Positions 1 to 64,000 of a stretch of DNA of 64,000 nt are shown piece after piece. Both the position numbers and the translations under genes were made by a program. The stretch spans positions 1,302,001 to 1,366,000 of the forward strand of contig JAOVFP010000014.1 of the NCBI GenBank assembly GCA_025738555.1, in the 5' to 3' direction. How positions within the stretch are numbered: the stretch's first letter is position 1; each line of letters opens with the position of its first letter. The DNA comes from Cyathus striatus (lineage: Eukaryota; Basidiomycota; Agaricomycetes; Agaricales; Nidulariaceae). The notes beneath the pieces are model-generated. The model made no database searches and had not been told where the DNA came from. It was given only the letters and a program-made list of their open reading frames with translations.

Positions 1-375
1 TGCCAATGAATCTTGTAGACTCAATCCTCGGAACCCGTAAACAATGTTATGTATATAATTTGCAATATGTATCTGACCACTATAAACATGCTGACTTAAA
101 AAGAACGATGTTTGTATTTATGAATTTGCGCAGGCATTTCCAATTGATACACAATAAATAATCCGAAAAGTAACTGTAAGAGCAAATTCAACAAGTGTGT
201 AAAGCAATTGAGCTACTACCGTAACGAAAGCAAATAAAATACCAGCTATTCAATACAAAGTATAATGATATAAATAAATAGAAATGAAAATAGATCAGGT
301 CATAGTAAATGTGTTAATCGAAGTTGATATAGCATCGTCACGGTGCTGAAGATAATAAGATGCGCTGTAAGGCAT
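1..375. other. AT-rich non-coding DNA
   Basis: No open frame of note and no RNA gene seen. It is the 3' flank of FRW copy 1 and may belong to tandem unit 1. Confidence 0.4.
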
Positions 376-635
376 TCAAACTGTCGTCCACCTGAATACA
401 TCTGGTGAATCGGGATCCAGTGGTGTGGCAATCATGCTGCTTGTACAAGCCTTATATACAGGCATGGTGGGCCCAGCGGGCAACATGGTGGTAATCTAAA
501 TTTGTATGAGATAAGTCTGGTATAAAAACAATGACATCATGAGCTCACGGTGTTGGTATACGCTGGAGCTGCAGTAGCAGAACGAAGCGAGGAGGCCAAA
601 ACGAAGATTACGGCTGCAAATTTGTTGATGAACAT
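376..635 (-). CDS. Small secreted peptide precursor, FRW family copy 1
   Basis: Not a family I recognise. Exons 635-549 and 495-376 are joined across a 53-nt intron (donor GTGAGC, acceptor TTTAG, CTTAT-type branch site) at phase 0 and give 68 residues. Residues 1 to about 23 form a signal peptide (hydrophobic core, Ala-rich end before AAP), so the product should be secreted. The middle is low in recognisable motifs and holds the only Cys. The end reads DPDSPDVFRW followed by TTV and stop. The intron sits just after the signal peptide, exactly as in the four other copies on this strand. The start is the ATG at 635: an overlapping longer frame from 708 lacks a signal peptide and reads through the intron. 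The paralogues make the model convincing; function is unknown. Secreted signal or effector peptide is inference. Confidence 0.72.
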
Positions 636-2860
636 GATTGATTAAAAAGTGCTCGCTGAGATATCTGTCTTTAGAGTTGAGAATGACTGGAGTGAATGAA
701 GAATCCACTGCTTCTCGTTGTGCATTTTATACTCAACTTGTAGCCAGTAGTCTATGGCAGTTCATAGAACGTCTAGTGTGCGGCGAACATCTACCTGTGT
801 CTACCCTGCTGTTCATCACCTTTCGGTCTGCCATTTCCAAATTGTCATACTTGGTAAGAATCGGGTCAGGCGCAACAGGTGTGCTTACATATATTTAGTT
901 CGGTGCTTTACGCCTACCGTTTTGCGGAATACGCAGTACTTACCGCTAGTGTTATAGATCAACTATCCGCCGCATTCCTATATTCCGGTTTAACGCTGCA
1001 TGTACAGCTGATACTATTAAGAACAAGCGCGACTTTGCTAAGCAGTGAATACGTTAAGAATACGTATCTTAGCCCATATTGCACAAGAAACACCATGTAA
1101 ATGGAGCTAAAGTGATGCTTTCAATGTCGAACAAACCATATACACACAGCATAGGATATTAGGACGCTCCTGCCTCGTACTTGGAGCCGAGTCATTCAAA
1201 CCTCGGGAAGATGGACAGTGACTCACAGCTACGTTCCTTGATTAGTACTAGTAGTGGATAAAGTGAACGTGTCATCGGTGGCACCAGAGCCCCGTATCTA
1301 TACGTTGTTGTAAATGAGCACGAGCGACCGAACACTCTAGGGGCGCGGGACATTCCCGAGCCCTGCCAGTGTGCGACGGTGGGAGAGCAGTTCTAAGATT
1401 GGATCATTTTAATAAACGTCCTTGAGAATTTGATAATGCTGTGCTCCGAAATACTGATCGCCATTACTGTTAGGCAGCTTAGGGCAGCTTTTCTACCTGA
1501 GGCTGACACGGAGAATGCCAAATGTGGTAGTCTTTCTCACTTTGTATTTCTGTACATGTTAACACAGCGGTAAGGGATGTCAAGTTATCGTATAACTTTA
1601 AGCAATTATGAGCGCTACACGGGCGCTGGGGGGTACCCTTTCAGTCAACCATCCGGACTCCATTAATCATGCCCTTATGATATTTTCACTGGTACGTATC
1701 TCTCTAAGAAATAGATTCTTTAGAATTACTGTATTTCTTGCTTCTAAAACTACTCGTCTGTGCCATCAGTTTTCGGAAATATTCTTGCTCCGGAACGGAC
1801 AAACGGGCGCATACTGCTATTTTCTACTTTATTATCACTGTACTTCGAGTAATTACTGGGCTCGGATGGAACTAGCCAGTGCGTGAAAACGTGCTATTTA
1901 AAATATACTTGTTCCTGGGTGGGGATGCAATACCGCTGATATTATATGTCATTTACATTCCGGGATCATCGCGTGTTCACGTCGATTCTCGAGAACCTGT
2001 TTCAATAAGTTGGAGCCCGCCGGCGGGTTGTACGGAGATCTGTTAAAATAGTTTATTTTATTTTAAAGAGAACTTCAACAATACTTCAAACAGAAATATG
2101 CTACTTGCAAGCTGCAGTGAGTGCAAGGCTGTTCAGGCCCAGGTTTCGCTCGTTCAAACTTCAAGTTCGTTCCATCTTCATCATCCAATCATCAAAACAA
2201 TGACATCATCATTTACGAGGAACAACAATATCACGTGATCATGTAAGTATCTTTTCATTCAAATTTTCCCTGATCCGAACAGTACCGAACTAGGTTAGTG
2301 GCAAAAAGCTGCAGTCAACTTTTCGTAAGTACTTGTTTCGTAGCACAACCAAAACTTCCACTTTGACAATTCTTGCGGCGTGCGCTACTGTTTCTATCCT
2401 CATAGCTACTGGGTCTTAGGAGGCACATCTTATACATTCAAGAATGTTAATGAAGTGTGAAGGTATAATGTAACGCGAAGGCAACTCTTGGGAGTGCCTG
2501 ATCGCACTGCAGGCTATCAGGATTCAGACTGTTCTGAGGAGAGGCATCTAGGCAGCACGCGATGGTTAAGCATAATTTAGATGTTTCATCTTCGCGGGTT
2601 GTTGTTTACGAGCCTGTCCTGGCAACGCCATGCAAGCGGTTCCAAACCTACGGCCTCGGAACCAGACTACCCATCGTCAATCGGTAGCTCGCAAAATCCT
2701 CTCCACCGTTAGCGACCAACACGACGCTCGGGAATATGTCGCTACCTTATCGCAAGAATTGAATATGCTGCATATCTCATGCGATCTTGGCAATTTAACG
2801 ACGCTATTGAAAGCCTTTTATACAACATCGACTTGGCCAGCTGGAATTTTGTTGCGCCAC
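636..2860. repeat. Upstream part of tandem unit 1, then gene-free DNA
   Basis: From about 640 to 1550 the sequence matches, with much divergence, the DNA upstream of the other FRW genes: promoter block, then a block with GGAAGATGGACAGTGA, GTGGGAGAG and CTACCTGAGG-type landmarks that recur near 7590-7860 and in part near 9190-9440, 13300-13460 and 18700-18950. From about 1600 to 2860 I see no gene. Short open frames here (for example 1608-1886 and 2630-2926) have no recognisable domain. Confidence 0.5.
723..731 (-). promoter_or_regulatory. TATA box of FRW copy 1
   Basis: Reads TATAAAATG on the minus strand, about 90 nt upstream of the ATG. All five FRW copies have a TATA-like box at this spacing, followed by a conserved leader box (here about 655-667, related to CAGATATCTCAGC). 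Confidence 0.55.
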
Positions 2861-2861
2861 G

Positions 2862-4396
2862 ATGTTTTCAAAGATTCTGACAATCGTTCTATCTGCGGTG
2901 GCGATTGCTCATGCTTCCTCCTCTAGCTTCCCGCACACCTCCCACAACCATAAGCGTGCGACTTGTACGGTAGCGTCAGCGGGTAACAGCGGCGTGGACG
3001 ATGTGAGCAGTATCTCTTCTCCCTTCAGACTGGCGTTGACGATGCTTCCAGGTTCCTTCGGCTGTTTTAGCTATAAAAAGCTGCGGCAAGGGTGGTACAA
3101 TTGTCTTCGCAGCGAATAAGACTTACAGCATTCGTTCCCAATTGGATATTACCGGTTGTGTTGGATGCACGATTCAGATCGAAGGGACTCTCAAACTCTC
3201 GGACGACACCGTTTATTGGAATGGGAAGCGCGCGATCATAAATGTGAACGGTATCAATGGAGCCACAATTACCTCTACTACAGGAAACGGTGTCTTCGAC
3301 GGAAACGGCCTGCCGCATTGGAAAAGTGAGTTACACGCTTGACTATCGGACACTTTACATGTTAACTTTGTATAACAGAGTTTGCATCTGATAGCAGCTA
3401 CGCACGACCTGTTATGCTGAATATCAACAACTCCAAAAACATCGCAGTTACGAAGTTCATATTTAAAAATGCGCCAAACGTCTTCAATGAGGTGAAGGGT
3501 GGTTCGACCAGTATTCTGTACGTCATTGACTCCTCCGCTTACCTGGGCACGTATTCACATGTATGTACTAGCTATGATGCTCTTACTCTTGATGCGACTG
3601 CAATAGACGTAAGTGGCCTTCAAGACAGATGTTGAAGACGGTTTGCTGACATGCATTTAGGGTGTCACCCCCAAGAATACTGACGGATTCGACGTTGGAA
3701 AGTCCACATATGTAACGATCAAGAATACCAAGATCACCAATCAGGACGATTGTATCGCATTCAAGCCTGGGGCTGACCACACTACGGTAACTGACATCAC
3801 TTGCACTGGCTCGCATGGCCTTTCGGTGGGTAGCCTAGGCAAAGCTGCTGGTAGCACTGATTCTGTGAGTAGAATACGGAACTTCTATTGATATTGTGGT
3901 ACTCAAAAATGCATAGGTCACGAACGTCTACGTCAAAGGTGCTACGATGATTAATTCGTCAAAGGCTGTCGGCATCAAGCTCTACCAAGGTGGATCAACT
4001 CATGGTGTTGCAACCGTCCGAAATGTCACGTACGAGGACATAACCATTAAGAACTGCGAATACGCTGTGCAAATTCAGAGCTGCTACGGGTCCACATCGA
4101 CGGCATCTTGCAACAGCGCGCCCAGCACAAGCACTATCGACGGAGTCTACTTCAAAAACTTCAAAGGCACAACATCTTCAAAATTCGAGCCTGTAAGTTG
4201 TCTCGCATGTTTTGTTTTTGTTGGGATGATTAGACTTTTCTAGGTACTGGGGAATCTGAACTGCCCGAAATCGGGTATTTGCAACGTCTTTTTCTCCAAC
4301 ATCGCCGTCAGGACTCCTAAAGGGAAGGCTAACTTCTTGTGCTCCAACATCGACAGTACTCCAGGCATCACATGCTCTGGTTCGGCTTCTGGATAA
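2862..4396 (+). CDS. Secreted GH28 polygalacturonase (probably exo-acting)
   Basis: Hydrolyses alpha-1,4 linkages of polygalacturonan in plant pectin, outside the cell. Seven exons: 2862-3002, 3052-3325, 3379-3517, 3572-3608, 3661-3864, 3917-4192, 4244-4396, all with GT-AG introns of 48-63 nt, giving 407 residues, a normal length. Residues 1-18 are a signal peptide, with a KR site soon after. The GH28 signature is complete: NTDG (Asp205), QDD (Asp226, Asp227), GSHG (His249) and GIK (Lys286); the last normally reads RIK, so the substrate-contacting Arg is replaced. GSHGLSVGSLG resembles fungal exo-polygalacturonases (galacturan 1,4-alpha-galacturonidase); that subtype is inference. A TATA-like TTTATACA lies about 45 nt upstream of the ATG. 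It is followed 313 bp later, same strand, by a pectin methylesterase, which supplies de-esterified substrate. Confidence 0.93.
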
Positions 4397-4709
4397 TGTA
4401 TTCGGGTTTGTGTGGCCGTGCAATCACGCTAATATGTACTTCGCTTAGCATGTCGTAGGAATGTAGCATGCACTACTTAATGTGTGATTCTGCATCGCAC
4501 CGAAACCTTAATCTCCTCGTGCTACACATCTCTTAAGAAAATGCCCAGGGATTATTTTCGTCTTCACTAGTTTTCGGAGAATTATATTATATGAACCGAG
4601 CTGCTATGGAAACATACTTATAGTGAATGGTCCGCGCCACCGGGTTCTTTAACGTGAACGCATAAGAGGAGACGAAGACGACAGGAAGAATTAAATTCAA
4701 AACACGATC

Positions 4710-5912
4710 ATGCTTGCGTTATTTTGGCTCTCTAGCCTTTTACTTTCATTCCCTCTGTCTGTCCTATGTATTTCAAGGACAACCCCTCCGAGCGGTGCTC
4801 TCGTGGTCAGGCAAAGTAATACCAAATCTGGCGAATACAGGTATTACCCTCGTAGCGTATTTGATGTAGTACTGTCACTAACTTATACATAGCACCATCA
4901 GCAAAGCTGTAGCAGCTCTGGGAACTTCCACATCCGCAAAATCGATCTTTATTTATCCCGGTGTATACAAAGAGCAAGTCTACGTTAACTACGGAGGCCC
5001 TCTCAAAATCTATGGATATACCACTGAGTGTGTAGCCTCTTACATATTTCCCAACCGCTTCTCAACTGCTTCTATTGAGGCAGTTCTTCATCATATCAAA
5101 ATAACCAAGTTACGATCACCAACAACCTCAACGCTCAAGACAATGGCGGAAACGATCCAAGTGCCACTTTCCGTGCCCATAGCTCCAACTTCAGTCTCTA
5201 CAACGTGAACATCGCTAACACCTATGGCCAAGGAAAGCAAGCCACCGCATTGTCCGCTAAATCCACGTCTCAAGGCTTTTACGGCTGTTCTTTCACTGGG
5301 TACCAAGATACCTTATTGGCGGACGGCGGTGGAGCTCAGTACTACTCCAACTGCTATATCGCGGGCGCAGTAGACTGGATTTACGGAGATGCGAATGTCT
5401 GGTTCGGTGAATGTACAATTGCTGCTGTTGGGCCTGGTGCTATCACCGCTATGTCAAGGACCTCCGCCTCGGATAGTACGTACTACGTGATCGATCACTC
5501 GAAAGTCGTTTCTGTTTCCTCGACTAGCTTGACTGGGAAGGTTTTCCTCGGTAGACCATGGAGAGAATATGCACGAGTGGTAAGTGGAATGTTATCGACG
5601 CGATGCGATTTACTCACCGTCGGTCCGTGAATAATAGATCTTCCAATATACTGATTTACCAGACATCATCAACGCGGCAGGATACACCACCCTTGCAACA
5701 TTGGGTGCTAACGCGTAAGTGACATAATATCGAGTTGACTATAGACATGAGCGAAGCTGAAATTTTAATACAGGAAATACTCCGAATATCAGAACACTGG
5801 TGCTGGAGCTAGTACTTCTAAACGTGTCCATCTTACATCCATTTCTGCCTCTATAACGAAGAAACAAGTTTTAGGAAGCAACTGGAAGTCTTGGATCGAT
5901 ACAACCTATTAG
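4710..5912 (+). CDS. Secreted CE8 pectin methylesterase
   Basis: Removes methyl esters from homogalacturonan, making it accessible to polygalacturonase; extracellular. Five exons: 4710-4840, 4893-5027, 5084-5579, 5638-5714, 5774-5912, giving 325 residues, typical for fungal CE8. An N-terminal hydrophobic stretch of about 20 residues is a signal peptide. Catalytic features are present: Gln141 region, GYQDT with Gln163 and Asp164, VDWIYGDA with nucleophile Asp186, and GRPW with Arg246 and Trp248. The two Phe of the usual VDFIFG are Trp and Tyr here. Splice sites were chosen because they restore the CE8 frame at every junction. Forms a co-oriented pair with the upstream polygalacturonase; together they are a two-step pectin degradation module. 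The 3' end is followed by AT-rich DNA. Confidence 0.93.
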
Positions 5913-6177
5913 TTTCTCGAGTTTAAACCCTACAATTACTTACACTGCATTTTTATGAAGCTAAATTACTATCACACTCATTCAAATTCCAAATTAGTTT
6001 ACATCTTTAATAGATCATCACACTCATTACTACTTATACTCTCGTACATTTTATAAAATATACCATGTATTTCTTCAAACTCTGCTATCCAGCATACTGT
6101 TATTATGCAGGAAGAAAATTGAAGTTGTTTCATTTGTTATGGCCTGGCAAGTATCGTTCTAGAAAGTTGACCAGTAC

Positions 6178-6259
6178 GTCACTTTGCCGGAGTGGTTAAC
6201 GGGATCGCCTGCTAAGCGGTTGGGCTTTGCCCGCGAGTGTTCGAATCGCTCAGGTGACG
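6178..6259 (+). tRNA. tRNA-Ser (anticodon GCU)
   Basis: An 82-nt cloverleaf: acceptor GTCACTT pairs with AGGTGAC (one G-T pair), discriminator G; D-arm A box with GGAGTGGTTAACGG; anticodon stem ATCGC/GCGGT around loop CTGCTAA, anticodon GCT; long variable arm GGGC/GCCC as expected for a class II serine tRNA; T arm GAGTG-TTCGAAT-CGCTC carrying the B box. No intron. Confidence 0.92.
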
Positions 6260-6260
6260 G

Positions 6261-6267
6261 TTTTTTT
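6261..6267 (+). terminator. RNA polymerase III terminator
   Basis: Run of seven T immediately after the tRNA-Ser discriminator base. Confidence 0.85.
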
Positions 6268-6743
6268 ACCGATTGCATCACTATTGTATCTCTCGGTGAA
6301 ACTAACAACTGAGATGTTCGCTGTCAGTTCTTAATATTCGCTGGCATCCCAACGCCACAATGTAGATATAAAAAGGTAATTTGAGTATGGCTCTGTACCT
6401 AACCATCCCCTAATCTGTCGGAGTAATTGACAGAGAGACGGAAATAAAATTTATATAAAATAACGCTACGACAATCCACATCATCTATTTATGTATCATA
6501 TGTAATAGCTTTCAGGAAAACACAAAGTGATAAATAAAATAGATTCTAAAAACGATTCGAGAAAGTGAAAGGGTTGTGTGTAATGCGAAGTTACACCTAT
6601 AGTGTACTTAAACAATGAAAGGGCTAAAGTTCAGAAAGCGTGTTACTAAGTTGCTGTAGATATATGCCTGCCTGGACATGAATACATACGTCAGACATAC
6701 AAAGTTGGTGTGTTGAAGAATATTTAATAATACCATATATCCA
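6268..6743. other. Non-coding spacer before FRW copy 2
   Basis: AT-rich, no gene seen. It is the 3' flank of the minus-strand FRW copy 2. Confidence 0.4.
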
Positions 6744-7008
6744 TCAATCCGTAGTCCACCTGAACACTCCCGGTGAGTCGGGATCCACAGGAGTCGTGGT
6801 TGTAGCTGGGTCTGATTTAGCTACCAAAATCTTGGTGCTTTCCACAGGAAACCCGCCGGTAATAGTCATCTAAATATGAATGAGATATTATCTCTAAGTA
6901 GCAAACTTTTAACCTCACATAGTGGATATGTCTTGGTGCTGCGGTAACTAAATGAAGCGAGGACATCAAAGTGAGAACGGGCACAATTGCAATTATGACG
7001 AGCTTCAT
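6744..7008 (-). CDS. Small secreted peptide precursor, FRW family copy 2
   Basis: Exons 7008-6919 and 6869-6744, joined at phase 0 across a 49-nt intron (GTGAGG to TTTAG), encode 71 residues, the longest copy. The signal peptide covers about residues 1-24 (hydrophobic, ending VTAAP). The middle is Thr/Val-rich with a run of four Thr. The C-terminus is DPDSPGVFRW plus TTD. Start, intron position and tail match copy 1, and the middle aligns loosely to it (ITTMLPAG versus MTITGGFP), so copies 1 and 2 are the closest pair. No Cys in the predicted mature part. Function unknown; presumably secreted. Confidence 0.8.
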
Positions 7009-7088
7009 TGCGAAGAAAGATGAGATATTTAAGCTGTGAGGACTTGAGTAGTGGAAGTGAATGAAGAGTACACTGCGATATGTGCTAT

Positions 7089-7096
7089 CTTTTATA
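7089..7096 (-). promoter_or_regulatory. TATA box of FRW copy 2
   Basis: TATAAAAG on the minus strand, about 85 nt upstream of the ATG; the conserved leader box lies at about 7021-7040. Confidence 0.55.
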
Positions 7097-8449
7097 CCGA
7101 AAGTTTCGGTAGTAGTTCATAGTACGTCGGTGTGTTGCGAGTGTCCTGCTCGTGCCATACCTGCTGTTCATCACTTTTGTTGTTCCAACTGGCACTTCCA
7201 TGATGTTGTACATGATAAACATAGCTGAGTCGAACCTGGCGCAACTTATGCATACCTACTTAAATTTGTTCAGGACCTGGTTGCGATCATTCAATGCGCG
7301 GAATCTTTCCGGTAGGTGATATTAATCAGATATGCCGTCTTCCGGAATTCGTGCTAAACAATTAATTGCTCATATCTAGTGTACATTATTTGATGTTAAT
7401 ATTTATTTTCAGCGAACTTATTTAATGAATAATTCAACTTGCTATTCAGGAAGTACATAAAACGTGGAATGCGTATGGAATTCAGAGGAATACTTACAAA
7501 TTAGAACATAATCTTATATATGGTATTGTAAACTTCCGCGACGTTGTACTCAATGGATGGAGATAAATCATACAAACACGGCGTCTCGGGAAGATGGACA
7601 GTGATTCACTCCTTAATATACACTGGTAAATGAACGTGTCTTATCACACCACTGGCTCTGGGCCTTGTAACTGTACATAGTAAATGCGACCACCCATATG
7701 CTATACGAGCGCGAAACACTTCCGAATTTAGCGACGGCGGGACAGTGGGAGAGTGGTTCTAAGTTTGATCTCGCGCTCGAGAACGTGATCTTGCTATGTG
7801 TCTGACTGTCAATAATTAGGCAGCTCCGTTACCTGAGGTTGACGGGAAAGGGATTTAAATGTGGTATAAATCTTGCCAAAGTTCCTTGCGCCTGGTAGTC
7901 ACAGAAGACATGAGCGCTAAATGAACGCTAGTACGTAAAGTGTAGATTACGCAGTATCTTCCCACATAAGTTCTCTCCTTTCGTTAGTCTCTGTCAACAA
8001 TATCTTAAATGTCAAAAAATCTCTAAATATTAGACGCACAGTATCCTGCGAACTGCAAGCGGATTAAAGTCCTGCGTCTAAAAATCTTCAGAAGCGTGCA
8101 TGGTCGCTTGTCGGACCATCCTTTAACCCGAGAGCAGTTCTAATCAGAATACTTGTCTGCTCATCTGTAACATGTCACATGTCACCGTATATTCACATCC
8201 CTATCACATAAAGCTTGAGTTAGGCATTTCAAAATGATGTATAATAGGCAAATGTATATGTTCTGGTTACAGGTTACAGCAAGGTTACAATTATAATTTA
8301 ACGTAGTGATAATAATAGCTAATATTCTGAGATTCACAATTCACCACGAAACTTCGTTGGGTTTGAATTAATATAAGTTCCTGAAATTAACACTGATCAT
8401 GAACATTGAATAAAGTGCGGGAGATATATGACAAACCTTGTATTTATCA
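7097..8449. repeat. Upstream part of tandem unit 2 and unit 3 flank
   Basis: Roughly 7100-7860 is homologous to 720-1540 upstream of FRW copy 1 (shared CTGCTGTTCATCAC, AACCTGGCGCAAC-like and GGAAGATGGACAGTGA landmarks). From about 7870 to 8449 I see only AT-rich DNA without genes. Confidence 0.5.
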
Positions 8450-8656
8450 CTACCTCCACCTGAACACATCTGCTGAGTCGGGATCCACTGGCATAGTAAC
8501 AGGTAAATCGTATGTGGTCTAGCAAGTCCTGATAAGATATATGTTTCAGTAATGACTCAAGGGTCTTACTGAGGGAATATCTGCCGGTGCTGAGGTAACC
8601 AGAGGAAGTGATGGCGCAAACGCAAAAGCGAATACCAGTGCAGAAAAGAACTTCAT
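8450..8656 (-). CDS. Small secreted peptide precursor, FRW family copy 3
   Basis: Exons 8656-8570 and 8518-8450, phase 0, intron 51 nt (GTAAGA to CTAG), encode 51 residues, the shortest copy. Signal peptide about residues 1-23 (Phe/Ala-rich core, then TSAP). After it come only some 28 residues, ending VDPDSADVFRW with one Arg before the stop. An earlier AG ten bases upstream of the chosen acceptor would shift the frame and destroy the conserved tail; the chosen site restores it. With so little between signal and tail, this copy shows best that the tail is the conserved product. Function unknown. Confidence 0.77.
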
Positions 8657-8741
8657 TTTTCAGAAACTGTGAGATGAGGGACAGTGATATATCTGAGCTG
8701 TGAGTTGTAGAAGTGTATATGGCTAGTACTCTGTGTCATTT

Positions 8742-8750
8742 CTTTATATA
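8742..8750 (-). promoter_or_regulatory. TATA box of FRW copy 3
   Basis: TATATAAAG on the minus strand about 90 nt upstream of the ATG; leader box related to CAGCTCAGATATATC at about 8684-8704. Confidence 0.55.
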
Positions 8751-11250
8751 CCAGATACTAGGCGTATAGGCAACTTCTACTCATGAAGTCGTCAGTACAA
8801 CGAACGGACGGTTGATCACCCGACCTGGCGCTACCGAAGGTGTAACTGAGCTTTCCAGTACATGCGACGCGCGGTATGTACCTTTCTATTTCAGTCTTCA
8901 AATCTACAGGGAGCTATACTGCCATGCACGGTGACTTGAACCCTCTAGCGAGACGAGCCGTATCACGCGCGTAGTATACATACGGAACTTGCCCTGGTGA
9001 AATTATCTAGACTTGTCAGAAAAAAAACATACATGCCATGGCATATGCGCACAGCATTGTATGTCTGAATCCTCCGCCTTGAGTAAATACACAGTAAATC
9101 AGACATACTTCAAACATTTATGTCAAAGATCTGTACCTTGACATATGCTGGATAAAACGAAATGAATTATCACTCTACTACACCGTCGGCCACTTTACTC
9201 TGTGGAGGTGCGGGATATCTCGAGGCTCGACGCCTAATTGGAACCGTATGGGAACGGTTCTAAATTTAAATAATTAATTGACGTCGTTGAGCTATTGATA
9301 TTAATAAGGCTATCCTCCGATATTGTTGATTTTGATAAGTAGCAGGAGCAGGCATCCTGGCACCAGGCAGGTACATTCTCTACCTGAGGTTGACATTGTT
9401 AACATGTTGACAGTGGGAGATTTAAGAAATCTAAATGTGGCAGTGTCAAATGTTTGTTCCTAACTCGAATTAGAAATCAACTTTTATCTATACTGTCGAG
9501 TTGAAAATGTCAATATATGGTCCAGCTTCCATACTACTTGTGTGGATGGGGATCACAAACCCTCACATACCTAGGCGGTAGCACTGTTAAAAGATTCTGA
9601 TTGAGAGAGGCTCCAGTGGTCACTGGTAGGCTACCATAGTAGGGGCAGGGACAGATAGAACAGCGCCGGCAGAAGGAGAATCAGGCGATTTGTTTCTCCG
9701 ATATTCTTCGGACTCTTTAACCTCTTCCACGTCCACCCGATTGCAAAGACACTGTTACCCCAGTTGAGACAGGACAGAGTAAGACGTGTCTATAAAGCAT
9801 AATAGCCCTACTGAATTCTAAACTTTCGACTTTTGATCGTTGTGAAAAAACATATGGTACACTGATGCCAAGTCAGGGGGCACTTCGGAGCAGTGATCAT
9901 TGGGGCGGAGTGTTAATTCTCTTTCTCTTAAGCTGGACGATGAACTTGCTATAGTTCCCTCCCTACGCCCAAATATACCATCGGGAAGCTCACCCATACA
10001 GTAATGCACCAAAACATATCTGCTGAGGAATTTAGTTTCAGATTTGGCGTTTAGTTGAGGTTATCACAAGCTTTGGGCATATTCCTCAGTATGCCGCGCA
10101 CCCGGCCTATTCAAACTCAAGAACTCAGCGGGTATGCTTGTCCCGTGATTGGCCCATGCGGGCACCTCTCGCTTGTACTCGCTTACAGTTGGTACCGGTT
10201 TTTGCACACCAGAAATTAAGAATTGAGTAGGACTATATTAAATGTTTGGTCATGAAAATATCGACGAAGGAGAAGGGGTAATTTGAATTTTGGCGGATCT
10301 TCAGTGAGTCTTCCGACTCTTCACCGTAACACGTGCAAGTGCCACAACCTGCCACAACCTTTTACACTTCGGTTTTAATTTTCAAAAGTTTTTCATACAT
10401 AATTTTGAAAAATATGTGTTGAGAATTCATCGGCAACAGTTGGAGTGGAGAGCTGAAGTTCACTCAACTGCATACTTAATGCATTGCTCAGAATGAGCAG
10501 TCGTCCGACTCGGGCCCAACTCGGACCCAGATTTGACCCAGATACTTACGTATAGTAACTCCGAGTCTCCGAACAACTTCGGATTCCAGAAGCTCTGATT
10601 TAAAGTTTGCTCATGTTTACCTGAACCATCTTTCGGAGTCGGCAGCCGGGGACCGGACAGAATTGGCGCAGACGAATCTGTGGCATGATTTTCATGAGGG
10701 CACGAAAGTGTTCGAGCTAATCACCGGCAGAGAGGTAAGAGAATGTAATGATTCAAGGTTAATAATGTACATTCGGAAATTTGTACTTAATTAATGTGTT
10801 CCTATGGGACTGCGTGTCCAAGTAGCTAACCTCGCCAAAACCTCGCTTCCTTGCCATTCAACAGAAGAAACAAGCATTAAAATTCCTAACTAAGGAATTA
10901 GGAAATACTACTCATTGCATTATAGATGAGCATCATCAGAACAACAGCTTCGAATACTTATACTTTCTATAGCATTCAAATATATACCTTGCACAGTGCT
11001 CAGTGTCCAAATAATATAGTACTTGCAGTATACAATCATCACTGCATAATCGTTGCGTTACAAAACAATGCAAGATAGCTGAAAGATGGTGAATATTCAT
11101 ATACAAACCAGTAACATAAAACAAAATGGACGAAAAGTTCAAAAATTAAACACTGGTATTTTGGTAAGTATTCCCATTGCTTCTGAAATTAAATGTTGAA
11201 TATGAGAACAGTGATGATTTAAATTAATATAATAGTATACCTTAAATCTA
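8751..11250. other. Tandem unit 3 upstream DNA and a gene-free stretch
   Basis: About 8760-9450 shares unit landmarks (GATCACCCGACC promoter block; CCGTCGGCCACTTTACTCTGTGG and CTACCTGAGGTTGACA further out). From 9450 to 11250 no gene is recognised. On the minus strand around 9700-9740 a short stretch could encode VDVEEVKESEEYR, vaguely like a frame in the repeat at 12.06-12.45 kb; too weak to call. Confidence 0.4.
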
Positions 11251-11477
11251 TCACTTCCTCCATCTGAAAATGTTCGATGAGTCGGGGTCAGCTGCAGATG
11301 TAGCTGTGGATGCTGAAATATCCTGTATGGCAGGCGACTTGGTGATAACAGTCTATTACGCTCGGATGAGAAACAGTAATGACACTCAAATAATTGACTC
11401 ACTGCTGGAATTGCGGTGGCAACGGAAAGTAAACTTGCCAGGATGAGAGCAGATGTGGCTGTGGTAAAAAGTTTCAT
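11251..11477 (-). CDS. Small secreted peptide precursor, FRW family copy 4
   Basis: Exons 11477-11403 and 11352-11251, phase 0, intron 50 nt (GTGAGT to AATAG), encode 58 residues. Signal peptide about residues 1-22 (ending VATAIPA). Middle Ser/Thr/Ala-rich. The tail is the most divergent: DPDSSNIFRW then RK and stop, with Ile for Val and Asn for Asp, both conservative. A longer unspliced frame exists but loses the tail. The intron and signal-peptide positions match the other copies. Function unknown. Confidence 0.77.
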
Positions 11478-11566
11478 TGCTTAGAAAATGTAAGTTGAGA
11501 CAATTTGAGATATCTGAGCTGCGAGTTGTAGGAGTTTGTTGGACTACTCAGTTGCTTATTTCTGCA

Positions 11567-11575
11567 TTATATACA
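11567..11575 (-). promoter_or_regulatory. TATA-like box of FRW copy 4
   Basis: TGTATATAA-type box on the minus strand about 90 nt upstream of the ATG; leader box CAGCTCAGATATCTCA at about 11503-11522. Confidence 0.5.
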
Positions 11576-11784
11576 AAAATTCATTCCGAGGTGGCACGCG
11601 GTTTCTTCCTTTGGGGCTGTCAAATTCCGGCAGTGTATTGTGGATGCTCTCGCCTACAACAAACAGTGAATGCTTATTGATCACCCGACCAGACCTGTCA
11701 ACAGTTTTCACTAAGAAAGATAAAATTAATTCGCATTTCGCCAAAGCACTGTGGGTGTATTTAATATTTCAAGTGATTGTACGC

Positions 11785-12530
11785 CGTGATCCTTTTTCCG
11801 ATTTGGAATCTCAGTAGCAATCAATTAATCAAGATTCAACAGCCCTCAGACGTTAATCGACTTCGCGTAGTTGACAAAAATTAAAGTGATAATTGCATAT
11901 TTAGTGTGACTATGAAGTCGGAAGGCATCCATAGAGGATTACTTAATCGAACTTAACAAATCTAGTTAAGCATGAATCCTCAACTTTTCCGCTGATAGCT
12001 TTAAATGTACACCGTACGGAAGCAGTAAAACGCCACTGTGTATTGTTACTAATAGATATTAACTAACGTAAATATTGATAACGCGAGATTTTGAAACATC
12101 CAACTATGCGGCAGAACAATTTTATGTTTTTCGTGTAACGTCGAAAGAGGTATTTTGAATGATAAATAGTATGTCTACGTGGGCAAAAAAACACTAGAAA
12201 GGCTACTTCCCTAGGTCTTGGCACTAACAATCCCTGCTGCGCTTTAGCGTAAGGGATAGCGGCCTCCTGTGTTGCCAATTGTAGGCGTAGTCGATTTCTC
12301 CGAACTTCTTCCACCTCAAAGTTTTGTTGCTGTGAAATATGTGCAATTTATTAAACGATCGATGTGTAGATTTTGTAGTTATTCTACAAATATGAGAAGA
12401 GGAAGACCCATTAAAGTATTACTCAAATTACAAGGCCACAGCAGGTTCTCTCAGGTTTCTTGTCACGGGTTCCGGCTGCTGGGTTCCGGTTAGGCCTTAG
12501 GCACCGTAGGGGTTAGGGACGGCCGTTAAC
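11785..12530. repeat. Repeat AB, copy 1 (inside tandem unit 4)
   Basis: Two adjacent segments recur near 26.88-27.47 kb. Segment B (about 12063-12450) is inverted there; segment A (about 11848-12035, with CCTCAACTTTTCCG and TTTAAATGTACACC) is in direct orientation there. The part with TTAGGCACCGTAGGGG recurs at about 15518 and 19165. No intact protein; on the minus strand B shows an EEVRR-(N/I)-RLRLQ frame in both copies, which may be a relic of coding sequence. Confidence 0.55.
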
Positions 12531-13480
12531 TTTTATTTCTTTTCATTTTGAAGCTGTGATGTACCTTGTAGTACTGTACTAACTTGTTCCGGTAAGTACA
12601 CGCCCTTCTCTTCCGTTATGCCCGATTGGGTTCCGGTAAAATCCTGATGTAGGCAGAGCGCAAAACCGACGAAACCGAAGAGACCAAGGTCAGCCCGAGT
12701 CTCTCTATTCATTGTATTTAATGTTCTGTATGTATTTAAAACTCAAGAACATAAACGAGAGATATGTACGTATTTACAATTTACAAGTTAATGTCATAGT
12801 AGATGTACTTAATAGTAGTAAATTGTGAAATCTATATTTCTGTAAGCATCCGTTGTGTTCGATATGTACTGTACACGTTCCTAAATTTGACCACTGATCA
12901 TAAGCATGATGAGTTTAGAAGAGTTTAGAAGATGCTAACTCTCTTGCCTATGCGTGTTTCACAGAAGAAGATAAAATTTAATTGTGCTTATCGTTACATA
13001 AAACATGTAGGTACAAAGGAGCTTTCTGATTCTGAATGAAGTCGCCGTTTTATTTTTTGTTCTCTGGTCCTCGATCTAAGGGTATGACATCGCTTTTGTG
13101 CACAGGATTCATTTAAAACTACCAGCGATAAGAAAACATACGCCACATATGCATATGGTAGCTTGCAGTACAAGTTGCTTACGGTTACAGGTGTACATAC
13201 ACAATGAAACTAACGCAAGGTAAATAGTGGTGGACTTACTATTTGCTACCATGAGCTGCGCTGGAAAAACCATTCCATGTTGAGACAGTGGAGTCGCCGT
13301 CGGCCCCTGTAAGTTGGTGATACCGTCCGTTAGTAGTTAATTACTCTGTGGGGGTGCGGGACTTTTTGAAGCCTACAGGAGTCAGGAGCATACGTAAAGA
13401 GTAGCCGTTGATTAACGTGTGATGATAAGGCTGTGATCCGAATATCATACAGTACTGATTATCGTAAATGGGGAGCTCGA
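12531..13480. other. Gene-free DNA, distal part of tandem unit 4
   Basis: No gene seen. From about 13080 the sequence is homologous to the outer unit block (GTCGCCGTCGGC, TACTCTGTGGGGGTGCGGGAC) found also near 18690-18760. Confidence 0.45.
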
Positions 13481-13488
13481 GGCATATG

Positions 13489-15194
13489 AGGACCCCTGAA
13501 AACCCCCTATGAGGTCCCAGGATGGACCCAGAGGCCCGTATGCGGACAGGTTTCGGCGGCCTAGCGGCCGCCAGAGGCGGACAGTGGGATGGTACCTCAG
13601 AGTCGGGCCTACCTGTATGCGGACACTGTCCTAGTACCTATTATTTATTTATTTATTTATTAACATATTAAAATAAATTTAAAATTTCTGAACATGCCAA
13701 CGGTTGACAGCAGTGCTGGCGATTTACGAGCTAATCGTCACCATTCGTATCCCCTGCCCGTTTGCTGCTGATCAACTTGACAGCCAACGTAATCTTCTGC
13801 AGGTTATTGCACAATTTTTTTTATAAAATTTGAAATCGCTTTCTGACGCTTCGAGGTCAGAGTTCAAGTGTACGTTGCGCGATGGATCGTAGTTCAATTT
13901 GCTCAAGAATGCTGACGGTCCTACAATCGCGAATTTTTGCAATCTACTTGCTCACGTTGCCGTGGGTATTTCCATGAATACACAACTTGAATAGTATTCA
14001 AAGTATTGCATTGCGATATTTGAGACTTCGCCGATCGATGCTTCTGAGGGAGCCCAAGCATCTCTTCAATTTTTTCCTGCTGTTTTAGAGTACACTGATG
14101 AAACTAGCACAAAGGTTCAGTACTCGGTCGCATTTTCACGATGTAAACTAGCAAACCTCGCATTGACCAAGGAATAATCAACCAAAACAAATCCAAAGCT
14201 ACATACATTCTCTCCAGAATTCAAGGGTGAAAACATTGTTACTTGTGCGAGAGTGTTCTGTAGGAAGTCCATATTTCAAGAGAGCATTCCATATTGTCAC
14301 AGCTAAGTGAATTTTGTTAGAATCGATTATAGCATTTACTAATTCTATATACTTGGTACATACAGCTTTGACTCATTTTTTGGCTGCTTCAGCAGCATTT
14401 GCCGCATTTCCTGTTTCTGCGATATTAACTCCCGGAGTTCGTCCTGGTTTCCATCGAAGCGCAGGGCTAACAGTAGAAGAAATTCCTTTTTTCTTGCATG
14501 TCTTGTATAATATAGGTTCAGTTTACATTCTTAACAATGAACCATGAATGTCTTACATACATGCGGTGGCATGGTGTAAGCTTATTACTTACAGTAATAA
14601 TCAATGCCTGAGTCCATTCAAACATTAAAATAATTTTTGTATTCACTTTATAGTACGATAGTGAGAGTATATTATTTTTAAGTACTGTGTTACATGTTTT
14701 ACGCGGTGGTGTCGAGCAAGTCGGCCGAGGCGAGAGGGCACCAGAATTTGATATTAGTTAAGCAAATCGCCGACGTTCTGTGGCCAACTTCCATAATTGT
14801 CATTGTCACTCTGTGTGATCAACCGGTGATGCCGTTCTTAAGCGAAACACTGACGCCGTTCTTCGTATATGCTCATCAATCTTCAATATCACCCATGATG
14901 CGCTTTTGATGCGCCATCACAGCAAGGAACAGGTTATGTCACTCAAATTTTCAACAAATTTTAGTCTCATCAATGGATATGCTCGGAGCGGCAGCGCTTT
15001 CGGCGCCGTCTCGTCATGGTATGCGGACAGGGTATGGTACCTCCTTCCGGCCGCTGTCCATATGCGGATTCGTCATCATACATCCATGTCAAAAATCGGC
15101 CAATTATATGCGGACTGTCCTGACACATCGGTCAAATTTTGCCCCAAAATGTGCGGACTGGGATGGGACCTCATAGCGGGTTTTCAGGGGTCCT
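13489..15194. mobile_element. hAT-like DNA transposon, non-autonomous or decayed, 1,706 bp
   Basis: Flanked by a perfect 8-bp duplication GGCATATG (13481-13488 and 15195-15202). Terminal inverted repeats of 31 bp with one mismatch: left 13489-13519, beginning AGGACCCCTGAAAACCC; right 15164-15194. Subterminal copies of TATGCGGAC and of GGGATGGTACCTC lie near both ends, as expected for transposase-binding repeats. An 8-bp duplication is typical of hAT elements. I found no recognisable transposase inside. The element splits tandem unit 4: sequence on either side joins up with unit 5 near 18870-18950 once it is removed. Confidence 0.85.
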
Positions 15195-15202
15195 GGCATA
15201 TG

Positions 15203-16139
15203 AATTTGACAACGGGAGATGTCAAAACATCCAAATATAGAAATGCAAGTTCCTTTTCTCGTACGATGCTAGGCCTCCTAAACACCAGCGTTAAATGTTA
15301 TGTAACGGAATTTTGAATGACAACCTGCGGTACACACATAAACACTACTCGCTTAATAGGTTGTGACACTAAATTTACCGTCGCGAGAAAGTGAGAAGAT
15401 TGTTTGTGAATGTAAACATTGATGAAGATATAAGTATTATTTAGTGGGTTGTACTATGTAGTAGTTCTTGCTCCTATTGAGAGTTCTGGTTGGTTTCGGG
15501 CAACATGGAATAGGCTGCTAGGCACCGTAGGTGTAACGCTCCGTGGTCTCCTAAGGCTACATTGCTACAGCACACAAACATAAATTTTCAGAAAGATAAT
15601 TTCCCCGAGGTGTTTCTCCATCCAGGGACTACTATTGCCAAGGGACTACGTATCTGTTAACACAGCGGAAAAAAGATGAAGCGTTAGGTTTCGTGGGCGA
15701 TGATGAATGGTCCATATTGCATTTTCTAGTGGAGTAAGAAAGAAAAAGGAAATTAAAAAGAAAATGGAACCAATAGGGGAGTTCAATCTTGGCGATACGC
15801 GATACAGACTTACAGTTACAGCTGTTTTTTTTAACGCGCGCTAAACTTTTTCGGCAGGATTGTAGTGTTGTTGTCAAGTTGCTGTAGCGACTGATCTGTA
15901 GCGACGCGACAAAACGGCCAAGATTAAACTCCCCTAATATGTTCGGAACTGGAGGTCACTTGCGTTTCTGTTTCCTGAGCATTGAAAGCGAGCAACGAGG
16001 TACAGAAGCTCAAGAAAGTCCTCGGAAAGTCCACACAGGGTTTTTGATTCATGTTCAAGAGTTTTTCATATCGATAAATAAAAAACTGCCGTTGGATAAC
16101 AGGAAGTAAGTTCCCAGTTGGAACTTTTGGGACTACCTA
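15203..16139. other. Gene-free DNA at the end of tandem unit 4
   Basis: The first bases (TGACAACGGGAGATG block) continue the unit interrupted by the 13.5-kb element. TAGGCACCGTAGG recurs at about 15518. No gene recognised. Confidence 0.4.
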
Positions 16140-17392
16140 TGGAGCGGTTCACCTAAACACCGCTACTTTTGTATAGCGGCCAATTTACTGTCTGAACGAC
16201 TTTAATTTAAGCGCCCGCAGGGCACGCTGGCGCTATGCTTGTAACATGCAAATATTACTACAACGCAGCCAGTGAAAGCTGATAAAGCTACCACAAAATG
16301 ACATAAGCTTCCAACACTGGAAGCAACCAGTGGCAACAGCAACCAGAACCAATTCCACTAATATACCAAGCAGCACATTCAACATGGCAAAGAGCTCACA
16401 GATTCAAATACAATATACTGTACGAATCAGATCAATTGGGCAGTCACGCGTCACGCACCCATTCTGCCGCGCCGAAATTTGGGCCATGTCACGCGTCACA
16501 AATGAAAATGCCGAAAGGTTAGACCGTGACATATTTAGGCGCCGGCGTAATACCTAAAATTTTTCAGTGTAATGACTATTTTTTCTTCTCCAAAAGCTAA
16601 TTCTTGCTAAACGATAGTGTTCTGTACTTCTGAAAGCTAAATATATGCACTAATTTGGGCTTATTGGCTAGCTTGAGTAACGAAAATGCCGAAAATTCTG
16701 GCATGTCACACTACAAATTCTCGTGTGCCGAAATCACTTTGTGGTTTGGGCCTGTCACGCACTCAAAGGCATGCCCAATTGATCGGATTCGTACAGTATA
16801 TCATTCTGAGAATCAGAAAGAAGACCATCACTACTTTATTCAATTTGTTCCAACTTCTCTCTGTAAACAGTGAAGGTAATTACTTTGGAGAACCAAGTCG
16901 GGTTGAGCTTTGTATATTCGAGTCCTACAAGTAAATACAAATCAACTTAAAGGAAGGATAACACAGGAATTTCGAGCTCTGAAACCAATTGTGATGATGA
17001 GTTCAGTGAGCTTGAGGGGAGGAATTGGTAAAAAGCTTGGAGATTGCGACTAACATTGCGCCTTAAGCTGGCGACCTACCTAGCGATCTGCTAAGTAGTA
17101 GCCAATAAGCTCCACAAAAAAAAAAGCTTGGAGATTGGTGTTGGAATGGCCCGTGCATTTGATATATTACATAATATAATTCCCTAATTAAGTATTCATT
17201 ACATAAGGTGGCCAAAATCTCTCAAACAAAGAAAAATATCTCGCGTAGTTTTGACTTTCAGAAAAATCTGTCTTACAGTTTCATTCATATCCCCAATACA
17301 ACTATTTCTGTAAGACAAATAAAGGGTAGGTTAAAATATGAGTGAGCAATTTAGCTTGTACAAAAGTAGCGGTGTTTAGGTGAACCGCTCCA
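16140..17392. mobile_element. TA-flanked terminal-inverted-repeat element, 1,253 bp
   Basis: Perfect 34-bp inverted repeats beginning TGGAGCGGTTCACCTAAACA: left 16140-16173, right 17359-17392, each flanked by TA (16138-16139 and 17393-17394), the target duplication of Tc1/mariner/pogo elements. The inverted match extends one base further (CTATGG). No transposase frame is visible, so it is probably non-autonomous. It contains a second foldback at about 16398-16820. Confidence 0.75.
16398..16820. repeat. Internal foldback repeat
   Basis: Imperfect inverted arms about 16398-16520 and 16688-16820: CTGTACGAATC and TCAATTGGGCA on the left reappear reversed as TGCCCAATTGA and GATTCGTACAG on the right, with AATGCCGAAA near both inner ends. 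It may be a separate MITE nested in the larger element or its original core. Confidence 0.6.
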
Positions 17393-17395
17393 TAG

Positions 17396-17858
17396 TAGTA
17401 AAAGCTCGAGTTCCGATTCTTGGAGGCAAAACTTTAATCATGTTTACCAGCGTCATCTTCTGATCTTTGGTTAACTTATCGGCAGCCTCCGATGGTCTGT
17501 CCTGGTGTCCCGAACACTGGGCCCACGGGTCAGATCCTAAATGTTCATTTCCAAATGATATGTATATCTGCTATATTATGATAATAAGTACATATCAGTG
17601 TTCCTAGTACAGGTTTGTTACAATACAATTTAGTTAAAGAAAAGTAAGACTACTTTGCTTTGTAAAGCTTTACTATTGATACAAAGGTACACGTTAAGAT
17701 AATAATACTAATAGGTGAAATTAGTATGAGGCCGGTATTCGGTAATATTGATTGAGTTCCATGTAGTGTTCGCTCATAAACTAGTAGATTCTAACGATGA
17801 GAAAAATAATTGAAAGTTCTGGAGATGGATGCAACATACGACTCGGATATGCCTAGAA
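17396..17858. other. Spacer before FRW copy 5
   Basis: No gene seen; 3' flank of FRW copy 5. Confidence 0.4.
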
Positions 17859-18071
17859 TCACTTCCCCCATCTGAACACATCTACAGAGTCGGGGTTGAC
17901 TCCTACTTTACTGCGGGGTGATTCAGATGTAGTCTAATAAATTTAGATGAGCTCCCTGTCTCGGCAATAACCGTAAGAACTTACAGATGAAATCTTTATT
18001 GGTGCTGCGATAGCAAGTGGAATAGAGGTCGCCAAAACAAGGGCGAATGTGGCTGCAGCGGTAAACTTCAT
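17859..18071 (-). CDS. Small secreted peptide precursor, FRW family copy 5
   Basis: Exons 18071-17985 and 17933-17859, phase 0, intron 51 nt (GTAAGT to ATTAG), encode 53 residues. Signal peptide about residues 1-23 (ending AIAAP). The tail is NPDSVDVFRW then GK and stop; Asn replaces the first Asp. The GK end could in principle be trimmed to a C-terminal Gly, but nothing here proves processing. Splice sites are the cleanest of the five and the leader and TATA box are well kept, so this copy looks functional. Function unknown. Confidence 0.8.
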
Positions 18072-18147
18072 GTTCAGAAATTTTGAGTCGAATGACGGTG
18101 AGATATATGAGCTGTGGGTATTGAAAAATTCTGTAACTTATTTCTAC

Positions 18148-18156
18148 CTTATATAC
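18148..18156 (-). promoter_or_regulatory. TATA box of FRW copy 5
   Basis: TATATAAGG on the minus strand, about 80 nt upstream of the ATG; leader box CAGCTCATATATCTCAC at about 18099-18114. Confidence 0.58.
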
Positions 18157-19260
18157 CCAACAAGGCATTAGGCAGTATCTGCTTTGTGCTTGTCAGCACA
18201 ACGAATTCCTGGCTATGTGAGTCAGACCTGCTGTGAATCACATTTCTGAGTTTACTCCAAGTGGCGTACGATATTGATGACCCGACATGGCGCTGCTGAC
18301 GGGTTGAACGAAGAGCGTATAATTAGGTCGTGCCGACCATTGAGTGAACGTTCGGAAAATGCGCTGTGGGCGTAACTGAACTTTTCCAGTGAACGCGCGC
18401 TGTGTTCCTTTCTTTTTCCGGACTGAAATCTATAGCGCGTTGTACCGCCATGCGCGATAATCATTCCGACTTGCCAACGTGACGAGTCTTATCGCGCGCT
18501 GTACACGCCTACAGAGCATCACGTGACGCTGTAAAGATTGAAAATATGCGCATCGCTTAGGATAACTGCAAATTGTGGCCTAGTGTCATATCGGTAGTGC
18601 CCTAGTGCTTACTTGGAGCTGTGTGGACATACGCATGAGTCAGACTCGGTACCTGATTATACTGAAGAAAAAAAAGAATATGTCACGTTGACCTGTCGCC
18701 GTCGGCTTTTTGAGCTGTGCTTGGCAAAGTGACTTTTTACTCTGTGGGGGCGGCGCGGGACACTGGCATTTTGACGTATACGGGACCGTATTGTTAACGG
18801 TTCTAAATTTGATTAAAGTTAATCAACGTCTGGTGCGTTGTTGATAAGGCTGTGCTCCGATGCCACATGTACCTGCTGGGGAAGTTGACAGTGGTTGACG
18901 TCGACAAGCTGGTGACAACGGGAGATTTCCAGATATCTAAATATGGTAGTGTAGTCTTATATTTTCTCGGTGCCTTGATACTGCGATACTGTAATTAAGG
19001 GTGGAGCTTTAGAAGAAAAAGGTTTGAATACATAGTCATCTGGATTCTGCGGACGTGGGCAACAGATAGAGGTATTGCTCACTTCTCTCGGCCGAAGCGC
19101 TAGCACCAATGGACTAAGGCTGACAATTCCTGCTGCCTTTCGGTTATGGTTTGCCACAGGTTAGGCACCGTAGGGGTAAGGTACAACGATGATCTCCTTA
19201 ACCAGTGTAGATAACAATCCGATAGTTGTTTTCCGATTTTCAATTATTCTTTCCGGTATT
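18157..19260. repeat. Upstream part of tandem unit 5
   Basis: Carries the full outer unit block without insertion: GTCGCCGTCGGC, ACTCTGTGGGGGCGGCGCGGG, ACGGTTCTAAATTTGATT, CAACGGGAGATTTCC and, at about 19160, GGTTAGGCACCGTAGGGG. This is the best reference for the ancestral unit. No coding sequence recognised. Confidence 0.5.
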
Positions 19261-20430
19261 ACCGTTGCCGACTCTACTCCAAAGGTACTCCCCAGTTAAG
19301 AACTAAGAATCAGGTGAAGTGCGGAGTGCGGTACTTGGTGGGCGACGGATAGCCGGACAGCTTGGTAAATTGCAATGTCGAATGGAGAGTAAAATGGAAT
19401 TAGAAAGAGACCGCAGGAATACGGGCGGAACCTGAAGCTTGAAGTTTCAAGTTTCTTGTGTCTTTGTGTACATTTGAGCTGTTGAACAGTGGAAAGGCCA
19501 GATGATTAGCACAGATTGCATCGATATACCGAAGATATAGTCCAAGGAAAATTCTCCGAGTTTCCCTTATGTTGGTCAATAGAATGAAGGTGTTGATAAC
19601 TCTTGAGCGCGGACCAAGCGCGGACCAAGATGACAAGAAGTAACTTAGTACTAAGTACGTACCAACTTCCAGCTCCGATTTTCGGAGCTACGAATCTGAC
19701 GAACTTTGGCTATATTTGGCTATATTTATTAGCACCATCTTCCGCGCCCACGGGTCACGTAAGTGTTTTCAAGCTTGGACGTCTGGACTCGTGTCTTATG
19801 CTGAAATTTTAACAGGGTATAGTCATTGTTATGGAAAATTTGACTCGATTTTTGCTTGACTATATTTTTACAATATTTTGAACTTGAAGTGGACCAGGAC
19901 AATGACTCGGATGAAGTCAGGTGATGCATGATATCAATTAATTATTTAGTTAGTTAAAATACCAACAATACGTAATTGATATATATCTTTTCCGTTCTTC
20001 CCGTGTTGTCGTCGACGTTCACCACGGTTCATCGTGCCCTGATGTTTTTCTATGCTATGGTTTCTGCGAATATCACCTCCCTATGCTCAAGTCCTCATAG
20101 CAATCGATAAATATCACTGTTAAAGCCTTAATGACAAGGAACAAGGACGGACACTCCACCGCAAGTTGCAACTCCAGCGTTGGTTTCCTTCAAAGGTGTT
20201 GGAGCATCCACTGAGGTCAGGAGGACGGTAGCTCAGTCCTACGAGCGATTGTTGGTGACTGGGAATAGGCGGGACAGAAAAGGTGATGCAACTATGCTGA
20301 GGTACGACGTTGCAAGTTTGAGTCCTACAGGAGATGCTTACATATCTCCATCTATCCATCTTGCTTAGTGTCGATGTGCGCATGTGTGCTTGAGCTAAGG
20401 GCTATAGCTGCAATAGTGTCACTGTAGCAG
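19261..20430. other. Gene-free DNA
   Basis: Small open frames only; nothing recognisable on either strand. Confidence 0.35.
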
Positions 20431-20439
20431 CTAGGACGT

Positions 20440-21160
20440 CAGTATTCAGGATGACGCACGTACAGGTCTACGACGCGTCTATCTTACGCGTGCTCAAGCT
20501 GGGCTTCCTCACTGATGGTTCAACGTGTATGACAGTACTCAGAGCCACCTCTCGATGGTCTTTAATGGTTCGTACACACTCGTTGGAGCTCTGGCTGTGG
20601 GTAGCGATGGAAAAGATGATTACTTGTCGACAGACTTGCGGCGCGTTTATCCTCCGCGGACAATCAACTTTTCCTCACAGTCAGTACGGCCCATGCGCTA
20701 TCACTCAGTATCGTGGCTTTGAGCCTGTATAGCACAGCGTAGGGCCTCAAATGCAAAGGTCTCAAAATGCTGTCAAGCTAGTGCCACGAGTGACGACAGC
20801 CAGGGTGTCAGTGTGGGATCTAGGACGTCGGTACTCGCCGACAATCCTATACCGTGTCTATTCCCCGTGAACCCAAGCAAAGCTTTCTCGCTAGCAGTTC
20901 AACTTGCACACTAGCACCAAGGTCTACCTCTCGGCGGTACATGTCCGCCTATAAGGGCTCAGGCGATGGATTTCGGTGGCAAAACATGCGGGTTGCGGTG
21001 GGGGGCGGTGGGTCTTTCGGATCGGTACTATCGCCTCGCTGATAGGCTTCAGTGCGTTCATCTTCCGCGATCGTGAAATGCTTCTTCGTAGCCAGTATAA
21101 CCTGGACATTATCACACCATATCGTTCCTTGGAGCTACGGATAGGAAGACGTAGGGCATA
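20440..21160 (+). pseudogene. Possible relic of a secreted/single-span membrane protein gene
   Basis: In one plus frame around 20525-20722 the segment FNGSYTLVGALA resembles the beta-sandwich domain of agaricomycete single-pass membrane proteins (FNGT...V.G). About 400 nt later (20976-21161) comes a hydrophobic segment, GTIASLIGFSAFIF, followed by basic residues and ITPY, like their membrane anchor. Frames shift between and around these pieces and no start or splice pattern joins them. Resemblance judged by eye; may be chance. Confidence 0.25.
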
Positions 21161-22838
21161 AAATGCGGGGACACGAATCTCTTGTGACGTCTGTCACTTG
21201 GTATTGCTGTTTGCTGCTATTCAGGCGATGGTTCAGCATACATGGTGCTGCCACGAAGATGCGAAGGAAATCACAGACTCAGCTCATCGTTTTCGGCATA
21301 CGTTGTCTGTTCCTATGCCGGGGTTTCGTTCCGCAGCATGGATGTCAATGATAGCAGCGTCTGCGGCTGGTATTCACTCATGTTATTCATCGTATCAGTG
21401 CAGTGGAAGTCGGGGCAGAAGACGATAATGGTTACCTCAAGTGCTATCGACTGTGGCTAGCGTGTTGAGGACGTTTTTGAGAAAACTTGTTTAGCGTAGC
21501 GGGATGGCTGGCGTGCCCAGCCCTCGATACTCTCCAAGTACGAGTTCACAGCTATCGTCCGCTACCGCCGTTTGAGGACAAATGAGGGATAATACAGTGC
21601 ACACCGTGCGACCTGGAGGATTCTAGGAAACGTCAAGAAACGCCATTCTCGTGATACGTTCCTTTTGTACCGACGTTTCTGGTTAAACTGCAGCCCGCGT
21701 ATTTCGACGGCTGACGCCCTAAACAATTGCATGCTAGCATATGAATGCAGGATGACGTCGTTTGATACCTACCTGGAGGCGAACGGTTGTTGAAGGAGGC
21801 TCCCATGCTGTTGACGTTGATGGGAGCTAAATGGGGGGCCGATTGTTTGTTTTACTCGAGTTGACGAAGTACCTACCCGTTATGGTGGAAGGCTGGGCTA
21901 ATAGCTGAAGATGACTCGCAAGGGTGGCTTTCGAAGTGATGTGGCTCAATGCCCTGATGAAGTTTATGAATGTCAGGAAGCTACGATATGTCTTACACAG
22001 ATTGACTTAAGAACTGCGGGGTACTGTGAGGCCGGTTAAAGGTAGACATTTGAAGATGTCTTTCGAGAGGTAGAACCTCAGTGTAGTTCGGTATCCTCAA
22101 GTCAGCCACCTAGTCTTTCACGCAGACGGAAGACCTACCTTTTATATTGGACTGACGTCCGTAGGCATCGTCGACGTTTGAACAATGGGTTCTGTCCCTT
22201 CAGTTCATGCATGTAGCAGCGCAAACCTCGACGCTGTTTGTACCGCCAGCCTCAGCCTTTGATCGTGGGAACTTACGAGCTGCGGCCAATTTAAAGACCT
22301 GTCTGACGCATGCACACATTCTCATCTTTCGACGGACGTCATCGCTAGTACTTTCTTCTGCTATCAAAGAGAGAGTACTTCTACTACCGTCTATCCACAT
22401 TGTCTACCCCCTCCCGCTCACCTTCAAGCAGTACGTGCTTCCTGTTCTTTTGCAATCTATGCTGGCGGCTGACAGTTTTGATGATTGTTCTTTCTTGTCG
22501 TAGAGAACACTTAGTGTTACACTTGTACATCCTTCCACCTCCTCTAACAATCAGAGGAGCGCATTGTTGTTATTGTGAAAGAAAGAAGACTAGGCTTTTC
22601 GAGATCTAGCTTATCTGACCACTACCAACAGCGTAGTCTCGTTGTCGCTGTCGTTCGAGTTTTATTCATTTACGACCCATCCCCTCCGTCTTTCTTTCGC
22701 CTCTCCTCTCCCAAAAGTACTCCGTCGTATTCGATTTGTAAGCCTTACATATTCTCCTTTCAATTTCGCTTTCTGACGGACATTTCAGAGTTTCATCAGA
22801 TTCTTCCTGCGCCACAACAGAGCTAAGGGAGGATCACA
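21161..22838. other. Gene-free DNA leading to the kinase promoter
   Basis: No recognisable gene. The last 200 bases before 22839 are pyrimidine-rich, common in fungal promoters and leaders. Confidence 0.35.
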
Positions 22839-25694
22839 ATGTTACTTTTTACACTGCTTAGCGTCCTCCTTCTCGCTCGGCCACTGGGCCCTCTTCAAGC
22901 CCATCGGTTTCCTGAAGTAGACCAGTCGTCATTGGACATACTGGTCGAGATCGACGACGCGGAGACCGTCCTCCTTCCTCCCCTGCACAGCCACAGTGTT
23001 CCGTCGGCTTTTTGCAAAAGTCTCCCCTTCGACCCCGCTGAACAGCTGTCTGACGACAGCAAACATATGATTTGTTTCTTCCTCACTACGGTTGCGTCTG
23101 GCGATATGAGACAGAGTAATGGCGAACTTCCGCTTCCAAGCTCTGCCTTGCCTACCCCCACGGTAGCGGTGCCTTCGTTCCCGGCCCCCACACCCCATCC
23201 AAATCTGAGGAGAACTGGAGTATTTCGAGCGGAAACGCTTATTTCCACGAAGCGAGCTTTTAAGCAACTTCTATGGAATGCTCTTTCCACTCTGTTCCGT
23301 ACTTCCCAATCTAGGTCTACTCCGATAAACATTTCGCCAACGCGAACCATTCCCGTCGATATACCTCCAACGCCCACCGTTCCTCATCGCTCCCTTCGCG
23401 ATGATTTAGAACGCCCATATTGGACCACATCCTACTGCCTTGCCTTTCTCGCAGGACTAGTGGGTGGCTGTCTGAGTAATAGTCGTGGTCGATCGAATGG
23501 GCATGAAGGCTGTTCAGCCGAGGAGAAGGATAGACATTGTCCTGTGACCGGTCGTGAGTGTCTGGTATATATTTTTGATCTGCTCAGTACCGCTCATCAT
23601 CATTTACAGGTCATGCTGGATATTGTATCACCGAACGTCATGGTATGTTTCTCCTTTCCACTTTCGTTATGTTCTTCTAACGTTAATGTCTCCTTTGAAT
23701 CCAGGACTGCCTAATGAAGACGCCTCCCCGATAAGCATTCGGGCGGATGCTGCTCAGCGTGCCGCTAAAGAAATACTGTTCTATCGGTCGGTTGGCATAC
23801 AGGCCAAGACCCCGATGCGGTCGTTCGGGGTACAGACCGAAGCTCATTCGAGGTCGATCGGTGTGCGTGGCATCTTTCGCGATTGTACGTTCATTCTTTC
23901 CGTGTATCTTTTGTATTTCAGCTCACGGCCCTGTCTCTATAGCTTCGGTACAGACCATCCAGGTGAAGGCAATGGTGGAAGTTGTCGAAATAGGGGAAAA
24001 GACTGCCATGGCCATAGAGGGTATGTTCAGTACTAATTCTCTATCTGTTGCATTATCTAAGGCTAGATGTTTGATAGACGAAGCCGGAAAAACTGGGGAT
24101 ATGAGGGTTGACAGTGGGATTGTTATGTGTCCTCGGGAAATGGGAAAGATATCAGGTTTGCTTTCCGTGTTTGAGTGTGACATTCATACTCACTCTTTCA
24201 TAGGAAGTGACTGCGTCGTCGTCTCCAAGGCCATAGCAACAATATCCGACCCCACGTACGAGAAACCTCTGCGACCATCTTCTCCGTCAATCCCTCCTGA
24301 AACCAATGCCGCCCACTTTGCACCGAAGATCCTGCCAGAGCGCCTATATTTTGAGGCTAACATCATACGCTCACCCAATGTCGCGAATCCTTTGTTGTGC
24401 CTTGAGCAATTCGTGGAGACCATTGACCACGTAGGGAGGCCTTTGACCTCTGCCCGGCGATGTATCGGGCTATACTACCAGGTCACCCAACTAGGGTATG
24501 GGGGCTTCGGTATTGTTGACCTCTACAGGCTTTACAAAAGTGGCGATGATATGCCTCGGGAAGTGGCGGTTAAGTGGATGGCGTCCATTGCTGATTGCTA
24601 TGGTCAAAACGTAGCAGACAATGAACTCCAGATTGCCAGAGCGCTTGGTGGTAGTCCTTGGATGGCACATTATCTCAGTGGAGGCATTGCAGATGGTGTC
24701 CGATTTATGGTGATGGTGAGTCTAATTCGATTATTTTATTTTAATCTTGAATTAATGTGTTTTATTCAGGAATATTACCGTAATGGAACCCTGAAAGACG
24801 TTGAGAGCATGCTGGTCTCGGCCCTTCCTCGCGGGTCGATATACGTCTACCTTGCGGAAATCGTATGTCTTTTCCTGATCCATCTTAAGTACAAAGCTGA
24901 TATTCTGGCTTGGTAGATCGTGGGGGTGCATTCATTACACCAGCTCGGTGTCGCCCATAGGGATCTCAAGCCTGCAAATATATTCGTGTGTGCCGACAAT
25001 CACGTCCGGATCGGTGATTTTGGGCTTGCCCACGTGTTCCCAGCCGCTACTGTACAAATGCTAGCAAATCCAGCATGGTCAGCGTGGTTCGACGTTTACC
25101 GCGAGCATCTAGAGCGTTTGCAGCAAGGAAAAAGGCCAATGGATGCCTTCCCCCCTCTATGGGCAGAGTCCAACCCCCTAACGGTTCAAGGAGGGTGTGG
25201 GACTCCCACATTTAGTGCTCCGGAGGTCTGGCGAGGGGATGTGTATAGCTATGGTGTAGATTTCTATGCCATCGGGGTCATGGCTCATCTCTTCCTCACG
25301 GGAGGGGAATTACCATTCGGTGATGAACAACAAATCAATGAAGATCCCGGAAATCTCGCATACCGAATTCCATTGATTTCTACAAAGTTGTTGACGGAGG
25401 CTGAAGCAGACTTCACCAGAAGGGTATGTTCCTGTCTGAACATTCATTGTTTTGTAGTCTCACTGTTCCCCACTCAGATGCTTCATCCAGATCCTAAGCA
25501 CCGCCTCGATTACGGGGAGATCCTGAACCATGAGATGTTCCGCGGGTTGTATGTATTTCCTCTAGTATGTTTCTTATGATGTGCGCTTATACTTTGTTAC
25601 TAGGAATTGGGACGCTATTGCCCTTGATATTCCGCCACCTGTTAATGGAGACTGGGGCTTGAAGATGAGGGAAGCTCGTCATCCTACACGATAA
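22839..25694 (+). CDS. Protein kinase with N-terminal signal peptide and possible membrane span
   Basis: Ser/Thr-type kinase fold. Proposed exons: 22839-23553, 23610-23642, 23705-23860, 23922-24020, 24078-24155, 24204-24715, 24770-24862, 24917-25423, 25478-25548, 25604-25694, giving 784 residues. Residues 1-21 look like a signal peptide; 197-213 are moderately hydrophobic and followed by basic residues, a possible span; 95-190 are Pro/Ser/Thr-rich. The kinase domain covers about 450-770: LGYGGFG loop (457-463), VAVK Lys484, HRDLKPAN with Asp578, DFG Asp596, an unusually long segment of about 65 residues, then SAPE (662-665) and SYGVDFYAIGV. All catalytic residues are present. Exons 6-10 are solid; junctions of exons 2-5 are chosen by phase, and the introns before exons 5 and 6 could also be read through in frame. 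Receptor-like topology is inference. Confidence 0.82.
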
Positions 25695-27705
25695 CGGATG
25701 GCCGTCCACTGTTGCTTCTCTTGGGATGATGCAATAACCCCCTTTAAGCTTTGTATTCCTGTTGCAGTTCACGAACCCTATTCGTGTACGTATCTTCTAG
25801 GCGTTCATGCCAGTATCTCCTGTATTGGTGATATCAACCCTGGTGCTCCGCCCGCCAGTCCATTCCACCTCTGGTCGCTCTCTGGTCCTCTCCGCATCTT
25901 CGGCCAGCCTTAGATGGCCCGCTAGCTCCCGACATCACCCCCGTCTGAAGTCGTCTTCTGCCCTTCCATTGGCAGCTGTCACCCTCAAACAAGTCATTTT
26001 CCGATGACGATTCTCCCAGAATCACGTCGTTGCCTCCTTCCCTTACCGCTTGTGGCACATGTTCACGCTAGGCCTTCAAGGCATTACCCACAGCCACGCT
26101 TAATTATTATATAATACTTGCGTAACATATTTACTTTCTTCTTGTACATATATTTTGTTGTGTTAATTTTCTTCATATTTAATTTATTACAGCTCAAGCA
26201 TTCGTTGGTATTTCTCGTCATCCCGTCAACCCAGTAACACGCACACGTCAGGTCTTTAGCCACGAATGTCGTAGACAAATGGATGCTTGGTTTATAGTTA
26301 TAGTTACTAAAGGGACTGTCGTAATAATATTACAATGTTCGGCATCATCCTTCCCTCGTCTTGGGTCGATTTAATTAAGTACAATAAAATGATTGAAACC
26401 CATGGCCAGCATTTGAGTAATGTATACTGTACACGTCGGTGAATGTGGGGAATAGTGCATTCCATTCTTCATGGCTACGCTGGCCTTTAGAATATGCTTC
26501 AGCTGCGAATTCATGACTTCGTCGTCAACATATCCTTGCTTTTCTTTTGACCTGAGGTTAACTCTGTGTTCGATTTCGTGTTTACAAAGGGCGACAGACA
26601 TGTCAAGGATGTTATGTGATGTAATATCTATTACGTTGTCAGATGAAAGATAGTTTATTGCACCTCTCCCAGACTCGTCGCACTCGATTCTGTAAACGTT
26701 TGAGGGGCCTGAAGCGCATTTCCCCCTGACACTGGTATCGGAATTTGAAAAGTACGAATTCTGTTCACTGCTGGTTCCGAGTGTTTGTGGTAGCAAAGAT
26801 GTATTGTTAGATGGGATAAAAGCTTTCTCGGATAGTTACTGACAATGCTTACTGTGAGTCTCGCGAACGACCTGTGGCCTTGTAGTAATTTCAGTAATAC
26901 TCTAACGGATCTTCATCTGTTTACATTTTTAGAATAATTACGAAGTCAACACAGCATCGATCGTTTAAAAAATTGTACGTATTTCACACTGTTTCACAGC
27001 CACAAAACTTTGAAGTGGAAGAAGTTCGGAGAATCCGACTACGCCTACAAAGCAGGAGGCCGCTATCCCTTGGCTATCCCTTACGCCAAAGTGCAGCAGG
27101 AATTGTCAGTGCCACGACCTAGGGAAGTAACATTTCAAGTTTTTATTGCCCACGTACATATACTATTTATTATCATTTAAAATACTTTTTTCGACTTCAC
27201 ACGAAAACATAAACTGTTCTGCCGCATTTGGGTGTTTCAAAATCTAGCGTTATTAATATTTATCATTATGAACGGTCCTCAGACGTTAAGTCAAAAGTCG
27301 CCCGCATAGAGAATTGCTTAGTCGAACTTCTACGAATCTACTTCAATATAGGTCCTCAACTTTTCCGTTAATAGCTTTAAATGTACACCATGACCGTACG
27401 GAAGCAGCAAAACTTCAGTAAACATCATGTAGATTTCAAATCGGAAAAGGATCACGGCACACATTTCTCTGAATCTCTCTCTTGTTTTCGGTTTTCAAAT
27501 GGTGTAGTCGTGTTTATGATACATATCGATTTTCAAAAAAAGAAATTGTGTTACTACAGCGCGATCAGTACATGCTAAACGATCTTTGTTGCCCATCTGT
27601 CGTGTGTTGATGATTCACTTCGTTAGAAGCTTCCACAAAGTTAGCGAGGAACGAATCCCATTCATTTCGTCTATAATAATCAAATTTCAGAATGTCAGAA
27701 GCCCT
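25695..27705. other. Intergenic DNA between kinase and transcription factor copy 1
   Basis: No gene recognised. From about 26508 rightward it belongs to the left arm of the inverted duplication (matches 55073 downward on the other strand). About 26930-27462 is absent from the right arm, where some 75 unrelated bases stand instead; it holds repeat AB copy 2. Confidence 0.5.
26875..27470. repeat. Repeat AB, copy 2
   Basis: Segment B (about 26875-27265) is the reverse complement of 12063-12450; segment A (about 27275-27415) is in the same orientation as 11848-12035. The relative orientation of A and B therefore differs between the copies. Confidence 0.6.
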
Positions 27706-30700
27706 TCAGAAGCCTGAATGCAGTGGCACATACTGGAACCCATTAGGCGCATTAAACCACATAGCCATGGTGTTACTATCTACGGTTGCTTGCTGATAGC
27801 TGTCGATATTTACCATGTTCGTATTCGGATCGTAGTTTTCAAAGACATCAGATTCCATGCCACTTTGTGGGGCGTCATGAGAGCTTGGGTATCCCCCTGG
27901 TGTCTGATTGAATGGGTTGTCGTAACTACCATGGTAGTTTGACGGTCCTGAATCATCGTAGAAAGAAGTAGGATGAACAGTTTGTTGTGCATCTCTTTGA
28001 TAGATATCTATCGGCTCAGAGTTGTCTAATCCTTGAGGATACAGTTGACCACCGTGTAGTACTGGCTGATATACATTGGACATAGGAAGATCGGATGAAG
28101 AAATGCTGCTTTGAAACGACGATGATAGTGAGCTGTCATTCCAAGCATTGTTGCTATCCGATTGTCTAGAGTTGTCCTCAGGAAGTATCATCTCCCCAGC
28201 GCTGGTGAGTTCATTTAGGATGTCTCTAATATGCCAACTGTTGTAAGCCCAAGCATATATGAAGATGAACAGTTAAACACACAAAAGGGCCCCGGCATAG
28301 TGCCATCTTTCTTCCGCCTTTCTCAGCACATCTTTACATATTTCTACTTGTTTCATTGCTTTTGGATCCGGTGCCACTCCACTGCATTTACCACCCCAGA
28401 TGTTGACGAGTAACACAACTCCGGCTGTTAAGCACGTCATTTGCATGAATGGGTACATGACAGATGTACGCTTCATAAGTTGCTCCATAACAAGCGAGCA
28501 AGATCGTGCTGCGCTGGTGCATATGGCTAGAGATGGAAAGGCAAGTGCAGATCCAGGGGGGTCATTGAATCGAATAAATGGGCGGTGTACGAGAGTTTGG
28601 ATATAGTGATATGTAGTGATCAGCGACCCCGAAAGCATGAAGAATCGGTCATCAGTCTGATGATTTGGGTCCCAGCGCACTAAGCATAAACATTTCTCAG
28701 TCTCTAGATATATGACATATAAACCATATTACCACTTACAGTATTCAGGTAATGCACCAATCCAACTGTTCAAAGCGGAGTCTAGCTCAGTTACAATGTG
28801 CTGCTCCCACTCTGATTTCAATATTAACTTCAACCACTTGGTCTTTGTCGAGTACTGCAATGTAACAAGTTCAGAAACTAACCCGAGAGCCCAGACAGAG
28901 TGTACGAACAATCGTACTCATCGTAAATGATACTATCTTGCAAAGCTGAAGGTGCTGATTAAAAGCAGACACTGTGGAAGGTACACCTTCCGGTTGCTTG
29001 AAACGATATTCAGGGTTTGCGTTCTCCCAGTACTCATCGTCACATTCGATGGGCATATCAAGGTCAAAGCTACGTAGAGCATTAGTACACGCTGTCATAA
29101 ATTTTCGATGGACACACTTCTCGTCAAATGTTGCACACGGTCTTCCTACGCTCGTACTAGTCATTCGATCAAGAAAAACAAGAACCCAGAATGCTCTCTT
29201 CCAAAGTTCATCCTCGACGGTAAGTCTCTCCCGAGGTACGCGACGACGATGGGCTCCGACGTCCTGAGCGAGTCGAATACCAAAACCGGCAAGAAGCCAC
29301 ATTGACGGTGGCTCGCAGTATCCCATAAGGAACTGGACTGCTATCTAAAATTTCAAACGAGTTAGCTACATAACATTAAGATAGGTTATAAACTCACGCA
29401 GTACAGCTGTAAGTCATACAAAGTCAGAGAATCAACCAATCCTGACTTTACAACCTGTACTTGATTGTACCATTTCCAGCCTGCAGAGTATGGTGAATTC
29501 TCTCCATCGTATAATGTTCGCTTATCAATGCAATCGGTGTACCGTGAGCCCACAGCGCATACTAACAGGAGCACACTTCCAAATCCCTCATCATGTAAGT
29601 GAAGATTGTTTGCAACAGCACGATCAAATGTTGGTTTGTGAAGGAGAGGATAGAGCAAATTCACGTGTTCAAAGTAGGCATCTGTGAGTTTTGTGATGAG
29701 ATCGGGAGGAGGAAATGTGTAGTTAACAATTGGACGTATAGTATCTTTATCCCACTGATAAGGTTATTAGAATGAAGAACGGGAGAATACACAGCGAGAA
29801 CTCACTCACAGGAAGTCTCTTCCAGAAAAAAGGTCTTCGGTTCTGCAGGATACGTTGCTTGACTGACAAACCTGTTGTATACTTATTTTTTAAAGCAAGT
29901 AATAGAGCGGTTTGCATTAACGTCATCTTGCTACTCCTTCCCCAGAACCGAAGGTTATCATCCGACTTGAAGGATAACTCCTGCCGTTCTGGAAGAACAC
30001 GATCCTCCTCTTCAACCTCATCGTCTCTGAAAAGGTCTTCCTTCGAACCGAGAGTGAGTGAAACAACCCTGTGTGTTATATCTAACACGTCATTCTCGGA
30101 TTTTGTTTCCGTTGAAGGTGAAGGGCGGGTGGCTGAGCTAAAAAAGGAACTGACGGAGAAGCTGGAGGTTAAGTCTGAGGTCGTTGCATTGCTTGGGAAG
30201 GATGCTGCATATTCGGCGTCGAGGTCATATATGAGTCTGTGTAGCATGATTTTGTCAGGACATAGCTAAAAGAGCCTCTATTAGGAAAAGGACGGAGAGA
30301 AGGTGAAACAGGAAGTGCCTTTACAACCAATCCTTCCAATAATCGAAGTCGATGTTCAAGTACTTCGAGATAACTATTGGGTCTTATAGCTTCCTTGATA
30401 TCATGAGTAATGGTACTATACATACCCCTTAGGCATCCCGCGTCTCTGCAAAGGATATCCAACTTAGCGCAAAACTATTTATGTAAAGATACGAAAGCGC
30501 ACTTTCGGTTCGGCTTTGAACGTGCACGCGACGCCATCCCCAATGCAATTCAAACACTTGGTTTGTGGGTAAGCCGGCTGGTCACCTTAAAAAGTATACT
30601 TTAAGCATCGTAGGAATGTATAGAGTTACTTGAAATCATTACATCGTTCTAATTGCGGTGTGTATGCGTTAGCCTTGTCAACTGAACGATATGCGCGGTA

Positions 30701-30800
30701 TGGGAGACATACTCCTCTTCTTTCTGCAGTTGTCACATGCACGTTGTACCGTTTTCCTCTTCTTTTGGGAGTTACGCAGTTCGTCTTCGTTTGAAGACAT
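27706..30800 (-). CDS. Zn2Cys6 transcription factor with Fungal_trans domain, copy 1
   Basis: DNA-binding regulator, nuclear. Exons on the minus strand: 30800-30713, 30648-30643, 30585-30503, 30445-30426, 30382-30328, 30265-29810, 29754-29398, 29344-29118, 29069-28910, 28854-28740, 28679-28283, 28237-27706; 831 residues. The zinc cluster (residues 22-52) has the canonical C-x2-C-x6-C-x9-C-x2-C-x6-C spacing, with CDNCRKKRKRC; its third Cys is completed across the junction after a 6-nt exon. A heptad linker (SYLEVLEHRLRLLEGL) follows, then a Ser-rich acidic stretch and the Fungal_trans core (PF04082-type) with FGIRLAQDVGAHRR and GRPCATFDE. The C-terminal 170 residues are Ser/Asn/Asp-rich, a likely activation region. 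Exon 5 could end 9 nt later at a GC donor. No stop or frameshift: both copies look intact. Confidence 0.9.
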
Positions 30801-31077
30801 TGCTAATGAATACGTGAAAGTTTAAGGTAGGGATCGACGGTGATTTTTAGAGAAAGCTGCGTCCTCACGTATTTGATATCTTTGCAGCGACGTTACGTGG
30901 TCAAACGGTAAGCCAGCTTCCAGGCTATGGTTGTCAAATGGTTGCTAATCAGGACTTCGTGGTGAGTCACTATCGGATGGGCGCGGGAGACAAAGACAAA
31001 CAAATTGAAACCATCGTCTTGCATTGCGTGAAGGCGCTTGTGAGCTGAGCGCTGAAGCAAAAGCGTTGAAGCCTCTG
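30801..31077. promoter_or_regulatory. 5' flank of transcription factor copy 1
   Basis: Shared with copy 2 (51020-51268) almost to the edge of the block, so the duplication carried the proximal promoter. No specific box identified. Confidence 0.4.
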
Positions 31078-32720
31078 CTTTCTTTCTTTTTCTCTCTTCT
31101 CGTTACTTCTCCATGACATTTGTCCTCCTCTTCTCTTCCTCTCCTTTTTTCCTGTACCTTTCTCTCCTCTCGGTTTCATCCCCCCACCATCCCTGTTGTA
31201 TCTCCTCTTACCCCTTCCACCTCCATTCCTCTTCTTTACGGCTTAACACAAGCTAGCGCCCTCCACAGACATCGAACGCACCTTGTCGTCCTCTCCCACC
31301 CTGGCAGTATCAGAAGAGGAAGACGAAGCGCAACAAGAGGAAGAAGAGGACGAACCCACTCCTCCAGCAGCAGAAGGTCGTTCCCCTGCACTGGCATAGG
31401 GAATTCCACCGGGAGGAGGGGAGAGGACGCAGCTTAGTGAGTTGTTCTTTTTCCCGAGAGCGCTCTTGTCCTTCCTCCTGGTTTTACAATATGTTTCGTA
31501 GGATGGGTTATTGTGCAGTCCTGCTCATCGAAGTTCGGAGACAGCGCATGTGGGAGTTAAGAATCTCTTTCAACCGCTACGCGGACTCCGGGAGGTGCAG
31601 ACGATGTTCAGTCACCGCACATCTGATCCTGTGTGCATGTGCTTGAATATCCCTCGCCACTGGAAGCATATGATGCGTGGTAGAAATCGATCTCTCTCCC
31701 CTGTTGTGCTCCGCTGCATGGTGTTCAACAATGCTGACTGTGCTTACGAGCGTTGCGGATTCTACGTATAAGAATATTGAACATAGTGCTTCGTTTGGCA
31801 CAGGGAGGTACCAAAAATGATGACAATACAGCGGGTTGTATTGGCAAGTGTCGCTTTCAGCTAGCTTTGGGAAATGCAGTAGAGATTCGGACGCTGCACT
31901 TCGATGAGTTTGTTGGATGCGTGGTAGATGACAGTCTTTATTTCTCGCTGGTGCTTGTTACCGCCTTTGAGAATCGTCACTGTTTTACTCGTGATGCTCA
32001 GAAGTCCTTGCTGGGCCCTTTGGACATTTATACTGATAATCTGATTGGTGGATATACTGCCTTCCAGGACATTCCATGTGGTTACGTGGTTTTAAGCGGA
32101 TGTTGTAGGTTGAAACCTGTTGTTGACGTTAATGCCTAAAGGTTTTGGTGAAGGTTCCGCGATCCTCTTGCTCCTCTTGCTTCGAGTCTTATTGTCTCCT
32201 GGTCACATTGGCATCTCGTATCTGTTTGGTCACCACCCACTCTCGTCAGTGTGTGAGCTCATGTGTGGTAAGTAGATTTATGCTGAATATATCCTACATG
32301 ATACTGCCCTCTCAGGCTTTCTTCGAAATGAAAAGTTATATTATTCTCGATAATAACTGGAGTAATTTTTACATATAGCTATCCGTGGATTGATACCTGA
32401 CCTGAGAACGGGGAGGAGTGCGGATAGATCATACTTTCGTGGGCGTCTATACCTGCGCAGCTACGGGAGGAGTTCTCGGGGATAGTTGAAATCCTATCCT
32501 TGCTCATTTTGCTTCACTGTGATATGTACCAAGCTCGCATGCTAGTTCCTGATGTGCTGTCATTGGGGGTTGGCAGTCGGGACGTTCGGATATTGCCCCC
32601 GGACGCCATGCTTGCTCCTTGTTCTGACACTTGCGAGTCGTCGTGCGTGCTGTTCCGTTGCACGTTCCGCCTAGATATTGCGCTTTCTGGACAATGTTTA
32701 ATAGGAAGTCGTTGAAGGTT
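31078..32720 (+). repeat. Dispersed repeat D, copy a
   Basis: A pyrimidine-rich tract followed by CCCTCCACAGACAT, an acidic-coding block (EEEDE-type) and later GGGGAGGAG with TTTCGTGGGCGTCTAT. The same order recurs at about 37.3-39.6, 43.6-44.9 and 55.5-57.1 kb, and part of it inverted at 48.1-48.6 kb. The frames are broken; a decayed multicopy gene or a transposon-derived repeat are both possible. Confidence 0.55.
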
Positions 32721-34044
32721 TCTGGCTTTGGTGCTTTTAGAATATGTTGTGCAAGCAGTCACTGTTGGAAATTCCTGTCGGCTCCTTTTCCTTGTGGTCC
32801 TGGTCGGATTGATTATTGAGATAGGTCTCGTAATAACCCAAATACTTTCTCCAGTGGCCCATTCTCTTCGAGATACCACTGGGTTACTGTACATGTGGAA
32901 TATAGACTGCTTATCTTCGGTTCGTAGACTATTACTTTTGCAACTGGGACGATAGCTCCAGACCTAGTGCCTGAGCACGAATTCATACTGCCAAACTATT
33001 CCAGCCCATCATGAAAGGGCACAAGTAAATTCCCCGCCGCCACCAAAATAGGTAGAAACTCTACCTGGATGAAGTAGTTTTTCATCATCTTTCACCATTT
33101 GGACTACTGGAAAGTATAGGAAAAGTGATGGGCCGCGCCACAATCACACTAAGAATTGTCATAAGAATCGTGAATCCCCCTCTCATCTAATTGTGCCACA
33201 AAGTGCTCTGAAGTGATCTATAACAAATTGGAAAACATGCCTAATGAACTGATTCACTGCATGTTGTAGGCATTGGCATACTGTCAATCGAATACGGTTA
33301 AAAATGGCAGTGGCAACCGTCGTTGGTCGCTTCCGATCCCGATTTGTGGTCGAAGTAAAATTATTTCCTCTCCGATTGGATGGACTGGGACAGAAGTCGA
33401 ATCATGCGGGCAACCAGTGTCAGAACTTCCTGTCGTGTAGACTCTTTGCCCTGCTTTGCCCGTTGGTGTGGCTGGGAGCGACCGTGTTGGCGTTAGTTTA
33501 AATACACCTCCAAACAAGGGATAACATATGTGCTATAAGGCGCCACAGTATTGTCGAACTGTCCATGTTAACACACGTTCGGGTGCCACCAAACTCCACT
33601 ACATCATTTTAACCCTTCTCGTTTGGATCAGATACATTTGGATGTATGGCAATCCATGAGATCTTCATATCAAAAGATTACTTTTATAACGAAGTTCTTG
33701 ATTCTTATAAGGACAATGTAGTGTTTACGTACTGACTACCTGATTATATTCAACTCAGTCTGTTTGACGCTAACGGCGAGGATGGAACCTCTGAAATAAC
33801 AGAAAAGCTGACGGTCCTGGTTCAGCCAGAGCATGGAAGTAATATAAATCCACCGTTTACTTGTGACTGGAACGTGTGCTAGTTGTACAACAGATGACTA
33901 ATACCAACGAAGAAACAATACGTCATCCAAATTTTATAAATTTCTCTACATTATTTCATTCCCCAAGACCCTACTATGCTAAATACTGTGGGAGTCATAA
34001 TTAAAAACCCTACCCGAGATCGACGATAATGATTCCCCGAGTGC
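32721..34044. other. Gene-free DNA
   Basis: Open frames on both strands here (for example 33284-33517) overlap in antisense pairs and show no domain. Nothing recognised. Confidence 0.35.
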
Positions 34045-35430
34045 CTATAAAACGGAGACAACAATATGCATAGAAGACAATATTTCGTGAATGTGGCCGG
34101 CAATAAGCTCGGGCTTCTGCTGAACCAACTAATTTTTAAACCTTGTATCAGTGAAATTACATGAATAATAATATAAGCACTGCATACCATATGTCCCGCA
34201 TCTCGAACATATCTCACCGAGGCGGGGGAAGATCCTGTCTCGGGCCCGGGTTTGGACAGCAGTGCCCTTGCATCAGCTAACCTGTATTATCGGCGTCAAT
34301 AACGTACATCATAGTATTGATAAGAGTGAAGAATGAAACGGACATGACTTCGTCTCGATCACCCCATATCAGATGAACTGGTATCTCTGCACACAACCTG
34401 TAAAATAGCTGAAGAGGACTTCCGTTGCTCAGGTATTTACTTCTGTAAGTAGCCTACAAGTGCACTTGAAGCTTATAGAGTATACATTCAGAGTAACGAA
34501 TCTACTTACCGCTTCCTGATCTCTGGAAATGGAGGTTACCACCCCGTTAAACTTATTTGGCAGAGGTATCTTGGACGCTGGGTGATCACTTAATGCATAT
34601 TCCTACCAGGCCTCCATTAGTTCACCACACAACTAGCTTAGCATTTACATACCACATAGAGCCTCAAAACTCTCAAATCCCACTGATCAAATACTCGTGA
34701 CTCTTGAAGATCCTTGAGCGCATGCTTTTTGTTGAGCCACGTATCCCGCCTCAACCACACCCAGCGCTGCATTGCACTTAGACGCTCTGCAACACCGGAA
34801 AAACCAGCAGTTGGAGAGAAAGCGGGTTCGATTACGATTATGAATTTCCAAGGGATTCGGGTGGTGAGTGTTTGTGTTAGAATTCTTATTGCAGGTGGGT
34901 AAGGAATGAAAGACCAAGGAAGTGAACGTACAGTGTCACAGCTCCCATGGAGTGGCCGATGCCGACCAGTTTTCTTTCTGAGAAGTCGACGCGAGCACCA
35001 TGATGTATGTCTGCTGAGAGGAAAGCTTTAAGTGCACGGACGTATTCCATTGTAGACCCTGGGCTTGTATGTTAGACTACCTCCAGGACTACGCGAGTCT
35101 GAAAATTAACTAACAGGAATCTTTACACTGAGCTTGAATTATGTCAGCATTCAGCAGTGCTGATTCTCCGTGATTCGGATTTTCGATGGAGTACAGTTCC
35201 TTCACGCGGTACGGCGAGCGACCAGTGTTACAAATACCCAAGAAATGTCTGATGGTTACTTCCCATGTTTCCTTGTGTGTTCCGATGGCATGGGTCATTA
35301 TGAGTGTATACCCATCTCGCTCTGTTATGTTGGACGACCCGCTGGTCGAGTAGCGGGTAGAGAGAACGTGGAAGGGGTAAGAAGTGGAAGGTTCAAGGTG
35401 GCACTTCTCGATGACGAGAGAGCCGTGCAT
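34045..35430 (-). CDS. Alpha/beta hydrolase, AB-hydrolase superfamily
   Basis: Predicted hydrolase (esterase or epoxide-hydrolase-like; substrate unknown), no signal peptide, so probably intracellular. Seven exons: 35430-35115, 35058-34932, 34884-34653, 34602-34510, 34453-34344, 34281-34188, 34128-34045; 351 residues. Motifs: SIENPNHGES strand-turn, nucleophile elbow GHSMG (Ser142), acid in GDRDE (Asp288 or Asp290), His323 in DAGHM. Splice sites were selected because each restores conserved sequence: Trp106 is created across junction 1, and QEA-ATYR and DEVM-L across later ones. Exon 1 carries THAIGTHKETW, the oxyanion-side region of the family. The fold call is firm, the substrate is not inferable. 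Confidence 0.85.
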
Positions 35431-35678
35431 GTTGAAAGGAGGGAAAGAGATGCTTAGGGAGAATTGATGATGATCATGTCATTCCACTGCCGTTCGCACT
35501 TATACTGGTGTGTTTGGTATCAGAGCTATGGAGGAGTGATTCATGGACGAAAAAGGAAAAGAAACGCTCGGAATTGAAGTGCAACAGCCCGAGGACTCAC
35601 CTCTACCTACTCACTCCAAGATCCTAACTTGTTAGTGTATGTATTTGTTTCTTACATCTCTGTACCACGCTATTGATC

Positions 35679-35682
<4 letters not shown>

Positions 35683-35719
<37 letters not shown>
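35683..35719. repeat. (CT)n microsatellite
   Basis: Uninterrupted CT dinucleotide run of about 18 units. Confidence 0.95.
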
Positions 35720-35722
<3 letters not shown>

Positions 35723-37319
35723 CTCATGCAGTATGATCTCGATTTTCTACTAGTTACATCACTACCGAGGCTTAGATTGGTTTTCATTTCCGTTCTGCCA
35801 ATACCTCTTCTTTTATGAATAGCTATCTACTAGCACTTACACCTCAGACAGGCCTAAATCGGGTTCATGTAAATATGGTACATCCCGATTTTTGTAACAG
35901 TTAGAATATGCCATAAAATATGTAAGGTGTCAGATGCATTAGAAAATTCTAAATTGGGTAATACATCTGCTTATTGTTCCAATTGTTTCGTGCTGAATTT
36001 ACCTGTGCAACGTGAACCGAGCCTCCTAAAATTTTCCGATTGGCCTAGGAACGGATGGGGTCACGGATCCTATTGTAAATATCTTGCATGGATCAGTCAG
36101 TTTTCCTATTCTTGCACATATTCTAGATTTGCTCACACATCGGTCAGATAACATATTTTAATAACTATTCTAATTGTTAAGCAAATTGGGTTGTACCATA
36201 TTTACAGCGATCCGATCCACCCTTGTCTGAGGTGTTAGTATATAAGTCGTCGAATAGTCACGCATACTGGCGTTGGCTCTAACCTTGCTTGTCCAAAAAG
36301 AAGCCGTTAATTTTAGAAAAGGGATGTTAATTTGGAATTTCCTTTACCTGTTGGGTCGGGGGATTTTAAGTGGGGTGAATCAAACACGGCTAGCGCTGCC
36401 AGGCGTCTGTGTGGGAGACGTTTTACTTTAGAACTCATTACAATGAAATTAATTACCATGTGCACACAGAAGCGCTGATGCCCTGTATTCTCTGTCAGAA
36501 CTTGGTCGCCACAGGACCGCATTAGACCAATATGATTCTAACAATGTCCTTTCCAGGCATGAGACTAAATTCCTCGCTAGGTAGTTCATGAAAACGCGGA
36601 CACTGCAACTTTACTGGATCTGGATAGAGAAGTAGACATGTGCTTGCGTAACAATAAAAAGTGGCGGGTTGAGTCAGGACACTCAGTAAAAACGAAAAGT
36701 CGTGCGCGACATGCTTCTGTCATTGTAGTAATTTTCGTCATACATTAGGCATGTGTGGCAACCATAGGCGATAACCACCTTAAAAAGAAACTGATCAACG
36801 AGTTGTACTTGAGCAATAATAAGATTAGAGAACTATTAGAGATCTTAAAGCCCAAGAGATGGCAGCATAAAATATGGAAAGCCTAAGTTCTAACAACCAC
36901 GCTCAATTCCATCAAGATGTCAGTATCAAGTTTCCAGCTTCGTCGACGGTCTCTACGCAAACGCAAGGCTAAAGGAAGGTTGGGTTGGGTTTGAGCACGC
37001 TCAAACGGACGCGAAGCAGTCGAGCCGACTGCTCCGCGATTTACCTATGTTTACGCAGAGACCAAATAATCAATGGCCACTACAATACCCTTTGACTTAT
37101 AATCATATCCGTTCTAACAAAGTCATACGAGAACCTGGTAAAAATATCTACACGGAGTCATTGTGATGAACAAGACACGAAAAACATTAAGCTAAGCTAT
37201 AAAGTCTAGGTCAGGGCCTTCGCCTTAAAATTACACATTCTGTCAACAATTGGGAATCAGGGAGGGAGGGAATAAAGTGAAAGATAATTAAGAGCGAATG
37301 TTAAGTTAGCGCTTCAAAC
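35720..37319. other. Gene-free DNA
   Basis: No gene recognised. Around 36948-37061 a short imperfect palindrome: GGTCTCTACGCAAAC on the left, GTTTACGCAGAGACC on the right, enclosing a second inverted motif AGCAGTC/GACTGCT. Possibly a tiny MITE. Confidence 0.4.
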
Positions 37320-39620
37320 GTGCGTCCGCACAGGTTGTGGTTGAAAGAAGGAGAGGTGCTCAAAGCATCGCCAAAAACTATAAATTTGCGTTTATTTACC
37401 AACACCCCCCAGACACTGGACAGTCCATCATTCCGTTTCACCTTGATTTCACCCCTTCCCTCAACCTTCCCTCATACCCAGAACACTACACCATCTTACT
37501 TAACGCAACGACTATTAATCGTAGTGTTGAATAGTCACAGTGACTGTGCTACCGTTGCTAATCCAGCCCATGTGATATTCTGTGGTGAGTCCGATCATGA
37601 CACCTACCACCATGCCTACAATCCAACGCTACTGCATTGCACTGACGGTATTGTGCCAACCCAGCCTAATCACTTCACCGCTGTGACTGTACATCGACGG
37701 CGTCTGCTGAATCAACCCAATCCAACCTGGTCACATACCATTGCGTACTGCAGCTGTACCTATACCCCACACCATGACTTGCACCGGCCCGCCTCCAATT
37801 ACACCTGTGCTATTGTGCCCCTTGCCTTTACCACATGCTCAACCCCAATCCACTCCTCCACCTCCACCAACCACAACGACGCACATAACAACCTGCCGTG
37901 CAGCAACCCTCCGAGCCCTCCCCAAGACACACGATTCCTCCACCTTAGGGAGCGACTTGAATGTCAACGTCGTACATGACGGGTCTACTCCTCTCTTATT
38001 CCTATGAACGCAACGACAAGGATGAGAAGAGAAAGAGGAGGAAGAAGAGGACATAGACAAGCAGCATCCCGCGACAAAGGTTATCAAGCGAAAGGGAGAA
38101 GATGGTTGTGGTGGATCAGGAGAGTGATTATGATGTTGAAGAGGTTCGTTTCTTTCCCTCCTTTCTCCCCCTTCCTTACTTTCTCTCGTTAAATGTACTA
38201 AACGATATACAGGAACCGCCTAAAAGATCCAAATATCACTCTTAGACTACCCTCCACGACGCCTTTAGGCTCAGCCTCAAGTGCACCCACGCCCCCACCC
38301 CCTCCGAAATGTAACGGGTACCTCAGCATCTGCATCTGTTGTGACGTTGCGTGGTTCGTCCCCCGTCAAGCATGTGGGCCACTGTAGGCAGGGGGTCTTC
38401 TGGCAGGGGCTGCAAAGCCCGGAGGGTTCTACTTACACCTGGTGGTAGGGGGGATGTGGTCGAGGAGAAGAGGATGGTAAAGACGGGAAAGTGGAGAGTC
38501 CTAAGAGGACTAGGAAGCCTGTTAGGTGATGCATGTTTACTACGTCTGTTACAGTCTTATACACCGTTTTCCTCTTCACCTCATATCTACCCCTTCCTCG
38601 CCTTTCTTTTAGTCTTCTCTGTTCCCATTCACTTAGCCCTCGCCCTTGCACTCTCCCACTTCTCTCCTCCATTTCTCCCCCGCCTCATCCCTGTGCTTCT
38701 TCTCTTTCCCCTTCCCCCCTCTCACCCATGTTTCCTCTCCATTCGTTTGCTTTATTCTTCGGTCCTGTTACCCACAGCTAACGCCCCTCCACAGATATAG
38801 AGTATCCAGTTTCATCATCTTCATCCCCTCCCCCGAACCAGAAGACGACAACGAAGCGGGGCTCGAGGTCGAAGAAGACAAAGAGCCTATGCCTCTTTCT
38901 GTAGAAATACCCGTTTCCTCTGCTTTGGTTGTTCAAAGAGCAGGGGGAGGGGGGGAGGGCGCCAATAGCGATGCCTACACGTCAAGCGGTGTCTGCTATT
39001 GTAGTTAATTCTATGCATGTTGAGCATGGTGATTCTTTTTCTCTTCGTGCTCTCACGCTCCTCCGCTTCTGCGATACCAGCTATCTCGTTACACATTGCG
39101 ACTGGTGGAAGTGTGTTTTTTGTCCGTGGGGTGGGAGGCTAGGGATTTCCACCGCTACCACCGCTACGGGCGGGGAGGAGGGTGGATGGATGACACTTTT
39201 CGTGGGCGTCTATGTTTGCGTAGGTGCAGGAGTGGAAGTACTACTTTGTTTTCGGGGGATCTTGTCCTCGCTCATTTCTCTTTGCCGCGAATTCGAGTTC
39301 GCCTGTTCTCTGACGTGCTGTTATGGGGACTGAGCGGGGATTGGGACATAGGGATACTGCATTTCGTCGTCGTGCGTAAGGCTCCCATGCACATGGTAGT
39401 TCCGCCAAGACGTTGCTCTCTCAGGGCAATATTTCATGGGACGGAATATGTTGTGCTTTCGGAGTAAGTTGTATGTATCTCTCTGTCATCGTTGTACTGT
39501 ATCTGTCCCTCCGAAGCTTTGAAGGCGCAAGCGGCCTATTCCAAGCCCACTCCAGCCTAACCATACTCTTTTCCCATTACCGCTACGGGTCCCCCTATCG
39601 CGACCAAGAGGTGTGAGTCG
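37320..39620 (+). repeat. Dispersed repeat D, copy b (longest)
   Basis: Contains three blocks in order: a Pro/Thr-rich frame (37320-37979, open for 219 codons), an acidic/basic block with possible intron to about 38220, and a block with SVEIPVSSALVV-type coding (38800-39000), then the GGATGACACTTTTCGTGGGC block (39185). The same order is seen at 55.5-57.1 kb, with stops and frame changes in both. The ACAG-AGTATCC junctions look like former 3' splice sites, suggesting descent from a spliced gene. I do not recognise the protein. Confidence 0.55.
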
Positions 39621-40567
39621 ACGGGGAGCCCCCCCGGGGACGCCAAGGCGAAATGTAAGAAGTAAGGTTTAGGTCCCATCGCCCCCCTTGTTATTATGAT
39701 TGATTTGATTCGGCGTCACGTGCGTTGGTTCGCCCAGGAATGAGATGTAGTTGGTTTGGAGTGGCTCCGAGTGGGTTCTGTCGCAGGCTTGCAGGGGCTC
39801 AGATTGACAGATAGTATGAAGTGGTACCACAGCTTTGCTTGAGTTGTTGTATATAACCTACTAGATATATGGTAAACTGAGAAATAGAATGTAACAAGAC
39901 ACACTTTTGACCTTCAAGTTGTTGAGTTGCACTGATGGAGAATCGATAGTGGAAGCAGAATTCGGTTGGATAGAATCGGAATTATTTTCTCGTGCTTACT
40001 TCAGGTCACAATGCCATAGTAATGCCATCTGATATGTTGAAAAAACAGTTTCGGTATAGATATTTCAACGTTAAGCTAACAATGGTTCCCTGGGAGCAGC
40101 ATGAATTGGCACATCATCAAGCTCAAGGAAGATGATATAGAAGAATAATACCTAGAGCCCACTAATGACTTGGTAGTAAGTAGTACAAGAAATGATATAA
40201 AACATGAATGAAATCGAGTACTTCACATACCCTAAATATAGAAGTCGGAGAAAAAGCTATTGTGCCTGTTGATATGCTGTACTTAGTAGTACACCATAAC
40301 AGACTTATAAAGCCTCAGCAGCCCTCAGCACTAAGTACTACTAATGTAACTTACTCATAATGTCTGAACTCTGAAGAGGACGAACGGAACAAGGGTGCCA
40401 TAGGCAAATTGCCGAAGAATTGAACTCCGTACACACGACTCTGCAACGGCTTTACGGCACAGGAATCAGCTGTCAAAAAATTGTCGATTTCGAGCACTAA
40501 CTAAAGTTAGTGGGAATTGTGCAAATTGCATTATCGCCCCTGATAACCATAACCTAACAAAGTCATT
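39621..40567. other. Gene-free DNA
   Basis: AT-rich downstream flank of the minus-strand hydrolase; nothing recognised. Confidence 0.4.
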
Positions 40568-41621
40568 CTACGTTCGCTTTAAAACTTTTTTCGCATACGA
40601 GATGAAGACTTGAATGAACTCATCCTTGTTATCAATAAACAAAGCATGAGACCCGCCCTCGATCTTGTATACTTCCAAGTTAGTGAAATGAGGCCGGATT
40701 TCTTCTGTTATGTTATCGTTTAAAGAAATCTTGTCGGCGGTACCACTAATGGACAGATAAGGAATTCCTCGTGCGCCTGCCTCAAATAGTTTGGCTGGGT
40801 CTTGAGTACGCTGGCCCACGAGAGCAGTTATGGCTGGAAGCTGTAATACGGATGATCCTAGCCATGTCCATCTTGTTTGAATTGCTATATTGGAGGCGTT
40901 GTTGAAGCAGGCTTCAACAAACGTGTTCTTCGCGTTGATGTCCACAGCAACATCATTATCAACTGCAAATAATGGGATGATGGTATTGTCAAATGGTGTT
41001 ATGACCGCGAGGTTGACAGAAGGTGTCGCAGCTATTGCAACGATTCCAGAAATTGTCTGAGGAGGGAGGAATGAAAAGATATCGGTCACGACCGTTCCTA
41101 ATAGACGATTGTTCAAGGCAAAACAGTGTACTGGATGCATCTCGCTTACCACCATAGCTCCTGCGGATTCCTTAGTAAATAGAGTGACAGTCGACCGTGA
41201 CGAGGACTTACCAGCCAACATACAGGGGGGACTTCACGTTAAAGTGTTTTATAACGGCCGCGAAATCATCAGCGAATAAATTAGAGACATATGCTTCTGT
41301 TGTATTCGGTTTTCCACTTCTCCCATGCCCTCGAAGATCATACGATATCTTTAAAGAATGATTGTGGTAAATAAAGAATTTCGGAATTGTTAGGAAGCAT
41401 ACCATATAAAAACGGCTAAGGAGTCGTTCATCTTCAAAGAGATCGTCGAAGACTAAAGCGCTGAGGGAGATTCCGTGAACAAAGACGATAGGTAGTTTCC
41501 CTGGGTTTCCAACCGCACTGGCGAAAATATCTGTTCCGTCACTGGACTGGATGAAAATACCATTCACAGTTACAATAAGCGCTGCACTCAAACACCGCAA
41601 GAATAGAAAGAGGAACATCAT
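40568..41621 (-). CDS. Secreted or anchored alpha/beta hydrolase (haloperoxidase-like)
   Basis: Predicted serine hydrolase. Exons 41621-41403, 41348-41212, 41160-41150 and 41097-40568 give 298 residues. Residues 1-20 are hydrophobic (signal peptide or anchor). The fold markers are FVHGIS (oxyanion loop), SYDLRGHGRSGKP, nucleophile elbow GWSYGG with Ser120, acid in SGTADK (Asp244) and His273 in GGSHALFI. The catalytic Ser codon lies in an 11-nt microexon; skipping it would shift the frame and remove the active site. The two introns around it have clean GTAAGT/GTAAGC donors. AB hydrolases of this layout include non-heme haloperoxidases and lactonases; the substrate is unknown. A second Met directly follows the first. 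Confidence 0.87.
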
Positions 41622-43640
41622 GATAAGGATACATATGTGACTGTCAGCCTTAAATATGTTGGTGCCACTATATGTATGTAAGACTTACCACATACCGTCT
41701 CAAGCAGAAGTTGGTCCGTCACTGCCGCGTCAGGTCCGGAATGTTTTTGAAATCGTTGGTCAGGTGGGGTGCAAATGATACAGACATGTTCTATAAATAA
41801 AGAACTGTTTATCCTGATATCTGCACCTGGGCCAATACCCATTCAGTGCAGAGCGCTGAGAGAGTACAAGGAAAAAGATGCTTACTTACATAAGTATAAG
41901 TACATTGGACTTGCCGATGTCCGGATCAGTCTTTCACGGCCAAAGCAGGAGCGGGAAGATGATATCATTTACTTGCAAGTTACAGGTAACTCAGGCAGAC
42001 ACAATCTTAGAAAGTATTCTCACCACTCGGACGGTAGACTTCGCCCCACAATTAATTTTGACGTATCAGGACGATACGTGAATCCATCTCGAGTTGATCC
42101 CCGGAAGCTCTCAGCTCTACGTATCTCGTCTTCTTCCGAACGATGCAAGCTCCAAACAGACGTCGGATGCGGCCGATTTAAGAATGCTGTCTGTATCTGT
42201 CCGATATACACCATCCAGTCGTCTGTTGCTTCAGCTTCGCCTGGGACACTGGACAGTGTGGAGTACAAATATATCAACAGACTACTTCATACGCAGGAAT
42301 GGGAACGGATGATTGCGACGATATGCATGGCTTTCGATAAGTCCATTTTATAAGCTAACCTCAAGTCTGAAAACATCATTTCATTTTCCACGCCGCCAGT
42401 ACGGGGAGGTAACCCGATCTACACTCATTATTCCGCTGTTCTCATTATCGTTATTAACAGGATCAACTGCTGGTGTACCTCCAAATGTAGTAACTTACGA
42501 CAAATTTGCGTTGTGGAGATGAAAGTAAGCTATCTCATAGCTACCTTTGGTATTATTATATTCCTGGAAAGTTCAGTTCCAGTGTATGATGCTACTGGTC
42601 TTGCTTCTTTACCGTTGAACGAAGGATATCTCGATGGACTTCGCCTCTTGACATTACCCCGCTGGAGAACAGAGATTCACTTAGGATCTTGCGCTATAGT
42701 TGCTTATAGTGCCGCTTGCTTTTACAAGAATAATATTCCAGGGAAAAATAAATGGAAGCTCTATACGAACATCAAATGGGTGATTATATTGGGGAGAAAG
42801 TCAAATCCAACAATGAATCAGCTAGCAAGCTATTTTATGTAGCCTTGGTATGCTTTTCAACCTTTTTCAAAGACTTGTGCACTTTCAGTGGGGAGGTTTT
42901 CATAGTAGGTCTGTAACATGTAAAAATAATGTCGTAACTTTCTCAACTTTGTCATTCTGTGCTCTCTGATATGCAGCCTGTTTCTCATTCACTTGAATTG
43001 TCATTTTAAACCATCTAGCTCTCAGATTAGGATGGAGAACTATCATAGGTAAATTGTGGTAAGTACACTTTGCATTTTGAAATAATAAATCATTACTTAC
43101 TGGTCCTAATGATGTAGTACTGGTTATTTACCACAATTGATTGTACTTATACAACTTTTCAAGGGCTTTCGATGCTGCAACTGTACCCACATAGTTTACT
43201 ATAGTATAGGCTGCGACACTGTATAAGTGCCGTGGATCATCGAAATACCTATCTTCCCCACACCCAATTGTAACTTTTTTATACTTACCTTGAAGTTAAT
43301 AAGTACATCATATTTTACAATCCTCTGTTAGTATGTTGTCATTGTTGAGAAAACTCTTGACAACTCATACATATTCGTTGCGCTGCTACCAATACTTCCC
43401 TGAGACCTGTGCTAGTCGTAAATTGGCTATCATGGATACCTTGGATTTTGCATGGGCTCAAATAGCCCTAAATGAGCAAACAATTGATAAGCCAATAATA
43501 GTAAGCCTACAGCAATAACATTCCAGAGAAATCACAACCCTATACAACCCTCTGTATATGTCTATATACTGTATATACGTACAATCACAAAATACACATA
43601 TACATATACATATACAACTGTGTATATACAGTCTGTATAC
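41622..43640. other. DNA with unassigned open frames
   Basis: Plus-strand open frames 41769-42353 (194 codons) and 42513-42842 (109 codons) are long for this AT-rich DNA. The second has a hydrophobic N-terminal stretch (from the inner Met at 42519) and a PVYDATGLASLPLNEGYLDG segment that looks protein-like, but I recognise no family and cannot join them into one model. From 42850 to 43640 nothing is seen; 43555-43640 is a TA/CA-rich simple repeat. Confidence 0.3.
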
Positions 43641-44900
43641 TATAGTGTTGGAGCCTTAGCTGGCACACATGCTCATCTTATTCTGTCAACGCAACGACTA
43701 CCGAGTGCAGATACGCAACTTTTATTGCGCTGTACTAACTCGATCCAAGTCCAACTCACTACGACTTTATCCAACACAACCGATCACTGCACTGATATAC
43801 ACACCATTCCACGAACTCGGCTATATGGCGCCTACCCAGGCAGTGTGACACCAACCCAACTCAATCCACAATCGCACTCTGCTATCCCCTCCGAGTCTTA
43901 CCCCGTGGCCGCACCACTGAACCTGGGCCTAGCTCGTGAGCTGTTTTCTTTTTGGTTTGCATTTGGTTTGCGTTTCACTTTGGCGTTTTGTGTTATATGT
44001 AGGTTTGAGGTTTGCTTTTTTGAGTGGAAGATGATCTGGAGTACATATCTGCGCCACCGGCTGAGCGAGTCCATGGAAGTGCACTTGCCATCTTCCTTCC
44101 CTCCCTGCTTCCCTATTTCTCGTTACCTTCTCCCCCTCCTCGTTACTTTCCTCTCTCCATTCTATTATACTTCTCTTCCTCATCCTTTCCACCCTCTTTT
44201 CCTTCCTACTGCTTACCTTACCTTTTCTCTATCCCCACCGCCTCATACCCTCGCTAACCCCCTGCACAGATATATAACCCCCCTCTAGCCCCCTCCTTGT
44301 CATACTCCTCCACTGAATCAGAAGACGACAGGGCGGGCGAAGAGGAAGAAGAGAAAGAGCCGACCATCGAAGTTGTCAGTACCCCCTTGCTCCAGCTGAT
44401 CTGTGCCGAAGGTTATAACGACAATACAGGCAGTGTTTGCGAGTGTTGTAATTCCACGCTTGCCGAGCCCAGCGAGCCACCCCACCCACTCTACTTTTTC
44501 TCTGGCACTGCGTATCTTTCTCCTTCCCCATGTCTCACTGTGATCTGTGATACGCGCCTTGCTACGAGGGTTAATGTAGCCTAGGGTGAACGATTGTCTA
44601 CATGCACGAGATGCGATTAGCCTGCGGGATGGTAGCTGTGGCGATTCGAAGGAGCACCATTGTCCATCGTGCGCGTCAAATCTGAGTATGGGGCTCTGCG
44701 GCTACTTGCTATGCTTCGGTGTTGTCGTTGCTTCGACTACGATCACAATCTATACTAGGAGAACTTCCACTCGTCCTTAGCCAGCGTATTTTCTATGCGT
44801 GGTATAAATATTTATGTGTCTCTCCGGCCGTAGAGCATTCATGTATTCCAATAGGAAATGTGACATGGTTATCTGTGATGTGCTGTGGTAATCTAAATCA
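43641..44900 (+). repeat. Dispersed repeat D, copy c
   Basis: Pyrimidine-rich tract (44080-44260), CCCTGCACAGATATATA, then an acidic block (SEDDRAGEEEEEKEP-type coding, 44297-44584). Shorter and more diverged than copies b and e. Confidence 0.5.
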
Positions 44901-45132
44901 ATCAAGCAATCATGAAGAACGATTTTTATAGTGCCTTTACTGACAACCAGCTAGTGTTAGAAGGGGTTTTATTCAGCCCCGCAGAAATTTAGTATAAAAA
45001 ATCGATCGAAATTAAGTTCAAATATAATGAACAATTAATGTTGAAAATGAACACAAATTGTGCATGCTTCTGGATGTAACACCCTATTGAAACTTGCTCT
45101 CGAGAAACTATTTATGTAGTACTTATATGACA
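44901..45132. other. AT-rich spacer
   Basis: 3' flank of the seven-helix gene; nothing recognised. Confidence 0.4.
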
Positions 45133-46436
45133 TTATACTATGGAACTTTCAGGTGTCCTTCTCGAGTTTTCCGAGTCGTTATCAACCTCTTCGGTAATAT
45201 TTGTTTTAACGCGACGCAGAGGCATACTCCCAATAGTTTGGACTGGGTTACTTTCATCCTGTGTCTGCATTTCTTCCTTCTTGAGTAACTGGAATTTTAT
45301 ACGGACAGTGATCGAGCTGAATGTTATACCCTATATCCAAACTGAGTGTTTAAAAATGCGCCAACATTCATGCCGTAAACTAAAGACTTACAACCATCGG
45401 CGTAATCCATTCAACCACAATATATTGAGAGTTGATGAATGAGCTGCAGAAAACCAGGAGTATAAATTCCGTTATTATCTGCAGAGCTGCAGACTCTATT
45501 AAAATCCACATAATAGAGATTAATCGTCCTTTGCCAACACAATATTTGGCTGTGTTTCGGTGTGTAATCCAGATCCGGTAGTTCATGAGTACGACAGTTA
45601 TCAGACTCAAAACAAAGGCAATTGAGCAGTATGTTATGACCAAATCGTTAAGCACAGCAATACTGAATGTTGAGCCAACTTTATTAAATGTGGCACAAAT
45701 GAAGTAGCCCGCAACTATTATTCACAAATGTAAGTATGAGGTTGCTAGGGAACCGATAACTTGTGAGAAATGCATACTTATATTCACTGTAAGTAATATA
45801 ATTGGCAGAACAACGACCCCCCAGGAGTAGTTCCATAGTACCCATGTACGATATATCTAACAGTTTGTTTAAAACATTACTATGGAGGTGACATGTAAAT
45901 AGGAACCTCACCGCCGCAGCATTACCAATATTTTGTTGAGTTACAAAAAGAATGTCTTTTAGGATGTGGTGCCAAGTCTTAAGGCTGCCAAGATATACAG
46001 CTGGTTCAAATGAAGCGATACGATTATCAGCATAACCTTGAAGAAGGCGGTAACAGTTGATGGCGAGGTGAATTGTTGCGATAAAAAACATAACAGCGGA
46101 AATGCCGGTCATAATCTTCAAAGTACTCATCATTAAATCTGTTTCATTTAGATAACGATTTAATTACCGATGTATGATTGTCCTTTCTTCCCTTGTTATA
46201 AGTGGGATTAAAGTAAAAGTACAGTGTCACTCCAAAGAGGCATAGGAAAACACCTGCGTTGCGGGTTAATGTGGACTTCAGCATCTTGTACTACGACCAG
46301 CACCGAATTTTTACCATATACTAGTGCCTGATGTCAAATAATTGACTGCTGTTCATTTTACTGATTGTAAACTGAAGCTTACCTCGAAGTAAGCAGCGAG
46401 AAGAAATGTTTTTTCGAGAGCAAGATCATGTGCCAT
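45133..46436 (-). CDS. Seven-helix membrane protein, copy 1
   Basis: A hydrophobic multi-span protein of a type abundant and uncharacterised in Agaricomycetes. Exons: 46436-46383, 46327-46315, 46253-46168, 46115-45912, 45856-45778, 45714-45392, 45330-45133; 318 residues. Spans are suggested around residues 18-38, 51-75, 95-120, 125-150 and three more in exon 6. Family marks: ALVYG at the exon 2/3 junction, DILFVTQQNIGNAAA, IYRTWVLW, YRIWITHR, LIESAALQIITE, EWITPMV-GITFSSITVR. The C-terminal 45 residues are hydrophilic. Exon structure, including a 13-nt second exon, is identical in copy 2 at 60.7 kb, which supports every junction; the one before exon 4 (after the GAAG) is least certain. Function unknown; transport or receptor roles are speculation. 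Confidence 0.85.
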
Positions 46437-47122
46437 AGTTGGAGGGTGGCTTTGATGTTTTCAGAGAGGGACTAAAGACACCATATATAAATATGTAAGT
46501 ATAATGGAGTTGTGTCTCGTATTATAGGGATCCGGTCATTCAGGAATTACACATCAGATCAAGAACTTGGTACCACGCAGTTCCAGGACATTCAAAGCTG
46601 TGTTCATGCGGACAAGTTGAAGCAATGGTTGTGGACTTGATTGGTTGGCATACATCTCTGTGCCAGTGATCAATCGGTCACGATTCAGTGAACGGATCAG
46701 TGAACGGAGCCTCAACGCGAATAAATAGATCAAGAAACCGGGAACATACGATATGGTCCTCGGAAATTGCAGATGCGAGGATTCAGCTTATCGACCAGTG
46801 CTACCACTAGGACTATACATACCCATAGTACGAAAATCAAGCTTGAATGTGAGATCGTAGTGATACCAGGTAAAATAGATCTGCCATCCACACTTGGCTT
46901 GTTCGATGACATCGTACACTATCAATACATAGGCGAATCGATGATATGATCCATGGAATAGGGTGCACACTTGTGGACAGTTGTGGACTCGCTTGATAAA
47001 ATAGACGCCTAGCGCGCGCTACCTTTTCCGTTCCCGTTTCTTACGCTCATCGCTCTGTTCGACTGCTGTTTGTGAGTCGTGACTAAGTTACTGATTGGTT
47101 ACCGAGTACCGACCTCCGTGCT
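46437..47122. other. 5' flank of seven-helix copy 1
   Basis: About 46437-46730 is homologous, inverted, to 60460-60707 upstream of copy 2 and to 57340-57587 upstream of the fragment (shared GGATCCCTATAAT and GATTGGTTGG-type landmarks), so promoters were duplicated with the genes. No further gene. Confidence 0.5.
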
Positions 47123-47217
47123 TAGTCTCGGCTACCCATTCGTTAGCGCTCGTCCAAATCGGGATTGGCTGTAAATCCCGATTTGGACGAGCGCTAACGA
47201 ATGGGTAGCCGAGACTA
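47123..47217. repeat. Perfect 44-bp palindrome with 7-nt loop
   Basis: Left arm 47123-47166 (TAGTCTCGGCTACCCATTCG...) and right arm 47174-47217 are exact reverse complements, loop GGCTGTA. No target duplication seen. Could be a foldback element, a recent hairpin-generated duplication, or an assembly artefact. Confidence 0.95.
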
Positions 47218-48139
47218 CTCCGTGCTCGTCGTCCACACAGACCACTTGCAGACTGCTCCTGACAGTGACCAGTCCCCCAATGACAAACGTCGGGATCTGA
47301 CCATAACGGTTGGGGTATTGTGTCGTCAAATCACCACTCGAAGCCTTTCCTGTTTCATCGGGGGTTCAAGTCGTTACCATTCTGTGGGGTACTGAACTGC
47401 AGGATCTCTTTCACCCTACGCTAGACCTCAATCACGCGTTGCTGATACGCGGAGTCTCGAGAAGAGTGAGCGGCTCCTTAAGGCCTTATGCCTGCCATCT
47501 CTTTACATAGGGGTATTGCTGCATTCATCGCAAGGCAACAAGTCAAAGCCTGTCCAACACGAACCATCAGCCATAGGTCGTTTCTCGAAGGAGTCCAGGG
47601 GATAGGTTTTGTAGTCAAAACAAAGAAGAAATCGCTGCTACGAGTTGTGTGGAGGGAAAACGAATGTGGTTACTATCCTAGCAGCTGTCATTCACATGCT
47701 GCTCTCCCCTCTGCATCCTCCCATCCTTCTGCCTCTAGTCGCCCAAATGCTATTCAAAGACTTCATCCGCCTTATGATAGACCTCAACGTTGTAGGGTGG
47801 GTACCACTGGGGATGGCATAGTTGGTGGTGCTCTGAACATATAGGTGTGTCGTGAGATTGAAGGAATAGGTTGGTAGTTATATTGCTCGAGCGTTCGTAT
47901 CACCTTACAATTGAACAGACACACATTCCTCTACTCCCCACAGGTGCCTAATGTTCCGAACTGCGGCAGATGCTTTTGCACCACCCAGTATTCACCCGGG
48001 TGTTATCTCCCCATCATGCTTCACGATTCTCAATAGTACGTCGGCGTCCTCAGCACTCGATATTCCCCATATGTCTCGGCTCGCTTCATCCCCACCTTCC
48101 ATTACCCTCGAATCCAAAAGAAAAGATGGAATGTTGTAC
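47218..48139. other. DNA with an unassigned open frame
   Basis: Plus frame 47488-47844 (118 codons) is Ser/Pro/His-rich with no domain recognised. Nothing else seen. Confidence 0.3.
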
Positions 48140-48560
48140 CCCTTCTCCCGGTGGAACTCCCTATGCCAGTGCAGGGGAACGACCTTCTGCTGCTAGAGGA
48201 GTTGGTTCGTCCTCATCTTCCTCTTGTTGCATTTCGTCTTCCTCTTCTGATACTGCCAGGGAGGGAGAGGACGACAAGGTGCGTTCTATGTCTGTGGAGG
48301 GCGTTAGCGTGTGTTAAGCCGTAAAGGAGAGGGTTAGAGGTGGAAGGGGCAAGAGGAGATACAACAGAGACCATGGGGAGATGAAACCGAGAGGAGAGGA
48401 GAAAGGTACAGGATAAAAGGGAGGGGAAGAGAAGAGGAAGACAAATGTCATGGAGAAGTAACGAGAAGAGGGAAAAGGAAAGAAAGAAGAGAGGGGGAAG
48501 CGGTGAAGGAGCGGGGACTGGAGGGAGAACAAAGATCACAAAAGATAGCAAGCATACAAA
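48140..48560 (-). repeat. Dispersed repeat D, copy d (partial)
   Basis: Nearly identical by eye to 31078-31420 in reverse complement, as part of the inverted duplication. Purine-rich on the plus strand. Confidence 0.65.
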
Positions 48561-49892
48561 GAAGAAAAAGGGAAAGAAGAAACAATAGAAGAGACATATG
48601 TCGCCTGACAGCCTCCCAGTCCTCTTAATCGGACTCTCTACTGAGAGCATGGCAGTACCTTCCCCATGTCCTTCATAATCTCCCTCTCAATTCCTTTTTT
48701 TATTTATTTTTATTTATTTTTAAATCCTGTATTATATGTCGGTTATGGAAGGCCATATGTCGCGACAATGTAGCGTCTACCGTATGTTAAGGTAATATAA
48801 TAAGTAATGTAAGAGATGAGAGCTTGTAGCAAGCATAAGAGCGGCGGTATAATATGTAACTCGGGATGCCCTGCCGAAGGAAGGAAACCAGGAGGTGTGG
48901 GGCTGGAGGCGTCACTGTGAGTGAGCGCGCACCATATTTTCGGTGTAAGTGGCTGAATGCCAAAGCGGTGAAGCGGTTGTTGAGCTGCGTGTGACTGAGC
49001 GCTTTGTACGATGTGAAAGCTATTGTGAAATATTGAAACGAGAATCTCTCAATTCCTTGCTCACAAAGATTCCTACCCAAGAGGCTAGGTTCGATATCTT
49101 TGCACAGTTGGAGTAGACATTCGTCCTAGGTTACAGCTAATGTAGCTTTCGAGAATGGAGAGAGTGCGTAGTTTGGAATCTGGATATGTGCCACACAACC
49201 TGGTGTTCACAGTATTATTCATAGTATTATGCAGTCGAGGCGTTCAATCCAAGACACCAGAAAAGCGTCACGCACAATGAATCGCATGAACACTACCAGG
49301 AAGGAGTCTAATCTACAGCAGAAGTTAAGTTTCGTTAAAATGAGCAGAAAGCAATCCAACTAGTTCATTTCCCTCACCAACTACGTAGTTTGACACACTC
49401 GATTTGGCCATTCTTTCTTTCGTTTTGGTCATATTAAAGTAGAATTTTTAGTCTAAGTCGTAGTGTGCTGGGTATGAGGTAGGAGGCAACGTTGGGGAAA
49501 GGAGAGGGTGAAAGAAACGAAACGCCTCGCTGCGCGCTGGGCGGGCCGTTATGCCGGTGTGCAGCCAAAGGGTGTTGGCAAACATATGCAAATTTACGTT
49601 GAATGTCCGGCTTCGATGCGGCGTCGGCGCCTCAGCCCTCTACCGTCACTATCATCTAGCATTTGAACCTCAAGCTCAAGCTCAAGCCACAAATCTCGGA
49701 ATATTATATGCATTAGAGTATATTTGAGTCATCAAAATTTGAAAAGCAAATATGCAGAGCTGGTTAATGCAGAAACTCTCGAGTCCTTCAAGCAAGTATC
49801 GCGTTAGTATCTCGTAGTCAGGTATGTAGACCACATTATAAAGGTACTTGCATTTTGAAGCCTTCAAGCTCTTCAAGCTTCAAAGCTTGAGC
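48561..49892. other. Gene-free DNA inside the right arm
   Basis: Present here but missing between 31047 and 31078 of the left arm. Open frame 48787-49080 (minus) shows no domain. Origin unknown. Confidence 0.4.
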
Positions 49893-49899
49893 GCTCATC

Positions 49900-51015
49900 C
49901 CCAGTCAAAAGTCGGTCTAGGGAGAACTAGTGGTATCAATTGAGATCCAACTGCTAGATGACACTATACCTCGCCATAAAAAATAGAATACATAGATTTT
50001 TTTCGAGCGTCATCTAAGCACATCTATTCTAAACTAACGCCAAGAGCAATTCCCACTTTCCAAGCATTTATTTACCTGGTAGGTATAGTCATATCTAGCA
50101 ACAACGTAGCATTTGGTAGTGTCATTCTAGGTACATCTTGCCAGATTTTTTACATTCTGAGCCGTTTTAAAACAAAAAATGTATATTGGAAATGTATCTA
50201 ATAACATATGATACTATCTACACAAATTACACAAATATAACACCAACAAAGCTTGCAGTACAGCACCGCTGAATTTACTATAATACCATCAGCAACAGTT
50301 CAAATATTCAGATGAGATTATACATACAATATGTACACAAATATGGACCCCTCCAAGCAGTAATCCTACTCCAGAAACATCGAGACTAATTCCAGCTCAG
50401 TGGAATGATAGAAAATCGAAATGTCGGCAAGGTTAACTGGGAAGTTTGAAGTTGTGGGGAAGTAGCAGATGTATGTTGACAGGAAACCCTGTGCGCGAGA
50501 AGACACAATCAGATTGATTTTTATAGTAGCACTGTAAAACTAAGGAACATACCTTCGAAATTGTAGTGGGCTCATGACTTCTAAATCCAAATGCTTTTAC
50601 AGGAAGTGTTGCATGTAAGACTTGAAGAGGAATTAGTAGGAGAAGGGTGGAGTGAAGGACATACAAAATTTCCAAGAATAACGTGAAGCGCAAGAGGGGG
50701 AAAAGGAAGGAGGGTCCTGCATGCCACGGGAAAGTGCCAGGATTATAATAGAGAAAGGAAACGAACGACTTTACACAAATATTTTGATGTCGCTTCCGCA
50801 ATTGCGTTCATATTAGATATCCCTCGATATGCCTAGATTTTGCATCATGAAAGTTTGAAGGACATATCGTAATTTGTGCTCGAGAAGATGCCAAGACATT
50901 GTTAGTAGCCTTAGAGGCATTTTTTGGGTATTTTGCTAGATGCCGCTCGACAAAAATCTATACACTATTTCTCGCTCGACACCGCTCGAAATCGCTAGAC
51001 CGACTTTTGACTGGG
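49900..51015. mobile_element. Terminal-inverted-repeat DNA element, 1,116 bp, non-autonomous
   Basis: Perfect 21-bp inverted repeats starting CCCAGTCAAAAGTCGGTCTA (49900-49920 and 50995-51015), flanked by the 7-bp duplication GCTCATC (49893-49899 and 51016-51022). The inner frame 50433-50801 (minus, 122 codons) is hydrophobic and not transposase-like. Removing the element restores GCGCTCATC-TCACAAGCGCC, which parallels CGCTCAGC-TCACAAGCGCC in the left arm at about 31040. It is thus a real insertion with a paralogous empty site. Confidence 0.85.
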
Positions 51016-51268
51016 GCTCATCTCACAAGCGCCTTTACGTGATGCAAGACGGTTTCAATTTGTTTGACTTTGTCTCCCGCGCCCATCTGATACTAATAGT
51101 GACTCACCATGAAGTCCTGATTAACAAACATTTGACAATCATCGCCTGGAAGCTGGCTTACCGCTTGACCACGTAACGTCACTGCAAAGATTTTAAATAT
51201 GTGAGGACATAACTATCTCTAAAAATCACCGTCGACCACTACCTTAAACTTTCACGTATTCATTAGCA

Positions 51269-54200
51269 ATGTCTTCAAACGAAGGCGAACTGCCTAACTC
51301 CCAAAAGAAGAGGAAAACAGTACAACGTGCATGTGACCACTGCAGAATGAGGAAGAGTATGTCTCCCATACCACGCATATCGTTCAGTTGACAAGGCTAA
51401 CGCATACATACCGCAATTAGAACGATGTAACAATTTCAAGTAACTTTATCCATTCCTACGATGCTTAAAGTATACTTTTTAAGGTGACCAGCCCGCTTAC
51501 CCACAAACCAAGTGTTTGAATTGCACTGGGGATGGCGTCGCGTGCACGTTCAAAGCCGAACCGAAAGTGGGTTTTCGTATCTTTACATAAATAGATTTGC
51601 GCTAAGTTGGATATCCTTTGCAGAGACGCGGGATGCCTAAGGAGTATGTATAGTACCATTACTCATGATATCAAGGAATCTATAAGACCTAACAGTTATC
51701 TGGAAGTACTTGAACATCGACTCCGATTATTAGAAGGATTGGTTGTAAAGGCACTTCCTGTTTCACCTTCTCTCCGTCCTTTTCCTAATAGAGGCTCTTT
51801 TAGCTATGTCCTGACAAAATCATGCTACACAGACTCATATATGACCTCGACGCCGAATATGCAGCATACTTCCCAAGCGATGCAACGACCTCAGACTCAA
51901 CCTCCAGCTTCTCCGTCAGTTCCTTTTTTAGCTCAGCCACTCGCCCTTCACCTTCAACGGAAACAAAATCCGAGAATGACGTGTTAGATATAACACACAG
52001 AGTTGTTTCACTCACTCTTGGTTCGAAGAAAGACCTTTTCAGAGATGATGAGGTTGAAGAGGAGGATCATGTTCTTCCCGAACGGCAGGAGTTATCCTTC
52101 AAGTCGGATGATAACCTTCGGTTTTGGGGAAGAAGCAGCAAGATGACGTTAATGCAAACTGCTCTGTTACTTGCTTTAAAGGACAAGTACGCAACAGGTT
52201 CTTCAGTCAAGCAACGTATCCTGCAGAACCGAAGACCTTTCTTCTGGAAGAGACTTCCTGTGAGTGAGTTCTCGCCGTGTATTCTACCGTTCTTCATTCT
52301 AATGACCTTATTGGTAGTGGGATAAAGATACTATACGTCCAATTGTTAACTACACATTTCCTCCTCCCGATCTCATCACAAAACTCACAGATGCCTACTT
52401 TCAACACGTGAATTTGCTCTATCCTCTCCTTCACAAACCAACATTTGACCGTGCTGTTGTAAACAATCTTCACTTACATGATGAGGGATTTGGAAGTGTG
52501 CTCCTGCTAGTATGCGCTGTGGGCTCACGGTATACCGATTGCATTGATGAGCGAACATTATATGATGGAGAGAATTCACCATACTCCGCAGGCTGGAAAT
52601 GGTACAATCAAGTACAGGTTGTAAAGTCAGGATTGGTTGATTCTCCGACGTTGTATGGCTTACAGCTGTACTGCGTGAGTTTATAACCTATCTTAATGTT
52701 ATGTAGCTAACTCGTTTGAAAATTTAGTTGGCAGTCCAATTCCTTGTGGGATTCTGCGAACCACCGTCAATGTGGCTTCTCGCGGGTTTTGGTATTCGAC
52801 TCGCTCAGGACGTCGGAGCCCATCGTCGTCGCGTACCTCGGGAGAGACTTACCGTCGAGGATGAACTTTGGAAGAGAGCATTCTGGGTTCTTGTTTTTCT
52901 TGATCGAATGATTAGTTCGAGCGTAGGAAGACCGTGTGCAACATTTGACGAGAAGTGTGTCCATTGAAAATTTATGACAGCATGTGCTAATGCTCTACGT
53001 AGCTTCGATCTTGATATGCCCATCGAATGTGACGATGAGTACTGGGAGAACCCAAACCCTAAATATCGTTTCAAGCAACCGGAAGGTGTACCTTCCACAG
53101 TGTCTGCTTTTAATCAGCACCTTCAGCTTTGCAAGATAATATCATTTACGATGAGTTCGATTGTTTGTACACTCTATCTGAGCTCTTCGGTTAGTTTCTG
53201 AATTTGTTACATTGCAGTATTCAATAAAGACCAAGTGGTTGAAGTTAATATTGAAATCAGAGTGGGAGAAACACATTGTAACTGAGCTAGACTCCGCTTT
53301 GAACAGTTGGATTGGTGCATTACCTGAATACTGTAAGTGATAATATGGTTTATATGTCATATATCTAGAGACTGAGAAATGTTTATGCTTAGTGCGCTGG
53401 GACCCAACTCATCAGACTGATGACCGATTCTTCATGCTTTCGGGGTCGCTGATCGCTACATATCACTATATCCAAACTCTCGTACACCGCCCATTTATTC
53501 GATTCAATGACCCTCCTGGATCTGCACTTGCCTTTCCATCTCTAGCCATATGCACCAGCGCAGCACGATCTTGCTCGCTTGTTATGGAGCAACTTATGAA
53601 GCGTACATCTGTCATGTACCCATACATGCAAATGACGTGCTTAACAGCCGGAGTTGTGTTACTGGTCAACATCTGGGGTGGTAAATGCAGTGGAGTGGCA
53701 CCGGATCCAAAAGCAATGAAACAAGTAGAAATATGTAAAGATGTGCTGAGAAAGGCGGAAGAAAGATGGCACCACGCCGGGGCCCTTTTGTGCGTTTAAC
53801 TGTTCATCTTCATATACGCTTGGGCTTATAACAGTTGGTATATTAGAGACGTTCTAAATGAACTCACCAGCGCTGGGGAGATGATACTTCCTAAGGACGA
53901 CTCTAGACAATCGGAAAGTAACAGTGCTTGGAATGACAGCTCACTATCATCGTCATTTCAAAGCAGCATTTCTTCGTCAGGCCTTCCTACGTCCAATGTA
54001 TATCAGCCAGTATCACACGGTAGCCAACTGTATCCTCAAGGATTAGACAATTCTGAGCCGATAGATATCTATCAAAGAGATGCACAACAAACTGTTCATC
54101 TTACTTCTTTCAACGATGATTCAGGATCGTCAAACTACTATGGTAGTTACGACAACCTATTCAATCAGACGCCAGGAGGATACCCAAGCTCTCACGACGT

Positions 54201-54342
54201 CCCACAAAGTGGCATGGAATCTGATGTCTTTGAAAACTACGATCACAGCTACCAGCAAGCAACCGTAGATAGTAACACCATGGCTATGTGGTTTAATGCG
54301 CCTAATGGGTTCCAGTATGTGCCACTGCATTCAGGCTTCTGA
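51269..54342 (+). CDS. Zn2Cys6 transcription factor with Fungal_trans domain, copy 2
   Basis: Paralogue of the minus-strand gene at 27706-30800, same architecture. Exons: 51269-51356, 51421-51426, 51484-51566, 51624-51643, 51687-51741, 51804-52259, 52318-52674, 52728-52954, 53003-53162, 53218-53332, 53393-53789, 53835-54342; 823 residues. Zinc cluster Cys22, 25, 32, 42, 45, 52 intact, but the basic segment differs: CDHCRMRKKRC here, CDNCRKKRKRC in copy 1, in the part that contacts DNA. The linker reads PKEPNSYLEVLE rather than PKGPNSYLEVLE. A 24-nt (8-residue) deletion lies near the C-terminus (after FENYD). All exons keep frame, so it looks functional; DNA specificity may differ, which is inference. 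Upstream lies the 1.1-kb mobile element, about 250 bp from the start codon. Confidence 0.9.
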
Positions 54343-55500
54343 ACGACTTCTGACATTCTGAAATTTGATTATTATAGACGAAATGAATGGGAATTCGTTC
54401 CTCGCTAACTTTGCGGAAGTTTCTAACGAAATGAATCATCAGCACACGACAGATGGGCAACCAAGATCGTTTAGCATGTACTGATCGCGCTGTAGTAACA
54501 CAATTTTTTTCTCGAAAATCGATATGTATCGTAAACACGACTACACCCTTTGAAAACTGAAAACAAGAGAGAAATTCAGAGAAATGGGGCAGTTGCTATT
54601 TATTTACCAATAGTCAACCAATATTACCTTCAACCGATAGGAACTCCGGGCGGGTTGCAGATGAAGATCCGTTAAAGTATTACTGAAATTACTACAAGGC
54701 CACAGGTCGTTCGCGATACCCACAGTAACTATCTGAGAAAGCTTTTATCCCATCTAACAATACATCTTTACTTCCACGAGCGCTCGGAGTCGGCGGTGAA
54801 CAGAATTCGTACTTTTCAAATTCCGATGCCAGTGTCAGGGGGGAATATTGAATGGGCTTCAGGCCCCTCAAACGTTTACAGAATCGAGTGCAAGACACGA
54901 CGAGTCTGGCAGAGGTGCAATAAACTATCTTTCGTCTGACAACGTAATAGATATTACAACACGTAACATCCTTGACATGTCGCCCTTTGTAAACACGAAA
55001 TCGAACACAGAGTTAACCTCGGGTCAAAAGAAAAGCAAGGATATGTTGACGACGAAATCATGAATTCGCAGCTCAATCCGTTGATTGGCTCTCACTTGGA
55101 TATATGTCCTATGCATATACAGTAATATGAAGCATACATTACCGCACTAATATTCGATTCTGTTGCAAACTGCGATGTAAATTTAAGTGTAAGCATCAGG
55201 CTGGAGAGGTAAACGATCTGTTAACAAGCAAATATGTGCGAGCAGAGTGTAGTTTACACCGTCACTCATATCTCCATTTGACTAGCGAAATTAATGCATA
55301 AACCTTTCAATCCATAATATAAAAGAAAGAAATTGCATATTGGATTCATGGGTATAGATATAAGAATTCGAGCACGTAATCGAACAAATCAAAATTACTA
55401 ACCGAGATGCCGGATGCCGAATTCGGGTATCAATTTCTGAAATTGAAAACCTTCTTTCACACCTACCGCGACTAGAATTCAACGTTACTGCACTGCGGTG
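54343..55500. other. 3' flank of transcription factor copy 2
   Basis: Inside the right arm to 55073, then unique DNA. No gene. Around 54655-54705 a remnant of repeat AB (GATGAAGATCCGTTAAAGTA) is shared with 26900-26930. Confidence 0.45.
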
Positions 55501-57180
55501 ATTGCAATGTACCAAAGCAACCCAATTCCTTCACCACAGTGACTATACATCGGCAGCGCCTGCGCTGAATCAAACAAATCCAACCTGGTCACCTATCACC
55601 GCCTACTGCGGTTGTGCCTATGTCCCACACCGTGACTTCCCCAGCCCGCCTCCAACTACACCTTCGCTATTGTGGCCCTTGCCTTATAACTCATGCTCTA
55701 ACCCAATCCACTCCACCACCAACATTCCACCAACACCAACATTATGCATAACAACTGGCTGTGCAGCAGCCCTCCAAGGCCTTGCCATGGCACACGATTT
55801 CTTCACAGAGGGCAGCTTGGACGTCAACGTCGAAGATGACGAGTCTATTCCTGTAAACATGACGATAAAGATGAGAAAAAAAAGAGGAGAAGGGAGAAGG
55901 GGACATAGACAAACAGCAGCCCGCGCCGAAGGTTAAAACGAAGGGGAGAAGATGGTCGTGGTGGATAAGGAGAGTGATGATGATGCTTAGGAGGTTCGTT
56001 TCTTTGCCTTCTTTTCTCTCCCTTCCTTATTCTCTCCTTACTTTCTCTCGTTACATGCAGTAAATGAAACACAGGAACCGTCCTACAAATTTAAAAATGA
56101 CACTCAAACTACCCTCCACAACGCCTTCAAGCTCAATCTCAACTACACTCATCCCCCCCCCTCCCAAATGCACAAGGCACGCCTCAGTATTAGCATCAGC
56201 TGTGGCGTTACGCGGTAGGTCCCCCGTCAAGTGTGATGCCGCAGGTGGGCGGGGGTGCTTCTGATATGGGTTGCAAAGCCCAGAAGGTGACGCTTACACG
56301 TGATGATGTGGAGGATGTTGTGATTGAGACGAGGATGGTGAAGATGGGAAAGGTGGAATCTTAAGCGGACTAGGATACCTGTCTATAGGCGACATACGTT
56401 TACTAGGTTTACTTCAGTATTACACGTGGTTTTCCCCTTCCCCGCCTTTTATCTACAAGAGGGCCGCTTCTCTTTTAATCTTCCTCCTTCCCATTCACTT
56501 ATCCCTCTGTACCTCCCCACTTCTCTCCTCCATCTCTTCCCCGCCTCCTCCCTGTGCTTCTCTTTTCTGCTTCCTCTCCAGTCACCTACAACTAACATCC
56601 CATCCCTCCACAGATATAGAGTATCCAGCTTCATCCTCTTCATTCCCTCCCCTGAATCAGAAGACAGTGATGAATCGGAGGGCGAAGATGAGGCGCCTAT
56701 GCCTCTTGCTGTAGAAATCCCTGTTACCCCTGCTTTGGTTGTTCGAAGAGAAGGAGGGGGGGGGGGTGCCAATAGCAATGCCAACATGCCAAGCGATGTT
56801 GGCGTGTGTTGTTGAGTCTTTCCCGCTTTCTTGTTCCTCCGCTTATGTCAAACCAGGCTTTTCGTTTACATGTTGTGGGTGGTTGAAATATGCCCCGGTT
56901 TATATGGTGTGAGCGTGTGGCAGTTGGGCATTGCTATCACAGCTGTGTGCGGGGAGGAGGGGTGGATGGATGACACTTTTCATGGGCGCCTATGCTTGTG
57001 CAGCCGCCCATGTCTTAGAAATGTACTGGTCTGCTTTTCAGTAGACCTTATCCTCGCTCATTAATCTTCGCTGCAAGTTCGCCTGTTCTTTGATGTGCTG
57101 TTATGTGGGCTAGGACATGGGATGCTGCATTTTACATTGTACTGTTTGTAGGCCACCACTGCCATTCCTACTGCTTATCT
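55501..57180 (+). repeat. Dispersed repeat D, copy e
   Basis: Same block order as copy b: Pro/Thr-rich frame (55502-55936, 144 codons), block with GAAGATGGTCGTGGTGGA (55945), pyrimidine tract, acidic frame (SEDSDESEGEDEAPMPLAVE-like, 56620-56815) and GGATGGATGACACTTTTC (56965). Stop codons and frame shifts interrupt it. Confidence 0.55.
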
Positions 57181-57587
57181 TATTGCCAACTCTGTGAACA
57201 TCCCTTAATAAAACATATAAGGAGGTTTTAAATTATGAGATGCATAATACAGCATACTTTATTCCAAGTATTTTCATTCAAGGTAAGATCAGCTCAAACC
57301 AGTAACTTGAGTGCATATTTCTGGCTGTCATCTATACAATGGATCATAGCTGCTTACACAGGGATGTATAACAACCAACCAATCGAAACATTGGTCCAAT
57401 TATACACTTAACTAAGATGTATTACCACTGACATCAATGCACCTTGGAGTGTCTCAGAACTGCTTTGTACAAGTTATATCAACCCCTTTATCTGATGTGG
57501 AGTTTCTGAGTGTCCGGATCCCTATAATACAAGGCACAACCCCATCACACTTGCAAATTCCTGTAAGGTTTCTTTGATGCTCCAACT

Positions 57588-57870
57588 ATGAGACATATTT
57601 CTCTCGAAAAAGCATACCTTCTCGCCACTTACTTCGAGGTAAGCTCAGTTTACAATCAGCGAGATACACCAGCTAATTGTTAATTCGTTTAATTTAGGGA
57701 TCGTTATATGGTAGGGATTTGGTACTGGTTGCAATATAAGATTCTGAAGTCCACATTAACCTGTAACGCAGGTCTCTTCCTATGCCTCCTTGGAGTGACA
57801 CTTTACTTATATTTTAATCCCATGTATAACAAGGGAAGGCAGGACAATCATACATCAGTAATTAAATTTG
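57588..57870 (+). pseudogene. 5' fragment of the seven-helix membrane protein gene
   Basis: Matches exons 1-3 of the genes at 45.1 and 60.7 kb: ATG at 57588, exon 1 ending CTTCGAG before GTAAGC, the short second exon, and exon 3 encoding LFLCLLGVTLYLYFNP. Homology stops just after HTSVIK (about 57870) and the rest of the gene is missing. Its 5' flank (57340-57587) is also homologous. Confidence 0.8.
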
Positions 57871-60460
57871 TTTTTATAAAACAGTTTAATTGATGCGAAG
57901 GACTAGGTTGTAGCATACATATAGTGTGACACCAGCGGCTAACGAGGGGGATGGATGTGAGATGGAGGAAGCGAGAGCGCAGTGGGCAGATGTGAGCTTC
58001 TGGGAATATCACCTCGTATTCATCACACCGTTTATCATATCACCACCCAGTCACCACCCCTCACGCCCGCATCATCCCACACGTTCTCTTAGTCGCATTG
58101 GGATTCTTGCTGGCGCATAAAAAATGTTGATTTTGAGGTAGCATGGACGACGTTCAACTTCTAAGTTTTGTCTTCCTTATCGGCCATGCCTTCTTCATCT
58201 GCCACGCCTTCTCCATCTGCCATGCCTTCTTCATCTGCCATGCCTTCTTCATCTGCCATGTTCATCCCTCATAGCCTCCTATCCCCCACGTGTCCTTCAC
58301 CCCTCACCACTCCCAGCCCCAAGTCTGTATCATCCACCGTGTTTTCCTCGTATCACTGGTGCTCTCGTTAGCACACTTACAGTGTTAAGGTCTTTCATCG
58401 GGTGGATGATGTCTTTGAATAGCGCTGGGGTAACGAGAGGCAGAAGGAAGGGAGGACAGACAGAGGAGAGCAGCATGTGAGTGATAGCTGCTAAGATAGC
58501 AACCATGTTCGTCTTCTTCCCCATGTCCTCCAATAGGGTTTCAATAATAGTGGTTTCTTTTCATACTCGACCACAGAACCCTATCGTGGACAAACAACCC
58601 TATCTCACCGACCCCCTAACTCCTTCTGGAAAAGAGCTATGGCTGAGGATTCACATTGGAGAGACTTCGACTTGTAATGTTACGATGACTGCCGCGATAC
58701 CAATGTGTAACGATCGAGAAGGGTTGTAGGATGGCGGGTGTTAGGAACACCCCTTCTCTTCGAGATGCTGGACTTCGTGTAGCAGAGAGACGCGGTTAAG
58801 GGGAGAGATCGTCGAGTAGCATTGTAATGTATGACAACATGCGAGCAGGTGACGAAGGAAGGACGGTGGAATTGCAGATATGAGAGAGCAGCAGGTGACA
58901 GGTAGTTGCTTGGGTTAGGACCTTGTTTTCACCTCATTCATCAAGGTCTCCTTCGTAATCATCCCCTACGTTCGCCTCATCCCTCATCCCGAGGATCCTC
59001 AACAGCACAAAAGAAGCGCGAGCTCTGGCGTGGGGTGAGAAACAACTTCGAATAGCTTTCTGACTGTGGTCAAGACACAACGTGGGATGGTGGAGGGGGG
59101 AGGCAGCTGGTAGATGATTACCTATGATTGCGGCTAAGGGATGGAAGCCCTGTTGGTGGTGAGGAATAGAAGTAACTATTTTTATGTAAGTTGATAAGAG
59201 TACTCGATGGAATAAAGCACGAACCTATTCATGTGGTCACACAGCCTGTTCCAGCGCAGTCATTGATGATGACGAACCCCTCGGAAGGATGTGCACGACT
59301 CATAATCGGAGGCCACACCGCATGTCGAGTTCAAAGCGTCCACAGTGTGCCAATGTGACCTCAGTGAAAGAGGGTATGAAGGTATGAGCAAATAATCGAT
59401 ATCCTCGCTGCGGCTGAAATGAGATCATGATTCAATATTCATCAACCATCCATTGAACAAAATTGCTTACCATCTGCTCGGTCTATACCTGCATAAGCTC
59501 TAGGATCCCATCGTTCACAGCCAGCTATGAATGATCTTCCTTGCAACGGCCTTCTGGAAAGTATTCTAGTAAGAAATTAGTAGAACATAAACATAGAACA
59601 GAATCCGTGACCGCGAATGGAAAGGGATGAAGATAGCTTTAAGCTTACGTTGGCGTGCTCAACGCTGTGTAGGTATAGATTGAGGTAGGTATCGTTGCTG
59701 GACGTGACTCTGAGTGAGTTGTCGATGGCCTGGGAGTACGACATGCTCGTTGTTGGAGTATAGCCAGAAGTGGAAAAATGTGTCTATATTGAGGAGTAGA
59801 GGATAGTCACAGCACTTAAACAGGACGCTGAGAATGCTAAGAACAGCGACGAGCGTGTGAAATCGGAATAGAAATAGCTCACGCCAGGCGTTTATCTTAT
59901 CAAGCGAGGTCAGACTCCACAACTGTCCACAAATGTGAACCGAACTCAACGGACCAATAAACCACATTAATGCATCTGCACCAAGTCCTATTTCAGTATT
60001 AAATCGATAACAGCATACCACACCTGCCCTTTCATCGATCCTCCCATGGACATTAAGTAATTAACACAGTGCAAATGGGTCATGTGTGGATCTTCCTCGC
60101 AACCAATCCCCCTATTAATAACATGGCATAGTGTTCTCACCACGTCTTCGCATCTAAATCCATCTCTAACCTATGCATTCGAATAGGAAGGTATAACCTC
60201 AAGACGATATCAATTAATCAAGATCACGCTCACTTCCTCTTTGCCGTCGCATTCATACTATGGGCATGGATCATCCTGAAGGACTAATGAATTCTATTTC
60301 CACCAGGTATTTGTATCTGTATCTGGCTTCATATCTTCTCCAAATCCAAGAATTGGTAGATGCATGTCAATAAAATTGCTGTTGAAGCGACAGGTATATG
60401 TTTCATGTATCTTGATCTATTTATTCCGAGGCGCTGTTCATTGATCTGTGCAATGGATAT
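57871..60460. other. DNA with tandem repeat and unassigned frames
   Basis: A short tandem repeat at about 58181-58262 with an 18-nt unit (ATGCCTTCTTCATCTGCC) encodes SSSAMP repeats in one frame. On the minus strand 58330-58533 and 59659-60021 hold hydrophobic stretches (for example LLSSVCPPFLLPLVTPALF and FRFHTLVAVLSILSVLF) that could be exons of a membrane protein, but I could not build a model or name a family. Confidence 0.3.
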
Positions 60461-60707
60461 TAATGAATCATGATCGTTGGCACAGGGATGTATACCAACC
60501 AACCAATCAAGCCCACAACCATTGCTTCTTGCCCATATCAACACACCTTGGAGTTTCCCAGAACTGTGTCGTACCAAATCTTTGATCTGATATATACCTT
60601 CTGGGTGACCGGATCCCTATAATATGAGCCACAGCTTCATCGCACTTACATATAATTGTATGGTGACTTTAGTTCCTCTCTGAAAACAACAAAGCCGCTC
60701 CCCAACT

Positions 60708-62003
60708 ATGGGACAACTTTCTCTGACAAAATCATACCTTCTCGGAGTTTACTTCGAGGTAAACTTCAGTTGATAATCAGTGATATGCACAGCAATTAAT
60801 TATTTGATTTCAGGCACTAGTATATGGTAAGGCTTCTGTACTGGTTGTAGTACAAAATTTGAAGTCCACATTAACTTGCAATGCAGGTCTCTTCCTATGC
60901 CTCTTTGTAGTGACACTGTACCTGTGCTTTAATCCCACTTATAACAAGGGAAGACAGGACAAGCATACATCGGTAACTAAACCCTCACACCCGAGTGAAA
61001 GCAAGTTAATGATCAACCTTTTGAAGGTCATGACAGGCATTTCCGCCATTATGTTTTTTATTGCCACACTTCATCTTGCTATTAATTGTTACCTCCTTAT
61101 CCGAGGCTACGCTGATGAAGATCTCCTTGCTTATGGAGCAGCTGAATACTTTAGTATCCACAGGGATTGGCACTATATTCTAAAAGATGTTCTTTTTGTA
61201 ACTCAACAAAATCTTGGTAGTACTGCGGCGGTGAAATTTTTGTTTACATGCTTCCATAGTAGTGTTTTAACAACCTAACTGCCAGATATATCGTACATGG
61301 GTACTATGGAGCTACGACTGGAAGGTCATCATTCTACCAATTATATTACTTACAGTGAATCTAAGTACGCTCTTCTCACAAGCTGTCAATGCCCCAGTGG
61401 CCTCTGATTCATGCTAACGTTTCTGAATAGTCGTTGGCTACTCCTTCTGCCCCAAATTAAAATCATTTTCTATTGATTTTGCGCACCAAATTTACGTCTT
61501 GACCCGAACATACTACTCAATTGCCTTCGTTTTAAGTCTAATCACCGTTGGACTCATGAGCTACCGGATCTGGACTACACACCAAAATGCAGCCAATTAC
61601 CATGTTGGCGAAGGAAAGCTACTCTCCATTATGTGGATTTTAATAGAGTCTGCAGCTCTTCAGATAATAACAGAGTTTGTAGTTTTGGTTTTCTACTGCT
61701 CATACAACAACTCTCAATATGTTGTACTTGAATGGATTACACCGATAGTTGTAAGTCCTCTGTTTATGGCATGCATATTGGTGCATTGTTAAACACTCTG
61801 CTTGGATATAGGGATTTACATTCAACTCAATCACTGTCCGCATAAAACTCCAGTTACTCAAGGAGACAGGAATGCGAATACAGGGTGAAAATAATCCAGT
61901 TCAAACTATTGGAAGTATGCCTTTGCGTCGCATTAAAATAAACATTACCAAAGAAGTTGAGGATGACTTAGAAGATTCTAAAAGGATACCTGGAAGTTCC
62001 TGA
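60708..62003 (+). CDS. Seven-helix membrane protein, copy 2
   Basis: Inverted paralogue of the gene at 45133-46436. Exons: 60708-60758, 60814-60826, 60887-60972, 61027-61230, 61286-61364, 61431-61750, 61812-62003; 314 residues. Exons 2-5 have identical lengths in both copies. Same signatures: ALVYG, DVLFVTQQNLGSTAA, IYRTWVLWSYDWK, YRIWTTHQ, LIESAALQIITE, EWITPIV-GFTFNSITVR, then a hydrophilic tail with PLRRIK. The intron before exon 6 uses donor GTACGC and a CTAAC branch site; an apparent longer frame over intron 3 (60973-61026, 54 nt, no stop) means that intron could be retained without breaking the protein. No inactivating change seen. Function unknown. Confidence 0.85.
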
Positions 62004-64000
62004 TAGTGACATAAATACCTCAGAGATGGTTTCTCAAAGGCAAGTTTCGGGAGGGTGCTACATCCAGAACCGTGTACAATTCGTCTTCATTTTCAGCATG
62101 TAATTATTTATTAGCTTTCAACTATGATTTAAAACGGGTTTTGGCGCAAAGTTGACGAACATCGATCACCATAAGTCGTTTTGTTTTTCTCTGAATGCTT
62201 ATTCCGAAATATAATCTCCTTATTATCGATCCTATAACGCTAATTGGTTCTCAGTAAAGGCATCGTAAAATATGAAATATATCAGGTACGGAAGGGGAAA
62301 ATTATTTCTGTTTTATATAACAGAGTTGTGCGAAGAATGTACGCTGAAGAATACGTATGGTATATATATCCTGATTTACACTTTTAATAAAAAACTGTGT
62401 GGTACTTGTTTTACAGGACGACAACCTGATCGATGAACCAGAAATGAACGATACTAGATACGTCGCAGTGGTTACATTCAAGAGGCTTATCGCAATAATT
62501 AAGCACAAATACAACTGACCCAGCACGTATGCATTAACCCGAATGATATCCTTCATGTGGAACCAATATTAGCCTGGTGTTATATATTCGTTCATGGGGG
62601 TGTACATCCTGCTTGTGGTGGCCCATCCTACATAGATAGTATATACCATGTTCAAAAAGGAAGAAATTTGCAAATAGTGCAGACAAACCAAATCATCATC
62701 TGGAGTGCAGGTAGCAAGTACCAGATCCGATATATTGAGAGATTGAGCAAGTTGCTCACGAAGTGTTTCGCGTGATATCAGTCTAAATTATACTTCATAA
62801 GGACTATGCTACATAAGATGCACTTGTGACTTACAAGGAAATGACGGACATAACATGGACTAGATAATAAAAAGGAAGGTTACTCGAGGATAACTAGTTG
62901 ATGATGTGCTTACAGTGGGTATTAATTAAGCAAGGAAGATTGCTGTGCTTTTGTTTGTTAGAGTCCAAGCGATAATATAAATCAATACTCACAAGTACAT
63001 AGTATTTCCATTGAAGTGAAACTTTAAGAAAGGTGTTACCGTGACGGTATCGTAACATCAGGTATATAAATATCCTACCAGACATATAGTGAGAATACCA
63101 GATACACTGATTGAGTAGTAAGCGTTTGTAATTATGGTAAACGAGTGGTGCACATACTGACCTGGTCGCTGCAGCCCGCTGTATAGCATATTTAATAAGA
63201 TTTTCAACTAGAGAATCGGCTCTATATGAAGTCATATTCCTCAGCCTGAATTAGAAAGTGCGGAACGTTTCAGAGCCTTTACCTTCTACTAATACCCGAA
63301 CGGGACGCTTGCAGAATATATGTAATCGATGCTGTTATTACAATGTCACAAATCGCCATGGCTGCTGCTTGAGTAGTGATAATTTTCTGATGGTCACGTC
63401 AGGTTGTTTTCTCTGCGCACTACCAGAAATACGAAGTTATCACTTACCTTTATTATTATATTCTTCACTCGAAGTGATTCGAATGTTATTTCGATTTGCC
63501 TATATAGACGTAAATTATGAGATCACAGCGGAGAGGCTAGCAGAGGCCATGGTTACATCAATATGACTTGAGCTGATATGCGTAAGAGATAAGCAGACGG
63601 GAGCCATGTTGGCGAGTCCTCACCTAGCCCAGCTCCTGTTGAAATGGGTTAAACACCATCAGCTCAAGTCCGATGCACATTATAGAGGTTGACCTAGTTG
63701 TGTTGACGATAGCATAATCTACTAAGTAAATAAGCTCTTAACGGCAAAAAGTACAGTAAATGTAAAACATACCACAGGAATCGCCAAATACTTCAATCTC
63801 CTTCCTGTATACCCCATGTTTCTCCCAACTGATTGTCTGCTTAGAATGCGAGTAAAGTTCAAATGAATGGTACTTACTTGTCCATATACGTGTTGCATAG
63901 AACCTTAAGTAATGTAGAATTAGCAAAATCATTGAACACGACGGTGTAAATATTGACATTTGTGCAATGAATGCGGTTAGAAAAATGCTGGCATACTTGC
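62004..64000. other. Gene-free DNA at the right edge
   Basis: Short frames on both strands (62302-62556, 62894-63235, 63258-63566) show no domain. Part of a gene extending past the window edge cannot be excluded. Confidence 0.3.

Follow-up and report, generated by a model that had tools for sequence, protein, structure and literature searches.

Tandem small peptide genes beside a UstYa-type oxidase gene in Cyathus striatus probably encode an undescribed family of modified peptides

Five small genes were located on the minus strand of the window, the whole 64,000-nucleotide stretch of Cyathus striatus DNA that was analysed. A first-pass annotation had proposed five peptide genes here, each with a signal peptide and a single phase-0 intron. 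All five were recovered in place and spliced exactly to precursors of 68, 71, 51, 58 and 53 aa, and the intron and signal peptide were seen in each spliced model.

376..635, minus strand: copy 1, 68 aa precursor; exon 1 635-549, intron 548-496 (53 nt, phase 0), exon 2 495-376; tail DPDSPDVFRWTTV
388..417, minus strand: conserved tail codons of copy 1 (DPDSPDVFRW)
722..731, minus strand: TATA box TATAAAATGC, upstream of copy 1
6744..7008, minus strand: copy 2, 71 aa; exon 1 7008-6919, intron 6918-6870 (49 nt), exon 2 6869-6744; tail DPDSPGVFRWTTD
8450..8656, minus strand: copy 3, 51 aa; exon 1 8656-8570, intron 8569-8519 (51 nt), exon 2 8518-8450; tail DPDSADVFRWR
11251..11477, minus strand: copy 4, 58 aa; exon 1 11477-11403, intron 11402-11353 (50 nt), exon 2 11352-11251; tail DPDSSNIFRWRK
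17859..18071, minus strand: copy 5, 53 aa; exon 1 18071-17985, intron 17984-17934 (51 nt), exon 2 17933-17859; tail NPDSVDVFRWGK

The introns of all five copies had the form GTRAG...AG and lay in phase 0 after codon 25-30, with lengths of 53, 49, 51, 50 and 51 nt in copies 1 to 5. The window starts at C14:1302001, and the array ran on past its left edge (position 1) on the same strand, where four further genes were found.

C14:1300566-1300766, same strand as the array: pepC
C14:1299229-1299433, same strand as the array: pepB
C14:1298429-1298650, same strand as the array: pepA
C14:1296833-1297793 (L067:4833-5793), same strand as the array: UstYa gene, four exons

The three peptide genes, within 10 kb left of the window, were diverged members with the tails DPDSAKLFGWR, EPDSADIYGWR and EVDSVNAFIWR. 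The array in total comprised eight peptide genes and the UstYa gene, spread over 23 kb on one strand. The UstYa gene appeared intact and spliced via three canonical introns; its protein matched PF11807 over residues 35-240 (E 1.6e-48) and carried two HXXHC motifs and a hydrophobic segment near the N-terminus. The distance from this gene to pepA was 635 bp on the same strand, which is the adjoining DUF3328/UstYa arrangement used as a criterion for dikaritins. The genome contains at least 22 genes with UstYa matches, spread over 16 neighbourhoods, and the number expected by chance within 5 kb of the array was 0.0047 (counted by neighbourhoods) to 0.0065 (by genes). Only 1 of the 16 neighbourhoods is known with these peptides, an observation that weighs against UstYa as their modifying enzyme; two others (L023 and L068), read in part, held no intact peptide gene. 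Among the single-exon ORFs that were scanned, a weak test, no P450, peptidase, tyrosinase or transporter family came up, which also weighs against modification by UstYa.

The size of the family was determined by pattern searches of the 107.45 Mb genome. A DNA pattern for [DN]PDSxx[VI]FRW gave nine family places at up to one mismatch. At up to two mismatches it gave 29 matches against 5 for a backward-pattern control, and 20 of the 29 were set aside as non-family from their translations. A relaxed tail pattern returned the identical nine at zero mismatches and ten more at one (control 4); none of these ten matched stretches spelled the tail, four having been judged in context and six by the stretch alone. 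With a broader tail pattern 11 matches were obtained (control 2), ten of which were family members and one of which was not read in context, and all five genome-wide matches to a pattern for tails ending in R or K were members (backward control 2). Genes with [DN]PDSxx[VIG]FRW thus numbered nine in the genome, seven of them on contig C14, and the family, first described as one of five, grew to twelve with the broader tail. Four members were dispersed outside the array (C14:1105854, C14:1181529, C3:1113647 and C21:1139157). No UstYa match was found closer than about 115 kb to any of them, the UstYa counts being lower bounds; these 4 of 12 members without a nearby match count against a UstYa-based reading. 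When the genome was searched at the protein level for exon 2 of copy 3, and at the DNA level for copies 4 and 1, each query recovered itself alone, so these methods overlook even paralogues that are known. No extra copies came to light in 337 kb of partly overlapping sequence, not including L067 (the pepA-C/UstYa side), that was scanned with a profile.

The conserved tail is not due to chance. The near-invariant end had been given as 10 to 13 residues; the invariance was confirmed, but for a block of 10 residues followed by 0-3 variable ones. Constant across all 12 members were DS, an aromatic and W, so that the core unit reads DSxx, a mostly hydrophobic residue and [FY]-x-W. The residue between the aromatic and W was R in nine members, G in two and I in one. 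Tyr, the usual UstYa target, was present in one of the 12 tails; this, the non-repeat precursors and the near absence of dibasic sites count against UstYa modification. Dibasic sites were limited to an RR in pepB (from translation) and a terminal RK in copy 4, so that the reported lack of KR or RR sites applied to the window copies generally but not to copy 4. A basic residue was found 2-5 residues ahead of the tail in 7 of 12 precursors. The tail end of copy 5 seems to resemble the vertebrate melanocortin core, which we take to be probably a chance likeness, since it occurs in 1 of 12 members only.

All nine FRW copies had a TATA-like box at the aligned position. Their signal regions reached a best 11-residue Kyte-Doolittle mean of 2.28-3.45, in agreement with the signal-peptide criterion for dikaritins; the small-residue cleavage-type sites after the hydrophobic N-terminus were judged by eye, as were, by eye only, the signal peptides of pepA-C. 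The middles of the FRW copies were 16 to 34 residues long, and no motif common to all middles was found among the precursor copies compared. A Pfam scan of four of the 12 members (copy 3, pepA, pepB and pepC) gave no match above the curated cut-off; one sub-threshold match was obtained for pepA (DUF4006, 13.9 bits against a cut-off of 22).

A protein search with the nine-copy alignment identified five Cyathus striatus hypothetical proteins, annotated without function, as the only outside homologues found (BDQ17DRAFT_1433515, _1434394, _1431064, _1433022 and _1434395). The five are apparent orthologues, and four of them are 84-93% identical to the spliced predictions, equal in length and aligned end to end; copy 2 was 93.0% identical to P0002 and copy 5 was 90.6% identical to P0005. 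The gene model of P0004 (_1433022) loses the FRW end. A single-sequence search with copy 3 found nothing, and a tail-weighted alignment search recovered only two of those five proteins among 9 candidates. Within reach of the nine-copy protein search, the family looks restricted to the genus. The view that no known fungal family carries the motif was borne out by these searches, which matched only Cyathus striatus hypothetical proteins, and by the four precursors without a Pfam match above cut-off. In the literature, four full tail strings were unmatched and none of the VFRW matches was on fungi by title; among the matches listed for fungal UstYa precursors, titles and abstract starts contained no single-tail tandem precursors. 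The other literature listings contained nothing on this family.

Selection along the precursor was estimated from both paralogues and orthologues. Among the five window copies, dN/dS came to 0.12 for the tail (0.05 for its eight motif codons) and 0.64 for the middle, while pS was similar; the value for the middle ranged over 0.64-0.84 depending on the set of paralogues. In ten-codon windows of the five-copy alignment the pN minimum fell on the tail; of 20000 random ten-column sets, 6 were equally low. Selection on a short C-terminal product, as had been proposed, is therefore upheld among paralogues, but between orthologues the tail was no better conserved than the rest: changes per position were 4/40 in the tail, 14/117 in the middle and 9/92 in the signal, counted on four of the five pairs, without P0004, whose gene model is different at the 3' end. 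Such equal rates of change in the tail and elsewhere between orthologues are a further observation against the UstYa reading.

The window genes probably encode the precursors of modified peptides that form an undescribed family. Specifically, the sequence evidence favors, at a probability of about 0.5, a family of secreted, single-core, UstYa-modified peptides, that is, a RiPP system. The route we infer, from secretion through modification, cross-link and processing to a biological role, would begin with entry into the secretory pathway via the signal peptide. An adjoining UstYa-type oxidase may then act on the conserved aromatics at the (F/Y)-x-W end, with a bond between their side chains as the most plausible result. 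The product unit, presumably the C-terminal 10-15 residues, would next be cut off the fast-evolving middle, a putative disposable spacer; a Kex1-like carboxypeptidase could trim trailing basic residues. The three members nearest UstYa keep the aromatics but change the residue between them (G or I in place of R), a pattern one would predict if the aromatic pair is what counts. The earlier guesses at a role had been signal, effector or antimicrobial. Because UstYa lies beside the array, the leading reading shifts from these to a RiPP precursor, with the signal retained as a rival.

The peptides could instead be unmodified secreted signals, the tail being cut out as a linear pheromone- or hormone-like ligand and the UstYa neighbour being coincidental. 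The C-terminally encoded peptide hormones of plants and the ascomycete alpha-factor follow a similar logic. We consider this possible, if rather unlikely: a signal peptide, variable spacer and conserved C-terminus would suit it, as would the dispersed copies without a nearby UstYa match and the R of FRW, which was strongly kept in the nine copies, beyond the need of a pure aromatic cross-link. Basidiomycetes have alpha-pheromone-like secreted precursors, some with processed peptides, according to PMC6339444 and PMC9769878. However, a UstYa gene 635 bp away on the same strand, where about 0.005-0.0065 would be expected, argues against coincidence, and a central residue of R, G or I with constant aromatics argues against a linear ligand. 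STE3, the one receptor type searched, gave 31 exon matches in the genome, on C6, C8, C15, C16 and C20, and none on C14. A different role for the tail, as a recognition or binding segment of a protein that acts whole or as a follower guiding the processing of a variable middle core, appears unlikely. The middles vary as cores can and were kept about as well as the tails between orthologues, and the 0-3 arbitrary residues after the tail leave the exact C-terminus unfixed, but middles of 16 to 34 residues with no common motif and a dN/dS of 0.64-0.84 fit a spacer better than a core.

Secreted peptides in tandem multicopy arrays, such as these, are a typical feature of defence families. A cationic antimicrobial or defence function is nevertheless very improbable here, as the nine FRW tails have a net charge of -2 to +1, the mature precursors one of -3 to +2, and eight of the nine copies lack cysteine. 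It is hardly conceivable that the loci are chance ORFs or decayed copies: in nine paralogues the frame is intact, the introns are canonical and a TATA-like box is present, selection is purifying, and four annotated proteins of Cyathus striatus match spliced predictions over their full, equal length.

Sixteen UstYa genes are reported for Pleurotus ostreatus in PMC8893723, and in PMC7329392 UstYa was nearby for 103 of 1680 (6.1%) basidiomycete repeat precursors against 30.1% in ascomycetes. With many UstYa genes in mushrooms (at least 22 here) but few near repeat precursors, their substrates are a question, to which a UstYa gene beside tandem, non-repeat, single-tail precursors is a concrete candidate answer. 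If the UstYa-modified reading is correct, it would show peptide diversification through gene duplication rather than internal repeats. The array also offers a search pattern that repeat-based mining cannot find: a signal peptide, a phase-0 intron and DSxx-hydrophobic-[FY]-x-W near the stop. More doubtfully, tandem single-core precursors with an aromatic-x-Trp unit, cross-linked by UstYa into a three-residue ring, might constitute a new fungal RiPP type. Precursors of this kind, which lack repeats and escape repeat-based mining, would then be the substrates still missing for many UstYa enzymes of mushrooms.

Compared with known systems, the family resembles the a-type mating pheromones of basidiomycetes in having several paralogous small precursors. 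These are ruled out, in line with the first-pass annotation: a CaaX box is absent, a signal peptide is present, and the STE3 matches lie on five other contigs. Cycloamanides (MSDIN) and borosins likewise come from RiPP precursors of mushrooms in which the product region is short; the Cyathus precursors, unlike these, are 49-71 aa long with a signal peptide, no MSDIN leader and no fused methyltransferase. KEX2-processed repeat proteins (KEPs) of Agaricomycetes are also small secreted fungal precursors, and some reported KEP peptides end in Trp as well (-AADW, PMC9769878). In contrast to KEPs, whose repeated peptide units are flanked by Kex2 sites, the Cyathus precursors have no repeats and dibasic sites are nearly absent; KEP mining, as outlined in PMC7329392, requires repeats and would therefore miss them.

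The closest resemblance is to the dikaritins (ustiloxins, phomopsins, asperipin-2a and victorin), whose signal-peptide precursor genes adjoin a UstYa gene with two HXXHC motifs and encode a short aromatic-containing unit. In PMC12048977, two HXXHC motifs are a suggested sign of RiPP-related DUF3328 proteins and a DUF3328/UstYa gene beside the precursor genes is the class criterion; DUF3328 genes were most frequent immediately beside repeat-precursor genes in PMC7329392, and victorin is cyclised via a Phe side chain (PMC9233826). Unlike dikaritins, the Cyathus precursors end in aromatic-x-Trp, with Tyr in 1 of 12, and no other tailoring gene was recognised. They have one C-terminal unit each in place of the core repeats and Kex2 sites of the criterion in PMC9769878, and their diversity is spread over eight tandem genes instead of internal repeats.

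The five minus-strand peptide genes of the first-pass annotation were recovered at their coordinates in the window (C14:1302001-1366000) of the 107.45-Mb, 24-contig genome. The single phase-0 intron ascribed to all five was canonical, 49-53 nt long and located 25-30 codons past the start, and exact splicing of copies 1-5 gave proteins of 68, 71, 51, 58 and 53 aa. Searching the genome with a degenerate DNA version of the tail motif, with up to one mismatch allowed, found nine family places. Four of these lay outside the window, all with the same two-exon structure:

C14:1105854, extra FRW copy
C14:1181529, extra FRW copy
C3:1113647, extra FRW copy
C21:1139157, extra FRW copy

At up to two mismatches there were 29 matches (backward control, 5), and the remaining 20 were rejected since their translations do not read as members. 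Without mismatches, a relaxed pattern returned the same nine places, and allowing one mismatch added ten others (backward control, 4); four of the ten were read in context and six judged by the matched stretch alone, and the tail was spelled in none of the matched stretches. The sole non-family exact match of a broader tail pattern encodes DPDSIHRYKW (C19:2032489-2032518, minus strand). The C14:1181529 copy and copy 2 look like recent duplicates, as do the C3, C21 and C14:1105854 copies, which have long flanks in common.

When the sequences upstream of the nine FRW copies were aligned, all had a TATA-like box in common. In five of them (C3, C14:1105854, C14:1181529, copies 1 and 2) a 12-base element, GATGAACAGCAG, was located 377-424 bases before the tail (for example, window 817-806, minus strand), and a shorter common stretch, GAACAGCAG, was present upstream of the C21 copy. 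This element is possibly regulatory, or possibly a mark of shared ancestry.

When about 5.8 billion proteins were searched with a profile of the nine copies, five matches were obtained, all hypothetical proteins of Cyathus striatus. Four of the five were of equal length and 84-93% identical to copies in this genome, which independently supports the splice models. The pipeline that annotated the genome behind that protein set drew on RNA-seq to refine its annotation, according to PMC8480192, a statement about the pipeline and not specifically about these genes. A tail-weighted search returned only two proteins, both among the five. As the search requires shared five-residue words, absence elsewhere is not proven. 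In the public model of one homologue (BDQ17DRAFT_1433022) the VF codons are joined to downstream sequence and the FRW end is lost; the related C3 copy encodes this end directly, and the 3' end of the public model seems to be mis-spliced.

Genome-wide, 32 exon matches to UstYa oxidases (PF11807) were found, a lower bound that merged into at least 22 genes in 16 neighbourhoods. One match (C14:1296902-1297518) was located 5 kb to the left of the window. The sequence of C14:1292001-1302000 (L067) resolved this gene and, between it and the window, three further minus-strand peptide genes, each with a signal peptide and a phase-0 intron:

L067:4833-5793 (C14:1296833-1297793), UstYa coding region with three canonical introns
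pepA, minus strand, nearest UstYa, 57-nt intron, tail DPDSAKLFGWR
pepB, minus strand, next in order, 52-nt intron, tail EPDSADIYGWR
pepC, minus strand, third in order, 51-nt intron, tail EVDSVNAFIWR

The UstYa protein of 262 aa matched PF11807 with an E-value of 1.6e-48 and contained the motifs HHLHC at 156 and HLNHC at 186; 635 bp separate its start codon from the end of pepA. A profile of the tail, made from the nine copies together with one Cyathus striatus tail, matched pepA and pepB weakly in the 10 kb of L067 (E 0.0036 and 0.01) and pepC at noise level (E 1.4), while an exon-1 profile reached only pepC (7e-6). The remaining case for membership is made by the gene architecture that they have in common with the family and by their position. 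An R/K-ending tail pattern, designed after the three tails had been seen, gave five matches in the genome, all family members (backward control, 2).

With neighbourhoods as the unit, 0.0047 UstYa loci would be expected by chance within 5 kb of the array; with genes as the unit the figure is 0.0065, and both rise slightly if UstYa genes were missed. As two families were checked for linkage (STE3 and UstYa), the evidence is good, though short of overwhelming. Against the UstYa reading, four members lie far from any UstYa match, and two other UstYa neighbourhoods, partly read (L023 on C4, and L068), held no intact gene for such a peptide. The recognised genes near the array, apart from UstYa, were limited to a GH28 pectinase gene and a pectinesterase gene, both on the opposite strand, with these exons between copies 1 and 2:

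window 3917-4240, plus strand, GH28 pectinase exon
window 5079-5627, plus strand, pectinesterase exon

Among 30 ORF entries no other tailoring gene was recognised, a weak test on single exons in which window:51804-52322 was counted twice and one entry came from L067.

Several other features were observed. A tail-like string with an in-frame stop, DADS*DIFLW (L023:1501-1530, C4:3052618), lies some 2.3 kb away from a further UstYa match (C4:3054909). No exon for a signal peptide was recognised near this string, which is either chance or a decayed copy. The 31 STE3 exon matches on C6, C8, C15, C16 and C20 amount to a large set of receptors, and some of them contain in-frame stops. The window also holds a very similar, inverted pair of transcription-factor genes about 21 kb apart (27709-30474, minus; 51595-54339, plus), with a Fungal_trans (PF04082) match at 28874-29344; the extents and the second gene's similarity were taken from ORF listings. 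Two related multi-pass-looking proteins (45383-46163, minus; 60808-61789, plus), whose scanned exons gave no Pfam match, may represent an orphan family of receptor-like proteins.

The signal, middle and tail of the five window copies had similar pS values (0.61, 0.63 and 0.60), but their pN values were 0.40, 0.51 and 0.13. The corresponding dN/dS ratios of 0.46, 0.64 and 0.12 are approximate because pS is high; the eight motif codons, picked after being seen, gave 0.05. The tail was the lowest-pN window among 43 in the five-copy alignment, and 6 of 20000 random ten-column sets were as low. Among paralogues these values agree with the proposed selection on a short C-terminal product (tail 0.12, middle 0.64). 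The comparison of orthologues is a counter-result: in four pairs with Cyathus striatus the tail differed at 4/40 positions against 14/117 in the middle and 9/92 in the signal, and so was not visibly slower over this short time.

Across all 12 members, D3, S4 and W10 of the tail were invariant. Position 7 was V, I, L, A or G, position 8 was F in 11 and Y in one, and position 9 was R in nine, G in two and I in one. What the tails have in common is an aromatic-x-Trp end rather than FRW as such. In 7/12 precursors a basic residue stands 2-5 positions ahead of the tail: pepB has RR there, whereas K is found in pepA, pepC, copy 5 and the copies on C3, on C21 and at C14:1105854. This residue could be a cut site, though not a universal one.

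Starting from the peptide genes, their array, the selection and the adjacent UstYa gene, a pathway can be proposed in which the precursor would be secreted, UstYa would modify the aromatic-x-Trp end, and the tail would be released and its end trimmed. According to PMC7329392, ustiloxins, asperipin-2a and phomopsins cannot be cyclised without DUF3328 proteins, and the place where DUF3328 genes occur most often is right next to a repeat-precursor gene. Known links of UstYa-type products run through Tyr in the account given in PMC6514808, whereas Tyr occurs in only 1/12 tails here, which counts against the UstYa reading; the victorin link runs through Phe (PMC9233826). The cluster resembles dikaritins in its DUF3328 gene and differs in precursors that lack the repeat/Kex2 organisation by which dikaritins are recognised (PMC9769878). 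We therefore regard it as a candidate dikaritin-like system, which may work like one, and do not file it among the dikaritins, from which its precursor type sets it apart. A lichen study (PMC12048977) also describes UstY clusters without repeat precursors and mentions a single core peptide among the possibilities; the array described here is a concrete candidate for such a cluster.
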